NCBI RefSeq assembly: GCF_023023025.1
Contig: NZ_CP095481.1
Span: 3,844,001 to 3,908,000, forward strand
Direction of reading: 5' to 3'
DNA from: Amycolatopsis sp. WQ 127309
GTDB taxonomy: Bacteria; Actinomycetota; Actinomycetes; Mycobacteriales; Pseudonocardiaceae
DNA length: 64,000 bases
Position numbers and translations under genes: made by a program
In this document: piece after piece, positions 1 to 64,000 of the stretch
How positions within the stretch are numbered: position 1 is the stretch's first letter
Layout of the letters: each line of letters opens with the position of its first letter
Notes under the pieces: generated by a model
Database searches by the model: none
What the model was told of the DNA's origin: nothing
Seen by the model: the letters and a program-made list of their open reading frames with translations, nothing else

Positions 1-783
1 GCGGCGGCGCTGGACCTGGAGACCAAGCGGGTGCAGTTCACGCCGGACCTGATGCCCGGCGACGTCACCGGCTCGATCGTCTACGACGCGCACAGCGGCG
101 AGTTCTCCTTCCGCGAGGGCCCGGTGTTCACGAACCTGCTGCTCGCCGACGAGATCAACCGGACGCCGCCGAAGACGCAGTCGTCGCTGCTGGAGGCGAT
201 GGAGGAGCGGCAGGTCTCCCTCGACGGCGAGTCGCGGCCGCTGCCCGACCCGTTCATCGTGATCGCCACCCAGAACCCGGTGGAGTACGAGGGCACCTAC
301 CCGCTGCCGGAGGCGCAGCTGGACCGGTTCCTGCTGAAGCTGACCATGCCGACGCCGTCGCGCGAGGACGAGATCGGCATCCTCTGGCGGCACGCGCAGG
401 GCTTCGACCCGCGCAACCTCGCGGCGGCGGGCCTCAAGCCGGTCGCGGGGGCGGCGGAACTCGCCACGGCCCGCGAAGCCGTCGCGAAGGTCACCATCGG
501 CCCCGAGGTGATCGGCTACGTCGTCGACCTCTGCCGGGCGACGCGGCAGCTGCCGTCGGTGCGGATCGGCGTTTCTCCCCGTGGTGCCACGGCGTTGCTC
601 GCGGTGACGCGCGCTTGGGCGTGGCTCGCCGGGCGCGACTACGCGACCCCGGACGACGTCAAGGCGCTGGCCCGGCCCGCGCTGCGGCACCGCCTGGACG
701 TCCGGCCCGAGGCCGAGCTCGAAGGCGTCACCGCGGACGGCGTGCTGGACCGGGTGCTCGCGTCCGTGCCCGTGCCGCGCTGA
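1..783 (+). CDS. MoxR-family AAA+ ATPase, 5' truncated by window start
   Basis: The reading frame is open from base 1, so only about the last 260 codons are present and the Walker A loop lies outside the window. The fragment shows a Walker B segment (LLADEIN), a sensor-1 region (ATQNPVEYEGTYPLPEAQLDRF is split by function: ATQNP, then the LDRF end) and a C-terminal lid with SPRGATALL, all typical of MoxR ATPases. MoxR proteins are cytoplasmic ATPases thought to act as chaperones with DUF58/von Willebrand-type partners. A DUF58 gene follows after a single base, the usual arrangement. Family assignment is secure; the substrate is unknown. Confidence 0.93.
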   Translation, partial: AAALDLETKRVQFTPDLMPGDVTGSIVYDAHSGEFSFREGPVFTNLLLADEINRTPPKTQSSLLEAMEERQVSLDGESRPLPDPFIVIATQNPVEYEGTYPLPEAQLDRFLLKLTMPTPSREDEIGILWRHAQGFDPRNLAAAGLKPVAGAAELATAREAVAKVTIGPEVIGYVVDLCRATRQLPSVRIGVSPRGATALLAVTRAWAWLAGRDYATPDDVKALARPALRHRLDVRPEAELEGVTADGVLDRVLASVPVPR

Positions 784-784
784 C

Positions 785-2077
785 ATGGCCGTCACCGGAA
801 GGCTCGGGCTGCTGGCGCTCTTCGGCGCGCTGGTGGTCGGGCTGCTCCTGCCGTCGCGGACCGGCCTGCTGGCCGTCGGCGGGGTGCTGCTGGTGCTCGT
901 CGTGGTGGACCTGGTGCTGGCCGGGAGCGTCCGGCCGCTGACGTTCGCGCGCTCCGGCGACACGTCGGTGCGGCTCGGGGAGCCGTGCGAGGTGACGCTC
1001 GTGGTGGCGAACCCCGGTGGCCGCGCGGTCCGCGGGCAGCTGCGCGACGCGTGGCCGCCTTCGGCGGGTGCCGCCGACCGGCACGTCCTGCGCGTTCCGG
1101 CGGGGGAGCGGCGCGCTTTGGTGACTTCTCTGCGGCCGTCGCGGCGCGGCGACCGGATGGCGGCGCGCGTGACGGTCCGCTCGGTCGGGCCGCTGGGATT
1201 GGCCGCGCGGCAGGGTTCGCACGTGGTGCCGTGGACGGTCCGCGTGCTGCCGCCGTTCCACAGCCGCAAGCACCTGCCGTCGCGGCTCGCGCGGCTGCAG
1301 CAGCTCGACGGCCGCAACGCGGTGCTGATCCGCGGCCAGGGCACGGAGTTCGACTCGCTGCGCGAGTACGTGATCGGCGACGACGTCCGCTCGATCGACT
1401 GGCGGGCGACGGCGCGCGCGGCGGACGTCATGGTCCGGACCTGGCGCCCGGAACGCGACCGGCACGTGGTGCTGGTGCTGGACACCGGCCGCGTCTCGGC
1501 GGGCCGGGTCGGCGACGCCCCGCGCCTGGACGCGGCGATGGACGCGGCGCTGCTGCTGGCGGTGCTCGCCGCGAAAGTCGGCGACCGCGTCGACCTGCTG
1601 GCCTACGACCGCCGCCTGCGCGCGGCGGTGCAGGGTTCCTCGGGTGCGGCGTTGCTGACGTCGCTGGTCAACGCGATGGCGCCGCTGGAGCCGTCCCTGA
1701 TCGAGACGGACGCGCGCGGGATGGTCGCCGAGATCCTGCGGCGGACGCGACGGCGCGCGCTGGTGGTGCTGCTGACGGGGTTGGACGCGGCGCCGCTGGA
1801 GGAGGGGCTGTTCCCGGTGCTGAGCTCGCTGACGTCGCGGCACGAGCTGGTGATCGCGTCCGTCGCGGACCCGCGGGTCGCGGAGATGCTGGCGGGGCGC
1901 GGCGACGCGGAAGCCGTGTACGACGCGGCGGCGGCGTCGCGGACGATGGCGGAGCGCGGCCGCGTGACGGAAAGGCTGGCGCGCCACGGGGTCAGCGTCG
2001 TCGACGCGGTTCCGGAGGAGCTGCCGCCCGCGCTGGCGGACCGGTACCTGGCGCTGAAAGCCGCCGGACGGCTCTGA
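785..2077 (+). CDS. DUF58 domain-containing membrane protein
   Basis: A 430-residue protein with two hydrophobic segments in the first ~45 residues. It is followed by a soluble region containing the DUF58 signature near residues 192-207 (REYVIGDDVRSIDWRATAR) and a von Willebrand A-like tail with a VLVLDTGR strand. DUF58 proteins are the standard partners of MoxR ATPases and probably act at the membrane on envelope or complex assembly; no enzymatic activity is established. The ATG lies one base after the MoxR stop, so the two genes are almost certainly cotranscribed and translationally coupled. Family is clear, function is not. Confidence 0.9.
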   Translation: MAVTGRLGLLALFGALVVGLLLPSRTGLLAVGGVLLVLVVVDLVLAGSVRPLTFARSGDTSVRLGEPCEVTLVVANPGGRAVRGQLRDAWPPSAGAADRHVLRVPAGERRALVTSLRPSRRGDRMAARVTVRSVGPLGLAARQGSHVVPWTVRVLPPFHSRKHLPSRLARLQQLDGRNAVLIRGQGTEFDSLREYVIGDDVRSIDWRATARAADVMVRTWRPERDRHVVLVLDTGRVSAGRVGDAPRLDAAMDAALLLAVLAAKVGDRVDLLAYDRRLRAAVQGSSGAALLTSLVNAMAPLEPSLIETDARGMVAEILRRTRRRALVVLLTGLDAAPLEEGLFPVLSSLTSRHELVIASVADPRVAEMLAGRGDAEAVYDAAAASRTMAERGRVTERLARHGVSVVDAVPEELPPALADRYLALKAAGRL

Positions 2078-2125
2078 CGGGTGACTCCGGTGGTGGACGT
2101 CCGCCCGGCCTGTTAAGCCCGGAGG

Positions 2126-2881
2126 ATGCTCAAGTTCATGGTGGTGGCCCTGGCGATCACTTCGGCACCCGCGGCCGACGGCGCGCCCGTGTACCTGGCC
2201 GACGGCGGGGGCAAGCTCTCACTCGCGGTGGCCGACGGCAAGCCCGTGCTGGCCGACGCGGGAGACGCGAGTGCGAAGTGGACATATGCCGGTCAGCGCT
2301 TCACGAACGTCCAAAATGGACAGTGTCTCGCCGCGGTGAGCCCGGTCGACGGGGTCACGGTGAAACTGGCGGCCTGTGACGCCAAGGACGAGCACCAGGC
2401 CTGGCGGCGCGTGGCCGGGCTGCCGGGCCTGGTCGAGATCGCGAACGTCGCCACGGCCCGGTGCCTCACCGCGGAAGGCGCCGTCGCGGGCGCGCGGCTG
2501 TACCAGGAAGTCTGCTCCCTGACCGGAATCCCGAACACCTGGGCCGCGGGCGGGCGCACCCTCGCCATCCTGTCCGGCAACGGCCAGCGCCTGGCGACGA
2601 AGGACCCGGGCGCACCGTTCGTGGTCCGCGTGATCGGCGAAAACGGCCAGCCGGCGGCCGACGTCCCGGTGACGTTCTTCGTCCGCGCGGCCCGCCCGAA
2701 GAACCTCCTGGTCTTCGAAGGGGGCGCGGAAACGGTGACCGTCAAGACGGGCGCGGACGGTTCCGCGTCGAGCCCGAAGCTGACGTTGACGGAGGTGGGC
2801 GAGTTCGAGGCCCGGTTCGTCGGAACCGCGAGCCTGGACGACGGATCGTCCATCGCCTTCGAGGGCTCGTGCTTATGCTGA
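2126..2881 (+). CDS. Secreted ricin-type lectin-like protein with Ig-like C-terminus
   Basis: A 251-residue protein with an N-terminal secretion signal (hydrophobic residues 4-20, ending near ADGAP). Residues ~22-160 look like a ricin-B/beta-trefoil fold: repeated blocks with paired cysteines and W residues, such as GQCLAAV, CDAKDEHQAWRR and ARCLTAEG. Residues ~165-250 resemble a bacterial Ig-like domain, with VRVIGENGQPAADVPVTFFV typical of Big_1-like strands. It is probably exported and binds a carbohydrate, but no ligand can be named. It is separated from the DUF58 gene by 48 bases and its 3' end overlaps the convergent SpoIIM-like gene by nine bases. The C-terminus ends in CLC, which is unusual. 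Confidence 0.7.
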   Translation: MLKFMVVALAITSAPAADGAPVYLADGGGKLSLAVADGKPVLADAGDASAKWTYAGQRFTNVQNGQCLAAVSPVDGVTVKLAACDAKDEHQAWRRVAGLPGLVEIANVATARCLTAEGAVAGARLYQEVCSLTGIPNTWAAGGRTLAILSGNGQRLATKDPGAPFVVRVIGENGQPAADVPVTFFVRAARPKNLLVFEGGAETVTVKTGADGSASSPKLTLTEVGEFEARFVGTASLDDGSSIAFEGSCLC

Positions 2882-3880
2882 CTCGGGCAGCGCGTCGCCG
2901 ATGTCGCGCGCTTCGAGGTCGCCGACTTCGCCTTCGCGAGCGGCGCGGCGGCCGAGCGTGAAGACGTAGACCAGGAACGCCACCTCGACGACGACGCCGA
3001 TCCCGACGCGGACCCACGTCGGCCAGCCCGACGGCGTCACGAACGCCTCGATGACGCCCGACACGAACAGCACGCACGCCAGCCCGAGCGCCAGCACCAC
3101 GACCGACCGGCCCTGCTCGCCCAGCGCCGCGGTGCGCGATCGGCGTCCGGGGTCGATCACCGTCCAGCCGAGCCGCAACCCGGCGCCCGCCGCGATGAAC
3201 ACCGCCGTCAGCTCCAGGAGACCGTGGGGCAGCAGCAGGCCGATCATCACGTCGGCGCGGCCCGCGGCGCTCATCGCGCCGATGATCACGCCGGCGTTGA
3301 GCGCGTTCATCCAGAGCGCGCCGATCACCGGCAGGCCCAGCGCGACACCGAGGAACAGGCAGGTCGCCGCCACCCAGGCGTTGTTCGTCCAGACGCGCGC
3401 GGCGAACGACGTCGCCGGCCCGGTCGAGTAGTAGGTCTCGGCTTCGCCGCCCGGCTTGGTCAGCTGGTTCAGCTCGTCCGGCGTCGCGATCGACGCGCGC
3501 ACGTGCGGGTCGCCCGAAACCCACACCGCGATCACCACCATCACCGCGATCGACGCCAGCGCGGCCGGAATCCACCAGCGCCGTGACAGGTAGACGGCGG
3601 CCGGGAAGCGGCGCGTGAAGAACAGCGCGACCTCGCGCCACGCCGGGTTGTGCGACCCCGAGATCGCGCTGCGGCCGCGGGCGACCAGCCCGGACAGCCG
3701 GCCGAGCAGCGCCGGGTCGGGGGCCACCGAGCGGACGATCGAGAGGTGCGTCGCCGTGCGCTGGTAGAGCGTGACCAGCTCGTCGGCCTCCGCGCCGGTG
3801 AGCTTCCCGCCGCGGCGGCTGAGCTCACCGAGCCGGTGCCACTCCGCCGAGTGCGCCGCGACGAAGACGTCCACATCCAC
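2873..3880 (-). CDS. Stage II sporulation protein M-like membrane protein
   Basis: A 335-residue integral membrane protein of the SpoIIM/DUF95 family. The N-terminal ~100 residues are soluble and helical (VDVDVFVAAHSAEWHRLGEL). About five transmembrane segments follow, near residues 105-125, 170-190, 205-230, 262-285 and 298-318. In actinobacteria this gene travels with RDD, DUF58 and MoxR genes, as here, which suggests a shared envelope role rather than sporulation. The GTG start at 3880 lies six bases after a TAGGGT box on the minus strand, consistent with a leaderless transcript. It is divergent from the RDD gene with only 32 bases between starts. Confidence 0.85.
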   Translation of the reverse strand: MDVDVFVAAHSAEWHRLGELSRRGGKLTGAEADELVTLYQRTATHLSIVRSVAPDPALLGRLSGLVARGRSAISGSHNPAWREVALFFTRRFPAAVYLSRRWWIPAALASIAVMVVIAVWVSGDPHVRASIATPDELNQLTKPGGEAETYYSTGPATSFAARVWTNNAWVAATCLFLGVALGLPVIGALWMNALNAGVIIGAMSAAGRADVMIGLLLPHGLLELTAVFIAAGAGLRLGWTVIDPGRRSRTAALGEQGRSVVVLALGLACVLFVSGVIEAFVTPSGWPTWVRVGIGVVVEVAFLVYVFTLGRRAAREGEVGDLEARDIGDALPESA

Positions 3881-3912
3881 CCGGTCACCCTATCCGTCGA
3901 TACGCTGGCCCG
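3881..3912. promoter_or_regulatory. Divergent, overlapping leaderless promoters of SpoIIM-like and RDD genes
   Basis: The whole spacer between two divergent GTG starts is 32 bases. On the minus strand TAGGGT (plus-strand 3887-3892) sits six bases before the start at 3880. On the plus strand TACGCT (3901-3906) sits six bases before the start at 3913. TANNNT-N6-start is the expected geometry of a leaderless actinobacterial mRNA. No convincing -35 boxes are visible; they would lie inside the opposite genes. The inference is from spacing only. Confidence 0.55.
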
Positions 3913-4932
3913 GTGCACGAGGAATCCGAGCTGGTCACCGGCGAAGCCGTCGTCCTCGACCTGCACGTGGCCAAGCTCGCCAGCCGCGCCCTGGCGATGG
4001 CGCTCGACGTCGTCGTGCAGTTCGCGCTGCTGCTCGGCGCGGTCTTCGTGCTGACGCTGGCCGTCCCGGCCGGCGACGGCTCACTCGCGCTGACCCTCTT
4101 CCTCGTGTTCCTGGTGCTGGTGATGGTCGGCTACCCGGTGCTGTTCGAGACGCTCTCGCGGGGCCGCTCGCTGGGCAAGATGGCGGTGGGCCTGCGCGTG
4201 GTGCGCGTCGACGGCGGCCCGATCCGCTTCCGGCACGCGCTGACCCGCGGGCTCGCCGGGTTCGTCGTGGACTTCTGGACGCTTGGGCTGTTCGGCGCGG
4301 TCGCGGTGATCGTGTCGCTGTGCTCCTCCGACGGCCGCCGCGTCGGCGACTTCCTGGCCGGGACGCTCGTGGTGCGCGAACGCGTCCCGGAGAGCGCCGG
4401 CTACCCGGCGATCGGCATGCCGCCGGGCCTCGAGGGCTGGGCGTCCCAGCTCGACCTGACCCGGCTGCCCGACGGTCTCGCGCTGGCGAGCCGCCAGTTC
4501 CTCGCCCGGTTCACCGAGCTGCGCCCGGAGGCCTCGCACGCGCTCGGCTGGGGGCTCGCGCAGCAGGTCGGCAACGCGCTGGGTGCGGCGGTGCCGCCCG
4601 GGGTGCCGCCGTGGGCGTTCCTCGCGGCGGTGCTGGCGGAACGCCGCAACCGCGACCACGCCCGCGCCTTCCAGGCGTACGCGGCGGCCCGAGCCCAGCA
4701 GACGCAAGCGTTTGCGGCCCGGGGTCAGGGTTACCCGGCGCAGGCGTCCGCGGGACCGGCACAGGGTTACCCGGCGCAGGCGAACGCGGCCCAGGCCTAC
4801 CCGGGGCAGGCGCAATCGCAGCCCTTCCCGGCGCAGGCGGCCGCACCCGAATACGCGGGCTCCTCCGAGCCGACCCCACCGCGCGGCACCCCGGCGGCGC
4901 CCGCCGAGAACCCGTTCACCCCGCCGAGCTGA
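3913..4932 (+). CDS. RDD-family membrane protein with repetitive A/Q/P-rich tail
   Basis: A 339-residue protein. Residues ~10-155 form an RDD domain with three transmembrane segments (about 25-50, 57-80 and 115-137). It has the family pattern of an Arg near the first segment and Asp residues later (RALAMALDVVV, DGRRVGDFLAG). RDD proteins are poorly understood membrane proteins; some transport ions or compatible solutes. Residues ~155-250 look soluble. The last ~75 residues are low complexity with repeated QGYPAQA-like units and are probably disordered. The GTG start is chosen because it sits six bases downstream of TACGCT and is divergent from the SpoIIM-like gene. Confidence 0.87.
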   Translation: MHEESELVTGEAVVLDLHVAKLASRALAMALDVVVQFALLLGAVFVLTLAVPAGDGSLALTLFLVFLVLVMVGYPVLFETLSRGRSLGKMAVGLRVVRVDGGPIRFRHALTRGLAGFVVDFWTLGLFGAVAVIVSLCSSDGRRVGDFLAGTLVVRERVPESAGYPAIGMPPGLEGWASQLDLTRLPDGLALASRQFLARFTELRPEASHALGWGLAQQVGNALGAAVPPGVPPWAFLAAVLAERRNRDHARAFQAYAAARAQQTQAFAARGQGYPAQASAGPAQGYPAQANAAQAYPGQAQSQPFPAQAAAPEYAGSSEPTPPRGTPAAPAENPFTPPS

Positions 4933-4952
4933 GACCCAGCCCCACGGCCGAA

Positions 4953-5009
4953 AAGCCGTGAAGGCCTCCTTCCCGGCCATAAGAGCCGGTAAGGAGGCCT
5001 TCACGGCTT
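4953..5009. terminator. Bidirectional hairpin between convergent genes
   Basis: Two 25-base arms (4953-4977 and 4985-5009) are inverted copies with a single mismatch and a 7-base loop. The arms begin AAGCCGTGAAGGCC. It lies between the RDD gene (ends 4932) and the convergent metallopeptidase (ends 5050). It resembles the hairpins at 35663-35707 and 59622-59680, so it may be a dispersed family as well as a terminator. Confidence 0.75.
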
Positions 5010-5049
5010 TCACCCCAGCGTCGACTACCGCCGAGGCCGCCGAGCTGAG

Positions 5050-6897
5050 CTACGAGACGTCGCCGCCGGAGGCCGTCCACGTGTTGCACTGCTGGTTGCG
5101 GTTGGTCGTCGCGCCGTGCTGCCACCAGGAGATGTTGTGCTTGGCGCTGCCGTGGTCGCGTTTGCCGTTGCGGGCGTAGTCGTCGCCGCGGTCCTGGGCG
5201 TTCCAGGCCTCGTTGTAGATGTTCTTGTCGACCGAGCCGCCCGAGACCGACGCCGAGCCCAGGAACATCCCCGAGAAGCACTGCGCCTCGAGTTCCATCC
5301 GCCGGGACAGCTCCAGGCCGACGGCCGAGTCCGCGCCCGCGTCGTAGCGCTGCTCGCCGTAGGCGTCGGAGATGCCGGCCATGTTCTGCACGTGGTGGCC
5401 GTATTCGTGGGCGAGGATCGACAGGTACGGGCCGGGGTGGTTGCCCCACGTCTCGATCTCGATGCGGTCCATCGGCATGTAGATCGTGTTGTTCGACGGG
5501 CAGTAGAACGGCGTGACGCCGGTGGTCGTGCCGCCGCTGCCGCACGGCGTCGAGGACTCCGAGAGCGACCGCGGCACGGACAGGTTCGGCGTCTCGAACG
5601 GCAGGTCCGCGCCGCCGAGGGCCTTCGACCACATCGCGTCGAGGCAGGCGATGCCGGACTGGAAGAACTTCGTGACGCTGTTCTGGTCGGTCGCCCAGCG
5701 GCTCAGCGTGCACGGGACGTTCTGCAGCCCGAAGTTCGCGCTGCCGAACAGCGGGTTGGTGCCGGTGGCCGAGACCGAGTGGGGGCCGGCCGGGGTCTGG
5801 GACGTCGGCGTTTCGCGCCCCGACGTGCGGGTCTGGCGCGTGGTCGTCTCGTCGGTGGACGACGTCGTGGACGTGGTTTCGTCGCTGGTGGTCTCGGAGT
5901 AGGTGTCGGTCGGGTAGGTGCTGGAGTAGCCGGCGTCGGCGACGTGCCGCGAGTGCCCGCCGGTCAGCGCGACGGCCGCGATCACCCCGCCGACGACGGC
6001 CACGATCCCGATGATCGCCACGGCCACGATCACGCCGGTGTTCGACTTCTTCGCGACGTAGGGCCGGTACCCGGGCGCGAACCGCGGCCCGAACCCCATC
6101 GCGGGCGGCGGCCCGGCGTACCCGGGGGTGAACACGGGCGCAGGCGCCGTCACGGGCGGCGGCAGCGGAGCCCCGGCAGGCGGCGGACGGAACTGCGCCC
6201 CGGTCGGCGGCCCGCCGAAGCCCCCGGGACGCGGGTAAGCCCCGGACGGCGGTCCCGGCGCGGGAAACCCCTGAGTGCCCTGCGGCCCTTGCGGACTCTG
6301 GGGCCCCGGCGGGGTCTGCGGCGGACGGCCGGGTTGCTGCGGCGGCCCCTGCGGACCACGCGAACCCGGCGGCGGACCACCGGGTGACTGCGGATTCGGC
6401 GGCCCGTGCGGATTCTGCGGCGGCGAACCGCCCGGCCCGTGCGGATTCTGCGGTGGCGGTCCGGCGGGTCCCTGCGGTCCACTCGGCTGCCCCGGCTGCC
6501 CCTGCGGGCTCTGTGGCCCCCCGGCCGGTCCACTCGGCTCCCGCGGCGGTCCGGCGGGTCCTTGCCCCGGCTGACCTTGCGGTCCACCCGGCCCTTGCCC
6601 CGGCTGCCCTGGCTGACTCGGCTGCCCAGGCTGACCCTGCGGCCCGGTCGGGCCCTGCCCGGGCGGCTGGCTCTGCGGACCACGCCCTGGCTGACCTTGC
6701 GGCCCGGCCGGCCCCTGCCCAGGCGGCTGGCCCTGCGGACCACGACCCGGCTGCTGACCCTGACCCGGCTGACCCGGCGGCAACGGCCGGTTCGCCGGTG
6801 GCGGCAACGGCCGGGCCCCCGGCGGCGGCAACGGCGGCCGGCCCGGCGGCGGCGTCGGACGTCGCGGGTCGTGCGGACCCTGCGGCGGTTGGGACAT
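5050..6897 (-). CDS. Membrane-anchored neutral zinc metallopeptidase, proline-rich N-terminus
   Basis: About 615 residues. Residues 1-270 are almost entirely Pro/Gly/Gln and predicted disordered. A single transmembrane helix lies near 290-312, then a Ser/Thr-rich linker. The C-terminal ~280 residues are a putative neutral zinc metallopeptidase (YpfJ-type) with the zinc motif HEYGH (HExxH) near residues 495-500. A downstream MELEAQC segment matches the third-ligand Glu region. The catalytic domain is expected outside the membrane. The start at 6897 is preferred to an in-frame GTG at 6924 because a G-rich ribosome site precedes it and the protein then begins MSQPPQGP. Substrate unknown. Confidence 0.85.
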   Translation of the reverse strand: MSQPPQGPHDPRRPTPPPGRPPLPPPGARPLPPPANRPLPPGQPGQGQQPGRGPQGQPPGQGPAGPQGQPGRGPQSQPPGQGPTGPQGQPGQPSQPGQPGQGPGGPQGQPGQGPAGPPREPSGPAGGPQSPQGQPGQPSGPQGPAGPPPQNPHGPGGSPPQNPHGPPNPQSPGGPPPGSRGPQGPPQQPGRPPQTPPGPQSPQGPQGTQGFPAPGPPSGAYPRPGGFGGPPTGAQFRPPPAGAPLPPPVTAPAPVFTPGYAGPPPAMGFGPRFAPGYRPYVAKKSNTGVIVAVAIIGIVAVVGGVIAAVALTGGHSRHVADAGYSSTYPTDTYSETTSDETTSTTSSTDETTTRQTRTSGRETPTSQTPAGPHSVSATGTNPLFGSANFGLQNVPCTLSRWATDQNSVTKFFQSGIACLDAMWSKALGGADLPFETPNLSVPRSLSESSTPCGSGGTTTGVTPFYCPSNNTIYMPMDRIEIETWGNHPGPYLSILAHEYGHHVQNMAGISDAYGEQRYDAGADSAVGLELSRRMELEAQCFSGMFLGSASVSGGSVDKNIYNEAWNAQDRGDDYARNGKRDHGSAKHNISWWQHGATTNRNQQCNTWTASGGDVS

Positions 6898-7003
6898 CTG
6901 TGTGGAACCCCCCCGTGGACTCACCCCGTCGGAACCGGCGTACCTGCGCTGATCTCGCCGTTCCGGCCGTCAGCATAGATCCAGTGCTCTAGGGTGTGGT
7001 GCT

Positions 7004-8749
7004 GTGTTGAGGAAACTGGGGCTCGTCGTCGCGGCGGGCGTGCTGGCCGCCGCCGGGCCCGCGGCCGCCGCCGCCGGGCCGACGGCGCCGACCGGGCCGA
7101 CAGCGGGGCCGCCCCTGCCCGCGCAGCCGAGCGAGCAGGTCAAGAAGCCGCAGCTGCTCGGCAGTGACGTCCCGGGCGTCCAGGCCCCGGACGGCGCCAC
7201 CGCCGACGTCGCGCTCAAGCTCCTGCGCGACGGCTCCCTCTCCGTCACCGAAAAGGTCACCGTCCCCGGCGGGCAGCAGCTCGTTTCCCGCGTCCCGCTG
7301 CGGGTTTCGGCCGGTGACGACCAGGACCGCGTCTTCGCCGTCCGCGACGTCAAGACCGAAGGTGCGGCCACCGGCCAGCTCACCGGCGACCAGCTCGTCC
7401 TGACTTTCGCCGGGGGCAGCGGAAGCGTCACCTACCTGGTCGACGGCGTCGTCGCCGACCAAGGCGGCCGGCAGCAGGCGCGCTGGCAGGCCGCGAGCGG
7501 TTTCGACGGCCCGGTCGCCAAGCTCACCGCGTCCTTCATCGCGCCGTCGCCGGAGCTGTCCCCTGTGGACTGCTTCGCCGGCCCGATCGGCTCCAGCCGG
7601 CGCTGCACGCTCAGCGAGCTCGACCACACCGGCGTCGTGCGCCTGGAGCAGAACGACGTCCAGCCGGGCGACCGCGTCGACCTGCTGGTCGGCCTGCCCG
7701 CGAACACCGCGCCGGCCACCGCGAAGTTCGCCGGCATCGGCCTGCTCGCCAACGCCTTCGCCCTGACGCCGCTGACCGGCGTCGCCTTCGCCGTCCTCCT
7801 GGTGCTGCTCGTCGCCGCCGCGGTCTTCGTGGTGCGCCGCCGCAAGCAGGACGCGGGCGCGCTCACCGCCGCGACCGGCCCGGTCGAGGTGCTGCTGCGC
7901 GACGGCGACCGCGTCTACTTCGCTTCCCCGGACGGCGTGCTGCCCGGGCAGGTCGGCACGGTGATCGACGAGACCGTCGACGTCGTCGACATCAGCGCCA
8001 CCGTTGTCGACCTGGCCGTCCGCAACTACCTGTGGCTCGCGGAGGTACCAGGGCCCGACTGGCAGCTCGCCCGCCGCAACTCGCCGGACGAGCACCTCCA
8101 CGACTTCGAGCGCGCCGTCTACGAAACGCTCCTCCCCGAGGGAACCGACGCCGTGCTCGTGTCGCAGCTGCGCGCCCGCGGCGGCCTCGACCTGCGCCGG
8201 ATCAGTGACGCGATGTACGCCGACGTCGTCACCAAGCGCTGGTTCTCCCGTCGCCCGGACACCGCGCGTGGCCGCCTGACCGGGCTCGGCGCCGGGATCT
8301 TCGCGCTGGGCCTGGTCGTCACGGCGATCCTCACCTTCACCGTCGGGTACGCGCTGCTCGGTGTCGCGGTCGCGCTCGCCGGGCTCGGCGTCGCCGCCGC
8401 GGCCGCGCTGCTGCCCTCGCGCACCGCGCGCGGCCGGGTGCTGGTCGGCCAGGTCCGCGGCCTGCTGCACTACCTGCACCACGCCAAGGCCGAGGACATC
8501 CCGCCGGGCGACCGCGAGATGGTGTTCTCCCGGTCGCTGCCGTACGCGGTGGTGCTGGGCGACACCGAACGCTGGCTGGGCGCCTTCGCCGCGCTCAACC
8601 CGGCGTCGGACGGCACGGCCGGGCTCTACTGGTACGGCGGCATGGAGGCCGACAGCGACCTGCGCCGGTTCGGCACGCACTTCCCGTCGTTCCTGACCGC
8701 GCTCGACGGACTGCTCACCGAGTCCGGCCGCGCGACGTCGACGCGCTGA
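7004..8749 (+). CDS. DUF2207 domain membrane protein, first of a tandem pair
   Basis: A 581-residue protein with a signal peptide (about 1-22), a DUF2207 extracellular beta domain (about 45-230) and a transmembrane helix near 248-270. A cytoplasmic region follows, with a paired hydrophobic hairpin near 431-470 and a C-terminal segment containing FSRSLPYAVVLG, a recurrent DUF2207 feature. The family's function is unknown. The GTG start follows TAGGGT (6990-6995) by eight bases, suggesting a leaderless or nearly leaderless message. The second DUF2207 gene starts two bases after the stop. The two proteins align over their whole length and are paralogues. Confidence 0.85.
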   Translation: MLRKLGLVVAAGVLAAAGPAAAAAGPTAPTGPTAGPPLPAQPSEQVKKPQLLGSDVPGVQAPDGATADVALKLLRDGSLSVTEKVTVPGGQQLVSRVPLRVSAGDDQDRVFAVRDVKTEGAATGQLTGDQLVLTFAGGSGSVTYLVDGVVADQGGRQQARWQAASGFDGPVAKLTASFIAPSPELSPVDCFAGPIGSSRRCTLSELDHTGVVRLEQNDVQPGDRVDLLVGLPANTAPATAKFAGIGLLANAFALTPLTGVAFAVLLVLLVAAAVFVVRRRKQDAGALTAATGPVEVLLRDGDRVYFASPDGVLPGQVGTVIDETVDVVDISATVVDLAVRNYLWLAEVPGPDWQLARRNSPDEHLHDFERAVYETLLPEGTDAVLVSQLRARGGLDLRRISDAMYADVVTKRWFSRRPDTARGRLTGLGAGIFALGLVVTAILTFTVGYALLGVAVALAGLGVAAAAALLPSRTARGRVLVGQVRGLLHYLHHAKAEDIPPGDREMVFSRSLPYAVVLGDTERWLGAFAALNPASDGTAGLYWYGGMEADSDLRRFGTHFPSFLTALDGLLTESGRATSTR

Positions 8750-8751
8750 CC

Positions 8752-10386
8752 GTGCGCGGCCGGGTCGTCGCCGCGGCGGTGCTGACGCTCTTCGTGGCCG
8801 TCGCCGGGCCCGCGACGGCGCAGGACCAGCCACCGCCGCCCGCGTTGCCGCAGAGCGCCGAGATCCAGCTCAAGGTGGAGCGCGACGGCTCGCTTTCGGT
8901 CGCCGAGGCGGTGGCGGTCCCCAACGGCGTCACGATGGACCGCCGGGTCCCGCTGCGGGTCCCGGCGCCGCACCACCGCGACCGCGTCTACGGCGTGCGC
9001 GACGTCGTCCTCGAAGGCAGCGGCACGGCCTCGGTGGACCAGGACGCCTTCACGATCCACCTGACGTCCGGCACCTCGACCGTCCGGTACACAGTGGACG
9101 GTGCGGTCGACGGGAACCGCGTCACCTGGGAGCTGGCCGGCGGCTGGAGCACCGACCTGAAGTTCCTCCGCGCGTCCTTCGCGGCGCCCCGGATCCCGAC
9201 GGCGGTCGACTGCCTGGCCGGACCGGCCGATTCGGACTTCTCCTGCGGCGCCGCGCAGATCGACCACGCCGGGCTAACCCGGTTCAGCCAGCAGAACCTC
9301 CTCGCGGGCCAGCGGATGACGGCCACCGTCGAGCTGCCGGCGGGCACCGTCCCGGCGAACGCCCGGCTGGTGCCGGCCAAGACCCTCGCGGGCGCGTTCG
9401 TCCTCACCGCCCCGGTCGGCTGGGCCTGGGCCGGCTTCGGCGCGCTGCTGCTGGTCGCGGCCGCGTTCGTCTGGCTCGCGCGCCGTCGTGACGTCGGCGC
9501 GGGGGAGCCGCCGAAGGCCGAGCTGGTCTCGGCCAACGGCGAGTTCGCGTCACCGGAAGGCGTGCTGCCGGGCCACGTCGGCCTGCTGCTGCACGGCCGG
9601 ACCGGCGCGGCGGACCTCGCGGCGACGGTGCTCGACCTGGCCGTCCGCAACTACGTCTGGGTGAGCGCCGAGGACGGCGGCTGGCGGCTGAGCCGGCGCA
9701 ACCCGGCCGACGAGCACCTGACCCCCTTCGAGCGTGCGGTGTTCGCGGCCGTCCTGCCGGAAGACTCGGTGACGCTTGCCGAACTGCGGCAGCGGCACGT
9801 CGATATCGCACCGCCGGAGCTGTACGCCGACGTCGTCCGCCGCGGCTGGTTCGCGGCCCGGCCCCGGCGGCTCGGCCGGGCCGGCGTCCGGGTGGTCTGC
9901 TACGGCGTTTTCCTGACCGTCCTGCTCGCGCTGACCGCCGGGTACGCCCAGCTCGGCGTCATCCTCGTGCTGGCCGGGGCGGCCGCCGCAGTGGTCTCGG
10001 CGGCGCTGCCCGCGCGCCGCCGGGCGGGCACCGACGTCGCCCGGCGGCTGCGCGGCGTCGCCGCGAAACTGGGTTCCGTGAAGGTGAAGGACCTCGGCAA
10101 GCCGCAACGGGAACTGGTGTTCTCACGCGGTCTGCCGTACGCGTCAGCTCTGGGCGAACTCAGCGGCTGGGTGGCCGCTTTCGACGGTCTCCCGCACCCG
10201 CCGCCGGTTTACTGGCACGCCGGCGAAATCAGCCCTGACCAGGCCGGATCCTTCGCGACGGCGCTCGCGGGCACGTTCGCCGGCGCCCATCGTGGTCGCC
10301 TGCAGGGCCTCGTGAGTGGTAATTCGGGTCAGAACCCGAATCACCACCCACGAGGCGGGACGCGGAGAGCAGGCGAGCCGTCGTAG
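8752..10386 (+). CDS. DUF2207 domain membrane protein, second of a tandem pair
   Basis: A 544-residue paralogue of the preceding protein with the same order: signal peptide, DUF2207 domain, a transmembrane helix near 218-240, a cytoplasmic part, a hydrophobic hairpin near 385-425 and FSRGLPYASALG. Shared blocks include ATVLDLAVRNYVW and YADVVRRGWF. The last ~30 residues (from about LQGLVSGNSG onward) have no counterpart in the paralogue. They are encoded by a 48-base inverted repeat (10308-10355) and look like read-through of an intergenic hairpin. GTG start two bases after the upstream stop; one operon. Confidence 0.85.
   Translation: MRGRVVAAAVLTLFVAVAGPATAQDQPPPPALPQSAEIQLKVERDGSLSVAEAVAVPNGVTMDRRVPLRVPAPHHRDRVYGVRDVVLEGSGTASVDQDAFTIHLTSGTSTVRYTVDGAVDGNRVTWELAGGWSTDLKFLRASFAAPRIPTAVDCLAGPADSDFSCGAAQIDHAGLTRFSQQNLLAGQRMTATVELPAGTVPANARLVPAKTLAGAFVLTAPVGWAWAGFGALLLVAAAFVWLARRRDVGAGEPPKAELVSANGEFASPEGVLPGHVGLLLHGRTGAADLAATVLDLAVRNYVWVSAEDGGWRLSRRNPADEHLTPFERAVFAAVLPEDSVTLAELRQRHVDIAPPELYADVVRRGWFAARPRRLGRAGVRVVCYGVFLTVLLALTAGYAQLGVILVLAGAAAAVVSAALPARRRAGTDVARRLRGVAAKLGSVKVKDLGKPQRELVFSRGLPYASALGELSGWVAAFDGLPHPPPVYWHAGEISPDQAGSFATALAGTFAGAHRGRLQGLVSGNSGQNPNHHPRGGTRRAGEPS
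10308..10355. repeat. Inverted repeat inside the 3' end of the second DUF2207 gene
   Basis: Arms 10308-10329 and 10334-10355 are 22 bases, inverted, with two mismatches and a 4-base loop. The element is translated as the C-terminal tail of the DUF2207 protein and probably still acts as a transcription terminator before the M16 peptidase gene, which has its own -10 box at 10384-10389. Confidence 0.65.
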
Positions 10387-10395
10387 GGTGGGGCC

Positions 10396-11688
10396 ATGGC
10401 CGATCCCGAGCTCGTCCGATACACCCTAGACAACGGTTTGCGCGTGGTCCTCGCACCCGACGCGACCGCGCCGGTGGTCGGCGTCAGCGTGCACTACGAC
10501 GTGGGTTTCCGCTCCGAACCGGAGGGGCGCACCGGTTTCGCGCACCTCTTCGAGCACCTGATGTTCCAGGGCTCCGAGAGCCTGGAGAAACTCGCCCACT
10601 TCCGGCACGTCCAATCCAGCGGCGGCACCTTCAACGGGTCCACCCATCCGGACTACACCGACTACTTCGAGGTGCTGCCGAGCGCCGCGCTGGAACGCGC
10701 GCTGTTCCTCGAAGCCGACCGGATGCGCGCGCCGAAGCTGACCGCCGAGAACCTGGCGAACCAGATCGACGTCGTGAAAGAGGAGATCCGGCTCAACGTG
10801 CTGAACCGGCCGTACGGCGGGTTCCCGTGGATCACCCTGCCGCCGGTCCTGTACTCGACGTTCCCCAACGCGCACAACGGTTACGGCGGCTTCGAGGACC
10901 TCGAGAGCGCCACGGTCGAAGACTGCGCCGCGTTCTTCGACACCTACTACTCGCCGGCCAACGCCGTGCTCACCGTGGCGGGCGACTTCGAGATCGCCGA
11001 CGCCAAGGACCTGATCGAGAAGAACTTCGGCGACGTCCCGCACCGGCCGGCGCCGCAGCGGCCGTCGTTCGCCGAGCCGCTGCCGACCAGCGAACTGCTG
11101 GGCGAGACGATCGACCCGCACGCCCCGCTGCCCGCGCTCGCCGTCGGCTACCGGATGCCGGACCCGATCAACGACGTCGGCGGCTACCTCGCCTACCTCG
11201 TGCTCGCCGGCGTCCTGACCGACGGCGACGGCTCCCGGCTGCAGCAGCGGCTGGTGCACAAGGAGCCCCTGGTCGTCGACATCGGCGCCGGCGCCGGGCT
11301 GTTCGGCCCGTTCGAGGCCCGCGACCCGGACACGTTCACCATCACCCTGATCCACCCGCACGAGGTGCCGCGCGAGCGCGTGCTCGCGGCGCTGGACGAC
11401 GAGCTCGAGAAGATCGCCGAGAACCCGCCGGACGAGCAGGAACTGCGCAAGGTCACCGCGCGCTGGACCGCGAGCCTGCACTCCGAGCACGACCGCCTGG
11501 TGTCCCGGACCCTCGCGCTCGGCTCGTTCGAATTGCTCTACGGCGACGCCTCGCTGGTCTACCAGCTCGCGGACCGGATGTCCGCCGTCACCTCGGAAGC
11601 CGTTTCGGCGGCGGCGAAGGCGCTGCGCCCCGACGCGCGCGCCGTCCTGGTGGTCAAGCCCGCTTCGGAAGGGACCGACGAGCAGTGA
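10396..11688 (+). CDS. M16-family zinc peptidase, catalytic subunit
   Basis: A 430-residue pitrilysin/processing-peptidase-like protein with the inverted zinc motif HLFEH (HxxEH) at about residues 50-54. The conserved downstream helix region includes NQIDVVKEEIRLNV. Two roughly equal halves form the usual M16 clamshell half. No signal peptide is evident, so it is presumably cytoplasmic. TAGGGT (10384-10389) lies six bases before the ATG, which fits leaderless transcription. The next gene overlaps by four bases and encodes the partner subunit, a standard bacterial M16B heterodimer arrangement. Physiological substrates are unknown. Confidence 0.93.
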   Translation: MADPELVRYTLDNGLRVVLAPDATAPVVGVSVHYDVGFRSEPEGRTGFAHLFEHLMFQGSESLEKLAHFRHVQSSGGTFNGSTHPDYTDYFEVLPSAALERALFLEADRMRAPKLTAENLANQIDVVKEEIRLNVLNRPYGGFPWITLPPVLYSTFPNAHNGYGGFEDLESATVEDCAAFFDTYYSPANAVLTVAGDFEIADAKDLIEKNFGDVPHRPAPQRPSFAEPLPTSELLGETIDPHAPLPALAVGYRMPDPINDVGGYLAYLVLAGVLTDGDGSRLQQRLVHKEPLVVDIGAGAGLFGPFEARDPDTFTITLIHPHEVPRERVLAALDDELEKIAENPPDEQELRKVTARWTASLHSEHDRLVSRTLALGSFELLYGDASLVYQLADRMSAVTSEAVSAAAKALRPDARAVLVVKPASEGTDEQ

Positions 11689-13076
11689 GCTCCCCCACGA
11701 CTTCTGCAACGCACCGCAGCGCCGAGGAGATCGGCCGCACCGAGCGGGGGCCGCGTCCGCTGCCGCCGCTCGGCGCGCAGCGGTCCGCCGCCGACCTGTC
11801 CCATGTGGACACCACGCTGGCCAACGGCCTGCGCGTGGTGGCCGTGCGCAAGGCGACCGTGCCGATGGTCGAGGCCCGGCTGTGGATCCCGTTCGCGGGT
11901 GACGACAAGCTGCACCCGGCGATCGCCGAGGTGCTCGCCGAGACCATCCTCACCGGCACCGCGCGCCGCAACCGCATCGAGATCGACGCCGAGCTGGCGC
12001 TGATCGGCGGCGACATCGGCTGCGGCGTCGACCCGGAACGCCTGGTGCTGACCGGCTCCGCGCTCGCCGGCAAGCTGCCGACGTTCCTCGACGTGCTCGG
12101 CGACGTCCTCACCGGCGCGACCTACGCCGACGAGGAGATCGCCCGCGAGAAGGAGCGGCTGGTCGAGCGGATCGCCGTCTCCCGCACCCAGCCGCGGACG
12201 ATCGCCCGCGAAGCCCTGCAGAAGCACCGCTACGGCGACCACCCGGCCACCCGTGAGGTGCCGCAGGCCGAGGACGTCGCCGTCGTGACGCCCGAGCAGG
12301 TCCGCGCGCTGCACCAGGCGTCCGTGCAGGCGCGCGGTTCGGTGCTGGTGCTGGTCGGCGACATCGACCCCACCGCGGTGATCGGCGACCTGGAGAAGGT
12401 GCTCGGCGCCTGGGCGTCGGACCGCTCGGCCGTGCGGCTGCCGGCGTTGCCGGACCTGACCGGCCCGAGCGTGCTGCTGGTGCCGCGCGCCGGCGCCGTC
12501 CAGTCGCAGATCCGGCTGTCCGCGCAGACCGTGCCGCGCACGGACCCGGGGTACGCGGCGCTGCAGCTGGCGAACCTGGCCTACGGCGGGTACTTTTCGT
12601 CGCGGCTGGTCGAGAACATCCGCGAGAACAAGGGGTACACCTACTCCGCGCACTCCGGCTTCGAGTTCACCGACGGCACCGCGGTGGTCAACGTCGACGC
12701 GGACACCGCGACCGACGCGACCGCACCGGCGCTGCTGGAGACCCGCTACGAGCTGGGCCGCCTCGGCCAGGTCCCGCCGGCGGGCGACGAGCTGGAGTCG
12801 GTGCGGCAGTACGCGATCGGCTCGCTGCTGACCTCGACGTCGTCGCAGTCCGGCCTGGCCGGCCAGGTGCTGGCGCTGGCCTCGACCGGGCTGGGCCTGG
12901 AGTGGCTCAACGAGCACCCGGCGCGGGTCGCCGCCGTGACCGCCGAAGAGGTGGCCGACGCGGCGCTGAAGTTCTTCGCGCCCAAGCGGTTCACCGGCGT
13001 GGTCGTCGGCGACGCGGGCGTCCTCGAACGCAAGCTCCTCGCGCTCGGCGACGTCGTAGTGGGCGAGCCGGCCTGA
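11685..13076 (+). CDS. M16-family peptidase, non-catalytic partner subunit
   Basis: A 463-residue M16 protein whose GTG overlaps the stop of the catalytic subunit (GTGA). It lacks HxxEH; the corresponding region reads AIAEVLAETILTG. It keeps the Arg/Tyr motif of substrate-binding partners near residues 305-320 (RLVENIRENKGYTY). It is therefore predicted to form a heterodimer with the upstream protein, which supplies zinc. The start is placed at the overlap because the homologous fold begins shortly after (LANGLRVVAVRKA) and the further upstream frame is the shadow of the preceding gene. The stop overlaps the nudC start (TGATG). Confidence 0.9.
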   Translation: MSSPTTSATHRSAEEIGRTERGPRPLPPLGAQRSAADLSHVDTTLANGLRVVAVRKATVPMVEARLWIPFAGDDKLHPAIAEVLAETILTGTARRNRIEIDAELALIGGDIGCGVDPERLVLTGSALAGKLPTFLDVLGDVLTGATYADEEIAREKERLVERIAVSRTQPRTIAREALQKHRYGDHPATREVPQAEDVAVVTPEQVRALHQASVQARGSVLVLVGDIDPTAVIGDLEKVLGAWASDRSAVRLPALPDLTGPSVLLVPRAGAVQSQIRLSAQTVPRTDPGYAALQLANLAYGGYFSSRLVENIRENKGYTYSAHSGFEFTDGTAVVNVDADTATDATAPALLETRYELGRLGQVPPAGDELESVRQYAIGSLLTSTSSQSGLAGQVLALASTGLGLEWLNEHPARVAAVTAEEVADAALKFFAPKRFTGVVVGDAGVLERKLLALGDVVVGEPA

Positions 13077-14095
13077 TGTCCGTCCCGTTCTCCCTCGGTG
13101 CCCTGCCGACCCTGTCCCGGTCCACTGTGGACCGCCAGGAAGGCTTGCGCACCAACCCTTCGCGATTGGTGTCGCGCTGGGCCAACGCCCGGGTCGTCCT
13201 CCTGGACGACACCGGGCGCACCCCGGTCGTCGAGGGTTCGTCCGTGTTGGCGTTCCGCAAGGCCGTCGACTTCGGTTCTTCGCCGCCCGCCGACGCCGTA
13301 TTCCTCGGCGAGTGGGAAGACGTCGACTACTGGTCGCTCCCGGGCGGCCCGACGGGCGAAGCCGACACGGTGAAGATGGCCGGGAGCTGGGGCTTCGTCG
13401 AAGAGGTCCCGCGCGTCGACGGCGAGATCTGGGTCGAGCTGCGTGGCTACGGCGACCTGCTGGACGACACGTCGGCCGGCTTGTTCACGACGGCGCAGGC
13501 GTTGCGCAACTGGCGTCGCCAGGCCAAGTTCTGCACCCGCTGCGGAAATCCCACGGAGCTGATCCAGTTCGGCTGGGCGAGCAAGTGCACCAACGACGGC
13601 CGCGAGGAGTACCCGCGCACGGACCCGGCGGTGATCTGCCTGGTCCACTCGCTGGAGGGCACGAACGGATCCCACGTCCTGCTGGCCCGCCAGCCGATCT
13701 GGCCGGCCGGCCGCTATTCGGTGCTGGCCGGTTTCGTCGAGGCGGGCGAGTCGCTGGAGGCGTGCGTGCTCCGCGAGATCCGCGAAGAGGTGGGTGCGTC
13801 GGTCTCGGACGTCCGGTACCTCGGCAGCCAGCCATGGCCGTTCCCACGCTCGATCATGCTGGGCTTCACGGCCCGGGCGGATCGCACGTTGCCACTGGTC
13901 CCGGCAGACGGCGAGATCGAGGAAGCGCTGTGGGTATCACGCGCGGAGGTCCGCGCGGCGTTCGAGAACAGCTCACTGCGCAACGAAGGCGCCAAGCCGA
14001 CCCCGATAGCGGACGGCGCGGCGGAGATCCTCCTGCCGGGCAACTCGTCCATCGCCCGGGTCATGCTCAAGGCTTGGGCGGACGCGGAGGAGTAA
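13076..14095 (+). CDS. nudC: NADH pyrophosphatase / RNA decapping Nudix hydrolase
   Basis: A 339-residue NudC. NudC hydrolyses NAD(H) to NMN(H) and AMP and in bacteria also removes NAD caps from RNA 5' ends. It has an N-terminal domain, a zinc ribbon starting FCTRCGNP near residues 152-158 with a further Cys at SKC (only three of the usual four cysteines are obvious), then a perfect Nudix box. The box begins GFVEAGES and ends REIREEVGA, at about 220-242. A QPWPFPRS motif follows, the NudC-specific SQPWPFPxS signature. The ATG overlaps the upstream M16 stop. A strong hairpin (14112-14154) ends the operon. Confidence 0.94.
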   Translation: MSVPFSLGALPTLSRSTVDRQEGLRTNPSRLVSRWANARVVLLDDTGRTPVVEGSSVLAFRKAVDFGSSPPADAVFLGEWEDVDYWSLPGGPTGEADTVKMAGSWGFVEEVPRVDGEIWVELRGYGDLLDDTSAGLFTTAQALRNWRRQAKFCTRCGNPTELIQFGWASKCTNDGREEYPRTDPAVICLVHSLEGTNGSHVLLARQPIWPAGRYSVLAGFVEAGESLEACVLREIREEVGASVSDVRYLGSQPWPFPRSIMLGFTARADRTLPLVPADGEIEEALWVSRAEVRAAFENSSLRNEGAKPTPIADGAAEILLPGNSSIARVMLKAWADAEE

Positions 14096-14111
14096 GTCCG
14101 TAGGCTTCTCC

Positions 14112-14154
14112 GAAGGCCACCATGAGGACATCTAAGTCCCTCATGGTGGCCTTC
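14112..14154. terminator. Hairpin terminator after nudC
   Basis: Perfect 16-base arms (14112-14127 and 14139-14154, beginning GAAGGCCACCATGAGG) with an 11-base loop, 17 bases after the nudC stop. A run of T is not present, as is usual for actinobacterial terminators. Confidence 0.7.
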
Positions 14155-14536
14155 AGTGCGTTCGGCCCCGAGCGCCGCCAAGGCGGCCTTGGGGCGCGTG
14201 GCCCATCGGCTGCGCCTGGCCGCTCGGTGCCGGCCGCGACTTGGATCCAGCACACCGTCCCGCTCCCGGAGCGTGACGCCGTCCAAATCGCCGATCGGGC
14301 GCAAAGCGGACCATAGCTCGAAGCCGATCGGCTCATCGACGTTCCCCAGAGGACCTGCGCATCCGCGTGGTCTGGTGGCGGATCCCCAGCCCCCGCAAGC
14401 CGCTTTCCGGTGACGCGCTGACCGGCGCAAACGCCCCGCCGCAAATCTCCCACCAGCCGAAACGGCGGCCGGGCTAGTGGGATCCGCCGTGTCACACGCG
14501 CGACTTCAAGCGTTACCTGGCCGTTTCCCGAGCCCG
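14155..14536. other. Intergenic stretch without a recognisable gene
   Basis: About 380 bases between the nudC hairpin and the ROK promoter. Short open frames exist on both strands, but none has a convincing ribosome site, a recognisable domain or codon use like the neighbours. It may hold gene remnants, but nothing can be named. Confidence 0.5.
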
Positions 14537-14600
14537 TTGACGGCTGTGCCGCGGCTCACTACAGTCCCCGGAAACCGTCTGTAAAGTATCCTAATTAAGT
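14537..14600 (+). promoter_or_regulatory. ROK operon promoter with downstream operator candidate
   Basis: TTGACG (14537-14542), a 17-base spacer and TACAGT (14560-14565) form the best sigma-70-type promoter in the window. The start site would fall near 14572. An AT-rich patch at 14583-14599 (AAAGTATCCTAATTAAG) stands out in this GC-rich region, just downstream of the predicted start site. It could be the ROK regulator's operator, acting as a roadblock. Promoter elements are seen; the operator role is inferred. Confidence 0.65.
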
Positions 14601-14614
14601 CGGGAGCGACGACA

Positions 14615-15871
14615 GTGCGAGCCGGTAGCCCGCGGATGCTGCGCGAGATCAACGATCGCGCCGCCATCGAGGTCCTCCTGCGGGAGGGGCCGCTGACGCG
14701 CGCCGAGCTCGAGCTGGCCATCGGTCTTTCCAAGCCCGCCACCGCGCAGCTGCTCACCCGCCTCGAGCAGGACAACCTGGTCATCAAGGCCGGCGTCCGG
14801 GGTGGCGGCCGCGGGCCGCGGGCCCAGCTCTGGTCGGCCAACGGCGGCCTCGCCCGCGTCGCCGCCGTGGATCTCACCCCGCACGTCGCGGACTTCGTCG
14901 TCGCCGACGTCGCCGGGACGATCCTCGCCGAGCACCAGGTCGCGCTGCCCGTCCACGAAGGCGCCGACGTCGTCGGGACCTTCGGCGAGGCCCTCAGCCA
15001 CGTCGCCGAAGCGGCCGGGATCACCCGCGAAGAGCTCGCCCACGTCGTCATCGGCGCGCAGGGCGCCTTCGACCCGCGCACCGGCCTGCTCTCCTCCGCG
15101 CCGCACATCCCCGGCTGGCTCGGCTTCGACGTCCCGCAGAAGCTCAGCGACGAACTCGGCGTCGACGTCCTGATCGAGAACGACGTCAACCTCGTCGCCG
15201 TCGAGGAGATGAGCGCCGGGAAGGCCCAGGACGTCGACGACTTCGTCATGGTGTGGTTGTCCGAAGGCGTCGGCGGCGCGGTCGTCATCGGCCGGCGGCT
15301 GCTGCGCGGCGCCACCGGCGGCGGCGGCGAGATCGACTGGATGCGCGTGCCCGACCCGGCGACCGTCGACACCGGCGACGTCTGGCCCGAGGCCGGCGCC
15401 CGGTTCGGCAACCTCGTCGACTCGCCCGCCATCTGCCGGCTGGCCGCCGCGCACGGCATCACCGCCGCGACCGCCTGGGACGCCGTCGAGCAGGCCGGCG
15501 AAGCCCACCCCTTCCTCGACGACCTCGCGCGGCGCGTCGCCGGGGGCATCGCGAACCTCGTCGCCGTCGCCGACCCGCAGCTCGTCCTGCTCTGCGGGGA
15601 CACCAGCCGCGCCGGCGGCGAGAACTTCGCCGGGCTCGTCCAGCAAAGGCTGCACGACCTCGTCCTGCCACGCACACCGGTCGGCTGCGCGTCGGTGCAG
15701 GGCAACGCCGTCCGCGCGGGCGCGCTGCAGTCCGCGCTCGCCAAAACCCGTGAGGACGTCTTCGGCGTCGTCACCCCCACGCTCCTCGGGTCGCGCCGAC
15801 CCGCGGTCGGACCCTCGCCCGGTAAAGCGGCGGTCCCGAACACCCGTCCCGCCCCGTCCCCAACCGAGTAG
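14615..15871 (+). CDS. ROK-family transcriptional regulator of the sugar operon
   Basis: A 418-residue protein with an N-terminal winged helix-turn-helix (about residues 10-60: LTRAELELAIGLSKPATAQLL). A ROK/sugar-kinase-like domain follows, including the glycine-rich SEGVGGAVVIG loop and ENDVNLVAVEE. ROK repressors sense a sugar or sugar phosphate and control adjacent transport genes. The canonical ROK zinc cluster (CxCGxxGCxE) is not present; the region instead reads GGGEIDWMRVP. The GTG at 14615 has GGGAG eight bases upstream; an in-frame ATG at 14636 is a second possibility. The binding-protein gene follows after 23 bases, so it likely regulates its own operon. Confidence 0.88.
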   Translation: MRAGSPRMLREINDRAAIEVLLREGPLTRAELELAIGLSKPATAQLLTRLEQDNLVIKAGVRGGGRGPRAQLWSANGGLARVAAVDLTPHVADFVVADVAGTILAEHQVALPVHEGADVVGTFGEALSHVAEAAGITREELAHVVIGAQGAFDPRTGLLSSAPHIPGWLGFDVPQKLSDELGVDVLIENDVNLVAVEEMSAGKAQDVDDFVMVWLSEGVGGAVVIGRRLLRGATGGGGEIDWMRVPDPATVDTGDVWPEAGARFGNLVDSPAICRLAAAHGITAATAWDAVEQAGEAHPFLDDLARRVAGGIANLVAVADPQLVLLCGDTSRAGGENFAGLVQQRLHDLVLPRTPVGCASVQGNAVRAGALQSALAKTREDVFGVVTPTLLGSRRPAVGPSPGKAAVPNTRPAPSPTE

Positions 15872-15894
15872 CCCAACCGATGAGGAGGAGGGCC

Positions 15895-17259
15895 ATGCGC
15901 CCTACCAACCGGACCCGTCGCGGCGCAGCGTTAATCGCCGTGGCCGCGGCGTCCGTCCTGCTGACCAGCGCCTGTTCCGGCGCCGCCGCGCCCAGTAGTG
16001 GAAGTGGTGACGCGGCCGCCGCGCCCGGCAAGGACGACAAGCTCACGATCACCGTCTACAGCAAGTTCACCGACCGCGAGTACGGCGTCGTCACCGCGGG
16101 CCTGAACAAGCTCAAGGCGAAGTTCCCGAACATCGAGATCAAGCACGAGGGCAACCAGGACGACGACAAGCTCACGCAGTCGATCCGCGGTGGCAACCCG
16201 CCCGATGTGGCGATCTCGTTCTACACCGACAACCTCGGCGCCTGGTGCTCCAACGGCAGCTTCCAGGACCTGAAGCCCTACATCGACCGCGACAAGATCG
16301 ACCTCAACCAGATCCCCGAGGCGGTCCGGAACTACACCGAGTACCAAGGCAAGCGTTGCGCGATGCCGATGCTCGCCGACGTCTACGGCCTGTACTACAA
16401 CAAGGACCTGTTCGCGGCGAAGGGCATCACGTCGCCGCCGAAGACCACCGACGAGTGGCTCGAAGACGCCAAGAAGCTGACCGAGTACAACGCGGACGGC
16501 TCGATCAAGGTTGCCGGCTTCCTGCCGTCGATGCCGTTCTACGGCAACCAGGCCCAGTACTGGGCGCCGAACTTCGGCGCGCCGTTCATCGGCCCGGACG
16601 GCAAGTCGGACCTCGCCAGCAACCCGGGCTGGAAGGCGATGTTCGAGTTCCAGCAGAAGCTGATCGACGCGCTCGGCGGCCACGACAAGGTCGAGAAGTT
16701 CAAGGCCGGTCTCGGTGACGAGTACTCCGCCGACAACGGCTTCCAGAAGGGCAAGCTGGCGATGATCTACGACGGTGAGTTCCGCACCGCGTTCATCAAG
16801 GACCAGGCGCCGACGCTGAACTACGCCACCGCGCCCGCCCCGGTCCTCAGCACCATGGCCGACAAGTACGGCAGCGCCTTCACCACCGGCACGATCATCG
16901 CGATCCCCAAGGGCGCCAAGAACCCGGGCGCCGCGTGGGAGCTGATCAAGCAGGCCACCCTGGACACCGACACCCTGGTGGACATGGCCAACGGCCTGAA
17001 GAACGTGCCCAGCACGAAGGCCTCGCTGACGTCGCCGCGCCTCGACCTGCAGCCGCAGTTCAAGACGTTCCTCGACATGTACGACAGCGGCAAGCTCGTG
17101 TCGAACCAGACCACCCCGATCGGTGACGCGCACCTCAAGGCGGTCAACGACTTCGCCGAGAAGTGGCAGGCCGGCTCGATCCCCGATCTGACCGAAGGCC
17201 TGAAGAAGGTGGACGCGCAGATCGACGACGAACTGAAGCAGAAGGGCGCGGGCGGATGA
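15895..17259 (+). CDS. ABC transporter sugar-binding lipoprotein
   Basis: A 454-residue extracellular solute-binding protein (family 1). The signal peptide carries an Arg-rich n-region and a lipobox LTSAC with lipidation Cys27, so the mature protein is anchored outside the membrane. The middle contains typical strands such as LTITVYSKFTDREYG and AMPMLADVYGLYYNKDLF. The start is set at 15895 because GAGGAGGAGGG lies immediately upstream; the ATG 15 bases earlier would overlap this ribosome site. It should deliver a sugar, probably an oligosaccharide, to the permeases encoded next. The sugar itself cannot be read from sequence; the GH4 enzyme and kinase suggest a glucoside or an amino-sugar disaccharide. 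Confidence 0.92.
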   Translation: MRPTNRTRRGAALIAVAAASVLLTSACSGAAAPSSGSGDAAAAPGKDDKLTITVYSKFTDREYGVVTAGLNKLKAKFPNIEIKHEGNQDDDKLTQSIRGGNPPDVAISFYTDNLGAWCSNGSFQDLKPYIDRDKIDLNQIPEAVRNYTEYQGKRCAMPMLADVYGLYYNKDLFAAKGITSPPKTTDEWLEDAKKLTEYNADGSIKVAGFLPSMPFYGNQAQYWAPNFGAPFIGPDGKSDLASNPGWKAMFEFQQKLIDALGGHDKVEKFKAGLGDEYSADNGFQKGKLAMIYDGEFRTAFIKDQAPTLNYATAPAPVLSTMADKYGSAFTTGTIIAIPKGAKNPGAAWELIKQATLDTDTLVDMANGLKNVPSTKASLTSPRLDLQPQFKTFLDMYDSGKLVSNQTTPIGDAHLKAVNDFAEKWQAGSIPDLTEGLKKVDAQIDDELKQKGAGG

Positions 17260-18287
17260 CTCTGTCCGATGGGGTCTCGGCGGTAAAGAGTGCCTCGCCC
17301 CGCACCCTCGCCGAACAGTCCCAGGGTTCCCCGTCCGCGCCTGCAAAGGCGCGGGCGGGGGCCCGCCGGGCCAAGCGCCGCCGGACCGCGTTGTTCTTCA
17401 TGGCCCCGGCGCTCATCGGGTTCCTGGTCTTCTTCGGCTACCCGCTGATCGCCACGGTCTACTACTCCTTCACCAAGTACGACCTGATCAACCCGCCGCA
17501 GTTCATCGGGTTCGACAACTACGTCCGGATGTTCACCACCGAGCCGCTCGTCGGCGTCGCGGCGTACAACACGCTGTGGCTGGTGGTCATCCTGACGACG
17601 TGCCGGGTGCTGTTCTCCCTCGGCATCGCGTCGGTGATCTCCCGGCTGAAGTCGGGCGTCGGCCTGGTGCGAACGCTCTGCTACCTGCCGACGCTGGCCC
17701 CGCCCGCGGCGGCGACGCTCGCGTTCGTGTTCGTGTTCAACCCCGAGTTCGGCCCGGTGAACCGGTTCCTGCGGCTCATCGGCATCGACGGCGGCCTGTG
17801 GTTCAACAGCCCGGCCATGTCGAAGCCCGCGCTGACGCTGCTCGCGCTGTGGGGCTCCGGCGAGCTGATGATCATCATCCTGGCCGCGCTGCTCGACGTC
17901 CCGACCGAGCAGTACGAGGCCGCCGAGCTCGACGGCGCCGGCTCGGTCCGCAAGTTCTGGCACGTCACGCTGCCGTCGATCTCGCCGGTGCTGCTGTTCG
18001 GCGTGGTCAACTCGATCATCTACGCGCTGCAGTTCTTCACGCAGGCGATCGTCGCGGCGTCCGCCTCGGCGGGCACGGCCGACGTCGCCGGCAACTCGAA
18101 GCTCATCGGCGCGCCCGAAAACTCGACGCTGACGTACCCGATCTGGTTGTACGTCCAGGGTTTCCGCTACTTCAACATGGGTTACGCGGCGGCGATGGCG
18201 GTGCTGCTGTTCATCGTCTCGGCGGGCTTCACCTGGATTCTGGTGCGGCAGCTGCGTAAGTCCCAGCACCAGGAGGAGGGGACATGA
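17256..18287 (+). CDS. Sugar ABC transporter permease (MalF type)
   Basis: A 343-residue inner-membrane permease with six hydrophobic segments after a ~45-residue basic N-terminus. The EAA loop that contacts the ATPase is near residues 215-235 (EQYEAAELDGAGSVRKFW). The ATG overlaps the binding-protein stop by four bases and the 3' end overlaps the next permease, so all three are one translationally coupled unit. It pairs with the following MalG-type permease. No ATP-binding subunit is encoded in this operon. Confidence 0.93.
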   Translation: MTLSDGVSAVKSASPRTLAEQSQGSPSAPAKARAGARRAKRRRTALFFMAPALIGFLVFFGYPLIATVYYSFTKYDLINPPQFIGFDNYVRMFTTEPLVGVAAYNTLWLVVILTTCRVLFSLGIASVISRLKSGVGLVRTLCYLPTLAPPAAATLAFVFVFNPEFGPVNRFLRLIGIDGGLWFNSPAMSKPALTLLALWGSGELMIIILAALLDVPTEQYEAAELDGAGSVRKFWHVTLPSISPVLLFGVVNSIIYALQFFTQAIVAASASAGTADVAGNSKLIGAPENSTLTYPIWLYVQGFRYFNMGYAAAMAVLLFIVSAGFTWILVRQLRKSQHQEEGT

Positions 18288-19174
18288 CCGCGTTGGCGGA
18301 AGCACCGCAGAAGCCGGCGGGTGTGCACCCGAAGGTGCGGTTCAAGCGGAGCTGGGACAAGCGCCTGTCCTGGATCGCGTTGCACGCGACCGGGATCGCG
18401 CTCGGTGTGATCTTCATGCTGCCGCTGCTGTTCGTCTTCCTCACCGCGGTGATGGCGGACGACCAGGCGATGACGGCGAGCCTGTGGCCGAGCGTGTGGC
18501 ACTTCGAGAACTTCGTGACGGTGTTCCGGAAGGCGCCGCTGCTGGAGTACTTCGGCAACAGCCTGCTGTACTCGGGGCTGGCGACGATCGGCGCGCTGCT
18601 CTCGGCGATCCCGGCGGCGTACGCGCTGGCGAAACTGCGGTGGCGCGGGCAGAACCTGTTCTTCATGCTCACGGTGGCCGCGATGATGCTGCCGCCGCAG
18701 GTGACCGTCGTCCCGTTGTACGACCTGTGGGTGCGGCTCGGGCTCACCGGCACGCTCGTGCCGCTGATCACGCCGTACTTCTTCTTCGACGCGTTCTCGA
18801 TCTTCCTGCTCCGGCAGTTCTTCCTCACCATTCCGAAGGACTACCTCGAAGCGGCGAAGATCGACGGCTGCAACGAGTTCCAGGCGATGTACCGGGTGCT
18901 GATCCCGATGGCGAAGCCGGGGATCGCGGCCACCGCGATGTTCTGCTTCCTGTTCACCTGGAACGACTACTTCGGGCCGCTGCTCTACACGGGCGAGGAC
19001 CAGGACCACTGGCCGCTGTCGCTGGCGATCGCGTCCTTCCGCGGCATGCACCACGTCGAGTGGAACATGACGATGGCGGCGACCGCATTGATCATGGCGC
19101 CGGTGATTGTGCTGTTTATATTTGCGCAGAAGTCGTTCGTCAAGGGCATCACATTCACGGGAGTCAAGGGATGA
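18284..19174 (+). CDS. Sugar ABC transporter permease (MalG type)
   Basis: A 296-residue permease with six membrane segments and the EAA loop near residues 186-206 (DYLEAAKIDGCNEFQAMYRV). It forms the heterodimeric channel with the upstream MalF-type protein. ATGA overlaps join it to both neighbours. As the operon lacks an ATPase, the pair probably uses a shared multi-sugar ATPase encoded elsewhere, as MsiK does in Streptomyces; that is inference from the known family arrangement. Confidence 0.93.
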   Translation: MTALAEAPQKPAGVHPKVRFKRSWDKRLSWIALHATGIALGVIFMLPLLFVFLTAVMADDQAMTASLWPSVWHFENFVTVFRKAPLLEYFGNSLLYSGLATIGALLSAIPAAYALAKLRWRGQNLFFMLTVAAMMLPPQVTVVPLYDLWVRLGLTGTLVPLITPYFFFDAFSIFLLRQFFLTIPKDYLEAAKIDGCNEFQAMYRVLIPMAKPGIAATAMFCFLFTWNDYFGPLLYTGEDQDHWPLSLAIASFRGMHHVEWNMTMAATALIMAPVIVLFIFAQKSFVKGITFTGVKG

Positions 19175-20436
19175 AGCTGGCAGTCGTCGGTGGCGGGTCC
19201 ACCTACACGCCGGAGCTGATCGACGGGATCGCCGGTCGCCGGTCCACTTTGGACGTCGACGAGATCGTGCTGGTCGACCCGGACGCCTACCGCGTCGAAG
19301 CCGTCGGCGGGTTCAGCCGGCGGCTGCTCTCGCACGCCGGTCACCCCGCGCAGGTCCGGACGACGCAGTCGCTCGAAGAGGGCGTCGACGGCGCGTCGGC
19401 CGTGCTGATCCAGCTGCGTGTCGGCGGACAGCGGGCGCGGCGCTCCGACGAGACGTTCCCGCACGCCTGCGGCTGCGTCGGCCAGGAGACGACCGGTGCG
19501 GGCGGGCTCGCGAAGGCGTTGCGCACGGTGCCGGTGGTGCTCGACATCGCCGAGCGCGTCCGCAAGATCGCCGGCGACGACACGTGGATCGTCAACTTCA
19601 CCAACCCGGTCGGCATCGTCACGCGCGCCCTGCTCAACGAGGGTCACCGCGCGGTCGGGCTGTGCAACGTCGCGATCAACCTGCAGCGTCAGTTCGGGAA
19701 GCTGCTCGGCGTCGGCGCGGACGACGTCAAGCTCGTCCACACCGGACTGAACCACCTGAGCTGGGAGCGCGGCGCGCTCGTCGACGGCGTCGACCGGCTG
19801 CCGGAACTGCTGGAGCAGCACCTGGACTACCTGTCCAACGAGGTCGGTGTGCCGGAGAAGTGGTTGCGGCGGATGAACGTCGTGCCGTCGTACTACCTGA
19901 AGTACTTCTACGCGCACGATGAGCAGGTCACCAAGCAGCGCACCGAGCGGCCGCGGGCGGACGTCGTCAGCGACGTCGAGGAAGAGCTGCTGAAGATCTA
20001 CCTCGACCCGGAGGAGAACACGAAGCCGGAGTCGCTGGAGAAGCGCGGCGGGGCGTACTACTCCGAGGCCGCGGTGCAGCTGGTGCACGCGCTGACCGCG
20101 GGTGGTCCGGCCGAAGAGCACGTGGTGAACGTCCGCAACGACGGCACGTTTCCCTTCCTGCCCGACGACGCCGTCATCGAGACCAGGTCCACTGTGGACT
20201 CCTCCGGCGCCACACCGATCCCGCAGCCGCCGGTGGAGCCGCAGTTCTCCGGGCTCATCGCGGCGACGACGGCGTACGAGTTCCTCGCGCTGGAAGCGGC
20301 GGTCAAGGGCGGCCGCGACCGCGTGGCCGACGCGCTGCTCGCGCACCCGCTGGTCGGGCAGTACACGAAGGCCGACACGCTCGCCGATTCGCTGGTGCAG
20401 ATCAACCGTGAGTACCTGCCCTGGGCCCGCGGATGA
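19171..20436 (+). CDS. GH4 family 6-phospho-beta-glucosidase-like enzyme
   Basis: A 421-residue glycoside hydrolase family 4 protein. GH4 enzymes cleave glycosides by an NAD+- and metal-dependent redox-elimination route. The N-terminal NAD-binding loop reads VVGGGSTYTPEL. Further family blocks are CGCVGQETTGAGG, NFTNPVGIVTRAL, the metal-ligand CNVAIN and GLNHLSW. Homologues act on 6-phospho-glucosides, but here uptake is by an ABC transporter, which does not phosphorylate its substrate. Either the following kinase acts first or the enzyme takes unphosphorylated substrate. The ATG overlaps the permease stop and the kinase start overlaps its stop, so it belongs to the operon. Confidence 0.88.
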   Translation: MKLAVVGGGSTYTPELIDGIAGRRSTLDVDEIVLVDPDAYRVEAVGGFSRRLLSHAGHPAQVRTTQSLEEGVDGASAVLIQLRVGGQRARRSDETFPHACGCVGQETTGAGGLAKALRTVPVVLDIAERVRKIAGDDTWIVNFTNPVGIVTRALLNEGHRAVGLCNVAINLQRQFGKLLGVGADDVKLVHTGLNHLSWERGALVDGVDRLPELLEQHLDYLSNEVGVPEKWLRRMNVVPSYYLKYFYAHDEQVTKQRTERPRADVVSDVEEELLKIYLDPEENTKPESLEKRGGAYYSEAAVQLVHALTAGGPAEEHVVNVRNDGTFPFLPDDAVIETRSTVDSSGATPIPQPPVEPQFSGLIAATTAYEFLALEAAVKGGRDRVADALLAHPLVGQYTKADTLADSLVQINREYLPWARG

Positions 20437-21401
20437 AGCCAGCGATCATCGCGATCGACGGCGGCAACAGCAAAACCGAAGTCCTCGTGGTGTCCCGCGA
20501 AGGCGTCGTGCTGGGAAAGTCGCGCGGTCCCGGTGCTTCTCCGCAGAACGTCGGCGTCGTGGCCTGCGTCGCGGCGCTGGAAGACCTGGTGCTGGAGGCT
20601 TTCCCGGGTGCCGGGGAGAAGCCGTTCGCGGTGCACACGTCGGCGTACCTGGCCGGGCTCGACTTCCCGCGTGAGGAAGAGGCGCTGCACGCGGCGCTGG
20701 CGGCCCGCGGGTGGAGCGACACGCTGACCGTCGGCAACGACACCCTCGCGCTGCTCCGGGCGGGCAGCGCGGGGATCGGCGTGGCGGTGGTGTGCGGAGC
20801 CGGGATCAACGGCGCCGGCGTCGGCCCGGACGGGCGCGTGCACCGCTTTCCCGCGCTGGGCAAGATCTCCGGTGACTGGGGCGGCGGCTACCGCCTCGGC
20901 GAGGAGGCCCTGTGGTGGGCGGTCCGCGCCGAGGACGGCCGCGGCCCGCGCACGTCGCTTCGCGAGGCCGTCGCCGGCTTCTTCGGCCGGGAGACGCTGT
21001 TCGACGTCGTCCAGGGCCTGCACTTTGAGGAGATCCCGGCCGCCTCGATCCACGGGCTCTGCCCGCTGCTGTTCGAGGTGGCCGCGGCGGGCGACGAGGT
21101 GGCGGCGGACATCGTGACGAGGTTCGTCGAGGAGGTCAGCGTGTTCGCCGCGGTGATCCTCCGGAAGCTGGACCTCACGGAGGACGCCCCGGAGATCGTC
21201 CTCGGCGGCGGAGTCCTGACCGGCATCGGCACCCCGGTGATCGCGGAGATCGAGCGGCGGTGCCTGAAGGTGGCACCGCGCGCGGTGGTCCGCGTGGTGG
21301 ACGTCAACCCCGTGGTGGGGGCGGCCCTGTTCGGGCTGGACACCCTGGACGCGCCGGCGTCCGCGAAGGCTGCGCTGAAGGCCGCGACCCAGCGCGCGTA
21401 G
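20433..21401 (+). CDS. N-acetylglucosamine kinase-like protein (BadF/BadG family)
   Basis: A 322-residue ASKHA-fold sugar kinase. The phosphate-1 loop is DGGNSKTEVLV near the N-terminus, the central acidic loop is VCGAGINGAGVG, and GDWGGGYRLGEEAL is characteristic of the BadF/GlcNAc-kinase group. It would phosphorylate a sugar released by, or fed to, the GH4 enzyme; GlcNAc is the leading guess but glucose analogues are possible. It is the last gene of the operon, coupled by an ATGA overlap, and a strong 17-base-pair hairpin follows. Confidence 0.85.
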   Translation: MKPAIIAIDGGNSKTEVLVVSREGVVLGKSRGPGASPQNVGVVACVAALEDLVLEAFPGAGEKPFAVHTSAYLAGLDFPREEEALHAALAARGWSDTLTVGNDTLALLRAGSAGIGVAVVCGAGINGAGVGPDGRVHRFPALGKISGDWGGGYRLGEEALWWAVRAEDGRGPRTSLREAVAGFFGRETLFDVVQGLHFEEIPAASIHGLCPLLFEVAAAGDEVAADIVTRFVEEVSVFAAVILRKLDLTEDAPEIVLGGGVLTGIGTPVIAEIERRCLKVAPRAVVRVVDVNPVVGAALFGLDTLDAPASAKAALKAATQRA

Positions 21402-21405
21402 ACCC

Positions 21406-21447
21406 CCGGTGGGCCGGCTCGAAGCGGCGCGAGCCGGCCCACCGGGA
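21406..21447. terminator. Bidirectional hairpin between kinase and AHSA1 genes
   Basis: Perfect 17-base arms (21406-21422 and 21431-21447, starting CCCGGTGGGCC) with an 8-base loop, lying exactly between two convergent stop codons (21401 and 21453). Confidence 0.8.
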
Positions 21448-21452
21448 CCTCG

Positions 21453-21959
21453 TCAGGCCGGCACGATGACGTCGCCGGTCTCCAGCAGGGTCTTGAGGTC
21501 GGAGAGGATCCAGGCCCAGCCCCCGCCCGCACCCTGGCCGGGCGCGGCGTCGACGTCCTCGTGCTCCCCGCCGACCATCGCCCCGGTGACGGGCGCGCCG
21601 GTGACGTCGTGGGTGACGGTGAGCCTGGTGCCGGCGGTCTGCGTGGCCTCGATGTCGTAGGTGACGGTCGTGTAGGGCTCCTCCGCCATCGTCGGGTCCA
21701 TCAGCAGCTTCCACGTGATGACGAGTCTGCGCGGCGGATCGGCCTCGAGGACCTCACCGTCGATCAGGTCGCCGGTGAAGCCCGCGTCGATGAAGGCCTG
21801 CGTCGGGTGGGTCCGGTGCTTGCCGCCCGCCTTCAGGTCGAAGTCGACGAGGCCGGTGTAGCCGTACTTCCGGGTCCACTCGGGCTTGGTGATGGCTTCC
21901 CAGATCCGCTCCGGGGTTGCCTTGATGTAGATGCGGTTGACCTGCACGGTGTTCGTCAT
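21453..21959 (-). CDS. AHSA1/START-like (SRPBCC) protein
   Basis: A 168-residue SRPBCC-fold protein with the AHSA1 signature: VQVNRIYIKATPERIWEAIT at the start, GEVLEADPPRRLVITW in the middle and a C-terminal helix ending LKTLLETGDV. Such proteins have a hydrophobic ligand pocket and very often sit in an operon with an ArsR-type regulator, as here. The ligand is unknown. The ATG at 21959 overlaps the regulator's stop (ATGA), so the two are translationally coupled. Confidence 0.85.
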   Translation of the reverse strand: MTNTVQVNRIYIKATPERIWEAITKPEWTRKYGYTGLVDFDLKAGGKHRTHPTQAFIDAGFTGDLIDGEVLEADPPRRLVITWKLLMDPTMAEEPYTTVTYDIEATQTAGTRLTVTHDVTGAPVTGAMVGGEHEDVDAAPGQGAGGGWAWILSDLKTLLETGDVIVPA

Positions 21960-22279
21960 GGTTCGTCGCCTTCCAGTTCGTTCTTGAGGTCGAGCAGCGC
22001 GGTCACCCGGCGCTCGGTGTACTTGTCGATCCACCGGTCGTGGATCTCCCGGATCGGCACGGGGTTCAGGAAGTGCAGCTTTTCCCGCCCTTCCTTCCGC
22101 GCGACGACCAGGCCGGCCTCTTCGAGCAGCTTGAGGTGCTTCATGACGCCGAAGCGGCTCATGTCGACGCGCGTTTCGAGTTCGGTGAGCGTGCGCCCGT
22201 CACGCTCGAAGAGCAGGTCGAGCAGGAACCGGCGGGTCGGATCCGCCAGCGCCTTGAACACCAGGTCGTCGTCGGGCAC
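21956..22279 (-). CDS. ArsR-family winged-helix repressor
   Basis: A 107-residue ArsR/SmtB-fold regulator: LVFKALADPTRRFLLDLL, then the recognition segment MSRFGVMKHLKLLEEAGLV and the wing RKEGREKLHFLNP. No metal-binding cysteine pair is visible, so it probably responds to an organic ligand or none. The GTG at 22279 is chosen because a -35/-10 pair lies at 22286-22315 and the -10 ends six bases before it; a longer frame from 22315 would begin inside the -35 box. It likely represses itself and the downstream AHSA1 gene. Confidence 0.85.
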   Translation of the reverse strand: MPDDDLVFKALADPTRRFLLDLLFERDGRTLTELETRVDMSRFGVMKHLKLLEEAGLVVARKEGREKLHFLNPVPIREIHDRWIDKYTERRVTALLDLKNELEGDEP

Positions 22280-22285
22280 GCCGGA

Positions 22286-22315
22286 AGAATAGGTGACCAA
22301 AAGGTCACATGTCAA
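22286..22315 (-). promoter_or_regulatory. ArsR promoter with palindromic operator in the spacer
   Basis: Reading the minus strand, TTGACA (plus-strand 22310-22315) and TATTCT (22286-22291) are separated by 18 bases. Inside that spacer is an inverted repeat, GTGACCAAAAGGTCAC (22293-22308), with perfect six-base arms. The -10 is six bases from the GTG start, so the message should be leaderless. An operator between -35 and -10 fits autorepression by the ArsR protein. Confidence 0.75.
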
Positions 22316-22336
22316 CGGGCGGCCGTGTCGACTCCT

Positions 22337-22487
22337 CAGTCACGCGTGTCGTCCCTCCAGTCACGCGTGTCGACCTTCTGATCACGGGCCGGGCGGCTCG
22401 GATCGAGGCAGCTCGACATCGCCGTGTGACGGAGGGGTCGACACGTGTGATCCGGGAGTCGACACGCGTGACTGGAGGGACGACACG
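22337..22487. repeat. Inverted and direct repeats built on a CACGCGTGTCG unit
   Basis: Perfect 29-base inverted arms occupy 22345-22373 and 22459-22487. Inside and beside them the unit CAGTCACGCGTGTCG recurs directly (22337-22351 and 22358-22372), and related halves (GTCGACACGTGTGATC) occur near 22437-22452. The arms are about 85 bases apart, too far for a simple terminator. The segment lies between the ArsR promoter and the DUF2510 gene and codes for nothing recognisable. Confidence 0.7.
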
Positions 22488-22577
22488 ACGAAGGCCGCCA
22501 CCGGGCGTCCGGTAGCGGCCTTCATGCGGGTAAGTGCGGCGGTCCGGCTGGAGTCGCGACTGCGTGCCGTTGTTCGG

Positions 22578-22844
22578 CTACTGGGCCGGGGCGTACGACG
22601 GCGTCCACTGCGCGCCGTCCCACCACTGCGTCGACCCTGGCTGCGTGGGCGACGGGTACCAGCCTGGGGGCGGCGCGGCCGGCGGCGCGTGTCGAGCCTG
22701 CTTCTGCTGCTCGAGCTGGGTCTTCTGAAGCCTGGTCTGTACTCGCAGCTCCTTCAGCTGGGCCTTCGCCACTCGCTGCTTCTTGCTGCTGCCGCGGACG
22801 GCACCCATCGTGCCGACCATCATTGTCTTGCGGATGAGTCCCAC
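22578..22844 (-). CDS. Small DUF2510 domain protein
   Basis: An 88-residue protein. The first ~50 residues are basic and helical, with a heptad-like KAQLKELRVQTRLQKTQLEQQ stretch interpreted as a short coiled coil. The C-terminus holds a DUF2510 motif (PPGWYPSPTQPG then WWDGAQWT). DUF2510 is a short actinobacterial domain usually found on envelope-associated proteins; its role is unknown. No transmembrane segment is seen. The GTG at 22844 is preferred because GGAAGG lies upstream; a longer frame starts at 22889. Gluconate permease lies upstream on the same strand, 69 bases away. Confidence 0.65.
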   Translation of the reverse strand: MGLIRKTMMVGTMGAVRGSSKKQRVAKAQLKELRVQTRLQKTQLEQQKQARHAPPAAPPPGWYPSPTQPGSTQWWDGAQWTPSYAPAQ

Positions 22845-22913
22845 GTGGTCCCACCTTCCCGTCGGGAGTACTGGGAAGTCGGCAACCACGTCCGTCGCGT
22901 TACGGCGGTCGGA

Positions 22914-24281
22914 CTACACCACCAGTGACAGCGGCAGGATCAGCGCGATCGCCACCACCGAAATCAGCGTCTCCATCACCGACCAGCTCTTCAGCGTCTG
23001 CCCGACCGTCAGCCCGAAGTACTCCTTGACCAGCCAGAACCCCGCGTCGTTCACGTGCGAGAAGAACAGTGACCCGGCTCCGATCGCCAGCACCAGCAGC
23101 GCGCTGTGCGACGGGTCCATCGTGGCGGCCAGTGGTGCGACGATGCCCGCCGCCGAGACCGTTGCGACCGTGGCCGAGCCCGTCGCCAGGCGGATCGCCA
23201 CCGCCACCAGCCAGCCCAGCAGCAGCGGCGAGAGGTTCGCGTCCTTGGCCAGGCCCGTGATGACGTCGCCGACACCGGCGTCGACCAGGGTCTGCTTGAA
23301 GCCGCCGCCGGCGCCGACGATCAGCAGGATCCCGGCGATCGGGCCCAGTGCGTCACCGACCACAGTGGACAGCCGACTGCGGCCCAGGCCGGCCGGGCGG
23401 CCGAGCAGGACCATGCCCACCAGCACCGCCGCGAGCAGTGCGATCAGCGGGTCGCCGATGAAGTCCAGGATCTTGCGCGCCTGGCTTTCCTTGTCCAGCA
23501 GGATGTCCGACAGTGCCTTCGCGAGCATGAGCACGACCGGGAGCAGGACCGTCGAGAGCGTCGCGGCGAAGCTGGGCCGCGGTTTGTCCGTGTCGGCGCG
23601 CTCCGGGACCAGCCGCGCGGGTGCCACGGCGTCCGGCACCATCCGGGCGGCGAGCTTGCCGAACAGCGGGCCCGCGATGACCAGCGTCGGGATGCCGACG
23701 AGCAGGCCGAACGCCAGCGTGATCCCGACGTTCGCGTTCAGCGCGCCGGCCGCGGCGAGCGGGCCGGGGTGCGGCGGGACCAGGCCGTGCAGCACCGAAA
23801 GCCCGGCGAGGGCGGGAATCCCCAGCAGCATCAACGGTTTCCCGGTGCGCTTGACCGCCAGCAGCACGACCGGGATCAGCATGACGAGGCCGATCTCGAA
23901 GAACATCGGCAGCCCGATCAGCGCCGCGACCAGGGCCATCGCCCACGGCAGCGCGGCGCCGCGGGCCTTGCCGAGCACCGTGTCGACGATCTGGTCGGCG
24001 CCGCCGGAGTCGGCCAGCAGCTTGCCGAGCATCGCGCCGAGCGCGATCAGGATGCCGACTGAGGCGACCGTGCTGCCGACGCCGTTGGAGAAGCTCTTGA
24101 TCAGCTTGTCGACCGGCATCCCGGCGGCCAGGCCGAGCACCAGCGAGCCGAGCACCAGCGACAGGAACGGGTGCAGCTTCACCTTGGTGATCAGCACGAC
24201 GATCACCGCGATGGCGACGACGGTCGCACCGATCAGCCGGGTGTCGTGGCCGGTCCAGGCGCCGGCGAGGACGGACGTCAT
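22914..24281 (-). CDS. gntP: GntP-family gluconate permease
   Basis: A 455-residue membrane protein with about 12-14 hydrophobic segments and GntP-family blocks such as HPFLSLVLGSLVLGLAAGMP and the PPHPGPLAAAG loop near the middle. It should import gluconate or a related hexonate by proton symport. The start overlaps the stop of the gluconokinase gene upstream by four bases. The pair forms a gluconate uptake and activation operon, divergent from a FadR-type regulator. Confidence 0.92.
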   Translation of the reverse strand: MTSVLAGAWTGHDTRLIGATVVAIAVIVVLITKVKLHPFLSLVLGSLVLGLAAGMPVDKLIKSFSNGVGSTVASVGILIALGAMLGKLLADSGGADQIVDTVLGKARGAALPWAMALVAALIGLPMFFEIGLVMLIPVVLLAVKRTGKPLMLLGIPALAGLSVLHGLVPPHPGPLAAAGALNANVGITLAFGLLVGIPTLVIAGPLFGKLAARMVPDAVAPARLVPERADTDKPRPSFAATLSTVLLPVVLMLAKALSDILLDKESQARKILDFIGDPLIALLAAVLVGMVLLGRPAGLGRSRLSTVVGDALGPIAGILLIVGAGGGFKQTLVDAGVGDVITGLAKDANLSPLLLGWLVAVAIRLATGSATVATVSAAGIVAPLAATMDPSHSALLVLAIGAGSLFFSHVNDAGFWLVKEYFGLTVGQTLKSWSVMETLISVVAIALILPLSLVV

Positions 24282-24772
24282 GCGAGCTCCCGGAAGGCGG
24301 TTAACGCGGCTTCGGTGATCTCACCGGGGGTGTCGCGGATGTCGAAGATCGCGCCGGGCTCGTCCGGCTCGAGGGGTTCGAGGTCGGCGAGCTGCGAGTC
24401 CAAGAGGGACACCGGCATGAAGTGGCCCTTGCGGGTCTGCATGCGCTCGGCGAGGATTTCGCGGTCGCCGTGCAGGTGCGCGAACCAGACGTTGCCGCCG
24501 GTGCGCAGGACGTCGCGGTAGCGGCGCTTGAGCGCGGACGACGTCACGACGCCGCCGGTGTCCTGGTGCGCGCGGATCCAGCCGGCGATCGCCTCGAGCC
24601 AGGGGGCGCGGTCCGCGTCGGTCAGCGGCGTCCCGGCGGTCATCTTGTCGATGTTGGCCTGCGGGTGGAACGTGTCGGCCTCGGCGTACTCGACGCCCAG
24701 CGCGTTCGCCAGCGCCGTGCCGGCCGTCGTCTTCCCGGAGCCCGACACCCCCATCACCACGATGACGGTCAT
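24278..24772 (-). CDS. gntK: Gluconokinase
   Basis: A 164-residue P-loop kinase that phosphorylates gluconate to 6-phosphogluconate, the entry to the pentose phosphate pathway. The Walker A loop GVSGSGKTT is at about residues 7-15. EADTFHPQANIDKM, DRAPWLEAI and SALKRRYRD are gluconokinase signatures. The ATG is preceded by GGGAGG at good distance. It is the first gene of the operon with gntP, and its promoter must overlap the paired palindromes at 24812-24851. Confidence 0.94.
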   Translation of the reverse strand: MTVIVVMGVSGSGKTTAGTALANALGVEYAEADTFHPQANIDKMTAGTPLTDADRAPWLEAIAGWIRAHQDTGGVVTSSALKRRYRDVLRTGGNVWFAHLHGDREILAERMQTRKGHFMPVSLLDSQLADLEPLEPDEPGAIFDIRDTPGEITEAALTAFRELA

Positions 24773-24811
24773 CCCGCACCTCCCACTTCGTTGTGCTCGG
24801 GTGAGTCAAAC

Positions 24812-24851
24812 TCAAAAGTACTACTTATTCAAGATTAAGTGCTACTTAATC
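24812..24851. promoter_or_regulatory. Two operator copies between gntK and its regulator
   Basis: A perfect 19-base palindrome, GATTAAGTGCTACTTAATC (24833-24851), and an imperfect 19-base copy (24812-24830, core AAAAGTACTACTTATT) have centres 21 bases apart, about two helical turns. They fill the AT-rich spacer between the divergent gntK (start 24772) and regulator (start 24876) genes. They are the obvious binding sites for the FadR-type regulator. A TAGATT box at 24864-24869 lies six bases before the regulator start. Confidence 0.75.
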
Positions 24852-24875
24852 GAGTCAGTTCGCTAGATTGGGGGC

Positions 24876-25568
24876 GTGGGGAACGACAGGCACGACCAGG
24901 TCCTGGACGAGCTCGGCGCGGCGATCGCGAACGGTTCGCTGCCGCCGGGGACGGTGCTGCGGTCCGAAGAGCTCCAGGAACGCTTCGGTGCTTCGCGGAC
25001 GGTAGCGCGTGAAGTGGTCCGAGTGCTCGAGACGATGCGCCTGACCAGCAGCAAACGGCGCGTCGGGGTGATCGTGCGGGACCCGGGGGAGTGGAACCAC
25101 TACGACCCGAAGCTGATCCGCTGGCAGCTCGACGGCCCGTCGCGCCCGGCCGCCCTGGCCACGCTGAACGAGCTGCGTTCGGCGATCGAGCCGTGCGCGG
25201 CGCGCTACGCGGCCCTGCGCGCGACCCCGGAGGAGCGCGGCCGCCTCGGCGCACTGGGCGAGCGGCTCGCGCGGACGGCTCGAGCGCGCGACCTCTCGGC
25301 GTTCCTCGGGTTCGACATCGCGTTCCACGACGTGCTGCTCACGGCGTCCGGGAACCCGATGTTCGCGCAGCTGTCCGAGGTGGTCGCGGAGGTGCTGACC
25401 GGCCGGACCGGCCACGGCCTGATGCCCCCGGAACCCCAGCCCGAGGCGGTGGCCCTGCACCTGGAGGTGGCGGCCGCGGTCGCCGCGGGCGACGCGGACC
25501 GGGCCGAACGCGCGATGCGCGACATCGTGGTCCAGGCGCGCGAGGAGATCGCGGCGCTGGTGGAGTGA
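24876..25568 (+). CDS. FadR/GntR-family regulator of gluconate genes
   Basis: A 230-residue GntR-superfamily protein: an N-terminal winged helix (about residues 5-70: LRSEELQERFGASRTVAREVVRVLE) and an FCD ligand domain (about 85-225) with FLGFDIAFHDVLLTASGNP. FCD regulators bind small organic acids, so gluconate or its phosphate is the likely effector. It is divergent from gntK-gntP with two palindromes between. The GTG start sits six bases after TAGATT, though the G-run between could also serve as a ribosome site. Confidence 0.9.
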   Translation: MGNDRHDQVLDELGAAIANGSLPPGTVLRSEELQERFGASRTVAREVVRVLETMRLTSSKRRVGVIVRDPGEWNHYDPKLIRWQLDGPSRPAALATLNELRSAIEPCAARYAALRATPEERGRLGALGERLARTARARDLSAFLGFDIAFHDVLLTASGNPMFAQLSEVVAEVLTGRTGHGLMPPEPQPEAVALHLEVAAAVAAGDADRAERAMRDIVVQAREEIAALVE

Positions 25569-25748
25569 CCGCACGATTCCGCACCACGCAGCTCACACTG
25601 ACCGGCTTGACCGCGACCGCTCCGGGCACTTCGGACACCGACCCGCACGTCGGAAGGGTGTGGTGCTGGTGGTGTCGTCCGGCGGCGGCCGGGTGGTCCG
25701 GGCGCCTCGGCGATCACGGCCCTGGTCAGGCGCTCGGTGATCCCCGAG

Positions 25749-25789
25749 CGGGACATCGTGGTCCGGCGATCGCGGCGCTCGTCGAGTAG
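25749..25789 (+). pseudogene. Remnant copy of the 3' end of the FadR-type gene
   Basis: This stretch repeats the end of the regulator gene: GACATCGTGGTCC followed, after a 10-base deletion, by GATCGCGGCGCT and a stop in the same phase (IAALVE then stop). The true gene end is at 25521-25568. The rest of the 291-base gap between the regulator and cobD shows nothing recognisable. A decayed tandem duplication is the simplest reading. Confidence 0.5.
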
Positions 25790-25859
25790 GCCGTTCGGTG
25801 GTCCGGTGGGGCGAGTAGCCTCTCCTCGAACTGGACATTCTTTCTGCCGGGGGGCACAG

Positions 25860-26750
25860 GTGAGCGCGGCGCGCGCGATCGGACTGGTGTTGGGCGTAGC
25901 GGCCGACGGCGCCCTCGGCGACCCCCGCCGGCGTCCGCCGGTGACGGCCTTCCGCCGCTTCGGGCCCGCGCCGGGGGCCGCGGTGGCCGTGGCCGCCGTG
26001 CTGGGTGGCCTGGTGCTCGAACGCGCCGGGCGTGGTCGTCCGCTGGTGCAGGCCTCGGCGACCGCCGTCACGACGTGGGCCGTGCTCGGCGCGGCGGGCC
26101 TGGCGCTGCAGGGCACCGAGCTCGCGCGCGACCTCGAGGAGTGCCGGTTCGAGCCGGCCCGCTCGACACTGTCCGAACTGGACCCCCGCGTCGCCGACGG
26201 GCTGGGCCCGGTCGCGCTGTCGCGGGCTTCGGTGGAAACGTTGGCGGAGAACACATCCGACGCCGTCGTCGCGCCGCTGGTGTGGGGCGCGGTGGCGGGC
26301 GTCCCGGGCCTGCTCGGCGCGCGGGCGGTCAGCCTGCTGCGCCGCACGCGCGGCGGCCGCCCCGGCCACTGGGCGCTCGACCGTCTCGACGAGCTCGTCC
26401 ACCTGGTCCCGACCCGCATCGCGGCGGGCCTGACGGTGCTGGCGGCCCCGGTGGTCGGCGGCTCGGCGGGCGGCGCGTGGCGCGCGTGGCGCCGCGACAC
26501 GATCGCGCACCCCAGCCCCAACGCGGGCCGCGTGGAGGCGGCGTTCGCGGGAGCGCTGGAGATCCGCGTCGGCGGCCGGACGGTGTACCCGCACGGCATC
26601 GAGGAGCGCCCGGTACTGGGCGTCGGCCGCAACCCGGACGCCGGTCACGTGACACGCGCAGTGGAACTGTCCCGTGTGGTCGGCTGGCTGGCGGGCGTCA
26701 CGTCGGTGCTGCTCGCGGTGGTCGCGGGCCTCTGGCACCGCAACCGCTGA
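25860..26750 (+). CDS. cobD: Adenosylcobinamide-phosphate synthase (CobD/CbiB)
   Basis: A 296-residue membrane protein of the CobD/CbiB family, which attaches the aminopropanol arm to adenosylcobyric acid in cobalamin synthesis. Key blocks are DGALGDPRRRPPVTAF at the N-terminus, LSRASVETLAENTSDAVVAPL and HPSPNAGRVEAAFAGAL. Several hydrophobic segments fit a membrane enzyme. The GTG at 25860 is preceded by a strong G-rich ribosome site; an upstream in-frame extension has no family similarity. It meets the convergent PaiB-like gene with one base between. No other cobalamin genes are nearby. Confidence 0.9.
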   Translation: MSAARAIGLVLGVAADGALGDPRRRPPVTAFRRFGPAPGAAVAVAAVLGGLVLERAGRGRPLVQASATAVTTWAVLGAAGLALQGTELARDLEECRFEPARSTLSELDPRVADGLGPVALSRASVETLAENTSDAVVAPLVWGAVAGVPGLLGARAVSLLRRTRGGRPGHWALDRLDELVHLVPTRIAAGLTVLAAPVVGGSAGGAWRAWRRDTIAHPSPNAGRVEAAFAGALEIRVGGRTVYPHGIEERPVLGVGRNPDAGHVTRAVELSRVVGWLAGVTSVLLAVVAGLWHRNR

Positions 26751-26751
26751 G

Positions 26752-27375
26752 TCAGCCGCGGCGCCGCAGCTGGGCCAAGGCCTCCGCGTCCAGCCGTCCG
26801 TCCCGCTCCGCCAGCTGGGCGCCGATCCGCTCGCGGTCCTCTTCCGTCCGGTTTCCGCCGAACTTGAACTTCGCCCGGACGCCCGTGATCGTGAACTCGA
26901 TCCCGCGGATCCCGGGCAGCAGCCGCCGGTCGGGGGCGTCCGTCGCGCTCACCGGGGCGCGTGCTCCGTCGGCCTCGAAGTGGCGCAACTGCTTGTCCAG
27001 CAAGGAAGCCTTCGCCGCCGGGTCGTCGACCAAGCGGACGTCGCCCTCGAGCTGGACCGTCGCGTAGTACGACGTCGGCACGCCGCGCGCCGGGTCGGCG
27101 CCGGACGCCGTGTTCCAGTCCGCGCGGATGTAGGCGTAGTCGTCGACCACCGTCAGCAGCGCGCGCGGGTGTTCCTCCAGCAGCGGCCAGATCGGGTTGG
27201 GGCGGGCCAGGTGCGTGACGATCGTGCGGTCGCCGTCGTAGGCGAAGTGCGCGGGCGTGACCACCGGCAGGTCGCGGCCGGTGCCGCCGGCGATCAGCTG
27301 GCCGAAGTCGTGGCCGGCCAGCCAGTCCCGCCACTCGGCGTCGTCCTTCGCGGCGTCCCAGGGGTGGATCAGCAT
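26752..27375 (-). CDS. FMN-binding PaiB-like protein
   Basis: A 207-residue split-barrel flavin-binding protein of the PaiB/negative transcriptional regulator family. HPWD opens the protein, PVVTPAHFAYDGD and VTHLARPNPIW form the FMN-site region, and SWYTVQLEGDV-type sequence reads here as SYYATVQLEGDVRLV. The C-terminal GIEFTITGVRAKFKFGGNR is characteristic. Bacillus PaiB influences protease and sporulation genes, but most members are probably enzymes. The ATG at 27375 follows CATACT by six bases, a near match to the leaderless pattern. Confidence 0.83.
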   Translation of the reverse strand: MLIHPWDAAKDDAEWRDWLAGHDFGQLIAGGTGRDLPVVTPAHFAYDGDRTIVTHLARPNPIWPLLEEHPRALLTVVDDYAYIRADWNTASGADPARGVPTSYYATVQLEGDVRLVDDPAAKASLLDKQLRHFEADGARAPVSATDAPDRRLLPGIRGIEFTITGVRAKFKFGGNRTEEDRERIGAQLAERDGRLDAEALAQLRRRG

Positions 27376-27425
27376 GAACCCAGTATGAGGACCGCAAGTG
27401 GCCTCGCCCCAGGGCCATTTCCGGC

Positions 27426-28271
27426 TTACTTCGAAGGGCCACTTTCGGCGTACTCGGCCTCGTCCTCGGCCAGGATCTCCGAGACGGACTTCCGCCGCGT
27501 CCGCTCGCCCGGCTCCTTCGGCGCGGTCAGCGCGCCACCCGGCTTCAGCTCGCGGACGGTGAAGTACAGCCAGCCCAGCACCGCCATCGCGCCGAACGCG
27601 ATCCACTGCAGCGCGTAGGAGAAGAACGGCCCCGAGTCGGTCTGCGGCAGCGGCAGCGCGCCCAGCACGCCGGGCTGATCGGTGTCGAGCTGGAAGTACC
27701 CGGGCCGGATGTCGATCCGGCCCGCCCGCGCGACGACCTTCGAGTCGACGACGTAGCTCTGCAGCCGCCCGTCGGTCGACGCGTCGGCGAAGGCGTCACG
27801 GTTCTTCGGGTCGGTCTCGTCGCTGCGCACCCGCGCGGTGACCTGCACGATCCCGCCCGGCGCCGGCGCGAAGGGCAGCACGCCGGACTTACTGTCGAGC
27901 TTGACGAACCCGCGGTCGATCAGCACGACCGTGCCGTCGGTCGTCCGCAGCGGCGTCAGCACCTCGTAGGCGCCCTCGCCCTGCACGGTCCGCAGCCGGG
28001 CGATGACCTCCTTGTCCGGGAGGTACCGGCCGGTGATCGACACGAGGTGCCACTCGGTGCGCTGGTCGGGCACGGCGCCCGGCGCCAGCAGCTGGTCGAG
28101 CGGCACCGGCGCGGCCGTGAACGACGTCTCGAGCGAGGAGTTCTGCTGCTCGCGCTCGGTGTTGCGGCCGAACTGCCACGGCGACAAGAGCGTGAAGCAA
28201 CAGACGGCGAAGGCGAACACCACCACCGTCAGAGCCAGCCACCCGGGCCGGAGCAGGAACCGCAACCGCAC
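27426..28271 (-). CDS. SURF1-family cytochrome oxidase assembly protein
   Basis: A 281-residue protein with the SURF1 layout: a transmembrane helix at about 10-30 (LALTVVVFAFAVCCFTLL), an extracytoplasmic beta domain, and a second helix near 222-242. Signature blocks are LSPWQFGRN near the first helix and GPFFSYALQWIAFG at the second. SURF1 helps insert heme a into cytochrome c oxidase. The GTG at 28271 gives a protein starting VRLRFLLRPGW. The cytoplasmic tail (~40 residues) is charged. Neighbours match mycobacterial Rv2235. Confidence 0.9.
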   Translation of the reverse strand: MRLRFLLRPGWLALTVVVFAFAVCCFTLLSPWQFGRNTEREQQNSSLETSFTAAPVPLDQLLAPGAVPDQRTEWHLVSITGRYLPDKEVIARLRTVQGEGAYEVLTPLRTTDGTVVLIDRGFVKLDSKSGVLPFAPAPGGIVQVTARVRSDETDPKNRDAFADASTDGRLQSYVVDSKVVARAGRIDIRPGYFQLDTDQPGVLGALPLPQTDSGPFFSYALQWIAFGAMAVLGWLYFTVRELKPGGALTAPKEPGERTRRKSVSEILAEDEAEYAESGPSK

Positions 28272-28331
28272 CCCACCACGGTAGGCCGTGCCCGGTCCGG
28301 CCCGCCCGCCGACCTCGGCCAATGTGACGTC

Positions 28332-28793
28332 TCAGGGGTGCGAACGCACCCAATCCAGCAAACCGGGCACCGTGCGTTCGATCATGCCGAGGACGTCCTC
28401 GAAGCCGTCGTCACCGCCGTAGTAGGGGTCCGGCACCTCGGCGCCGTCCGGGGCCGACGGGTCGAACGACCGCAGCAGCCGCACCTTCGCCGGATCGTCG
28501 ACGCGGGCCCGCAGGAACCCGGCGTGCCCTGCGTCGGCGGCGAGCAGGAGGTCGGCGCCGAGGTCCTCGTCGGAGACCTCGGACGCGACGTGCCGGGTGG
28601 GGTAGCCGTGGGCCTCGAGGGTCGCCCGGGCCCGCTTGTCGGCGGGTTCGCCTTCGTGCCAGCCGCCGGTCCCGGCACTGGTGACGCGGACGGCGTCGGC
28701 GAGGCCGGCGTCGTCGAGCTCCTTCCGGAGGACGAGCTCGGCCATGGGAGAGCGGCAGATGTTGCCGGAGCAGACAACGACGATCCGAAGCAT
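28332..28793 (-). CDS. ptpA: Low-molecular-weight protein tyrosine phosphatase
   Basis: A 153-residue LMW-PTP. The active-site loop CSGNICRS places nucleophile Cys8 and Arg14 (CX5R). The general-acid loop reads DPYYGGDDGFEDVL near residues 118-130. It dephosphorylates tyrosine phosphoproteins in the cytoplasm; the M. tuberculosis homologue PtpA is secreted. TACGCT (plus-strand 28800-28805, minus strand) lies six bases before the ATG, so it is probably leaderless. The kinase gene ptkA, its neighbour in M. tuberculosis, is absent here. Confidence 0.93.
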   Translation of the reverse strand: MLRIVVVCSGNICRSPMAELVLRKELDDAGLADAVRVTSAGTGGWHEGEPADKRARATLEAHGYPTRHVASEVSDEDLGADLLLAADAGHAGFLRARVDDPAKVRLLRSFDPSAPDGAEVPDPYYGGDDGFEDVLGMIERTVPGLLDWVRSHP

Positions 28794-28917
28794 GCGGCGA
28801 GCGTAACCACCGGCCCGCCGGGTTCACCTGGTCAGCTCACCGCTCGGCGGTACCACCGGCCCGCACCGGGCACCTAGCGTCGATCGCGCGAGGACGCGAA
28901 CCGGAAGGAGAGCGATC

Positions 28918-28980
28918 ATGCACGGGTGCTGCTCGAAGTGCACTGGCCAGGGCTGCGGCTGCTGCGGCAACTGCAACTGA
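28918..28980 (+). CDS. Tiny cysteine-rich peptide, metallothionein-like
   Basis: A 20-residue open frame, ATG to TGA, with seven cysteines at positions 4, 5, 8, 13, 15, 16 and 19 (CCxxC and CxCCxxC clusters) and only H, G, S, K, T, Q and N between them. The ribosome site GGAAGGAG lies eight bases before the ATG. A strong hairpin (28990-29026) follows ten bases after the stop, giving it the look of a complete transcription unit. The pattern suggests thiolate metal binding, as in metallothioneins, or a redox buffer. It has no leader-peptide look and no modification enzymes nearby. I do not recognise a named family. Confidence 0.6.
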   Translation: MHGCCSKCTGQGCGCCGNCN

Positions 28981-28989
28981 CCCCCGCAC

Positions 28990-29026
28990 GGCGCTCGCGG
29001 CGGCGGTGACCCGCCGCCGGAGCGCC
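28990..29026. terminator. Hairpin after the cysteine-rich peptide gene
   Basis: GGCGCTC (28990-28996) pairs with GAGCGCC (29020-29026) and the inner GCGGCGGCGG pairs with CCGCCGCCG around a TGAC loop, with one bulge. It sits between the peptide stop (28980) and the convergent chorismate mutase stop (29029), so it can serve both. Confidence 0.75.
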
Positions 29027-29028
29027 CC

Positions 29029-29595
29029 CTAACGCGGCAGGCAGGTCGCCGAGACCGCCTCTTCCAACGCTCGCGCGTGCAGGGCGTCGAAGCGGTGGAC
29101 GACGTCCGCGACGCCGGCGGCGAGGAGCTGACGCTGCGGGCACGAACGGGCCGTTCGTGCCCGAAGCGTCGCCGCCAGCTCTGTCAGCAGGCCGTTGTTG
29201 AGGCGGTCGATCACCGGGCGGATCTCGCCGAGGTCGGGGCGGGTCGCCGGGACCTCCGACGGGTGCGTGGCCCAGCGGGCGTACAGGCCGCGCTGGACCA
29301 CCTTGTTCGCCTCGATCTGGGCGCGGAAGAACCGCACCGCGTCCGCCGGGTCCAGGCCCAGCCGCGGGGCCCGCGCCGCGACCGTGTGGTAGATCTGCTG
29401 CTCGCGCACCGGGTCGTCGATCGGGGACGGCGTGCCGTACTTGGCCGCCGCCACCTGGTCCGCGATCCGGACGCGTTGCGCCGCGAGATCCGTGAGGCGC
29501 CACAACGACGGCGCCGCGGCCGAAGCGGGGGCCGTGCAGGCCAGGAGCGCCGCCAGCGCCACCATCACCGTGACGAGCCAGGACCGAAGCCGCAT
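29029..29595 (-). CDS. Secreted chorismate mutase (AroQ gamma type)
   Basis: A 188-residue protein with a signal peptide (hydrophobic residues ~6-28, cleavage near ASAAAP). An all-helical chorismate mutase follows: LTDLAAQRVRIADQVAAAK opens the first catalytic helix. Then DDPVREQQIYHTV and FFRAQIEANKVVQRGLY, typical of the exported AroQ-gamma class such as M. tuberculosis Rv1885c. It converts chorismate to prephenate outside the cytoplasm, for reasons unknown. A likely disulfide joins the Cys in SCPQRQ to the C-terminal Cys. TAGCGT lies eight bases before the ATG on the minus strand. Confidence 0.88.
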   Translation of the reverse strand: MRLRSWLVTVMVALAALLACTAPASAAAPSLWRLTDLAAQRVRIADQVAAAKYGTPSPIDDPVREQQIYHTVAARAPRLGLDPADAVRFFRAQIEANKVVQRGLYARWATHPSEVPATRPDLGEIRPVIDRLNNGLLTELAATLRARTARSCPQRQLLAAGVADVVHRFDALHARALEEAVSATCLPR

Positions 29596-29626
29596 GGCCC
29601 GAAACGCTACATGCGAAGATCCCCGG

Positions 29627-30448
29627 ATGCCCGCCCTTTCCGAAGTCATCACCGTGCTGGAGCAGGCGTACCCGCCGGCGCTCGCCGAGTCGTGGGACGC
29701 CGTCGGCCTCGTCTGCGGTGACCCGGCCGAGTCCGTGACGCGCGTGCTCTTCTGCGTCGACCCCGGCGCCGACACCCTCGACGAAGCCGCCGAGCTCGGC
29801 GCGCAGCTGATCGTCGCGCACCACCCGCTGCTGCTGCGCGGCGTGCACGGCGTCCCCGCCGACACGGCGAAGGGCGCGCTCGTGCACCGGATGATCCGCG
29901 CCGGGATCGCGCTCTACTGCGCGCACACCAACGCCGACTCCGCCGACCCCGGCGTCTCCGACGCGCTCGCCGAAGCGATCGGCCTCCGCGTCCTGCGGCC
30001 CCTCGACCCGAAGCCGGACGGCGTCACGGGCCTCGGCCGCATCGGCGAACTGCCGGAGCCGGAACCCTTCGGCGTCTTCGTGCAGCGCGTCGCGGACGCC
30101 CTGCCCGCGACCGTCCCCGGCGTGCTCGGCGCGGGCGACGAAGACCGCCCGATCCGCACCGTCGCCGTCTCCGGCGGGGCCGGCGACTCCTACCTCGCGC
30201 TGGCCACCGAAGCCGGGGTCGACGCCTACGTCACCGCCGACCTGCGGCATCACCCCGCGGGTGAGCACCTGGCGAGCCCGGGCCCGGTGCCCGCGCTGGT
30301 CGGGCTGACCCACTGGGCCAGCGAATGGCCCTGGTGCAGGCAAGCCTCGGCGGTCGTGGCGCGAGCGTTTGCGGGTAACGTCGACATCTGCGTCTCCACG
30401 CGGTGCACCGACCCGTGGAACGTCCGCGCCGAGCGCACATCGAATTAA
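29627..30448 (+). CDS. Nif3-like dinuclear metal centre protein
   Basis: A 273-residue Nif3/YqfO/GTP cyclohydrolase I type 2 family protein. Conserved blocks are AESWDAVGLVCGDP, the metal-binding AHHPLLLRG and HTNADSADPGVSDALAE, and ALVGLTHWASEW near the C-terminus. These proteins hold two metals in a toroidal hexamer; the reaction in vivo is unsettled. The ATG at 29627 is divergent from chorismate mutase by 31 bases. It heads an operon with the zinc-ribbon and RNase H genes, as in M. tuberculosis Rv2230c-Rv2228c. Confidence 0.9.
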   Translation: MPALSEVITVLEQAYPPALAESWDAVGLVCGDPAESVTRVLFCVDPGADTLDEAAELGAQLIVAHHPLLLRGVHGVPADTAKGALVHRMIRAGIALYCAHTNADSADPGVSDALAEAIGLRVLRPLDPKPDGVTGLGRIGELPEPEPFGVFVQRVADALPATVPGVLGAGDEDRPIRTVAVSGGAGDSYLALATEAGVDAYVTADLRHHPAGEHLASPGPVPALVGLTHWASEWPWCRQASAVVARAFAGNVDICVSTRCTDPWNVRAERTSN

Positions 30449-30458
30449 GAGGAGCACC

Positions 30459-31196
30459 GTGAAGGCCGAACCCGCCGTGCAGCGCCAGTTGCTCGAGCTC
30501 GCCAAGGTGGACGCCGAGCTCTCGCGCACCGCGCACCGTCGCCGCACCCTTCCCGAGCTGGCCGAGATCGACGCCGGGGAGAAGACCGTCCGGGATCGCC
30601 GCGACGCGCTCGTGTCCACGGAGACCGCCGCGTCCGACCTCGACCGGGAGGTGGCCCGGCAGGAGAAGGAGATCGAGTCGGTGCGCGCCCGCGAGGACCG
30701 CGACCGCAAGCTCCTGGCGTCCGGATCCGTGAACTCCAAGCAGATGACCGACATCGAGCACGAGCTGCAGACCCTGCAGCGCCGGCAGAGCGCGCTGGAA
30801 GACGACCTCCTGGAGCTGATGGAGCAGCGCGAGGCGCTGGGCCTGGACGCGCAGCGCACGGGCGCCGAGGTCGACAAGGCCGAGTCCGAGGTCGCCGCCG
30901 CGATCATCCGCCGTGACGAGGCGTTCAAGGACCTCGACACCACCCGCGCCCGCCGCGACGAAGACCGCGCGAAGCTGCTGCCGCGCTTCCCGGAGCCGCT
31001 GCTGAAGCTGTACGAGCGCGTCCGCGAGCACAAGGGGATCGGCGCCGCGCTGCTGCGCGCCCGCCGGTGCGGCGCCTGCCAGCTCGAGCTGGACCGCAAC
31101 ACCGTCAACGAGATCAAGGGCGGCCCCGAGGACGACGTCGTGCAGTGCGAGAACTGCGGCGCGATCCTGGTCAGGACCGTGGAGTCCGGCCTGTGA
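30459..31196 (+). CDS. Coiled-coil C4 zinc-ribbon protein (DUF164 type)
   Basis: A 245-residue protein: a long antiparallel coiled coil (about residues 5-190) and a C-terminal zinc ribbon with two CxxC pairs (CGAC near 204-207 and CENC near 228-231). Homologue of M. tuberculosis Rv2229c, which bears a nucleic-acid-binding-like fold; the biological role is unclear. GTG start with AGAGGAG upstream, ten bases after the Nif3 stop. It overlaps the RNase H start by four bases, so the three genes are cotranscribed. Confidence 0.9.
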   Translation: MKAEPAVQRQLLELAKVDAELSRTAHRRRTLPELAEIDAGEKTVRDRRDALVSTETAASDLDREVARQEKEIESVRAREDRDRKLLASGSVNSKQMTDIEHELQTLQRRQSALEDDLLELMEQREALGLDAQRTGAEVDKAESEVAAAIIRRDEAFKDLDTTRARRDEDRAKLLPRFPEPLLKLYERVREHKGIGAALLRARRCGACQLELDRNTVNEIKGGPEDDVVQCENCGAILVRTVESGL

Positions 31197-32326
31197 CCGA
31201 GCACGTCGTGATCGAGGCCGACGGCGGTTCCCGGGGCAACCCGGGCCCCGCCGGCTACGGCGCGGTGGTCAAGGACGCCGCGACGGACGAGGTTCTCGCC
31301 GAGCGCAAGGAAGGCCTCGGCGTCGTCACCAACAACGTCGCCGAGTACCGCGGCCTGATCGCCGGGCTGGCCGCCGCGGCCGAGCTCGGAGCGTCCACTG
31401 TGGACGTCCGGATGGACTCGAAGCTCGTGGTGGAGCAGATGTCCGGGCGCTGGAAGATCAAGCACCCGGACATGCAGCCGCTCGCCGCGCAGGCCAAGGA
31501 GATCGCCGCCGGCTTCACGCGCGTCCGCTACGAGTGGATCCCGCGCGCGCAGAACTCGCATGCCGACCGGCTCGCCAACGAGGCGATGGACGCGGCCACC
31601 GGGAAGCCGGCCGCCGGCAAGCCCGCCCCGGCCGCGCCGAAGCTGCCGACCCGGAAGCCGGACCGCGCCGTCGTCGCCTGGACCGGCGCCCGCGGCACCC
31701 CGACCCGGCTGCTCCTGCTGCGCCACGGCCAGACGGAGATGTCGGCGCTGCGGCGCTACTCCGGCCGCGGCGACGTCCCGCTCACCGAACTCGGCCGCGC
31801 GCAGGCGGCCGCGGCGGCGAAGCGGCTGGCCGCGACCGAGGGCCTGATCGTCGACGGCGAGTCCGTCCCGATCATCTCCTCGCCGCTCACGCGCACGAAG
31901 CAGACCGCGCAGGCCGTCGCCGACGCGCTCGGCGGCCGCGTCGAGACCCACCCCGGTCTCATCGAGACCGACTTCGGCGAGTGGGAGGGGCTGACGTTCG
32001 CCGAGTCCGCCGACCGCGACCCGGACCTGCACCGCTCCTGGATCGGCGACAGCTCGGTCCCGCCGCCCGGCGGCGAGAGCTTCGACGTCGTCCACCAGCG
32101 CGTCCGCAAGGCCCGCGACGAGCTGATCGCCGAGCACGGCGGCCGGACGCTGGTGCTGGTCAGCCACGTGACGCCGATCAAGACGCTGCTGCGGATGGGC
32201 CTGGACGCCGGGCCGTCGCTGCTGTTCCGGCTGCACCTGGACCTGGCGTCGCTGTCGATCGTCGAGTTCTATCCGGACGGCAACGCGTCGGTCCGGCTGG
32301 TGAACGACACGTCGCACCTGAGCTGA
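31193..32326 (+). CDS. Bifunctional RNase H / histidine acid phosphatase
   Basis: A 377-residue fusion like M. tuberculosis Rv2228c. Residues 1-140 are an RNase HI: EADGGSRGNPGP with catalytic Asp10, then downstream acidic residues and HADRLANEAMD. After a Pro/Ala-rich linker (about 141-168), residues ~170-375 form a histidine phosphatase with LLLRHGQTE near 174-182 and a second catalytic His in LVSHVTPIK. The C-terminal half resembles CobC, the alpha-ribazole phosphatase, so it could serve cobalamin synthesis as well as RNA-DNA hybrid removal. GTG overlaps the upstream stop (GTGA). Confidence 0.94.
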   Translation: MTEHVVIEADGGSRGNPGPAGYGAVVKDAATDEVLAERKEGLGVVTNNVAEYRGLIAGLAAAAELGASTVDVRMDSKLVVEQMSGRWKIKHPDMQPLAAQAKEIAAGFTRVRYEWIPRAQNSHADRLANEAMDAATGKPAAGKPAPAAPKLPTRKPDRAVVAWTGARGTPTRLLLLRHGQTEMSALRRYSGRGDVPLTELGRAQAAAAAKRLAATEGLIVDGESVPIISSPLTRTKQTAQAVADALGGRVETHPGLIETDFGEWEGLTFAESADRDPDLHRSWIGDSSVPPPGGESFDVVHQRVRKARDELIAEHGGRTLVLVSHVTPIKTLLRMGLDAGPSLLFRLHLDLASLSIVEFYPDGNASVRLVNDTSHLS

Positions 32327-32509
32327 CCGGGGCAACTGTGGGGTGGATCACGCTCAACGGCGACGCGTGGCCGACCCCCGATGGGGTATTGGCTACAGTG
32401 GCTCGACCGCGGCGCCGCGGCGGTGGGCCCGGCCTCGGGTCCATTCATGGGGCGCCGGCTCGTGCGTAACCCACCGGCAGAGGCCTGCGGGCGGAACAGT
32501 GACGAGGAC

Positions 32510-34255
32510 ATGACGGCTAGCGCACTCACCGAGACTTCCCAGAGCGACGTCCCCGACGACCCCGTGGCCACCACCACGACGCGGGGCTGGGGCGCGCGCC
32601 TGGCACCGGTACTGGCCGTGCTCGCCGGGGTGGCCGCCGTCGCGGCGCACGCCACCCGCTACGGCCACTGGATCGTCGACGACGCCGCCATCACCTTCTC
32701 CTACGCCCGCAGCTTCGCCGACGGCCTCGGCCCGGTGCTGCAGCCGGGCGCGCCGCCGGTCGAGGGCTTCTCGGACCCGACGTGGATGGTGCTGCTCGGC
32801 GTCGGCAAGCTCGTCGGCCTCTTCGACCACGGCCTGCTCTTCGGCCTGCCCGACTACGTGCTGTTCCCGAAGCTGCTGGGCCTGCTGTTCACCGGCGGCA
32901 TCCTGACCGCCTGCTACATCGCCGCGAAGCAGATCTTCACGCGCTTCGCCTGGCTGGCCACCCTGGTCGTCGGCCTGACGCTGGCGACGATCCCGTCGTT
33001 CGTCATCTGGGTCGTGTCCGGCCTGGAGAACTCGCTGTTCGCCTTCGTCGTCGTCACGCTGGGCGTGACGCTGTTCGTCTCGGTGAAGCGGGACAAGCTG
33101 CTGACCCCGAAGGTCGCGCTGTGGGCCGGCGTCATGGTCGCGTTCGCCGCGCTGACCCGGCCGGAAGGCCTGATCTACGCGGGCGCGTACCCGCTGGCCG
33201 CGCTGTTCCTGCTGCGGTCGGGCCTGTTCTGGAAGAGCTTCCGGCTCGCGCTGCTGTCGGTGGCCGCGTTCGCCGTCCCGTTCGGCGCGTACGTCGTCTG
33301 GCGGCACGCCGAGTTCGGCAGGCTGCTGGCCAACCCGTCGGTCGCGAAGCAGCAGGGCCTGCCGGGGTTCGACGCCGTGAAGCGGCCCTTCGAGCTGGCC
33401 GGCTACGCGGGCTGGGCCGGCGTCGTCCTGCTGCTGCTCGTGATCGTGTTCGCGCTGGTCAAGGCGCCGTGGCGGCGCTCGCTGACCGCGTTGCTGGTGC
33501 CGCTGGGGCTGGGGATCGTCGCGTACGGCGTGATGGTCGCCGACTGGATGTACCAGCACCGGTTCGCCAGCCCGATCTGGCCGCTGGCGGTCATCGCCGG
33601 GACGCTGTCGGCGGGTGAGCTGCTGAAGCACCGCCGGGCGCTGCTGCGGATCGGGATCGTCGTGGTCCTGGTCGGCGCGTTCGTCCCGTCGGCCGTCGGG
33701 TTCGCCCAGGCCGCGGACAAGTTCGCGAAGAACCCGAACATCACGGCGTGCCTGGTCGCGGACCGCTTCGGCCGCGGCTTCAACACGTACGCGGACATCC
33801 TGGGCATCCAGAAGGCGTCGCTGCTGCTGCCGGACCTCGGCGGCTCGTCGATGACCAGCCGGCTCGAGCTGGTGGACATGGCCGGCCTGGTCAACAAGCC
33901 GATCGCCGACCTGGTCCACGACAACGACCTCGCGGGCCTGCGCAACTACGTGTTCGACACGGTCAAGCCGACGTTCATCCACTCGTGGGGCCCGTGGGCC
34001 GCGGGCAACGGCATCGCGCTGGACCCGCGCCTGGACCGCGACTACGTGCTGGTCTACTCGTCGCCGATCGAGGGCCTGCGCAACGGCGACTGGGTCCGCA
34101 AGGACGCGGTCACGGACCCGGCCAAGCTCAAGGCGGCCCAGGACTACGCGAAGGTGACGATCCCGGCCGTGGCGGCCGACCGTTTCGGCGGCCCGCTGGA
34201 CGACTGCGGCGCGACGATGAAGCCTGGCCAGACCCTGACGGTCCCGAACCCGTAA
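32510..34255 (+). CDS. GT-C type membrane glycosyltransferase-like protein
   Basis: A 581-residue polytopic protein with about nine to ten hydrophobic segments. The first periplasmic loop has WIVDDAAITFSYARSFADG, matching the acidic DD motif of GT-C enzymes that use polyprenyl-phosphate sugars. The length and layout recall arabinofuranosyltransferases of the AftB group, so a cell-wall sugar transfer role is likely, but the exact enzyme cannot be fixed. The C-terminal ~150 residues are extracytoplasmic. The ATG at 32510 is preferred to upstream in-frame codons that give a non-homologous extension. The stop codon lies within the tandem repeat at 34249-34332. Confidence 0.7.
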   Translation: MTASALTETSQSDVPDDPVATTTTRGWGARLAPVLAVLAGVAAVAAHATRYGHWIVDDAAITFSYARSFADGLGPVLQPGAPPVEGFSDPTWMVLLGVGKLVGLFDHGLLFGLPDYVLFPKLLGLLFTGGILTACYIAAKQIFTRFAWLATLVVGLTLATIPSFVIWVVSGLENSLFAFVVVTLGVTLFVSVKRDKLLTPKVALWAGVMVAFAALTRPEGLIYAGAYPLAALFLLRSGLFWKSFRLALLSVAAFAVPFGAYVVWRHAEFGRLLANPSVAKQQGLPGFDAVKRPFELAGYAGWAGVVLLLLVIVFALVKAPWRRSLTALLVPLGLGIVAYGVMVADWMYQHRFASPIWPLAVIAGTLSAGELLKHRRALLRIGIVVVLVGAFVPSAVGFAQAADKFAKNPNITACLVADRFGRGFNTYADILGIQKASLLLPDLGGSSMTSRLELVDMAGLVNKPIADLVHDNDLAGLRNYVFDTVKPTFIHSWGPWAAGNGIALDPRLDRDYVLVYSSPIEGLRNGDWVRKDAVTDPAKLKAAQDYAKVTIPAVAADRFGGPLDDCGATMKPGQTLTVPNP

Positions 34256-34401
34256 CCCGCGTGACACGGCCCGTAACCCGCGTGACCCGGCCCGTCACTC
34301 GCGTGATCGGGCCCGTGACCCGCGTGACTGAGGCCGGAACTCGCGAGTTCCGGCCTCAGTCACGTGAGATCCGGCCGCGATCACGCGGGTGACGGGTTAC
34401 G
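34249..34401. repeat. 21-bp tandem repeat, 42-bp perfect palindrome and inverted copy
   Basis: Four tandem 21-base units start at 34249, 34270, 34291 and 34312 (unit CCCGTAACCCGCGTGAC plus four bases, with substitutions). They run into a 42-base perfect palindrome without loop at 34323-34364 (half starts CGTGACTGAGGCC). An inverted copy of the unit follows at about 34379-34401. The TAA stops of both convergent genes (34253-34255 plus strand, 34397-34399 minus strand) lie inside CGTAACCCG of these units. It probably terminates both transcripts. Confidence 0.8.
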
Positions 34402-35638
34402 TCGCGACGGTGAGGCCCAGCCAGAGGGCCACCGTGGCCGCGGCCAGGCACAGCGGGGTCGTCAGGGCCCCCAGCGCGTGGAACGTCTTCGCCGACGGGT
34501 GCCGCGGGAGGGCTCGGCGCCACAGCAGCGTGGCCAGGGACCCCAGGTAGCTCGCGTTTGGGCCGATGTTGACGCCCAGCAGCACCGCCAGCAGCACGCC
34601 CGGCGCCGGGTGCGTGCCCAGGACCGACAGCAGGATCAGCGTCGCCGGGAGGTTGTTGACCAGGTTGGCCAGCAGCGCCGCGACGCCGGCCGCCAGCAGG
34701 AGGTCCACCAGGCCCGTCGACGTCGGGAGCACGTCGCGGAGCAGGCCGCCCAGCAGGTGTTCCGACACCGCCTCGACGACCACCGCCAGGCCCAGCACGA
34801 ACAGGCACAGCTGCGGCGCCGCCTCGCTGATCAGCTGCCACGGCTTGATCTTGCCCCGCGCCAGCGCGCGCACGCCGAGGACCAGCGCCGCGGCCGTCGC
34901 GATCCAGACCGGCTCGACGTGGCCCAGCGGGCCCAGCCCGAAGCCGACCAGCGTCAGCGCCAGGACGACCAGCGCGAACGTCGGCGTCTCCAGGTGCTGC
35001 CGCGGCTCCGCCGTCTCCTGCGGCTTCAGGTCCGTGGCGAAGAACCGCAGGAAGACGAGCAGTTCGATGCCGATCGTCACCAGCCACGGCAGCGCCATCA
35101 ACGCCGTGAACCCGGCGAACGTCAGCCCGGACGCGGCGAAGGCCAGCAGGTTGGTCAAATTGGACACCGGCAGCAGCGTCGAGGCCGAGTTCGCCAGGTG
35201 CACGCAGGCGTAGGCGTGCGGCCGCGCGGGCATCTTCAGGCTGGACGCCGTCGCGAGGACCACCGGGGTGAGCAGGACGACCGTGGCGTCCAGGCTGAGC
35301 ACGGCCGTCACGCCCGCCGCCGCGGCGAACGTCAGCACCAGCAGCCGCTTCGGCTTGCCGTGGCACGCCTCGGCGAGGCGGTTGCCGAGCCAGGCGAACA
35401 CGCCGTCGACACTGGCCAAAAAGGACAGCAGGAGGATCGCGGCCAGGAAGCCGAGCGTCGGCAGGATCTCGACGGCCCGGTGCCCGGCCGCGGCCGGGCG
35501 CACCAGCCCGAGCAGGAGCGCCAGCCCCGCCGCCGGCACCGCGGCGACCGCCTCCGGCCAGCCGCGCGGCCGGACGATCGCGAAGACCAGCACCCCGATC
35601 AGGAGCACCAGGCTCGCGGCACCCGCCCAGAAGTTCAC
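34397..35638 (-). CDS. ArsB/SLC13-type anion transporter
   Basis: A 413-residue membrane protein with about eleven hydrophobic segments. It resembles the ArsB/NhaD ion-transporter superfamily: LSLDATVVLLTPVVLATA in the first half, HLANSASTLLPVSNLTNLLAF, and in the second half NLVNNLPATLILL with GVNIGPNASYLGSLATLLW. These paired hairpin motifs bind the substrate ion. Arsenite export is possible, but no arsC or arsenic regulator is nearby, so the substrate is open. The GTG start at 35638 is 25 bases after the hairpin that ends the SfnG-like gene. Confidence 0.8.
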   Translation of the reverse strand: MNFWAGAASLVLLIGVLVFAIVRPRGWPEAVAAVPAAGLALLLGLVRPAAAGHRAVEILPTLGFLAAILLLSFLASVDGVFAWLGNRLAEACHGKPKRLLVLTFAAAAGVTAVLSLDATVVLLTPVVLATASSLKMPARPHAYACVHLANSASTLLPVSNLTNLLAFAASGLTFAGFTALMALPWLVTIGIELLVFLRFFATDLKPQETAEPRQHLETPTFALVVLALTLVGFGLGPLGHVEPVWIATAAALVLGVRALARGKIKPWQLISEAAPQLCLFVLGLAVVVEAVSEHLLGGLLRDVLPTSTGLVDLLLAAGVAALLANLVNNLPATLILLSVLGTHPAPGVLLAVLLGVNIGPNASYLGSLATLLWRRALPRHPSAKTFHALGALTTPLCLAAATVALWLGLTVAT

Positions 35639-35662
35639 CAGTGCACGCTAGCCGGAGTGCCG

Positions 35663-35707
35663 TGAAGGGCACCCTCAGGGACCAGGTTTCCCTGAGGGTG
35701 CCCTTCA
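35663..35707 (-). terminator. Hairpin between SfnG-like and transporter genes
   Basis: Perfect 19-base arms (35663-35681 and 35689-35707, beginning TGAAGGGCACCCTCAGGGA) with a 7-base loop. It begins seven bases after the SfnG-like stop on the minus strand. Its arm sequence is nearly identical to the hairpin at 59622-59680. Confidence 0.8.
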
Positions 35708-35714
35708 GGACATC

Positions 35715-36830
35715 TCAGACGCTCAGCGGCTCCGGGGTCGCGGCGCCGCGGGCGAGGTCGCGTTCCTTCGCCCGGATCACCGGCAGCACGTGCTCGCCGA
35801 AGTGCTCGACGTCCTCCAGGTAGTGCAGGAAGCCGAGCAGCAGCAGGTTCGCCCCGCGCCGCTTGTACTCGATGGCGCGGTCGGCGATCTGCTCCGGCGT
35901 GCCGATCAGCCGGGTGCGGAAGCCGTCGTTGTACTGCACGAGGTCCTCGAACTCCGAGTCTGCCCACATGCCCTTGGTGTCCGAAGTGGACTTTCCGGCC
36001 TGCTTGACGGCGTTGCGGAAGCCCTCGACGGCGGGGCGGTTGGCCTTGTCGACGATCTCGCGCAGCACGGCCTTCGCTTCGCTCTCGGTCTCGCGGGCGA
36101 TGAGGAAGCCGTTCAGTCCGAATCGGACGGTGTGGTCGTTCTCCGCCGCGTACCCGTTCACCTCCGCGACCTGCTCGCTGAAGCCGTCGAAGTCCTTGCC
36201 GTTGCTGAAGTACCAGTCCGAGACGCGCCCGGCGAGCTTGCGCGCCGCCGTGGAGTTGCCGCCCTGGAAGATCTCCGGGTGCGGTGTGACGACCGGCTTC
36301 GGCTTGATGTCGAAGTCGTGGATCCGGTAGAAGTCGCCGCGAAACTCGGCGTGGTCGCTGGTCCAGAGCTCCCGCAGCACGCGGATGAACTCCTCCGACC
36401 GCCGGTAGCGCTCGTCGTGCTCGAGCCACGCTTCGCCCAGGCCGGTGAACTCGTCCTTGAACCAGCCGCTGACGACGTTCACGGCCGCGCGGCCGCCGGA
36501 GATGACGTCGGCGCTCGCGATGAACTTCGCCAGCACACCGGGGTGCCACAGGCCCGGGTGCACGGCCGCGATCACCTTGAGCCGCTCGGTGGCGAGCAGC
36601 AGCGCCAGGCTGAACCCGGTCGACTCGTGCTGGTAGGCCGCGCCGTAGCTCGCCGTGTAGCGGACCTGGGAGAGGGCGTACTCGAACCCGTTGTTCTCGG
36701 CGAGCACCGCCAGTTCGCGGTTGTACTCGTAGCCCCAGTCCGTGCGCTGCTCGATGTCGCTCGTGACGAGCCCGCCGCTCACGTTCGGGACCCAGTAGGC
36801 GAATTTCAGAGGTTCCTCGGGCGAAGACAT
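35715..36830 (-). CDS. Flavin-dependent dimethylsulfone monooxygenase-like (SfnG)
   Basis: A 371-residue luciferase-like monooxygenase. Sequence such as KFAYWVPNVSGGLVTSDIEQRTDWGYEYN and NVVSGWFKDEFTGLGEAWLEHDERYRRSEEF matches the SfnG group. That enzyme converts dimethylsulfone to methanesulfinate with reduced FMN, for sulfur scavenging. No flavin reductase or alkanesulfonate genes adjoin it, so reduced flavin must come from elsewhere. The ATG is 57 bases downstream of the LuxR gene's end, on the same strand. The assignment to SfnG rather than another two-component monooxygenase is by whole-length resemblance. Confidence 0.8.
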   Translation of the reverse strand: MSSPEEPLKFAYWVPNVSGGLVTSDIEQRTDWGYEYNRELAVLAENNGFEYALSQVRYTASYGAAYQHESTGFSLALLLATERLKVIAAVHPGLWHPGVLAKFIASADVISGGRAAVNVVSGWFKDEFTGLGEAWLEHDERYRRSEEFIRVLRELWTSDHAEFRGDFYRIHDFDIKPKPVVTPHPEIFQGGNSTAARKLAGRVSDWYFSNGKDFDGFSEQVAEVNGYAAENDHTVRFGLNGFLIARETESEAKAVLREIVDKANRPAVEGFRNAVKQAGKSTSDTKGMWADSEFEDLVQYNDGFRTRLIGTPEQIADRAIEYKRRGANLLLLGFLHYLEDVEHFGEHVLPVIRAKERDLARGAATPEPLSV

Positions 36831-36887
36831 GGCCCGAGTAGAGCAACGACGCCTGGGGCGGTCAACGCGCGTCCACGCGGTGGGACC

Positions 36888-39707
36888 TCACCCGCCGCGG
36901 TGGGACTTCGCCAGTGCGCCACCGAGTTCCGCGCGCCCCGGGATGCCGAGCTTCCGGTACGCGCCCGACAGGTGCAGCTCGACCGTGCGCCGCGTCAGGT
37001 GCAACGCCGTCGCGATCTCGCGGTTCGTCAGGCCTTGTGCGGCCATCACGGCGATGCGGCTTTCCTGGCGCGTCAAGCCGTGCTCGTTGTCCTTCGCCGG
37101 GGTCAACGCGCGCCGCGACGAGCGCAGCTCCTCCGCCGCGCGCCGCGCGAGGGGGCGCGCGCCGCAGTGCTCGCTCAGCTCGACGGCCTGCCGCAGCGTC
37201 TCGATGGCCTTTTCGGACTGGCCGTGGCGCGACTGCAGCGAGCCGAGCTCGGTCAGCGCCGTCGCCAGCTGCAGGCGGGCCGGTGACGCGCTCAGCGCCG
37301 TGATCGCCTTGGCCAGGGACCGCTCGGCTTCGTCGTCCTCGCGGACGAGCCCGAGCGTCGTGAGCGCGGTGCCGAGCGGGCGCGCCGCGCCCCAGCGGGT
37401 CGCCGCGGACAGGTCCTCTTCGGCCAGCCGGGCCGCGTCCTCGCCCTGGCCGAGCGCGAGCGCCGCGCGGGCCGCGTGTGCGCGCCACGGCACGAACCCG
37501 GGGAAGCGCATCCCGTGGTGCGCGAGCCGCCGGCCGCAGCTGAGCAGGTCCTCGAAGCCGAAGCGGGTGTAGCCGGTGGCGACGCGCAGGCGGCCGCGCG
37601 CGTAGAGCAGGTAGGTGTGGGTGAACAGGCCCTGGCCGGCGACGAAGTCCATCCGGTCCAGCAGCGACGTCGCCGCCTCGAACCGGCCCAGGTCGACCCA
37701 GCACTCGACGAGCTTGGCCGCGCACAGCACACCGACCGGGCACGTCGTCGTCGCGCCGCGCTCGTCGAACCGCCGCAGCAGCGACTCGAAGTGGACGCTC
37801 GCCCGCTGCAGGTCGCCGCCGGCCTGCAGCGCGATCCCGCGGGCCAGGGTCGGCAGCGCGCCCTGCGGCACGTGCACGTCCCACGGCTCGCGCTCGACGT
37901 CGAGGATCCGGCACAGCCGGTCGACGTGGGCCGGCTCGTCCGCGAGCACCGCGGTGGCCAGCGTGAAGAAGTAGTGCTGCTCGAACAAATCGCCGTCGTC
38001 GTCGCCTGCCAAGGCGTCGGCGAAGTGCGCGATGGCGTCCTGCGCGGACTCGCCGCTGCGGACCGTGTCGAGCGCCAGCAGGGCCGAGCGGCTCCGGCGC
38101 GCGGCCGGGTCGGTCAGCGGCGCCCACTGCTCCTCGAAGTCGCGGAACTCCGGCGGCGGCCCGAGCCGGCTGCCGGCTTCGGCGAGGTAGGTCATGCTCA
38201 GCAGCGGCCCGACGGCGTCCGGGCCGCCGGCGTCGAGCCGCGCCGCGATCTGGCCGGCCGCGCTGATCGCGAGCCGGGCGTCCTGACCGCCGCACAGCGA
38301 GAGCAGCATGGCGTTGGCGATGAACGCGGCGGTCTCGCGGCGGCCGATGTTGTCGACGGCCTCGCGCACCCGCACCGCGGCCGCGGGCGGGTCGACCTGG
38401 AACTCGGCGTGCGCCAGCTGCAGCAGCACGGCCACCCGCCGCCCGGAGCTCAGCCGCTCGTCGAGCGCGCGCCGCAGGTGCCGCGAGGCCAGTTCGGCGT
38501 CGCCCGCGAACAGGGCGGTGCGCGCGCTCTGCCGCAGGATGTCGACGCCCCAGGGGATCCGGATCGCGGTGGCCTCGAGCAGGTGCGCGGCGACGCGCTC
38601 GATCGGCGCGCCGGTCTCCGCGAGCAGTTTCGCCGCCCGCGCGTGGTTGACCGCCCGCGTCGTCTGCGGCATGTCCTTGAGCACGGAGTTGCGGACGAAG
38701 GAGTAGGACAGCGTCGGCCGGCTGCTGTTGTCGAGCACGTGCAGCCGGACCATGGTGTCGATCGCCGGCAGCGCGTCCAGCTCGTCGATGCCGGCGAGCT
38801 GGGCCAGCAGGTCGAAGCTCGCGTCCTCGCCGGCGATCGCGGCCGCGTGCAGGATCGCGGGGGCGTTCGGGAACTCGTGCATCCGGGTGTGGAGGACCTG
38901 GCCGATCAGCGACGAGCCGAGCGCGTGCGGGTCCGCGCCGGGCAGCAGCCGCGGCCGCAGCGCGTGCAGCAGGTACGGGTTGCCGCCGGTGGCCTCGCGG
39001 CAGGTGGACGCCAGCTCGCCGGGGGCGAGGCCGAGGATCTCGGCGGCGGCCGCGTCGCCGAGGCCGTTGAGCGTGATCGTGGCCGGCGTGCAGCCCGCCA
39101 TCTCCAGCAGGGCCACCTCGCGGTGGGGCGGGTGCCCGATCAGGGCGGTGAGGACGATCAGCACCGGCAGGTCGAGCACGCGGTGCCGGATGTAGGCGAG
39201 GCACCGCATCGACCAGGCGTCGGCGAGGTGGACGTTGTCGATGCCGAGGAACAGCGGGCCGCGCTCGGCCGCCTCGCGGACGAGGTGGAAGAAGCGTTCG
39301 AGCGCTTCGCTCTCGCCGGCCGGGCCGCACTGCTCGGCGGCGTGCGGCAGGCGCGGCCGCGGTGAGGCCGGGTCGGCGGTGATGTCCTGCAGGGCTTCGG
39401 CCAGCTGCCGGGCCACCCCGCCGGGCAGGTGGCTCTCGAGCCGTGACCCGGTGGCGATCGCGGCGGTGAAGCCCGAGTCCGCGGCCAGCGCCGCGGCGGC
39501 GCGCAGCGTGGCGCTCTTGCCCATGCCGAACTCGCCGGCCAGTACCGCGCTCGCCGCCGTGCCGCCCAGCGCGACCGGGAAGAGCCTGGTCAAGCGGCTG
39601 AGCTCGGGCTCGCGGCCGGGGAGCCGCGGAGCCGGACGCTTCGGTACCGAAGCCCCGCTGACGGGGTTCTCGGGATTTACTTCGGTATCCACCGTAAGGA
39701 CTTTCAT
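36888..39707 (-). CDS. Large LuxR-family (LAL) ATP-binding regulator
   Basis: A 939-residue LAL-type regulator. An N-terminal AAA-like ATPase domain has Walker A AGEFGMGKSATL near residues 62-73 and a Walker B-like LFLGIDNVHLADAW. The centre is helical repeats of TPR type. The C-terminal LuxR helix-turn-helix (about 875-933) reads LTRQESRIAVMAAQGLTNREIATALHL in family terms, ending TVELHLSGAYRKLGI. LAL proteins often control secondary metabolism or sugar genes. Its target is unknown; the nearest candidates are SfnG-like downstream and the sigma operon upstream. Confidence 0.9.
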   Translation of the reverse strand: MKVLTVDTEVNPENPVSGASVPKRPAPRLPGREPELSRLTRLFPVALGGTAASAVLAGEFGMGKSATLRAAAALAADSGFTAAIATGSRLESHLPGGVARQLAEALQDITADPASPRPRLPHAAEQCGPAGESEALERFFHLVREAAERGPLFLGIDNVHLADAWSMRCLAYIRHRVLDLPVLIVLTALIGHPPHREVALLEMAGCTPATITLNGLGDAAAAEILGLAPGELASTCREATGGNPYLLHALRPRLLPGADPHALGSSLIGQVLHTRMHEFPNAPAILHAAAIAGEDASFDLLAQLAGIDELDALPAIDTMVRLHVLDNSSRPTLSYSFVRNSVLKDMPQTTRAVNHARAAKLLAETGAPIERVAAHLLEATAIRIPWGVDILRQSARTALFAGDAELASRHLRRALDERLSSGRRVAVLLQLAHAEFQVDPPAAAVRVREAVDNIGRRETAAFIANAMLLSLCGGQDARLAISAAGQIAARLDAGGPDAVGPLLSMTYLAEAGSRLGPPPEFRDFEEQWAPLTDPAARRSRSALLALDTVRSGESAQDAIAHFADALAGDDDGDLFEQHYFFTLATAVLADEPAHVDRLCRILDVEREPWDVHVPQGALPTLARGIALQAGGDLQRASVHFESLLRRFDERGATTTCPVGVLCAAKLVECWVDLGRFEAATSLLDRMDFVAGQGLFTHTYLLYARGRLRVATGYTRFGFEDLLSCGRRLAHHGMRFPGFVPWRAHAARAALALGQGEDAARLAEEDLSAATRWGAARPLGTALTTLGLVREDDEAERSLAKAITALSASPARLQLATALTELGSLQSRHGQSEKAIETLRQAVELSEHCGARPLARRAAEELRSSRRALTPAKDNEHGLTRQESRIAVMAAQGLTNREIATALHLTRRTVELHLSGAYRKLGIPGRAELGGALAKSHRGG

Positions 39708-39723
39708 GTTGGGTTCGGGCAGA

Positions 39724-40143
39724 CTACCGGTAACCGGCCGAACTCGGGAGAACCCGCAGGTGGGCGCCGGTGCCGGCGACGAAGCGAGCAGGGGAGACGA
39801 TGGACGCAGCGGTTGCGAACCCGTCCCTCCCGAAGGCCGCGCCCGTCGCGCACAGGGCCGTCACGCCGACGCCCAGGGCCAGCAGCAGGAGCGTGCCGGT
39901 CGCCGAGCCGGGCCGCCGGCCGCCGAACCGGCACGACTTCCGGCGCGGGGCCGTCCCGTCGCCCGGGGGCAGGTAGCCGAGCTCGGCCGCTCGCGCGAGC
40001 ACCCCGGTCACCGAGCGGAACTCGGCGACGCGGACCCGGCAGCGGGCACACCCGCTCAGGTGCGCTTCGAATTCCCCCGGATCGTCGAGGACGCCGAGCC
40101 CGTAGGCCGCGGCGTCCCGGTGCACCCCTTTCCCCGCCCTCAT
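39724..40143 (-). CDS. Zinc-finger anti-sigma factor (membrane)
   Basis: A 139-residue protein with a ZAS-type zinc motif: HRDAAAYGLGVLDD, then HLSGCARC (HxxxCxxC) near residues 28-35. A single transmembrane helix follows (about 82-102: GTLLLLALGVGVTALCATGAAF) with a short external tail. ZAS proteins hold an ECF sigma factor inactive at the membrane until a signal arrives. The ATG overlaps the sigma factor stop (ATGA), the normal coupled arrangement. Confidence 0.85.
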   Translation of the reverse strand: MRAGKGVHRDAAAYGLGVLDDPGEFEAHLSGCARCRVRVAEFRSVTGVLARAAELGYLPPGDGTAPRRKSCRFGGRRPGSATGTLLLLALGVGVTALCATGAAFGRDGFATAASIVSPARFVAGTGAHLRVLPSSAGYR

Positions 40144-40718
40144 CGCACCGTCACTTCCCCGAGCGCCTTACGCAATTGCCGCATCGCCGTGTACAACCGC
40201 GATTTCACGGTTCCCTCCGGAATTCCGAGAATGGTCGCGGCTTGGCGAACGGTATTTCCGGCGAGGTACGTCTGGGAGATGACGGACTGGTATTTCTCGT
40301 CCAGTTCCGTCAATGCGCGGGAAATCGTTAGTGCGGCTAACGAACTGTCGGTGCGGTCGGCTGACTCGGCGTTGTCGGGGATCTCCAGAGCGACCTCCTG
40401 CGGGCGTACCCGGCGATTCCGCCAGCCGTCGATGACGATCCGGCGGGCCACCGTGAGCAGCCAGCCTCGCAGCATGCCAGGCTCGCGCTCAAGGGTTTCG
40501 GAGTGCTGCCAGGCGCGGATCATGGTCTCCTGCACCACGTCCTCGGTCCACTGCCGGTCGTAGTTGGTGAGGGACAACACCTGGCTGAACAGCGTGGCGC
40601 GAAAGTTCTTGTACAGCAACGGGACCAGGTCGTCGACCGGGTCCGCCGCGAGGACGGCCGCGGCGGCGGACGAGGAGGGGCCGGTGTGGCCGATACCTGT
40701 TCTGCCCGGTGCTTCCAT
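40140..40718 (-). CDS. ECF-type RNA polymerase sigma factor
   Basis: A 192-residue ECF sigma factor. Region 2 includes YDRQWTEDVVQETMIRAWQH (-10 recognition). Region 4 carries the helix-turn-helix LAGNTVRQAATILGIPEGTV followed by KSRLYTAMRQLRKAL. The ATG at 40718 is chosen because GAGG lies at suitable distance and the N-terminal 27-residue extension of the longer frame shows no family similarity. Cotranscribed with the anti-sigma gene, divergent from the membrane ferredoxin gene, which is a plausible target. Confidence 0.9.
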   Translation of the reverse strand: MEAPGRTGIGHTGPSSSAAAAVLAADPVDDLVPLLYKNFRATLFSQVLSLTNYDRQWTEDVVQETMIRAWQHSETLEREPGMLRGWLLTVARRIVIDGWRNRRVRPQEVALEIPDNAESADRTDSSLAALTISRALTELDEKYQSVISQTYLAGNTVRQAATILGIPEGTVKSRLYTAMRQLRKALGEVTVR

Positions 40719-40845
40719 AAAGCTCGCAACCTCACCTGACTGGCGGACCGTAAGGGCCAGCAGAGCGTAGCGCAGAAATACTTGATAGGCCATATGCATC
40801 AGTTTCTCCGGCTATTCGGCTCCCGGTCGCCACGATGTGTTCGCG

Positions 40846-40882
40846 TGAACGGTTCAAAAGCTGTCTTGTGATGCACATCACA
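40846..40882. promoter_or_regulatory. Crp-type site and second palindrome between sigma factor and ferredoxin genes
   Basis: TGTGATGCACATCACA (40867-40882) matches the Crp/GlxR-family consensus TGTGA-N6-TCACA exactly. An 11-base palindrome TGAACGGTTCA lies at 40846-40856. Both are in the 247-base divergent spacer, 84 bases or more before the ferredoxin start. A cAMP-responsive regulator of the Crp family is the expected binder of the first site; nothing is known for the second. Confidence 0.65.
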
Positions 40883-40965
40883 GTCTCTAAAAGGTGACAT
40901 CGAGAACCGTGCCGCACCTTTCACGCGTAGCTCCCGGTAAGGACCACTCCACGAGGGGACACGGA

Positions 40966-41565
40966 ATGCCGCTCCGATTCGCAGCACTGTTCGCGGCCAC
41001 CGCCGCGCCGCTGCTCGGCGCCGTTCTCCCGGCCGCCGCCGGGGAGCTGCAGCAGACCGGCCGCACCCTGCTGACGCGGCTGAAGCAGCACACCCTGTGG
41101 GCGGTGCCGGCCAGCCGAGATCGCCGCGGCTTCGGGTGCCGAGTTCGACCGCGCTGGCTCCGCTTCCACCGGCTCGGCTACCCGGCGATCGGCCTGCTCG
41201 CCGCGTACGCCTGGCTCGGCGCGATCCGGAGCGGCCACCTCGCCGCCTTCTGGCTCGCCGGGATCACGCTGCTGGTCCCACCGGTCGTGCTGTCGGCACT
41301 GCGCGTGCTGCCCGCGTCGGCGCTCGTGCGCGCCGGGCTGATCGCGCCGGTCCCGGACGCGGACACCCTGCGCGTCGACGTCGACAGCCACCTCTGCCAC
41401 TCCTACGGCGTCTGCCAGTCGGAGGCGCCCCAGGTCTTCCGGCTCGGCCACGACGGCCGGCTGGAGTACGAGAAACGGCCGGCGGCCCGGCTGACACCCC
41501 ACGTCCGGGCCGCCGCCCGCGCCTGTCCCATGCGAGCCATCCACCTGGTGGGAGCCATCCGATGA
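40966..41565 (+). CDS. Membrane-tethered 3Fe-4S ferredoxin
   Basis: A 199-residue protein. Residues 1-125 carry a signal-like hydrophobic stretch (about 3-24) and two transmembrane helices (about 73-92 and 96-117). Residues ~130-199 are a small ferredoxin with CHSYGVC (CX5C), EAPQVF and a final CPMRAI, the three-cysteine pattern of actinobacterial 3Fe-4S ferredoxins that feed P450s. Usual members are ~65-residue soluble proteins, so the membrane anchor is unusual. The ATG at 40966 has GAGGGG eight bases upstream. The reductase gene overlaps its stop. Confidence 0.8.
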   Translation: MPLRFAALFAATAAPLLGAVLPAAAGELQQTGRTLLTRLKQHTLWAVPASRDRRGFGCRVRPRWLRFHRLGYPAIGLLAAYAWLGAIRSGHLAAFWLAGITLLVPPVVLSALRVLPASALVRAGLIAPVPDADTLRVDVDSHLCHSYGVCQSEAPQVFRLGHDGRLEYEKRPAARLTPHVRAAARACPMRAIHLVGAIR

Positions 41566-42818
41566 GCGAACGGATCGTCATCGCCGGAGCCGGCCTCGCC
41601 GGCCTGCGTGCCGCCGAGCGGGTGCGCGAACTCGGGTTCGACGGCGAGGTCGTCGTCATCGGCGCCGAGCCCGACATCGCCTACCACCGCCCGGCGCTGT
41701 CCAAGCACCTGCTCACCGGCGCCGTCAGCCGCGCCGACACGCTCCTGGCCGACCCCCTCGAAGTGGACGCCGAGTGGCGCTTCGCCACCACCGTCACGGG
41801 CCTGTCGCCGAACCGCCAGGTCGTCCACCTCGGCGGCGAGGAACTGCGCTACGACGGGCTGATCATCGCCACCGGCGTCGAACCCCGCCGGATGCCGGGC
41901 GCCCCGCACGGGCACCAGCGGGTCGTCGTCGTCCGGACGCTGGCCGACACGATCGCCCTGAAGCGCGCGCTGGCCACCGGTCCCGGCCCGGTCGCCGTCG
42001 TCGGCGACGGCTTCATCGGCTGCGAGGTCGCGTCCAGCCTCCGGGAGATGGGCCGCGACGTCGTCCTCATCGGCCGCGCGCGGGCCCTGCTGGCCGACGT
42101 CCTCGGGCCCGACATCGGCGAGTGGCTCACGGCGCTGCACACCGCCCGCGGCGTCCGCCTCGAGCTCGGCACCGCGGTCCGGCGGTGGCGGCCCACCGCG
42201 GCGTCGGTGGGGATCGAGTTCACCGACGGGCGCGCCCTCGACGTCGCCTGCGTCGTGGTCGCCGTCGGCAGCGTGCCGGCGGTGTCGTGGCTGCGCGGTG
42301 CCAAGCTCCCGCTCGACGACGGCGTCGTCTGTGGGCCGACCTGCCACGTCGTCGGCTCGCGGACGATCGTCGCGGCCGGCGACGTCGCCCGCTGGCCGAA
42401 CCTGCGCTTCGACCCGGTGCCGCGGCGCGACGAACACTGGCTCAACGCGGTCGAGATGAGCCGCGCGGCCGCCGCGAACCTGCTCGCCGGGCCGCAGGGC
42501 TCACCGGCGTACACGCCGGTGCCGCGCTACTGGTCCGAACAGCACGGCGTCCGCATCCAGGTCGCCGGCCGGCCCATGCTCGGCACCGACACGGTGCTGC
42601 TGGAGTCCCCGGCGCCCGGCACCCGCCCGATCACCGGCTTCGTCCGGGACGGCGCGCTCGTCGGGCTGATCGGCCTCGACAGCCCCGCCGCCGTCCTGCA
42701 CTGGACGGCCGAGCTGGCGCGCCGGCTGCGTTCGCCCGGCGGGGAGCCCGCGCCCGAGATCGTCCGCCCGCGCCATGGCGGCGACCGCGACCACAGCGGC
42801 GCCATCGCGGGGTGGTGA
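41562..42818 (+). CDS. FAD-dependent ferredoxin reductase
   Basis: A 418-residue NAD(P)H:ferredoxin reductase-like flavoprotein. An FAD Rossmann loop opens the protein (VIAGAGLAGLRAAERVRELG), followed by YHRPALSKHLLTG, an NAD loop (VAVVGDGFIGCEVASSLREMG) and the FAD-closing AAGDVARWPN. It should pass electrons from NAD(P)H to the ferredoxin encoded just upstream (ATGA overlap). No cytochrome P450 or oxygenase gene accompanies the pair, so the final acceptor is unknown. rnpB begins 24 bases after its stop. Confidence 0.9.
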   Translation: MSERIVIAGAGLAGLRAAERVRELGFDGEVVVIGAEPDIAYHRPALSKHLLTGAVSRADTLLADPLEVDAEWRFATTVTGLSPNRQVVHLGGEELRYDGLIIATGVEPRRMPGAPHGHQRVVVVRTLADTIALKRALATGPGPVAVVGDGFIGCEVASSLREMGRDVVLIGRARALLADVLGPDIGEWLTALHTARGVRLELGTAVRRWRPTAASVGIEFTDGRALDVACVVVAVGSVPAVSWLRGAKLPLDDGVVCGPTCHVVGSRTIVAAGDVARWPNLRFDPVPRRDEHWLNAVEMSRAAAANLLAGPQGSPAYTPVPRYWSEQHGVRIQVAGRPMLGTDTVLLESPAPGTRPITGFVRDGALVGLIGLDSPAAVLHWTAELARRLRSPGGEPAPEIVRPRHGGDRDHSGAIAGW

Positions 42819-42842
42819 GCGCGCCCGGGTACGATTCCCGGC

Positions 42843-43244
42843 GCGGACGAGCTGGCAGGGCGGTCGCGGGCCGGGGCGACCCGGCTCGAGGAAAGTCCGG
42901 ACTCCACAGGGCTGGGTGGTTGCTAACGGCAACCCGGGGTGACCCGCGGGAAAGTGCCACAGAAAACAGACCGCCGCGGCCCGCGAGGGCCGGGGTAAGG
43001 GTGAAACGGTGGTGTAAGAGACCACCAGCGTCCCGGGTGACCGGGACGGCTAGGTAAACCCCACCCGGAGCAAGGCCAAGAGGGAGCTTCGGCTCCTGCG
43101 CAGGCGCTCGAGGACGGCCCGTCCGAGTCTGCGGGTAGGCCGCTGGAGCCTGCCGGCGACGGCAGGCCGAGATGGATGACCGCCGCCCCGCGAGCCGCAA
43201 GGCGACCGGGGAACAGGATCCGGCTTACACGCCAGCTCGTCCGC
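42843..43244 (+). ncRNA. rnpB: RNase P RNA (type A)
   Basis: About 402 nucleotides with the hallmark type A sequences: GCGGACGAGCTGGC at the 5' end pairing with CCAGCTCGTCCGC at the 3' end (helix P1). Also GAGGAAAGTCCGGACTCC (P4 strand), ACAGAAAACAGACCGCC, GGTAAGGGTGAAACGGTG and the terminal CAGGATCCGGCTTAC. It is the catalytic RNA that trims tRNA 5' leaders. A TACGAT box (42830-42835) lies seven bases before the predicted 5' end, an ideal promoter position. Ends are set by the P1 pairing and may be off by a few bases. Confidence 0.96.
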
Positions 43245-43249
43245 ACCCC

Positions 43250-43295
43250 GTCGTGGGTGTTCAGGGCGGTTCTCACCGCCCTGAACACCCACGAC
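43250..43295 (+). terminator. Hairpin terminator of rnpB
   Basis: Perfect 21-base arms (43250-43270 and 43275-43295, beginning GTCGTGGGTGTTCAGGGC) around a TCTC loop, five bases after the RNA's 3' end. A separate promoter box for the next gene lies at 43336-43341. Confidence 0.85.
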
Positions 43296-43347
43296 CGGGT
43301 GCCGCGGAGGCTCGTGCCAAGTGGTTACCCGGGGGTAGGGTGCCCGC

Positions 43348-44208
43348 ATGGCGGGAAACGAGAAGCAGTTCAAGTCGGCTTTCGACTCCTTGCACGCGCT
43401 GACGTACTTCGCGCCCGAGGTCGACGCCGCTCTCACCGGGATCGGGCTGCGACCGGGGCGGATGCCCTACTTCGCCGGCCGCTCCGCCGCCATGGGGCCC
43501 GTCGGCGCCGAGGTCGTCGCGGCCACCTTCTACAACTTCAACCCCGAGGTCGTCGCGCGGGTGATCCCGCGGGCCTGGACGCTGGCCACGCCCGAGCAGG
43601 TCCTCGAAGCCCGCCTCGACGGCGTCGACAAGGTGCTGACCCGCCTGCTCGGCGACGACACCCTCAAGAGCGAAGAGGTGGCCGAGGCCGCCGAGCTCGC
43701 CCGGGAGGCCTCGGCCGGCTGCACCGCCGAAGGCCGTCCCCTCTACGCCGCGCACGCGGCGCTGCCCTGGCCCGACCAGCCGCACCTCGCCCTCTGGCAC
43801 GCCATCACGCTGCTGCGCGAGTACCGCGGCGACGGCCACATCGCCGCGCTCGTGCTCAACGGCCTCGGCAACATCGAGGCGCTGATCACGCACGTCGCCA
43901 CCGGCGACGGGTTCGTGCCCGAGGTCGCCAAGCTCACCCGGGGCTGGAGCGACGAGCAGTGGGCCGCCGCCGAAGCCGGGCTGGCCGGCCGCGGGATCCT
44001 CGACGCCGAGGGCGCGCTCACCGAGGCGGGCGTCGCGCTGCGCGACCGGGTCGAGGTCGCCACCGAGGCCGCCGCGACCGGGCCGTGGGACCTCCTGGGG
44101 CCGGAGAAGACGGCCCGGCTCGAGCTGCTGTGCCGCGCTCTCAGCCGCCAGGCCGTCGAGGCCGGTGCCTTCCCGGAAGGCGTGTTCGCCGGCCGCCGGC
44201 GCGTCTGA
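43348..44208 (+). CDS. Conserved actinobacterial protein, SCO6745-like
   Basis: A 286-residue, mostly helical, soluble protein beginning KQFKSAFDSLHALTYFAPEVDAAL, with a repeated Ala/Leu-rich helical pattern and LHALWHAITLLREYRGDGHIA-like sequence (here LALWHAITLLREYRGDGHIA). It looks like a family annotated in actinobacteria only after Streptomyces SCO6745; I know no function. The C-terminal half could be a winged helix (EQWAAAEAGLAGRGILDAEGALTEAG). TAGGGT (43336-43341) sits six bases before the ATG, so it is probably leaderless and independently transcribed. Confidence 0.7.
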   Translation: MAGNEKQFKSAFDSLHALTYFAPEVDAALTGIGLRPGRMPYFAGRSAAMGPVGAEVVAATFYNFNPEVVARVIPRAWTLATPEQVLEARLDGVDKVLTRLLGDDTLKSEEVAEAAELAREASAGCTAEGRPLYAAHAALPWPDQPHLALWHAITLLREYRGDGHIAALVLNGLGNIEALITHVATGDGFVPEVAKLTRGWSDEQWAAAEAGLAGRGILDAEGALTEAGVALRDRVEVATEAAATGPWDLLGPEKTARLELLCRALSRQAVEAGAFPEGVFAGRRRV

Positions 44209-44663
44209 ATGGAGCAAGATCACGCTATGTAGTGAAACTTGTGTGAGGTCTTGAACACCTAGTGACGGACGTTCGCGGCCGCCAAGATCGGGATCTCGGC
44301 GGACCGGTCCACTCGGCGTCACAGTGTGGACTCCTGCAAGCCCGCCGTTCGGGTCGTGTCACACTGTTTCGGGCCCGGCGACGGTCACAAGCCGGGCACG
44401 CAAAGTGAGCGATTCTCTGCCAAGAGAGTGAGTTCGGCACTGCGACAAAAACGATGGGCGGCCGGGCTTTGACCGGAGGACCCTTGCCGCGATGATGGTG
44501 GGCGTGGAGATTTCGGGTAATAAGCGCGCCGTCCCGGTTGAGCAGCGAGCCGGTACCTACTCAGCGCGCTTTGACCGCTACCCCTCGTAGCCGCCATGAT
44601 GTTGTTCGAAGCACTGCTTGAGCCAGAACCGCGCGGCCCCCACCGCGCACCGGGAGTAACGCG
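44209..44663. other. Long non-coding spacer before the secretion-like cluster
   Basis: 455 bases with less G+C than the flanking genes and no frame that looks coding. It should contain the promoter of the 44.6-56.2 kb cluster. Short inverted pieces such as TCACAGTGTGGA and GTGTCACACTG (about 44320-44370) are visible, but no clear -35/-10 pair. Confidence 0.5.
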
Positions 44664-44930
44664 ATGATGACCTTGACCACCCTCGACACGCTGGCCGCAG
44701 GCGAGCTGGGCACCGGAAACGTGCGCCAGTGGCTGCTCGACAACGTCATCCCCCTGGTGCTGCTGTCCGTCGCGCTCCTGCTCCTGTGGCTGGGTGGCGG
44801 CAAGGGCGACAACGCCGGCGTGATGCGCAGGCTCGCCGGCGTGGTCATCGCGCTGGCGATCATCGGACTCGCGGTCAGCGGCGCCGGCGTCAACGTCGGC
44901 CAGTGGATCGCCGGCCTGTTCACCGGCTGA
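44664..44930 (+). CDS. Small two-helix membrane protein, VirB2/pilin-like
   Basis: An 88-residue protein with two transmembrane helices (about residues 27-44 and 58-77) joined by a short Gly/Lys-rich loop (WLGGGKGDNAGVMRR). Small two-helix proteins at the head of type IV secretion clusters are VirB2/TrbC-type pilin subunits, and this gene begins a cluster with a VirB4-like ATPase. The VirB2 label rests on topology and position, not sequence identity. GGGAG lies eight bases before the ATG. The next gene follows after 13 bases. Confidence 0.6.
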   Translation: MMTLTTLDTLAAGELGTGNVRQWLLDNVIPLVLLSVALLLLWLGGGKGDNAGVMRRLAGVVIALAIIGLAVSGAGVNVGQWIAGLFTG

Positions 44931-44943
44931 GGCAGGGGCCCGC

Positions 44944-45477
44944 GTGCGCATCAGGACTGATGACGAGGTCTACCGGGTCGACGCCGTCTGGCTCGGCCCC
45001 CCGAAAGCGACTTTTCCCTGGCGGGCCCGCTACGTCGCGTGGCTCATCGGCATCCCGGTGTTCTTCGTGGTCCTCGGCGTCGAGCGCTGGGCCGGGTGGA
45101 GCTTCGGGTTCTTCTCGACGGCGTGGGCGTTCATCGCCACCATCGTGGTGACCCGGCTGCTGACGGCCAAGATCAGCCACGAGCGGCCGCTCGGCACCGT
45201 GGTCTCGATGGCCGGGCGCGAGCTCAACACGCCGCGGCAGGCGACCACGGGCACGGGCGGCGCCGTCAGCGCCAGCCGCGTCCGGGTGCGGGCCGAGCGC
45301 CCGTTGCCGAAGCACCGCCGGAGACGGCAGTACCGGCACCACGGCCCGCAGCCGGGTGCCGTGGCCACCCATGCCCCCACCACCGCCTCAACGGAAGCGC
45401 TACGCGCCGCGGTGTCTGTCAGAGGAACCCCACGAGCGCGCCCGAGCCGCCGCGGTGCGGCCCGGGCCGGGAGGTAG
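44944..45477 (+). CDS. Membrane protein, VirB3-like by position
   Basis: A 177-residue protein with a soluble N-terminus, two adjacent transmembrane helices (about 33-52 and 56-76) and a basic, low-complexity C-terminal half. VirB3/PrgI-type proteins have this shape and usually sit between the pilin and VirB4 genes, as here. The Arg-rich tail may be disordered. GTG start with AGGGG upstream. The next gene's TTG starts three bases after the stop. Sequence alone does not prove the family. Confidence 0.6.
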   Translation: MRIRTDDEVYRVDAVWLGPPKATFPWRARYVAWLIGIPVFFVVLGVERWAGWSFGFFSTAWAFIATIVVTRLLTAKISHERPLGTVVSMAGRELNTPRQATTGTGGAVSASRVRVRAERPLPKHRRRRQYRHHGPQPGAVATHAPTTASTEALRAAVSVRGTPRARPSRRGAARAGR

Positions 45478-45480
45478 TCG

Positions 45481-48462
45481 TTGTTCGGTCGCGGCGGTAG
45501 CCGAGGTAAAGGTCGGGACGCACACTCGGGCGCGTGGCAACCGCCCGAGCAGGTCCGCGCGGCGCGGAACGGTTCGGGTGGCAGCAGCACCAAGGGCCGT
45601 CGCCTGCCCGGTGAGCAGGCGATTCCGGCGTACACCCCGTCGATCGCGGTGCGCAGCATCGACGGTCACCTGGTCCGCAGCGGGTACGAGGTCTACGCCT
45701 GGTACCGGCTGGCGCCGCAGCGCTGGTCGTTCCGCTCCGACTCGCAGCGCCGCGACCTCGTCGCGGCCATCGCCGGCCAGTACGCCGAGCTGCAGGGCCG
45801 CTGGCTGCACCTGCGCGTCACGAACCGGCCGTACCCGATCCGGATGTGGGCCGAGGCGCACGTCTACAACGCGCACGGCCGCCCCAACGACGTCCCGGGC
45901 GCGCTGTCGTTCGACGACTACCTGATCGGCGAGCAGCAGCAGCTGATGGGCCGCTCGATGGCCGAAAAAGAGGTCTACCTGGGCGTCCAGGTGCAGACCC
46001 GGCGGATGGTCGACCGCGCGGTCGAGCGGGCCGCGCCGGTGCTGCGCAAGATCCTGCCCGAGGCCGTCGACGCCGAGCTGACCGCGCTGGACTCCGAGGT
46101 CGAGCACCTCGACCAGGTCATCGGCAGCGCCGGGCTGGAAGGCCGGCCGGTGCACGCCGAGGAGATGTCCTGGCTGATGCACCGCTCGTGCTCGCTCGGC
46201 CTGCCCGCGCCGCGGAACATGCCCGCGGTGCCCGGCGCGGCCTGGGAGCCCGAGGACCTGGCCAGCTTCACCGACGCCGCCGACTACTACGCCGACCCGT
46301 ACGCGCCGACCGTGACCGTCCGCGGCCGCACCGGCTCCAACGCCGGCGTCTCGCGCCACCTGGCGATCCTCACCGTCGGGCAGATGCACGGCCTGCAGAT
46401 CCCCGAGGTCGACGACCCGTGGATCCAGCACGCCGACCGGCTGCCCGCCGCCGTCGAGGTGTCCGCGCGGATCTACGTCCGGCGCCCCGAGGAGGTCGCG
46501 GGCGAGCTGGCGCGCCAGATGAACAAGGTGCGCTCGCAGGTCAAGCACTACACCGACGAGCACGAGCTGGAGCCGCCGCAGTCGCTGTCGCGCCAGGCCG
46601 GTCGGGTGCTGGAGATCGACGACGAGATGACGTCGGGCTTCACCGCGCTCGCCACCCGCGTGCGCTCGTGGTGGCGGCTGGCGGTGTCCGGCCCGACCGA
46701 ACGGGACGCGCTGCGCCTGGCCCAGCAGCTGCTCGACCTGTACAAGCCGAAGATCGCCATCGAGCACCCGGAAGCCCAGTACGCGCTGGCGCGGGAGTTC
46801 ATCCCGGGCGAGCCGCTGGCCTCGGCGGCCTACATGCGCCGCGGCTCGGTCGTCTGGGGCGCGTCCGCGGTGCCGACGGCGACCGCGGAGGTCGGCGACC
46901 GGCGCGGCATTCTGCTCGGCGAGACCTGCACGGCGACCCGGCGCCCGGTGGCCTGGGACCCGTGGATGGCCCAGGAGATCCGCGACGGCTCGGGCCTGAC
47001 CGCGATGGTCGCCGGCCTGGGTGCCGGCAAGTCGTTCCTCGGCGGCGGCATCGTCTACAAGACGCTGCGCGCCGGGGCGAGCTGGACGCTGCTCGACCCG
47101 TCGGGCCCGCTGTCGCGGCTGTGCGACCTGCCGGAGCTGCGGCCCTACGCCCGGCCGATCAACCTGCTCAACGCCCAGCCCGGCATCCTCAACCCGTACC
47201 GGGTGGTCGCCGAGCCGCTGATCGAGCACTTCATGGACGAGGACGACCCCGAGCGCTCGTGGCGCCGCGAGAAGGCCCTCGCGGGCGCGACGCGACGGCG
47301 TCTCGTGCTGGACGTCCTCACCGGCGTCCTGCCGTACGAGGTGTCGCGGATGGCGCAGACCCGGATCGTGCTGCTGCGCGCGGTCCGCACCGTCGGCGGC
47401 CGGTTCGACGCCGACCCGGGCCAGGTGATCGACGCCCTGCGGCGCGACTCGAGCGAGCACCACGAGCACGCGGGCGTCGTCGCGGACTTCCTCGACGAGA
47501 TGCGCGAGCGGATGGCGCTGCTCATCCCGGAGACCGACGCCGACCCGTACGCCGAGACCCGCGACGACCGGCTGACGGTGCTGACCATGGCCGGGCTGAC
47601 CCTGCCGAAGGACGGCGTCCCGCGCGAGTACTGGACGGACGCGGAGTCCCTCGGCGTCGAGATGCTGAACCTGGCGGCGTGGCTGACCCAGCGGTCGGTC
47701 TACGAGAAGCCGAAGGAGATGCGCAAGGGCGTCTGGATCGACGAGGCGTTCTTCCTGTCGGAGGTGCCGACCGGGCGCGTGCTGATGAACCGCTTCGCGC
47801 GTGACTCGCGCAAGTGGAACGTCCGCGTGCTGCTGTCGTCGCAGATCCCGGCGGACTTCCTGAAGATCCAGGGTTTCGTGACCCTGCTGGACTCGGTGTT
47901 CGTCGGGCGCCTGGACGACGACGACGCCCAGGCGGACGCGCTGCGGCTGCTGAAGGTCCCGGTGGGCGTCGGCTACGAGCAGGTCGTCGCGGCGCTGGGC
48001 CGCCGCCCGGGAGCGCAGCAGCGCGGCCTGGAGCGGGACATCGAGCCCCGCCAGTTCATCTTCGGCGACGGCGCGGGCGGCGTGGAGCGCATCCGCGTCG
48101 ACTTCTCCGGCCCGCACCTGGACCACCTGCGCCGGGTGATGGACACGACGCCGGGCTCGAAGGACGCGGAGAAGCCCCGCCGCCCGGGCACGGAACTGGC
48201 CCTGCCTCACACGGAGGAGAAGAAGCCGTTCGTGGCGGCCCCACCGGAAGACGACATCGAGCTGGAGCAGGACTTCGAGCTGGCGGCGGAGCTGGAGGTC
48301 GGCTTGGCCGACGAGAACCTGCTGGGCGCACCGGACCCACTGGCCTCGGAAACGGGCGAAGTCCAGGGCGACGTCCAGCAGCCTGCGAACGGCAACGGAC
48401 ACGGCGGGCAGCAACACGCCCGCACGGGCGGGAAGGGCGGCACCGGCCGGGACGCCGCATGA
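45481..48462 (+). CDS. VirB4/TraC-like secretion ATPase
   Basis: A 993-residue cytoplasmic ATPase. The N-terminal ~480 residues match the TraC/VirB4 membrane-associated half. Walker A GLGAGKSF lies at about residues 513-520 and Walker B WIDEAF at 752-757. A later RVLLSSQIPADF is the conserved VirB4 motif C region. VirB4 ATPases power pilus and substrate movement in type IV secretion. A TTG start with GGGAGG just upstream is used; no better codon is near. The acidic C-terminal ~120 residues are low complexity. Same type as Streptomyces SCO6880, which is chromosomal. Confidence 0.9.
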   Translation: MFGRGGSRGKGRDAHSGAWQPPEQVRAARNGSGGSSTKGRRLPGEQAIPAYTPSIAVRSIDGHLVRSGYEVYAWYRLAPQRWSFRSDSQRRDLVAAIAGQYAELQGRWLHLRVTNRPYPIRMWAEAHVYNAHGRPNDVPGALSFDDYLIGEQQQLMGRSMAEKEVYLGVQVQTRRMVDRAVERAAPVLRKILPEAVDAELTALDSEVEHLDQVIGSAGLEGRPVHAEEMSWLMHRSCSLGLPAPRNMPAVPGAAWEPEDLASFTDAADYYADPYAPTVTVRGRTGSNAGVSRHLAILTVGQMHGLQIPEVDDPWIQHADRLPAAVEVSARIYVRRPEEVAGELARQMNKVRSQVKHYTDEHELEPPQSLSRQAGRVLEIDDEMTSGFTALATRVRSWWRLAVSGPTERDALRLAQQLLDLYKPKIAIEHPEAQYALAREFIPGEPLASAAYMRRGSVVWGASAVPTATAEVGDRRGILLGETCTATRRPVAWDPWMAQEIRDGSGLTAMVAGLGAGKSFLGGGIVYKTLRAGASWTLLDPSGPLSRLCDLPELRPYARPINLLNAQPGILNPYRVVAEPLIEHFMDEDDPERSWRREKALAGATRRRLVLDVLTGVLPYEVSRMAQTRIVLLRAVRTVGGRFDADPGQVIDALRRDSSEHHEHAGVVADFLDEMRERMALLIPETDADPYAETRDDRLTVLTMAGLTLPKDGVPREYWTDAESLGVEMLNLAAWLTQRSVYEKPKEMRKGVWIDEAFFLSEVPTGRVLMNRFARDSRKWNVRVLLSSQIPADFLKIQGFVTLLDSVFVGRLDDDDAQADALRLLKVPVGVGYEQVVAALGRRPGAQQRGLERDIEPRQFIFGDGAGGVERIRVDFSGPHLDHLRRVMDTTPGSKDAEKPRRPGTELALPHTEEKKPFVAAPPEDDIELEQDFELAAELEVGLADENLLGAPDPLASETGEVQGDVQQPANGNGHGGQQHARTGGKGGTGRDAA

Positions 48463-48554
48463 CCGCCGCCCGGAGCCGAAGTACCGGTGCCGGTCGTAGC
48501 AGCGGCTTCGCCACCGGCGTCGCCGACCCGGCGACCGCGGAGCGTGGCGCATGA
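48459..48554 (+). CDS. 31-residue coupled small open frame
   Basis: A 31-codon frame whose ATG overlaps the VirB4-like stop (ATGA) and whose stop overlaps the next gene's ATG (ATGA). Its peptide is Ser/Gly/Arg-rich with no recognisable motif. It could be a real small protein or simply a relay that couples translation of the two big genes. Evidence is only the double overlap. Confidence 0.35.
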   Translation: MTAARSRSTGAGRSSGFATGVADPATAERGA

Positions 48555-50716
48555 GCACCCTGCTGACGTTGGCGGTCCTGCTGTCGATGGCCGCCGGGTG
48601 GCACGCGCTGAAGCGGCGGATCAAGGAAGGCCCACGCCGACCGGGCCGCCGCACCCCGAGCCGCAAGGCGACGATGTTCGCCGTCATGCTGGTCCTGGGC
48701 CTGCAGGCGATCGCGACGGCCCCAGCGGCGAGCGCGGCGGCGTGCGGTGAGGCGCCGAACCCGGAACGCCCGGGCGCGGGCATGGTCGGTGCCCTCGACC
48801 CGCCGGACGGCGTGCACGGTGAGGGTTTCAGCCCGTATCGGGCGTACGGCTACGCCGGCATGGTCTGGGACACGTTCGAAACCGACTGCGGCCCGCTGTC
48901 GGGGATCGGCTCGCCGAACTCGGCGATCGACACCTGGGCCGGCAACCAGCTGTTCAGCCTCGGCAAGAACATCGTCGGGGCGACCAACTCGCTGCACTAC
49001 ACGGTTCTGCAGGGCAGTCTGCTCAGCCCGCTCTACAACGCCGTCAAGGCGGGCGCGGACAAGATCTACAACAACATCTACGCCCAGTTGTTTGGCCTGG
49101 TCGCCTTGATCATGTCGATCATGATGTTCCGCAACATCTGGCGGGGCGACCTCGCGGCCGTGAGCAAACGTGCCCTCTACGGGCTCGCCGCGGTCTGGCT
49201 CGCCGCGTCTTCGCTGGCCCTGTTGCGGTACCTCGACCCGATCGACAACGCGATCGTGCAGACCACGACCAACATCCAGGCCGGCTTCGTCGACGCCGGG
49301 CCGCCGACGGCGCCGCCGCCGCAAGATCCGGCGCAGGGCCAGATCTCCTGCCAGAACAAGGGAACCACGGCCGGCCGGCCGACCTGGGACATCCTGCCGA
49401 CCGACCTGCACTGCCAGATCGTCTACGAGAACTGGCTGCGGGGCGAGTTCGGCTCCGCGACGGCACCACAGGCGCAGCAGTTCGGTGCCCCGTTGCTGGA
49501 CGCGCGTGCCTTCACCTGGGACCAGATCCAGAAGGGTGGCGACGGCGACGCCGGCCTCGTGGACGCGAAGAAGGCCGCTTACAAGGACATCTCCACGAAG
49601 CTCGGCCCCGCCACGGGGTACTTCACCGGCGAGGCCGGTGGCCGCACCGGTGCCGGGTTCCTTTCGCTCGGCCAGGCGCTCGTGTATTCGCTGTTCCAGC
49701 TGCTGGCCAAGGCATCCATCCTGCTCGCGCAGGTGCTGATCCGGCTGTTCGCCTTGACCGCCCCGTTGATCGGCTTGATCGCACTGCTCCAGCCGCAGGT
49801 TCTCCCCCGCGTGCTCAAGGTCGCCGGGGGAGTGGCGTTCAACCTGATCGTGCTCTCGGTACTCGCCGGCGTGCACATGCTGCTGCTCCAAGCGATCTTC
49901 GGTGCCGGGAACTCCCTCAACATGCTCACCCAGATGGTGCTCGCCGGGCTGATCACCGTCCTCTTGTTCATGGTCGGCCGCCCTGTCCGGCGGCTGTGGC
50001 AGATGGTCGAGATGTCCGTCAGCATGGTCGGCGCCGCCGTGCCGTCGCCGAGTGGCGGGATCTTCTCCCGGTTCCGGCGCAACAACAATGGCCCGACGCC
50101 GCAGGACGCGTTCTGGCAGAACGTGCGCGAGACCGACGACGTCGTCGACGGCGAGCAGCGCGGGCCGATGGGGGCGACCGTCGGTGGGGGGCGGTTCCGG
50201 CCGGAGGCGACGATCTTCGCCAACGCCCAGCGGCTCGACAACAACGGCACCAGTGCGTCCCGGCCGGCCGCGGCGTGGTCCGGCGCGTGGCCGGGGGCCA
50301 TCGGCGGTGGCTCGGCCGGTGCCCTGCCCTCGGGCGGCCGCCCGGGCTCTCCCGTGTACGGCCAGTACAACCCGGCCGGCGGTGACCCCGGCGAGTACGT
50401 CGTCGTCGGCGCCGGGGGGCGGCCGACCGTGCGGGGCGAGGAAAGCCGCCGCGTCGACACCTCGCCGGTGGCCGACCGGCGCTGGAACGACGAGCCCGAG
50501 CCCGTCGTCGTCCCTTCCGACCTGCGCACGCCCGAAGCCGACTTCAGCGGTTACACCCCGCCGGAAGCGCCGCGGGCTCCGGGAGTGCGGGCGACGCCGC
50601 GTCGCGTCGACCCCGAGGTCGTCGCGGGCAAGCCGGTCTTCGTGCTGTACCGGCCGTCGCGGGGCATCGAAGTCCGCGAGGAACCGCGTGACACCGACCA
50701 AGTGATGGGGCGGTGA
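48551..50716 (+). CDS. Polytopic membrane protein, VirB6/TrbL-like
   Basis: A 721-residue protein with two N-terminal hydrophobic segments (about 1-18 and 38-58, the second ending ASAAAC like a signal sequence) and an extracytoplasmic loop with three cysteines. Clusters of transmembrane helices follow near 175-225 and 375-470 (LALLRYL, LIRLFALTAPLIGLIALLQ). A ~230-residue low-complexity tail ends the protein. VirB6/TrbL proteins form the inner-membrane channel of type IV systems and have this layout. The ATG overlaps the preceding small frame. Family by architecture and position. Confidence 0.7.
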   Translation: MSTLLTLAVLLSMAAGWHALKRRIKEGPRRPGRRTPSRKATMFAVMLVLGLQAIATAPAASAAACGEAPNPERPGAGMVGALDPPDGVHGEGFSPYRAYGYAGMVWDTFETDCGPLSGIGSPNSAIDTWAGNQLFSLGKNIVGATNSLHYTVLQGSLLSPLYNAVKAGADKIYNNIYAQLFGLVALIMSIMMFRNIWRGDLAAVSKRALYGLAAVWLAASSLALLRYLDPIDNAIVQTTTNIQAGFVDAGPPTAPPPQDPAQGQISCQNKGTTAGRPTWDILPTDLHCQIVYENWLRGEFGSATAPQAQQFGAPLLDARAFTWDQIQKGGDGDAGLVDAKKAAYKDISTKLGPATGYFTGEAGGRTGAGFLSLGQALVYSLFQLLAKASILLAQVLIRLFALTAPLIGLIALLQPQVLPRVLKVAGGVAFNLIVLSVLAGVHMLLLQAIFGAGNSLNMLTQMVLAGLITVLLFMVGRPVRRLWQMVEMSVSMVGAAVPSPSGGIFSRFRRNNNGPTPQDAFWQNVRETDDVVDGEQRGPMGATVGGGRFRPEATIFANAQRLDNNGTSASRPAAAWSGAWPGAIGGGSAGALPSGGRPGSPVYGQYNPAGGDPGEYVVVGAGGRPTVRGEESRRVDTSPVADRRWNDEPEPVVVPSDLRTPEADFSGYTPPEAPRAPGVRATPRRVDPEVVAGKPVFVLYRPSRGIEVREEPRDTDQVMGR

Positions 50717-50719
50717 CGG

Positions 50720-51325
50720 ATGCCGATCCGGACCAACCGCGGCCGCGCCGCGGTCTACCGCCGCCTGTGGGGCTTTCCGCTGCGCTCGCCGCGCCACCTC
50801 ATCGGGACGCTGGTGTTCCTGGCCATCCTGGTCACCGTGCTCGGCATCGTGGTGCCCAAGGTGATGGGCAAGCAGCCGGCCAAGGCGTCGCCGCTCGCCC
50901 CCGGCACGACCACCACGTCGGTCACGGCGACGCAGCCGGGCGTCGCCGCTTCGGTGCCGACGTCCAACCTGCCGACGCGCCTGTCCCAGCCGCTGGTCAC
51001 CCCGACGACGGCGGCGCCGAACGGGGACGCCGTCCGCGTCGCGAAGGAATGGGCAGCGGCCTGGGTGAACCACCCGGCGGGCATCACGTCGGCGCAGTGG
51101 CTGGAGCAGCTGAAGCCCTTCACGACCGAGGAGTACCTGCCGGTGATGTCGTCGGTCGACCCGGCGAACGTCCCGGCCACGAAGGTCACCGGTGAGCCGA
51201 CGGTCGGCACGTCCTACACCAGCTCGGTGCAGCTGACGATCCCCACGGACGGGCCGAAGCTCAGCATCACGGTCGTGAGCACCAACGCGGGCTGGCGGGT
51301 CGCCGACTACGACCAGGCGAGCTGA
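50720..51325 (+). CDS. Single-pass protein with NTF2-like domain, VirB8-like
   Basis: A 201-residue protein: a basic cytoplasmic N-terminus, one transmembrane helix (about 27-48), a Pro/Thr/Ser linker and an extracytoplasmic domain (about 105-200). That domain opens AVRVAKEWAAAW and ends with strands like SITVVSTNAGWRVADY, typical of NTF2-like folds. VirB8 and its Gram-positive relatives (TcpC, TraM) are exactly this: one helix plus NTF2-like domain. Three bases separate it from the VirB6-like stop; the P60 gene starts two bases after its own stop. Confidence 0.7.
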   Translation: MPIRTNRGRAAVYRRLWGFPLRSPRHLIGTLVFLAILVTVLGIVVPKVMGKQPAKASPLAPGTTTTSVTATQPGVAASVPTSNLPTRLSQPLVTPTTAAPNGDAVRVAKEWAAAWVNHPAGITSAQWLEQLKPFTTEEYLPVMSSVDPANVPATKVTGEPTVGTSYTSSVQLTIPTDGPKLSITVVSTNAGWRVADYDQAS

Positions 51326-51327
51326 CC

Positions 51328-52329
51328 GTGCGGCGGCTGGGGCTGTGGCTGGGACTGGTCGTGTTCGTCGCGATCGGCGCCCTCATCGTCACCGCCGTCG
51401 CCGCCAAGGTCGTCATCGACAACCAGCAGGCGCAGGCCCGGGGCGTCTCCCTGACCAGCTGCGACGCCTCGGTCGGCCCGACCCAGCCCGGTGAGGGCGA
51501 GCGCGGCACGGTCGACGCGTCGAACCTGGACGACGAGCAGCGCGGCACGGTCGCGCTGATCGTTTCGATCGGCAAGCAGCGGTCGCTCGCGCCGCGGGCC
51601 TGGCAGGTCGCGATCCAGGCCGGCATGACCGAGTCGGGGCTGCACAACCTGACCTACGGCGACCGCGACTCCCTCGGCATCTTCCAGATGCGCCCGTCGA
51701 TGGGCTGGGGCACGTACGCGCAGGTCACCGACCCGACGTACGAGGTCAACAAGTTCTTCGACGTCCTGCTGGCGGTGCCGGACTGGGAGAACATGCGCCC
51801 GGGGGACGCCGCGCAGCGGGTCGAGCGCTCGGGGTTCCCGGACCGCTACCACAAGTGGGAGCCGATGGCGGCGACGCTGGTGGAGAACGTCGGCCAAGTC
51901 GTCGACGTCGTCGCCTGCGGCACCGGGCTGGGCCAGCTGCTGCCGCCGAGCCAGGCCGCCGCGAAGGCGATCAGTTTCGCGCTGGGTGAGCAGGGGAAGC
52001 CGTATGTGTGGGGCGCCACAGGGCCCGGCTCGTACGACTGTTCGGGTCTGATGCTGCGGGCCTACGAGTCGGCCGGGATCATCCTGCCGCGCGTCTCGCG
52101 TGATCAGTACCACGCGGGCGCGATGCTGCCGGTGCGTGAGGCGCAGCCCGGTGACCTGCTGTTCCTCGCGAACAATCCGGCGGATCCCAACACGATCCAC
52201 CACGTGATGATGTACCTCGGTGACGGCAAGGTCGTCGAGGCCCAGCAGACCGGTGTCCCGGTGCACACACGGGCGTTCTCGTTCGATGAGGCCGAAGTGG
52301 TGCCGCAGGCGGTCCGGCCCGGCGTTTAG
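51328..52329 (+). CDS. Lytic transglycosylase-like plus NlpC/P60 peptidoglycan hydrolase, VirB1-like
   Basis: A 333-residue, exported, membrane-anchored wall hydrolase. The N-terminal helix (about 4-28) is an anchor or signal. Residues ~70-190 resemble a lysozyme-like domain (GMTESGLHNLTYGDRDSLGI, FQMRPSMGWG) with a Glu near 102. Residues ~205-330 are an NlpC/P60 endopeptidase with catalytic Cys238 in DCSGLM and His near 291 in IHHVMMYLG. In secretion clusters such proteins (VirB1, TcpG) open the wall. GTG start two bases after the VirB8-like stop. Confidence 0.88.
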   Translation: MRRLGLWLGLVVFVAIGALIVTAVAAKVVIDNQQAQARGVSLTSCDASVGPTQPGEGERGTVDASNLDDEQRGTVALIVSIGKQRSLAPRAWQVAIQAGMTESGLHNLTYGDRDSLGIFQMRPSMGWGTYAQVTDPTYEVNKFFDVLLAVPDWENMRPGDAAQRVERSGFPDRYHKWEPMAATLVENVGQVVDVVACGTGLGQLLPPSQAAAKAISFALGEQGKPYVWGATGPGSYDCSGLMLRAYESAGIILPRVSRDQYHAGAMLPVREAQPGDLLFLANNPADPNTIHHVMMYLGDGKVVEAQQTGVPVHTRAFSFDEAEVVPQAVRPGV

Positions 52330-52448
52330 CATGGGTTAAAGCCCCTTGACACGAGCGGGCCGGCGGATGGGCCGACAACGGAACCGATTCACCCGACGTC
52401 GCGGCGCCTCCACCAGCAGGTGGCCGCGTACTGGCAGAGGATGAGCAC

Positions 52449-55400
52449 GTGGGACGGAAATTCGGCAAGCGAGGCAAGCCCGGCGGTCCCCAGGACCCCG
52501 CGTCGCTGTTCGGCGCGCCCCAGCCGCCGCGGCAGTCGGCTCGCCCCGCCTCCAGCACCCCGCTGGCCGACCAGCTGAGCGTCGGCTACCCCGGCGTCGA
52601 CGCGGGGTACGTCGTGTTGCCCCGGTCGCTGGCCGAGGGGATGTCGCTGCCGTGGCAGCAGCAGATGGCGGCGCTGCTGGCCCAGTTCCACGCCGAGAAC
52701 GCGCGCCTGGCGTGGCCGATCTACCGGGTGGTCCCGTCCCGCTACGAAAAGCTGGGTGACCTGGACGAGGAGCAGCTGGCGGAGGCGGGCTACCTGGTCG
52801 AGATGGACGCCGACGGCGAGATGGTCTACCGCGAGCGCAGCGGCCGCAAGGTGGAAGACCCGATGAACACGACGGTCCTGGTGTCGAGCCTGGACCCGAT
52901 CCCCAAGCCGGCGGCGCGACCTCAGGCTCCGCCACCGGGAGCACCACCGCCGCCTGGGCAAGCGCCGGCGGCGATGAACATCGGCCCCGCACCGGTGTGG
53001 CGCACGATGCCGCACGGCCAGCCGGGACAGCCGGCGACGTCGGGACAGCCCGTGTCCTCGGGGCAGCCTGGTCCTGCGGTTTCTTCGGGCCAGTCGGCAC
53101 CTGCTGTTCCCCAGGCCTCCTCGGGCCAGTCGGTTCCTTCTGGCCAGGCGGCTCCGTCGGTTCCCCTAGCTCCCCAGGCCGCTCAGACCCCCTCGGCTCA
53201 GGCGGCTCCTTCTGGTCAAGCAGCTCCTTCGGTTCCTTCAGCTGCCCAGGCCCCCTCGATGCCCGCGGCTCCGTCGGTTCCGGAGTACCAGCCGGGGCGT
53301 CCGGCGGGCGTCGAGACGCCCGCTGAGCCACGGCCGGGAGCGGCGAGCCGTCCGGCGGGGTTCGCCGAGTCGCGGCCGGAAGGGCCGGGCCGGGCCGAGC
53401 CCGAGCCGCCCGCGGGGTCCGGGGCGTCGATCACGGGCCCGTCGTGGGGCCACATGGAGGACGCGTCGCCGAGCCGCCACCGCCCGGAACCCCCGCCGAG
53501 CTGGGAGCACCGCGCCCCGGAGCCGGAGTGGTCGGTAACCGCGGAGGCGGACCTCCCGAGCCCGGTGGCCCCCCATCAGACGGCTCGCCACGCGGCCCCG
53601 GAGACATCCGAGCCCGCCGGCCCACTACCGCCGTACGTGGGCGAGTCACGGCATGCACCCCCAGCCGAGCAGCTCGAGGTGCCGACAGCGTCCGCGCGGC
53701 CTGAAGGCGCCCAGCCGGAGATGCCCGCGGTGAAGTCACCGGCAGCCCCCATCCAGTCGGATCTCCGCCCGCCGGAAGCGGCTCAGCCAAACCTCCCCGC
53801 GGAGGATCACCACCCGGAGCCTCCCGCCGAGTCGGCCCCGAGCGAGCCGGCACTGGCCGACCAGCCCGTCCCGGAGCCGGCAGGCGCCGCACAGTCCGGC
53901 GAGTTCCACCCGGAGCCCTCGGCTGTCCCAGCGACGAGCGAGTCCGCGCGACCCGAGGCCGATCCGAAGTTGGAGTCACCGGTCGAACCGGCGCCTCTCA
54001 CCAGGGAGCCGGAACCGACGCCGGAGCCCGAAGCGCCGGTCACCGAGTTTCAGGCCGAACCAACGCCGGAGCCTGAAGCTCCCACGGGGGAGTTCCAGGC
54101 AGAGGCAGCATCGCAACCCGAAGCTGCCGCCACGGAGTTCCGGGCGGAACCGGCGCCGGAATCCGAGGCGCCCGCTGCGGAGTTCGGCGCAGAATCGGCG
54201 CCGGATCGCGAGGCCCCTGTCGCGGAGTTCCGAACCGAACCGGCACCGGTACGCGAGGCTGCCACGGAGTTCGATGCGGAGCGTGCGTCGGAACTTGAGG
54301 CTCCCGCTGCGGAGTTCCGCGCAGAATCGGCGCCGCAGTCTGACGTTCCTGTCGTGGAGTTCCAGGCGGAACCGGCGCCGGAATCTGAGGCGCCCGCTGC
54401 GGAGTTCCAGACAGAGGTGGCAACGCAACCCGAAGCTCCCGCTGCGGAGTTCGAGGCGGCACCGGCGCAGCAACCTGAACCTGCTGCGGAGTTCCGGACA
54501 GAACCTGCGTCGCAGCCTGAAGCGGCCGCTGAAGAGGCGCAGGCAGAACAGGCCCCCGCGCCCGAGGTGACGGCCCAGCCTGTGGCGTCCGAGCCCGTGG
54601 TGCCGGTGGGGTCGTCCGCTCAGCAGGGTGATGAGTCTCGGTCGCTGCCTGTCGAGCAGACGACACAACCCGACCAGTCCGCCGAGCCACCTACGGTCAC
54701 GCAGGCCGACTCGTATTCCGGTGTGCCCGTCGCGGAGCCTGGCCAGTCCGTGCCGGAACCTGGCCGGCCCGTCGAGTCGACGACGGTCGGGGAGGGCGCG
54801 TCGGTCTCGCGGTCTGAGGCACCCGTTGTGGAGCCCGCCGGGCCGGCGACAGTCCCTGATGCCGATCCGGCGTCGTACTCGGACGCGGCCGTTGCGGAGG
54901 CTCCTCCGCAGCGACCAGAGCCGTCTGACTCGCAGCTGCCGCAATCCGAAGAGCCACAGGCTGCTCCGGGGGTCGATTTGCCGACCTCGCTCGCCGGCGA
55001 GTCCGCTCGGCGGCTTCCCGAGGAGGCTGCGGTGCCGCCTGCCTCGCCCGATCAGCCCGTGACATCGCCGGCTGGTTGGCGACCTGGTCAGCCCGTTGTT
55101 CCGCCGGCTGCACCGCAGGCTTGGCAGCCCGGCGCACCCACCGGCCCCGGCTCGCCACAGCCCGGCGGCCTCGTGGTGCCGCACCCGGTGCCTGAGGCCG
55201 GTCCGCAGCCTGGGGGACCTTCGCCGCAGCACGGCCATTCCGCTGTACCGCCGGCCGCGGCGTCTTTGCCGCAGCCGGTTCAGCCTGCGGCGCCGCAGGG
55301 GGTTCAGCCTGTCGCGCCGCCTCCTGGTCCGCAGCCCGGCCAGCCTCAGCAGCAGTCAAGTCCGGCCGTGCTTCCGACCGCTCAGCAGCAGCCCAACCAG

Positions 55401-56168
55401 GCCGCACCGCAGCTCGGCCAGCCTCAGCAGCACTCCATCCAGGCCTCGCCGCCGCTCGGTCAGCCGCAGCCGACGCAGGCCGGGCCGCAGCCCGCTCAAC
55501 CTCAGCCGAACCAGGCCGCGACCCAAGCAGGTCAGCCCCAGCCGCCAGCGGTTCAGCCTCAGCCGCCGACAAGCCAACCCCAGCCGCCGACGGGCCTGTC
55601 CCAGCTGCCAGCAGTCCAACCTCAGCCGCCTACGGGCCAACCCCAGCCGCCAGCTGGCCAACCCCAGCCGCCGACGGGCCAGTCCCGGCTGCCAGCAGTC
55701 CAACCTCAGCCGCCTACGGGCCAACCCCAGCCGCCTACGGGCCAACCTCAGCCGCCGACAAGCCAACCCCAGCCGCCTACGGGCCAACCCCAGCCGCCCC
55801 AGCAGTGGGGTCCTGGGCCAGTCACCGGCCCCACTCGCAGCCAGCCCGCCAAGCCCGTCTTCCCCGGTCCGGAATCGACCCCTCAGCCCTTCCCGGCCCG
55901 GCACGCCGCCCCGGTGCGGCCCGTCTTCCCGGGGCCGAACTCCACGCCGCCGCCTAATCCGCAGGCTCCGCCCGTCTTTCCCGGGCGGGAGCCCCAGCCC
56001 CTTCCGCAGCCGAGCGCGCAGGACGCCGACACTCCTCCGCGCGGGACCGCCATGCCCTCGCGTGGCTGGTTCGACGAGATCGGTGAGCAGCCCGCCGACC
56101 CCGAGGAACCTCAGGAGTTCGGGCCCACCGGGCTGCCGACCGAGATCCCCTACCGGTACAAGCGCTGA
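52449..56168 (+). CDS. Giant repeat-rich protein with conserved N-terminal domain
   Basis: A 1239-residue protein. Residues ~35-150 form a compact, conserved-looking domain ([57 protein letters not shown]). The remaining ~1080 residues are low complexity. They are Ala/Pro/Glu-rich first, with eleven 14-15-residue EF-headed repeats (533-695), then Gln/Pro-rich with QPQPPTG repeats near the end. No signal peptide or membrane helix is seen, so it is probably cytoplasmic. GTG start with GAGG upstream. Placement downstream of the wall hydrolase suggests a scaffold or substrate of the cluster; function unknown. Confidence 0.75.
54045..54533 (+). repeat. Eleven 42-45 bp in-frame repeats (EF-headed units)
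   Basis: Consecutive protein units of 14 or 15 residues each begin with Glu-Phe and follow EFxAEPAPxxEAPAA, residues 533-695 of the giant protein. DNA copies diverge at many third and some first positions, so it is an old expansion. A regular acidic-aromatic spacing suggests a repeated binding module or extended rod. Confidence 0.8.
55533..55803 (+). repeat. QPQPPTG-type short tandem repeats
   Basis: A run of 7-residue units ([21 protein letters not shown] and relatives) in the C-terminal part of the giant protein. Underlying 21-base DNA units are much more alike than in the EF repeats, with nearly identical copies at 55615-55710 and 55695-55790, indicating recent slippage. Sequence and assembly errors are easy here. 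Confidence 0.75.
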
Positions 56169-56200
56169 CAGACTCGCCCCGGGATGCCAGGCTTGGGGAC

Positions 56201-56386
56201 ATGGCGAAAGACGCGAACCCGGACCCTGGCTGGTACTACAACACCCGCACCAACCAGGTCGAGCACCTCGAACGCTCCCGCGGCGTCGACCTGCTCGGCC
56301 CGTACCCCGATGAGGCCACCGCCCGCCGCGCGCTCGACATCGCGCGGGAACGGACCCGGCAGGCCGACGCCGAAGACGCCGACTAG
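56201..56386 (+). CDS. Small SPOR-like protein
   Basis: A 61-residue protein: PGWYYNTRTNQVEHLERSRG then LLGPYPDEATARRALDIA, a short aromatic-rich beta-alpha unit like the half-size SPOR-like proteins common in actinobacteria. Function unknown; SPOR domains bind denuded peptidoglycan, but this protein has no signal peptide. It lies 32 bases after the giant gene. Its stop shares the tetranucleotide CTAG with the stop of the convergent ATPase gene. Confidence 0.75.
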   Translation: MAKDANPDPGWYYNTRTNQVEHLERSRGVDLLGPYPDEATARRALDIARERTRQADAEDAD

Positions 56387-57327
56387 ACCGTCACCTGCGG
56401 GCCCAGCACGAACTCGGGGTCCACTTGGGAGACGAGGTCGGCGCCCGCCCACGCCTTGGCGTTGCGCAGGTGGAATTCGACGGCTTGACGCTGGTAGCGC
56501 GCCCAGTCGCGCTGCTCGGCGTCGACCGCCGCCTGCATCGCGCACAGCGTCGACAGGTTGCGCGGCTCCAGCTCGCCGATCGGGCGGGTCGCGCCGCGCT
56601 CGGCCGCGCGCACGTGGCCCGAAGCCGACATCCAGCCCAGCAGCGCCCCGCCGACCTGCTCCTGCAGGAACTCGACGTCCTCGTCGTCGGTCACCTTGTT
56701 CCCGACCACCACGAGCCGCACGCCGAAGTCGCGTGCGTGGTCGGCGTACTGCCGGTAGACGCCCACGCTGCGCACCGTCGGCTCGCACACCAGGAACGTC
56801 ACGTCGAACCGCGTGAACAGCCCCGACGCGAAGGCGTCGGCCCCCGCGGTCATGTCCATCACGACGTACTCGCCGTCGACGTCGACCAGGTGGTTCAGCA
56901 GCAGCTCCGCCGCGCCGACCTTCGAGTGGTAGCACTTGACGCCGAGGTCGTCCTCGTCGAACTGCCCGGTCACGCCGAGGCGCACGCCGCCCAGCTGCCG
57001 GAAGCACGTGTCGAACACCGGGTTGTCCTCGAACGGCCTGACCAGCCGCGACCCGCGCCCCGGTGGCGTCGTCTTGATCATCGACGCGGCATCCGGGATG
57101 CGCGGGTTGTCGCCGCGCAGGTAGTCCTTGATCAGGGTCATGTTGTCGCCGAGCGTCGGCCAGGCGAGTGCTTCCTCCTCGGTCGCGCCGAGCGCCACCG
57201 CGAGGTGCTGGTTGATGTCGGCGTCGATGGCCAGCACCGGCTTGCCGGCGGCGGCGAGGTACGCGACGAACAACGACGACAGCGTGGTCTTGCCGCTCCC
57301 GCCCTTGCCGACGAACGCGATCTTCAC
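56383..57327 (-). CDS. CooC/MinD-type P-loop ATPase
   Basis: A 314-residue SIMIBI-class ATPase with a deviant Walker A loop (VGKGGSGKTTL, both signature lysines) at the N-terminus. AIDADINQHLAVALG follows, then VVMDMTAGADAFASGL, the DxxxG-like switch II. CooC, ArsA and MinD relatives dimerise on ATP and move metals, proteins or septum factors. No CO dehydrogenase or nickel enzyme is nearby. It is convergent with the secretion-like cluster, so a partition-like role for that cluster is possible but unproved. The GGAAGG ribosome site lies before the ATG. Confidence 0.85.
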   Translation of the reverse strand: MKIAFVGKGGSGKTTLSSLFVAYLAAAGKPVLAIDADINQHLAVALGATEEEALAWPTLGDNMTLIKDYLRGDNPRIPDAASMIKTTPPGRGSRLVRPFEDNPVFDTCFRQLGGVRLGVTGQFDEDDLGVKCYHSKVGAAELLLNHLVDVDGEYVVMDMTAGADAFASGLFTRFDVTFLVCEPTVRSVGVYRQYADHARDFGVRLVVVGNKVTDDEDVEFLQEQVGGALLGWMSASGHVRAAERGATRPIGELEPRNLSTLCAMQAAVDAEQRDWARYQRQAVEFHLRNAKAWAGADLVSQVDPEFVLGPQVTV

Positions 57328-57444
57328 GGTCGAGACCCTTCCTGGGAATGAAGACGGTTTTCATTACTGACGCGATCAACGTACACCCGACCGGCCCGCG
57401 CCCGATCGGGCGATCATCGGCCTTTCGCGGGTTAGGGTTGGGGG

Positions 57445-58863
57445 GTGCCTCCCCTCGTGATCAGGACACACTCGGCGGGCGGGGACTTCGGCCCCCTTCG
57501 TGCCGAGTTTTCGCTGCCGGAGTCCTTCGGGCCCGAGGTGCTGGCCGAGGCCGAAGCCGCGGTCCTGGATCCCCTGGCCGCGGCCGGGCCCCGGGAGGAC
57601 GCCACGGACCTGCCGTTCGTCACCATCGACCCGCCCGGCTCCAAGGACCTCGACCAGGCGATGGTCGTCGAGCGCACCGCGCACGGCTTCCGCGTGCACT
57701 ACGCGATCGCCGACCTGGCCGCGTTCGTGCCGCCCGGCGGTGCGCTGGACCGGGAGTCGCGCCGGCGCGGGCAGACGCTCTACCTGCCCGACGGCAACGT
57801 CCCGCTGCACCCGCCGGTGCTGTCCGAGGGCGCGGCGAGCCTGCTGCCCGGCGAGATCCGGCCCGCCGTGCTCTGGACCATCGAGACCGACGAAGCGGGC
57901 GAGCCGACGGCGACCCGGGTGCGCCGCGCGCTGGTCCGGTCCACCGAGCAGTTCGACTACGAGACCGTCCAGGCCGCCCTCGACGCCGGCGACCCGCACC
58001 CTTCGGTGGCCGCGCTGCCGGAGCTGGGACGGCGACGGCGGGAGCTGGCCGTCCGGCGCGGCGCCGTCGAGCTGCAGCTGCCCGAGCAGGAGATCAGCGG
58101 CGACCCGGACGGCGGCTGGGTGCTCGCCCGCCGTCCGCGCACCGTCGTCGACGCCTGGAACGCCGAGATCTCGCTGCTCACCGGGATGGCCGCGGCGCGG
58201 ATCATGATCGACGCGAAGATCGGCGTCCTGCGCACGCTGCCCGACCCGGAACCCGAGGCCGTCGACTGGCTGCGCCGCTCCGCCGAGGCGGTCGGCATCG
58301 CCTGGCCGGCGGCCGACACCGTCTCGGAGTTCCTGTCCCGGCTGGATCCCCGGCAGCCCGCGTCGATGGCGATCTACGCCGATACGACGCGGTTGCTGCG
58401 CGGCGCGGGCTACACGGCCTTCGACGGCGAGCTGCCCGCGCTGACGACGCACGCGGGCATCGGCGGCGCGTACGCGCACGTGACGGCGCCGATCCGGCGG
58501 CTGGTCGACCGGTTCGCGACGGAGATCTGCCTCGCGGTTTCGGCCGATCGCGAGGTGCCGGAGTGGGTCCACGCGGCGCTGACGGACGTCCCGGACCGCA
58601 TGACGGCGTCGGACACCCTCGCCGCGAAGGTCGAGCGGGCGTGCATCGACCAGGTCGAGGCGTGGGTGCTGGCCGAGCACGTCGGCGGCGAGTTCAGCGC
58701 CGTCGTGCTGCGGGCGGACGAGAACAAGGCCGAGATCCTCGTCGAGGACCCGACGGTGATGGCCAAGTGCGCGGGGGAGAAGCTGACCGCGGGCGCGCGC
58801 ATCGGCGTGCGGCTGACCGCGGTGGACGTCGAGAAGCGGAAGGTGTCGTTCGAACGCGCATGA
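57445..58863 (+). CDS. RNB-domain ribonuclease (RNase II/R family)
   Basis: A 472-residue 3'-5' exoribonuclease-like protein containing an RNB domain (about residues 55-370) and short flanking parts, without cold-shock or S1 domains. The active-site segment is IDPPGSKDLDQAM; the usual DxxxxxDxDD has Gln in the last position. Further RNB blocks are RGQTLYLPDGNVPLHPP and YAHVTAPIRRLVDRF. Short RNB proteins of this kind are common in actinobacteria. TAGGGT (57433-57438) is six bases before the GTG, suggesting leaderless transcription. Its stop overlaps the next ATG. Confidence 0.88.
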   Translation: MPPLVIRTHSAGGDFGPLRAEFSLPESFGPEVLAEAEAAVLDPLAAAGPREDATDLPFVTIDPPGSKDLDQAMVVERTAHGFRVHYAIADLAAFVPPGGALDRESRRRGQTLYLPDGNVPLHPPVLSEGAASLLPGEIRPAVLWTIETDEAGEPTATRVRRALVRSTEQFDYETVQAALDAGDPHPSVAALPELGRRRRELAVRRGAVELQLPEQEISGDPDGGWVLARRPRTVVDAWNAEISLLTGMAAARIMIDAKIGVLRTLPDPEPEAVDWLRRSAEAVGIAWPAADTVSEFLSRLDPRQPASMAIYADTTRLLRGAGYTAFDGELPALTTHAGIGGAYAHVTAPIRRLVDRFATEICLAVSADREVPEWVHAALTDVPDRMTASDTLAAKVERACIDQVEAWVLAEHVGGEFSAVVLRADENKAEILVEDPTVMAKCAGEKLTAGARIGVRLTAVDVEKRKVSFERA

Positions 58864-59630
58864 CTTTGACCGACGACTTGGGCGAACCGGTTCCGCTGGC
58901 AGGACCGGCTTCGAGGGTCGTGTCGCTGGTGCCGTCGCTGACCGAAGCCGTCGAGGTCAGCGCGCCCGGGCGGCTCGCCGGGGTCACGGACTACTGCACC
59001 CATCCGGCTGCTTTGGACGTCCCGCGGGTCGGCGGGTCGAAGTACCCGAAGCTGGACCGGGTGCTGGACCTGGCGCCCGACCTCGTGCTGGCCAACTCGG
59101 AGGAGAACCGCCCGGAGGACGTCGAAAGGTTGCGCGCCAACGGGATCCCGGTGTGGGTGATGGCGGCGTCGGCCTCGGTCCCGGCCGCGCTGGGCTCGTT
59201 GCGGCGGATCCTGACCCAGGCGTACGACCTGCCGGAGCCGGCCTGGCTGGTCGAGGCCGAGGAGATCTGGCGCGAGGTGCGGCCGGTCCGGTTCCACGCG
59301 GTGGTCCCGGTGTGGCGCAAGCCGTGGATCGTGCTGGGCCGCGAGACGTTCGCGGGCGACGTCCTGCGCCGGGTCGGCGTGGCGAACGTCTACGCGGCGT
59401 CCGAGGAGCGCTACCCGAGGCCGGACGTCGAGGAGCTGCGCGCGCACTTCGCGGCGGACGCGGACCTGCTGGTGCTGCCGGACGAGCCGTACTTGTTCAC
59501 CGACAACGACGGCCCGGACCACTTCCCGGACGAGCGGTACGTCCTGGTCTCGGGACGGCACCTCACGTGGTACGGCCCGTCTTTGGTCGACGCGCACGCC
59601 GCACTGCTGGAGGCCCTGCCAAAGCCGTGA
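58860..59630 (+). CDS. BtuF-like helical-backbone metal receptor, no signal peptide
   Basis: A 256-residue protein with the class III binding-protein fold of BtuF/TroA: RVVSLVPSLTEAVEVSAPGRLAGVTDYCTHP, VGGSKYPKLDRVLDLAPDLVLANSEE and a long helix linking two lobes. BtuF relatives capture cobalamin or siderophores outside the cell, but this one starts directly with MTLTDDLGEPVPL and has no signal or lipobox. It is coupled to the RNB gene by an ATGA overlap. It is therefore probably cytoplasmic, with an unknown ligand. The stop lies within a perfect hairpin. Confidence 0.82.
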   Translation: MTLTDDLGEPVPLAGPASRVVSLVPSLTEAVEVSAPGRLAGVTDYCTHPAALDVPRVGGSKYPKLDRVLDLAPDLVLANSEENRPEDVERLRANGIPVWVMAASASVPAALGSLRRILTQAYDLPEPAWLVEAEEIWREVRPVRFHAVVPVWRKPWIVLGRETFAGDVLRRVGVANVYAASEERYPRPDVEELRAHFAADADLLVLPDEPYLFTDNDGPDHFPDERYVLVSGRHLTWYGPSLVDAHAALLEALPKP

Positions 59631-59680
59631 AGGGCACCTTCAGGGACATAGAGTCCCTGAAGGTGCCCTTCACGGCTTTC
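59622..59680. terminator. Perfect 27-bp hairpin containing a stop codon
   Basis: Arms 59622-59648 and 59654-59680 are perfect inverted copies of 27 bases (starting AAAGCCGTGAAGGGC) with a 5-base loop. The TGA of the BtuF-like gene (59628-59630) is inside the left arm. The convergent gabD stop is at 59683. The core matches the hairpin at 35663-35707. Confidence 0.85.
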
Positions 59681-59682
59681 GG

Positions 59683-61110
59683 CTACAGCGTCAGGCCGGT
59701 CAGGACCGTTACTCGCTCCTCCGTGAAGTCCGCCATCGCCGATGCCGGGCCTTCGCGGCCGACGCCCGAGTCCTTCACTCCGCCGTACGGCATCTGGTCG
59801 GCTCGGAAGCTCGGGACGTCGCCCACCAGGACCCCGCCGACCTGGAGCGAAGAAGACACCGCGAACGCCGTCGGGAGGTCTCGCGTGAACACGCCCGCCT
59901 GTAGCCCGAAGCGTGACGCGTTGATCCGCGCCACTCCCTCCTCCACGGAGGCGACGCGCACCAGTGAGACCACCGGGCCGAAGACCTCGTCCGCCATCAC
60001 CGACGCGTCCTCCGGGACGTCCGCGAGCACCGTCGGCTCGAAGGTCGCGCCCGAACGCCCGCCGCCGGTCAGCAAGCGACCGCCCGCGGCAACAGCAGCG
60101 GACACCCACGAGGAAACCCGCGCGGCCGCGTCGTCGTTGATCATCGGGCCGACGTCCACGCCCTCCGCGCGCGGGTCGCCCGTCCGCAACGCCTGCACCT
60201 GCGAAAGGACCTTTTCGACCAACGCGTCGTAGACCGAAGTGTGCGCGTACACCCGCTGCACCGAGATGCACGACTGCCCGGCCTGGTACATGGCGAACGT
60301 CGCGATGCGCTGCGCCGCGAAGTCGAGGTCCGTCCAATCGGGACAGACGAGGACCGCGCCGTTGCCGCCCAGTTCCAGCGCGACGTGCTTGCGCGGCACG
60401 CTGTCGCGGATGCTCCAGCCGACCGGGACCGAGCCGGTGAACGACACCACCGGCAGCCGCGGGTCCCGGACCAGCCGCGACGACGTCTCGTTGTCCACCG
60501 GCAGGATCGACCACGAGCCCGCCGGAAGATCCGTCTCGGCCAGGATTTCGCCCAGCAGCAACGCCGTCAGCGGCGTCGCGGGCGCGGGCTTGAGCACGAT
60601 CGGCGCGCCGACCGCGATCGCCGGGGCCACCTTGTGCGCCACCAGGTTCAGCGGGAAGTTGAACGGCGTGATGCCCAGCACCGGCCCGCGCGGCACGCGC
60701 CGGACCAGCGCCAACCGGCCGGTGCCGCCCGGGTCGGTGTCGAGGCGCTGCAGCTCGCCGGAGAAGCGGCGGGCCTCCTCGGCGGCCCAGCGGAACGTCG
60801 ACACCGCGCGGCCGACCTCGCCGCGCGCCCACTTCAGCGGCTTGCCGGACTCATCGGTGATCAAAGACGCGATCTCCTCGGACCGCTCGCCCAAAGCCCG
60901 GGACACGTGGTCCAGCGCCCCGGCGCGGACGTGCGCGGGCAGCGTCGCGAACTCGTCGCGGACGTCGTGCGCGGCCTGCACCGCCGCCTCGACGTCCGAA
61001 GTGGACGGTACGAAGTGCGAACCGGCGAGAGAGCCGTCGAAGGAGTGGCGGACGTCAGCCGTAGCACCGCCGGTCACCGGCTTTCCGGCGACCCAGAAGG
61101 GGAAAGTCAC
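59683..61110 (-). CDS. gabD: Succinate-semialdehyde dehydrogenase-like
   Basis: A 475-residue aldehyde dehydrogenase. Catalytic Cys lies in AGQSCISVQR and the general-base Glu in ALELGGNGAVLV. NFPLNLVAHK is the conserved Asn region and PYGGVKDSGVGREG closes the fold. With gabT directly upstream (GTGA overlap) it should oxidise succinate semialdehyde to succinate, completing 4-aminobutyrate breakdown. The GTG at 61110 is used because the frame beyond it is the shadow of gabT. Terminates at the 59622-59680 hairpin. Confidence 0.88.
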   Translation of the reverse strand: MTFPFWVAGKPVTGGATADVRHSFDGSLAGSHFVPSTSDVEAAVQAAHDVRDEFATLPAHVRAGALDHVSRALGERSEEIASLITDESGKPLKWARGEVGRAVSTFRWAAEEARRFSGELQRLDTDPGGTGRLALVRRVPRGPVLGITPFNFPLNLVAHKVAPAIAVGAPIVLKPAPATPLTALLLGEILAETDLPAGSWSILPVDNETSSRLVRDPRLPVVSFTGSVPVGWSIRDSVPRKHVALELGGNGAVLVCPDWTDLDFAAQRIATFAMYQAGQSCISVQRVYAHTSVYDALVEKVLSQVQALRTGDPRAEGVDVGPMINDDAAARVSSWVSAAVAAGGRLLTGGGRSGATFEPTVLADVPEDASVMADEVFGPVVSLVRVASVEEGVARINASRFGLQAGVFTRDLPTAFAVSSSLQVGGVLVGDVPSFRADQMPYGGVKDSGVGREGPASAMADFTEERVTVLTGLTL

Positions 61111-62462
61111 GAGCGAGCCTCCGTGCGGACAGCGTGCTCGAGGACCGCGAGGCCCTCGTCGAGCAGGTCGGTGGACAGGGACAGCGGCGGCAGCAGGCGG
61201 ACGACGTTGCCGTAGGTGCCGCAGGTCAGCACGACGACGCCGGCCCGGTGACAGGCCGCCGCGACGCGCTTGGTGAGGTCGGCGTCCGGCTCGGTCGTGC
61301 CCGGCCGCACGAACTCCGCGGCCAGCATCGCGCCGCGGCCGCGGACGTCGCCGATCACCCCGGTTTCGTCGGCCAGCGCGCGCAGCCGCGGCAGGACAAC
61401 CCCTTCGATGCGCTTCGCCGACGCGGCCAGGTTCCCGGCCTTCATCGTCTCGATCGAGCCGAGCGCGGCGGCGCAGGCGATCGGGTTGCCGCCGTACGTG
61501 CCGCCGAGGCCGCCCGGCGGGACGGCGTCGAGCAGCTCGGCGCGGCCGGTGACCGCCGCGAGGGGGAGCCCGCCCGCGATGCCCTTGGCCGTCGCGACCA
61601 GGTCCGGGACGACGTCCTCGTCGTTCGACGCGAACCAGGAACCGGTGCGGCAGAAGCCGGTCTGCACCTCGTCGGCGACGAACACGACGCCGTTTTCCGT
61701 GCACCAGCGCGACAACGCGGGCAGGAAGCCGCGTGCCGGCTCGATGAACCCGCCCTCGCCCTGGATCGGCTCCAGGACGACGGCGGCCACCTGGTCGCCG
61801 CCGATCTGCTTCTCGATCCGGTCGATCGCCAGCGCGGCGGCGTCGGCGCCGGACAGGCCGTCGCGGAACGGGTACGACCCCGGCACGCGGTAGACCTCGG
61901 GGGCGAACGGGCCGAAGCCGTGCTTGTAGGGCACCGACTTCGCGGTCATGCCCATGGTCAGGTTGGTGCGGCCGTGGTAGGCGTGGTCGAACACGACGAC
62001 GGCCTGGCGCCCGGTCGCGACGCGCGCGATCTTCACGGCGTTCTCGACGGCTTCCGCGCCGGAGTTGAACAGCACCGACTTCTTCGCGTGGTCGCCCGGC
62101 GTCAGCTCGGCCAAGGCTTCGCACACCTCGACGTAACCCTCGTACGGCGTGACCATGAAACAGGTGTGGGTGAACAGCCCAGCCTGCTCGCGGACGCGGT
62201 CGACGACGGCCGGGACGGAGTGCCCGACGCTGGTCACCGCGATGCCGGAGCCGAGGTCGATCAGGACGTTGCCGTCGGCGTCGGTCAGCAGGCCGCCGCC
62301 GGCGGAGGTGACGTAGACGGGCAGCACCGAGCTGACCCCGGCGGCGACGGCGGCGGCACGCCGCTGCTGCAGCTCGCGCGAGACGGGACCGGGGATCTCG
62401 GTGCGCAGCCGGCGCTGCCGGGGTGCCGGGGCCTGCGGCTCGGCGGTGGTGCTTGCGGTCAC
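61107..62462 (-). CDS. gabT: 4-aminobutyrate aminotransferase
   Basis: A 451-residue class III PLP aminotransferase that moves the amino group of 4-aminobutyrate to 2-oxoglutarate, giving succinate semialdehyde. Signature blocks are LIDLGSGIAVTSVGHSVP, FNSGAEAVENAVKIAR (PLP phosphate site), FVADEVQTGFCRTG and the lysine region ATAKGIAGGLPLAAV. It is the first gene of the gab operon and overlaps gabD by four bases. Divergent from a PucR-type regulator, the usual controller of gab genes in actinobacteria. Confidence 0.93.
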   Translation of the reverse strand: MTASTTAEPQAPAPRQRRLRTEIPGPVSRELQQRRAAAVAAGVSSVLPVYVTSAGGGLLTDADGNVLIDLGSGIAVTSVGHSVPAVVDRVREQAGLFTHTCFMVTPYEGYVEVCEALAELTPGDHAKKSVLFNSGAEAVENAVKIARVATGRQAVVVFDHAYHGRTNLTMGMTAKSVPYKHGFGPFAPEVYRVPGSYPFRDGLSGADAAALAIDRIEKQIGGDQVAAVVLEPIQGEGGFIEPARGFLPALSRWCTENGVVFVADEVQTGFCRTGSWFASNDEDVVPDLVATAKGIAGGLPLAAVTGRAELLDAVPPGGLGGTYGGNPIACAAALGSIETMKAGNLAASAKRIEGVVLPRLRALADETGVIGDVRGRGAMLAAEFVRPGTTEPDADLTKRVAAACHRAGVVVLTCGTYGNVVRLLPPLSLSTDLLDEGLAVLEHAVRTEARS

Positions 62463-62525
62463 GGCGTGCTCCTCCGGACGGGGGTGGACGTCCTCAGGAT
62501 GAGCGGCGACGCGGCTGCCGTCAGC

Positions 62526-62564
62526 TGGCCGTTCTGGCTATTTTAGGGCGTAGAATTGGCCGTT
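62526..62564. promoter_or_regulatory. Divergent gabT / PucR promoters with direct repeats
   Basis: TAGAAT (62551-62556) is eight bases before the PucR-type ATG. TAAAAT on the minus strand (plus-strand 62540-62545) points toward gabT. Direct repeats TGGCCGTT occur at 62526-62533 and 62557-62564, 31 bases apart, about three helical turns. They could be regulator sites flanking both -10 boxes. Confidence 0.5.
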
Positions 62565-64000
62565 ATGGCACTCACGCTGCGCGGACTGGCCGCCGACCGC
62601 CCGCTCGGCCTGCGCGTGCTGACCGGCGACGATCTCCTGGACCGGCCGATCGGCTGGGTGCACCCGACGGAGCTGACCGACCCGCAGGCCTTCCTGGAGG
62701 GCGGCGAGCTGCTGCTGACGACCGGCCTGACCCTGGACGAGCGGACGTCCCCGGGTTACGTGCGCCGCTTGGTGGACGCCGGGGTCGCGGGGCTCGGTTT
62801 CGGCGTCGGCCTGAGCCACGACGAGGTGCCGCACGCGCTGGTCGCCACCGCCGCCGAGGTGGGACTGCCGGTGCTGGAGGTACCGCGCGAGACGCCGTTC
62901 ATCGCGATCACCCGCGCGGTCTCGCGAGCGGTGGCGGCGGACGAGTACGCCACGACGGTCCGCATCGGCACGGCCCAGCAGGAACTGACCCGCACGGCGG
63001 TCGGCAAGGGCGGCCCGGCGGGGGTGCTGCGCAAACTGGCCAAGCTGATCGACGGCTGGGTCCTGCTCTTCGACCGCACCACCGTCACCGAAGCCGCTCC
63101 GGCGAGCGCGCGAGCGTACGGCGCTTCGCTGCGCGAAGAGCTGGAGCGCCTTCGCACGGGCACGCGCGTGGTGTCGGTGGGGGAGGACGAGGTGGTGCTG
63201 CAGACACTCGACACCAGCGCGCGACGGGTGCTGGCGGTCGGTACCGCGGTGCCGCTCGACACGGCGGGGCGGCACATCGTGAACACCGCGGTGTCGTTGC
63301 TTTCCCTTGCGCTGGAACAGGATCGCGCGCAGGCCGCGGCGCGGCAGGCTTTGCGGTCGGGGCTGCTGGAGCTGCTCGCCGACGGACAGGACGAGCTGGC
63401 GTTGCGGGTGCTGACCACGACGGGGGCCGAGCCGCCGGAAGCGCCGTGGTCGGTGCTGGTGTTCGCCGGGGCGGCCGCCTCGCGGCGGAAACTGCTGGAA
63501 GCGCTGGAGGGCGAGGCGTTGTTCGCGGCGCGCTGGGACGCGCTGGTGGTCGCCTTCGGCTCGGGCACGGTGGTCGACGTGGTGGCCGAGGCGGCGCTGC
63601 GGATCGGCGGCCTCAACGGCGGCGTCGCCGGGCCGGTGGCCGCGGCGGACTTCGCGGCCGGCCTGGAACAGGCGGAGCTGGCGGCCCGCGCGGCGGAAGC
63701 CGAGGACAAGATCCTGTTGTCGGCGGCGGAGCACACCGGCCGCGGCCTGCTGTCCCTCATCGATCCGGTGGTGGCTCAAGCGTTTGCCCACGGCCTGCTG
63801 GCCCCGCTGCGCGAGCACGACGAAACCGGCCGCGGCGACCTCGTCGGCTCACTGCGCTGCTGGCTGGAGCACCACGGCCACTGGGACACCGCGGCCGCGC
63901 GGCTCGGCGTCCACCGCCACACGCTGCGCAACCGCATCCGGAAGGCCGAAGAGCTGCTCGGCCGCGACCTCGACTCACCCGGCGTCCGCGCGGAACTCTG
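62565..64000 (+). CDS. PucR-family transcriptional regulator, 3' truncated by window end
   Basis: 478 codons are present and the frame is still open at the last base. The N-terminal PucR domain (about 1-125) reads GDDLLDRPIGWVHPTELTDP and FLEGGELLLTTGL. A GGDEF-like middle region follows, and a C-terminal PucR helix-turn-helix (about 425-478: LEHHGHWDTAAARLGVHRHTLRNRI). PucR proteins activate purine, amine or 4-aminobutyrate catabolism; here gabT-gabD is divergent, so it is probably the gab activator. Probably only a few codons are missing. Confidence 0.92.
   Translation, partial: MALTLRGLAADRPLGLRVLTGDDLLDRPIGWVHPTELTDPQAFLEGGELLLTTGLTLDERTSPGYVRRLVDAGVAGLGFGVGLSHDEVPHALVATAAEVGLPVLEVPRETPFIAITRAVSRAVAADEYATTVRIGTAQQELTRTAVGKGGPAGVLRKLAKLIDGWVLLFDRTTVTEAAPASARAYGASLREELERLRTGTRVVSVGEDEVVLQTLDTSARRVLAVGTAVPLDTAGRHIVNTAVSLLSLALEQDRAQAAARQALRSGLLELLADGQDELALRVLTTTGAEPPEAPWSVLVFAGAAASRRKLLEALEGEALFAARWDALVVAFGSGTVVDVVAEAALRIGGLNGGVAGPVAAADFAAGLEQAELAARAAEAEDKILLSAAEHTGRGLLSLIDPVVAQAFAHGLLAPLREHDETGRGDLVGSLRCWLEHHGHWDTAAARLGVHRHTLRNRIRKAEELLGRDLDSPGVRAEL

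Follow-up and report, generated by a model that had tools for sequence, protein, structure and literature searches.

A chromosomal type IV secretion-like gene cluster in Amycolatopsis as a candidate resident machine of the cell envelope

A seven-gene cluster on the chromosome of Amycolatopsis sp. WQ 127309 appears to encode a resident, vertically inherited and non-conjugative trans-envelope machine resembling type IV secretion systems (T4SS), in an actinobacterial family of soil bacteria rich in mycelial species, a reading to which we give a probability of roughly 55%. The cluster probably works in the cell envelope and not in the movement of DNA, because it appears to be permanent on the chromosomes of the family and lacks DNA-handling parts. 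Its VirB4-like ATPase is present in 150 of 150 genomes and 44 of 44 genera sampled in the host family, such that a T4SS-type machine without a DNA-handling gene found at its locus has been kept by every sampled member of one family. The window referred to below is the whole stretch of 64,000 nucleotides that was analysed.

Components of the cluster

Six genes for pilin-, VirB3-, VirB4-, VirB6-, VirB8- and VirB1-like proteins lie co-directionally on the forward strand (44664-52329; Table 1), which bears out the ordered row of the original prediction, and in a survey of gene neighbourhoods 76 of 80 named loci showed these six and the seventh gene in that order. The computed set comprises five T4SS-type components, one pilin-like protein and a conserved seventh protein, with active-site residues intact, and the distance matrices of the seven proteins are concordant across 76 loci (r 0.70-0.94). 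Features of conjugative Gram-positive T4SSs that the cluster displays are the VirB4 ATPase, a VirB6/TrbL subunit, an NTF2-like VirB8 and a VirB1-like hydrolase, and it has the VirB1-, VirB4-, VirB6- and VirB8-like set, with a putative VirB3-like member, in common with the minimal conjugative systems of pIP501, pCF10 and ICESt3. It differs from these three in lacking VirD4 or a relaxase at the locus, in being resident family-wide and in having an extra seventh protein without a known family.

Table 1. Features of the cluster, in window coordinates
Feature	Position	Strand	Basis
Pilin-like (VirB2-like) protein, 88 aa, two hydrophobic helices	44664..44930	+	topology; first gene in 76/80 named loci
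VirB3-like small membrane protein, 177 aa	44944..45477	+	position, alignment of 25
VirB4-like ATPase, 993 aa	45481..48462	+	AAA_10, 4ag5, active-site residues
VirB6/TrbL-like polytopic protein, 721 aa	48551..50716	+	TrbL in relatives; hydrophobic stretches
VirB8/TcpC-like protein, 201 aa: one membrane helix and NTF2-like domain	50720..51325	+	predicted fold, VIA-align rows
VirB1-like dual wall hydrolase, 333 aa	51328..52329	+	domains, kept residues
Seventh protein, 1239 aa	52449..56168	+	set member in 76/80 named loci
Conserved N-terminal domain of seventh protein, ~residues 25-165	52521..52943	+	38 invariant columns
C-terminal peptide of seventh protein (16 protein letters, not shown)	56118..56165	+	FGPTG...PYR-type ending
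Promoter-like pair TTGACC-16-GATGAT (tentative)	44469..44496	+	2 sites vs 0.5 expected

It had been held that VirB4 and the hydrolase alone are recognised by clear motifs. Tools now also support the VirB6 family and the VirB8 fold, whereas the VirB3-like and pilin-like proteins are still assigned by position and topology. The ATPase matches AAA_10 (2e-18) and, as a profile, the structure 4ag5 (3.6e-14), and its Walker A lysine (K517) and Walker B residues (D754, E755) are kept in 76 of 76 loci. The VirB6-like protein has six hydrophobic stretches; six of the 26 relatives aligned with it matched TrbL (best 1.1e-8), and the window protein itself did not. For the VirB8-like protein structure prediction gave an NTF2-like fold, which is closest to TraM of pIP501 (VIA-align rows). 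Relatives of the VirB3-like protein keep an RTDD...LGPP...RY motif, though a Pfam search found no family for it. The host genome carries a second T4SS cluster with a PrgI-type protein, which the VirB3-like protein did not match. The pilin-like gene was assigned by position, since Pfam matches among its 21 relatives were few (T4SS_pilin in one, E 0.02; TrbC in one, E 0.15; LiaF-TM in three).

The hydrolase combines a membrane anchor, a muramidase-like domain and an NlpC/P60 domain, and its residues E102, C238, H291 and H292 are unchanged in 76 of 76 loci. That the enzyme is intact and holds the same place in 76 of the 80 named loci would suit a module for wall remodelling only, in which putting this enzyme in position would be all that the machine does. 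Such a role could also draw on tgdA (SCO4132), the hydrolase gene adjoining the cmd operon of Streptomyces, which affects differentiation and actinorhodin according to the title of a 2013 paper and a passage of PMC6585502. However, the best conserved part is the ATPase, with a mean identity of 87% across 76 loci as against 66% for the hydrolase, which suggests a motor role beyond enzyme placement, and we consider the wall-remodelling explanation very improbable.

In the region upstream, two sites of the promoter-like type listed in Table 1 were found where 0.5 would be expected. Of 78 named loci, 26 matched a block at 44411-44500 and 47 did so after one iteration. A neighbouring control block on its downstream side, however, was matched in 28 of the 78 in the first round, so that special conservation of the block is not supported. 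A small ORF at 44492-44590 was rejected as a conserved peptide, the peptide not being conserved. No Rfam family was found for the leader; the search of 44000-57500 gave two matches (E up to 1) far under gathering scores.

Inheritance and DNA-transfer genes

In the VirB4 tree the chromosomal copies of the family form a clade of their own (15 of 15 tips, support 1.0). The absence of a relaxase, VirD4 and integrase from the locus, claimed originally, was upheld: neither these nor any other T4CP, transposase or FtsK-type transfer gene was seen among the 47 window products scanned, with 8 of the 53 called ORFs lying outside the scan. The window contains no tRNA gene, a search of the genome for the TrwC family found no such relaxase, and the single PF02534 coupling protein that the genome encodes lies 3.1 Mb from the cluster. 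Integrative elements (ICE/AICE) carry an integrase and transfer genes in one unit and are patchy among relatives, unlike the cluster on both counts. We thus reject a mobile-element reading of the family's chromosomal copies on the strength of the presence of VirB4 in every sampled genome, the conserved order, the monophyly and the remote PF02534 protein, and the same observations support the resident, non-conjugative machine of the original prediction. None of the phage records of the collection encodes a VirB4 relative at E 1e-5.

The ICE reading is retained for relatives on plasmids. Three of 90 were opened, from Streptomyces sp. 891-h, Pseudonocardia sp. DSM 110487 (p1) and Rhodococcus erythropolis (pRLCBG43), and all three cassettes hold the six genes in the order of the window; they lack the seventh protein that the window cluster has. 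Their VirB4 proteins are 33-42% identical to that of the window over 84-87% of the query and sit on long branches of the tree, apart from the clade of the family's chromosomal copies. An FtsK/SpoIIIE-type protein is encoded divergently nearby in two of the three, and in the third an FtsK-like protein lies about 5 kb past the hydrolase, which shows that the six genes can serve DNA transfer. A relaxase and coupling protein beside homologous loci, with the boundaries of a mobile element, had been named as evidence that would speak against a resident machine; a neighbour of this kind, FtsK-like, was found for these plasmid relatives alone and not for the family's chromosomal loci.

The plasmid cassettes raise the question whether the chromosomal cluster is a disguised DNA-transfer machine, a resident partner of FtsK/TraB-type proteins encoded at other sites, which would translocate double-stranded DNA from one mycelium or hyphal compartment to another. 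A remote VirD4-type protein or FtsK-type translocase could supply the DNA motor. The study of cmd, a chromosomal T4SS-like operon that S. coelicolor needs in order to branch, septate and segregate its chromosomes normally, would fit such a role through the segregation defect of the mutants, yet it also reports no significant change in the ability of a cmd mutant to transfer an SLP2-derived plasmid (PMC2782261). Furthermore, seven single-sequence queries for T4CP-, FtsK- and relaxase-like genes found none at 14 further loci of the family and one weak match among the 80 named loci. We therefore regard a DNA-transfer function of the chromosomal copies as improbable, and keep to a resident machine of the envelope.

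The seventh protein

A giant repeat protein had been described as following the hydrolase. The repeats are there, partly in tandem, and they adjoin a conserved N-terminal domain; the protein is a true seventh member of the set. Its layout consists of this domain and a proline-rich linker of variable length, to which one clade adds a near-invariant peptide at the C-terminus, and neither a signal nor a membrane helix was seen in it. Thirty sequences selected from the 76 share 38 invariant columns in the domain, and none of the 30 gave a convincing Pfam family. After residue 165 the protein is rich in proline, alanine and glutamine. Among 70 complete named genes the FGPTG...PYR-type ending is present in 45, all of those that run to at least 241 residues from the start of the domain, and the tail is absent in the other 25.

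Basic C-terminal signals are known among T4SS substrates. The last gene product is long, free of cysteine and apparently unfolded, with a basic C-terminus that is conserved in those 45 loci, and no DNA coupling protein was found at the locus. These properties would fit a dedicated protein-secretion system directed at the medium or at rival cells, with the signal-less seventh protein as substrate or substrate adaptor. In Streptococcus suis, a T4SS of the Gram-positive kind reportedly secretes a protease (PMC12857230). It would be odd for a substrate, however, that the conserved part is the N-terminal domain and that the tail can be missing. No toxin or immunity families were seen among the scanned flanking products, and the loci are not variable, unlike usual antagonism loci. 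Dedicated secretion is thus in our view unlikely, if still to be taken seriously. In the envelope machine that we favour, the seventh protein might instead be a cytosolic adaptor or tether, whose linker, in the Amycolatopsis-type clade, would bear a docking peptide at its C-terminal end.

Comparison with cmd and proposed function

Like the window cluster, cmdABCDEF (SCO4126-4131) with tgdA is chromosomal and core in its own family. The cmd-type locus was located through the SLP2 ATPase, homologs of which occur throughout family f30 (taken as Streptomycetaceae; 31 of 31 genomes, 16 of 16 genera), and loci L184-L186 were used for comparison in place of the S. coelicolor record. Another f30 locus, L058, was rejected as a cmd locus, as it is an accessory copy matched in 7 of 61 genomes including its own. 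The VirB4 ATPases are homologous (hhalign of profile A5 against the CmdB-type protein of L184, 97% probability, E 6e-11), the VirB8-like protein was linked in all three loci by hmmsearch (E 2e-6 to 2e-5), and an NlpC/P60 hydrolase lies nearby in two of the three; the hydrolase link has 47% identity over 106 aa. With single L184 proteins, hhalign gave nothing usable for the pilin, VirB8, VirB6 or the N-terminal half of VirB4.

The two also differ. The cmd-type VirB4 is a 475-aa ATPase protein with an apparent separate N-terminal half (not significant), whereas that of the window is one 993-aa protein; the hydrolase is divergent, the gene order is reversed around VirB4 and the seventh-protein domain is absent. 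The last cmd-type gene is weakly TraG-like, under Pfam's cut-off, and the search for a CmdA-like gene in the window gave none. We reject orthology, the links being the ATPase, the hydrolase and, by hmmsearch only, VirB8; the best reading is a cluster analogous to cmdABCDEF/tgdA with a homologous VirB4. Where cmd is core, window-type VirB4 is rare, and vice versa, but this complementarity is a tendency and not proof, because the class-wide search (at least 45 of 296) scored two candidates per genome.

In the machine that we propose, an ATP-driven platform of VirB3, VirB4 and VirB6 would sit in the cytoplasmic membrane, a part built of VirB8 and the pilin-like protein would extend into the wall, and the hydrolase would open the peptidoglycan locally. 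Less certain than these steps is the role of the machine, which may be to serve hyphal growth or differentiation through the export or placement of proteins or wall factors and not through mating; this we infer by analogy with Streptomyces, where cmdABCDEF and tgdA act in these processes and cmdB is induced at aerial growth, although cmd is not an ortholog. By its description, the T4SS of the saccharibacterium Southlakia epibionticum can be set beside the cluster, being a resident system of a monoderm that has pilin-like genes and serves its host's own life; it differs in having VirD4, which the window locus lacks, six pilins and an epibiotic host (PMC12857230).

A further proposal, which we hold tentatively and at less than even odds, is that the core genome of the family holds a T4SS turned from DNA transfer to export or assembly at the hyphal envelope. 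Its new cytosolic subunit would combine the conserved N-terminal domain with an elastic tether rich in proline and a docking peptide at the C-terminus. If this proposal is true, the resident-looking lineages of f14 with f13 and f11, of f28, and of cmd in f30 (family names inferred) would amount to repeated domestication across mycelial actinobacteria. At an f28 locus, L059, a TraG-like protein lies about 4 kb past the hydrolase. As the hosts are culturable antibiotic producers, the question of function is amenable to simple deletion. The cmd operon, described in 2009, now stands beside other resident T4SS-like systems in actinobacteria.

Layout and conservation of the cluster

The window, which covers 3,844,001-3,908,000 of an 11.13-Mb single-contig genome, harbors a real, conserved and resident T4SS-like system. 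Its seven genes are separated, in order, by 13, 3, 88, 3, 2 and 119 bases.

Features of the T4SS-like cluster (window positions)
Feature	Position	Strand	Remark
Promoter-like pair	44469-44496		upstream of pilin-like gene
Pilin-like gene	44664-44930	+	first of seven, common direction
VirB3-like gene	44944-45477	+	second of seven
VirB4 gene	45481-48462	+	third of seven
VirB6-like gene	48551-50716	+	fourth of seven
VirB8-like gene	50720-51325	+	fifth of seven
Hydrolase gene	51328-52329	+	sixth of seven
Seventh-protein gene	52449-56168	+	last of seven

The original prediction of six T4SS-like genes in strict order was borne out. This order is kept, together with the seventh gene, in 76 of 80 loci, the best 80 of 179 relatives, a sample skewed towards close kin. 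Three of the four incomplete loci are cut short by the end of their contig (contigs of 4.3, 4.5 and 12.6 kb), and the fourth, L138, is on a contig containing 400 Ns. The closest among these best 80 come from Amycolatopsis (identity up to 97%); Prauserella, Saccharomonospora, Lentzea, Saccharothrix and other genera, all of them Pseudonocardiaceae, are also represented, and two MAGs lack genus names. The chromosome is accordingly of Amycolatopsis type. Across the 76 loci, the distance matrices of the cluster proteins are concordant (r 0.70-0.94), VirB4 being the best conserved at a mean identity of 87% and VirB8 the most divergent at 48%, and an RNase II-like gene flanks the cluster in 51 of the best 80. 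In a separate 40-locus set, all six T4SS-like genes are found in order at 27 loci, 14 of them from the family, while the remaining loci have no recognisable pilin or are missing more.

VirB4 matches were obtained in all 150 genomes and all 44 genera sampled from the family, mostly in single copy, as well as in 23 of 30 "relatives", in 113/248 genomes at the level of the order and, in a shallow first look, in at least 45/296 at that of the class. In two other actinobacterial families (f13 and f14; L051, L052, L053, L054, L073), a long N-terminal part extends the VirB4 reading frame to approximately 1,100-2,000 residues. At a locus of a further family, f28 (L055, 12919-17187), a 1029-aa membrane protein separates the pilin from VirB4, with another VirB8-like gene (271 aa) upstream.

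Between VirB4 and VirB6 there is a 31-codon ORF (48459-48554) that shares ATGA overlaps with the VirB4 stop and the VirB6 start, hinting at translational coupling. The block around the promoter-like pair was matched in 47 of 78 loci (from the best 80 of 179) after one iteration, with a control block performing equally in the first round. Just upstream of the cluster, positions 42848-43243 are occupied by RNase P RNA (RF00010, 285 bits), and the ORFs called there are not genes. Elsewhere in the window (785-3880), genes for DUF58, a ricin-type lectin and SpoIIM adjoin each other, with an RDD gene next.

DNA-transfer genes and plasmid relatives

The cluster had been read as a resident machine rather than a conjugation system, and within the reach of the tests this view is correct. 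In agreement with the predicted absence of relaxase, VirD4 coupling protein and integrase, none of these, nor a transposase, was found among the 47 window products scanned (8 of 53 called ORFs lay outside the scan). The sole PF02534 coupling protein (T4CP) of the genome (7,014,497-7,014,760) belongs to another T4SS cluster, which also encodes Replic_Relax and PrgI proteins, and TrwC relaxase had no match in the genome. This second cluster (L094 4327-14704, genome about 7,011,300-7,021,700) encodes a C40 hydrolase, the Replic_Relax protein (E 1e-52), a T4CP-like 836-aa protein, a VirB4-like 608-aa ATPase, the PrgI protein (E 7e-21), and VirB6-like and pilin-like ORFs.

The absence of transfer genes from the neighborhood of related loci largely held for the family's chromosomal copies. 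Seven T4CP-, FtsK- and Replic_Relax-type queries, used in single-sequence phmmer searches of limited reach, matched at none of the 14 family loci of the 40-locus set and at one of the best 80 of 179 (L149, weakly); other matches were at L058, L059, L071 and L072. At L059, from f28, a CmdA/T4CP-like protein (18197-19900, E 2e-29) lies approximately 4 kb past the hydrolase. An accessory T4SS of an f30 genome (L058, L092) includes a T4CP-like protein of 576 aa and, in a divergent unit, an NlpC/P60-type hydrolase of 701 aa.

It did not hold for plasmids. There are 90 VirB4-matching plasmid records, all below 60% identity and 35 typed mobilizable. The three examined (Streptomyces, Pseudonocardia, Rhodococcus) all keep the order of the six genes, none has the seventh, and each has an FtsK-like protein nearby: a divergent FtsK/SpoIIIE protein adjoining the cassette (Rhodococcus) or two genes from it (Streptomyces), or an FtsK-like protein approximately 5 kb past the hydrolase (Pseudonocardia). 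In a VirB4 tree (44 sequences, 860 columns), the chromosomal copies of the family (15), of f14 (6) and of f28 (7) are each monophyletic with support 1.0, the long branches are plasmid and accessory copies, and the exact sister of the family's clade is poorly supported (0.22-0.75). The simplest history, in the direction presumed here, would be that a conjugative cassette settled in the chromosome, shed its DNA motor and acquired the seventh protein.

The seventh protein

The giant repeat protein noted after the hydrolase proved to be part of the system, in that its conserved domain, lying within the first ~165 residues, is present in 76 of the best 80 of 179 loci. In the 40-locus set, it follows the hydrolase at 13 of 14 family loci (the exception being L048) and at 0 of 26 others. 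An alignment of 30 chosen sequences has 38 invariant columns in this domain; no Pfam family was found for it, a fold comparison of the protein gave no confident match, and no membrane segment was seen. With its length taken from the beginning of this domain, the protein is short (152-204 residues) in Lentzea, Umezawaea, Saccharothrix, Actinokineospora, Kutzneria, Labedaea, Kibdelosporangium and Tamaricihabitans, and long (241-1020 residues) in Amycolatopsis, Prauserella, Saccharomonospora, Qaidamihabitans and Haloechinothrix. A common 16-residue C-terminus, or a close variant, ends 45 of 70 complete genes (from the best 80 of 179; 6 more run off a contig), and these 45 are the entire longer set.

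Comparison with the cmd operon

Passages of two papers on T4SS of this group, found in a library mostly without subscription journals, do not describe the window cluster. In S. coelicolor, SCO4126-4131 (cmd) form one transcript, and cmdB transcript rises at aerial growth; loss of cmd leads to aberrant branching and to faults in septation and segregation, which loss of cmdA by itself does not cause, and transfer of an SLP2-derived plasmid shows no significant difference in the cmd deletion (PMC2782261). The operon is also treated in PMC6585502; "cmd" is absent from the main text of PMC12857230.

Three loci of f30, presumably Streptomycetaceae, were assigned to cmd on the evidence of their gene sizes and of matches to the SLP2 ATPase. 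They carry, in one direction, a pilin-like gene, a VirB8-like ORF matching the window-type profile in all three (E 2e-6 to 2e-5), a polytopic ORF at the VirB6 position without profile support, an ORF that is perhaps the N-terminal half of VirB4 (match not significant), and a VirB4-type ATPase (profile E 5e-8 to 7e-8; hhalign 97%). A divergent NlpC/P60 hydrolase lies upstream in two of the three, and in L184 the ATPase is followed by a weakly TraG-like protein under Pfam's cut-off. Judged by these gene-by-gene matches, cmd appears to be a comparable T4SS-like set that belongs to a different lineage.

Thirty f30 genomes were listed as having CmdB at E<1e-260, and a shallow search gave a window-type VirB4 match in two of them. 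Conversely, a CmdB query matched 19 of 40 Pseudonocardiaceae genomes, at best with E 2e-57 in one and mostly at 1e-17 or weaker. Each system thus tends to stand in for the other, a pattern suggestive of a shared role, and it is by analogy with cmd that we infer the function of the window cluster.
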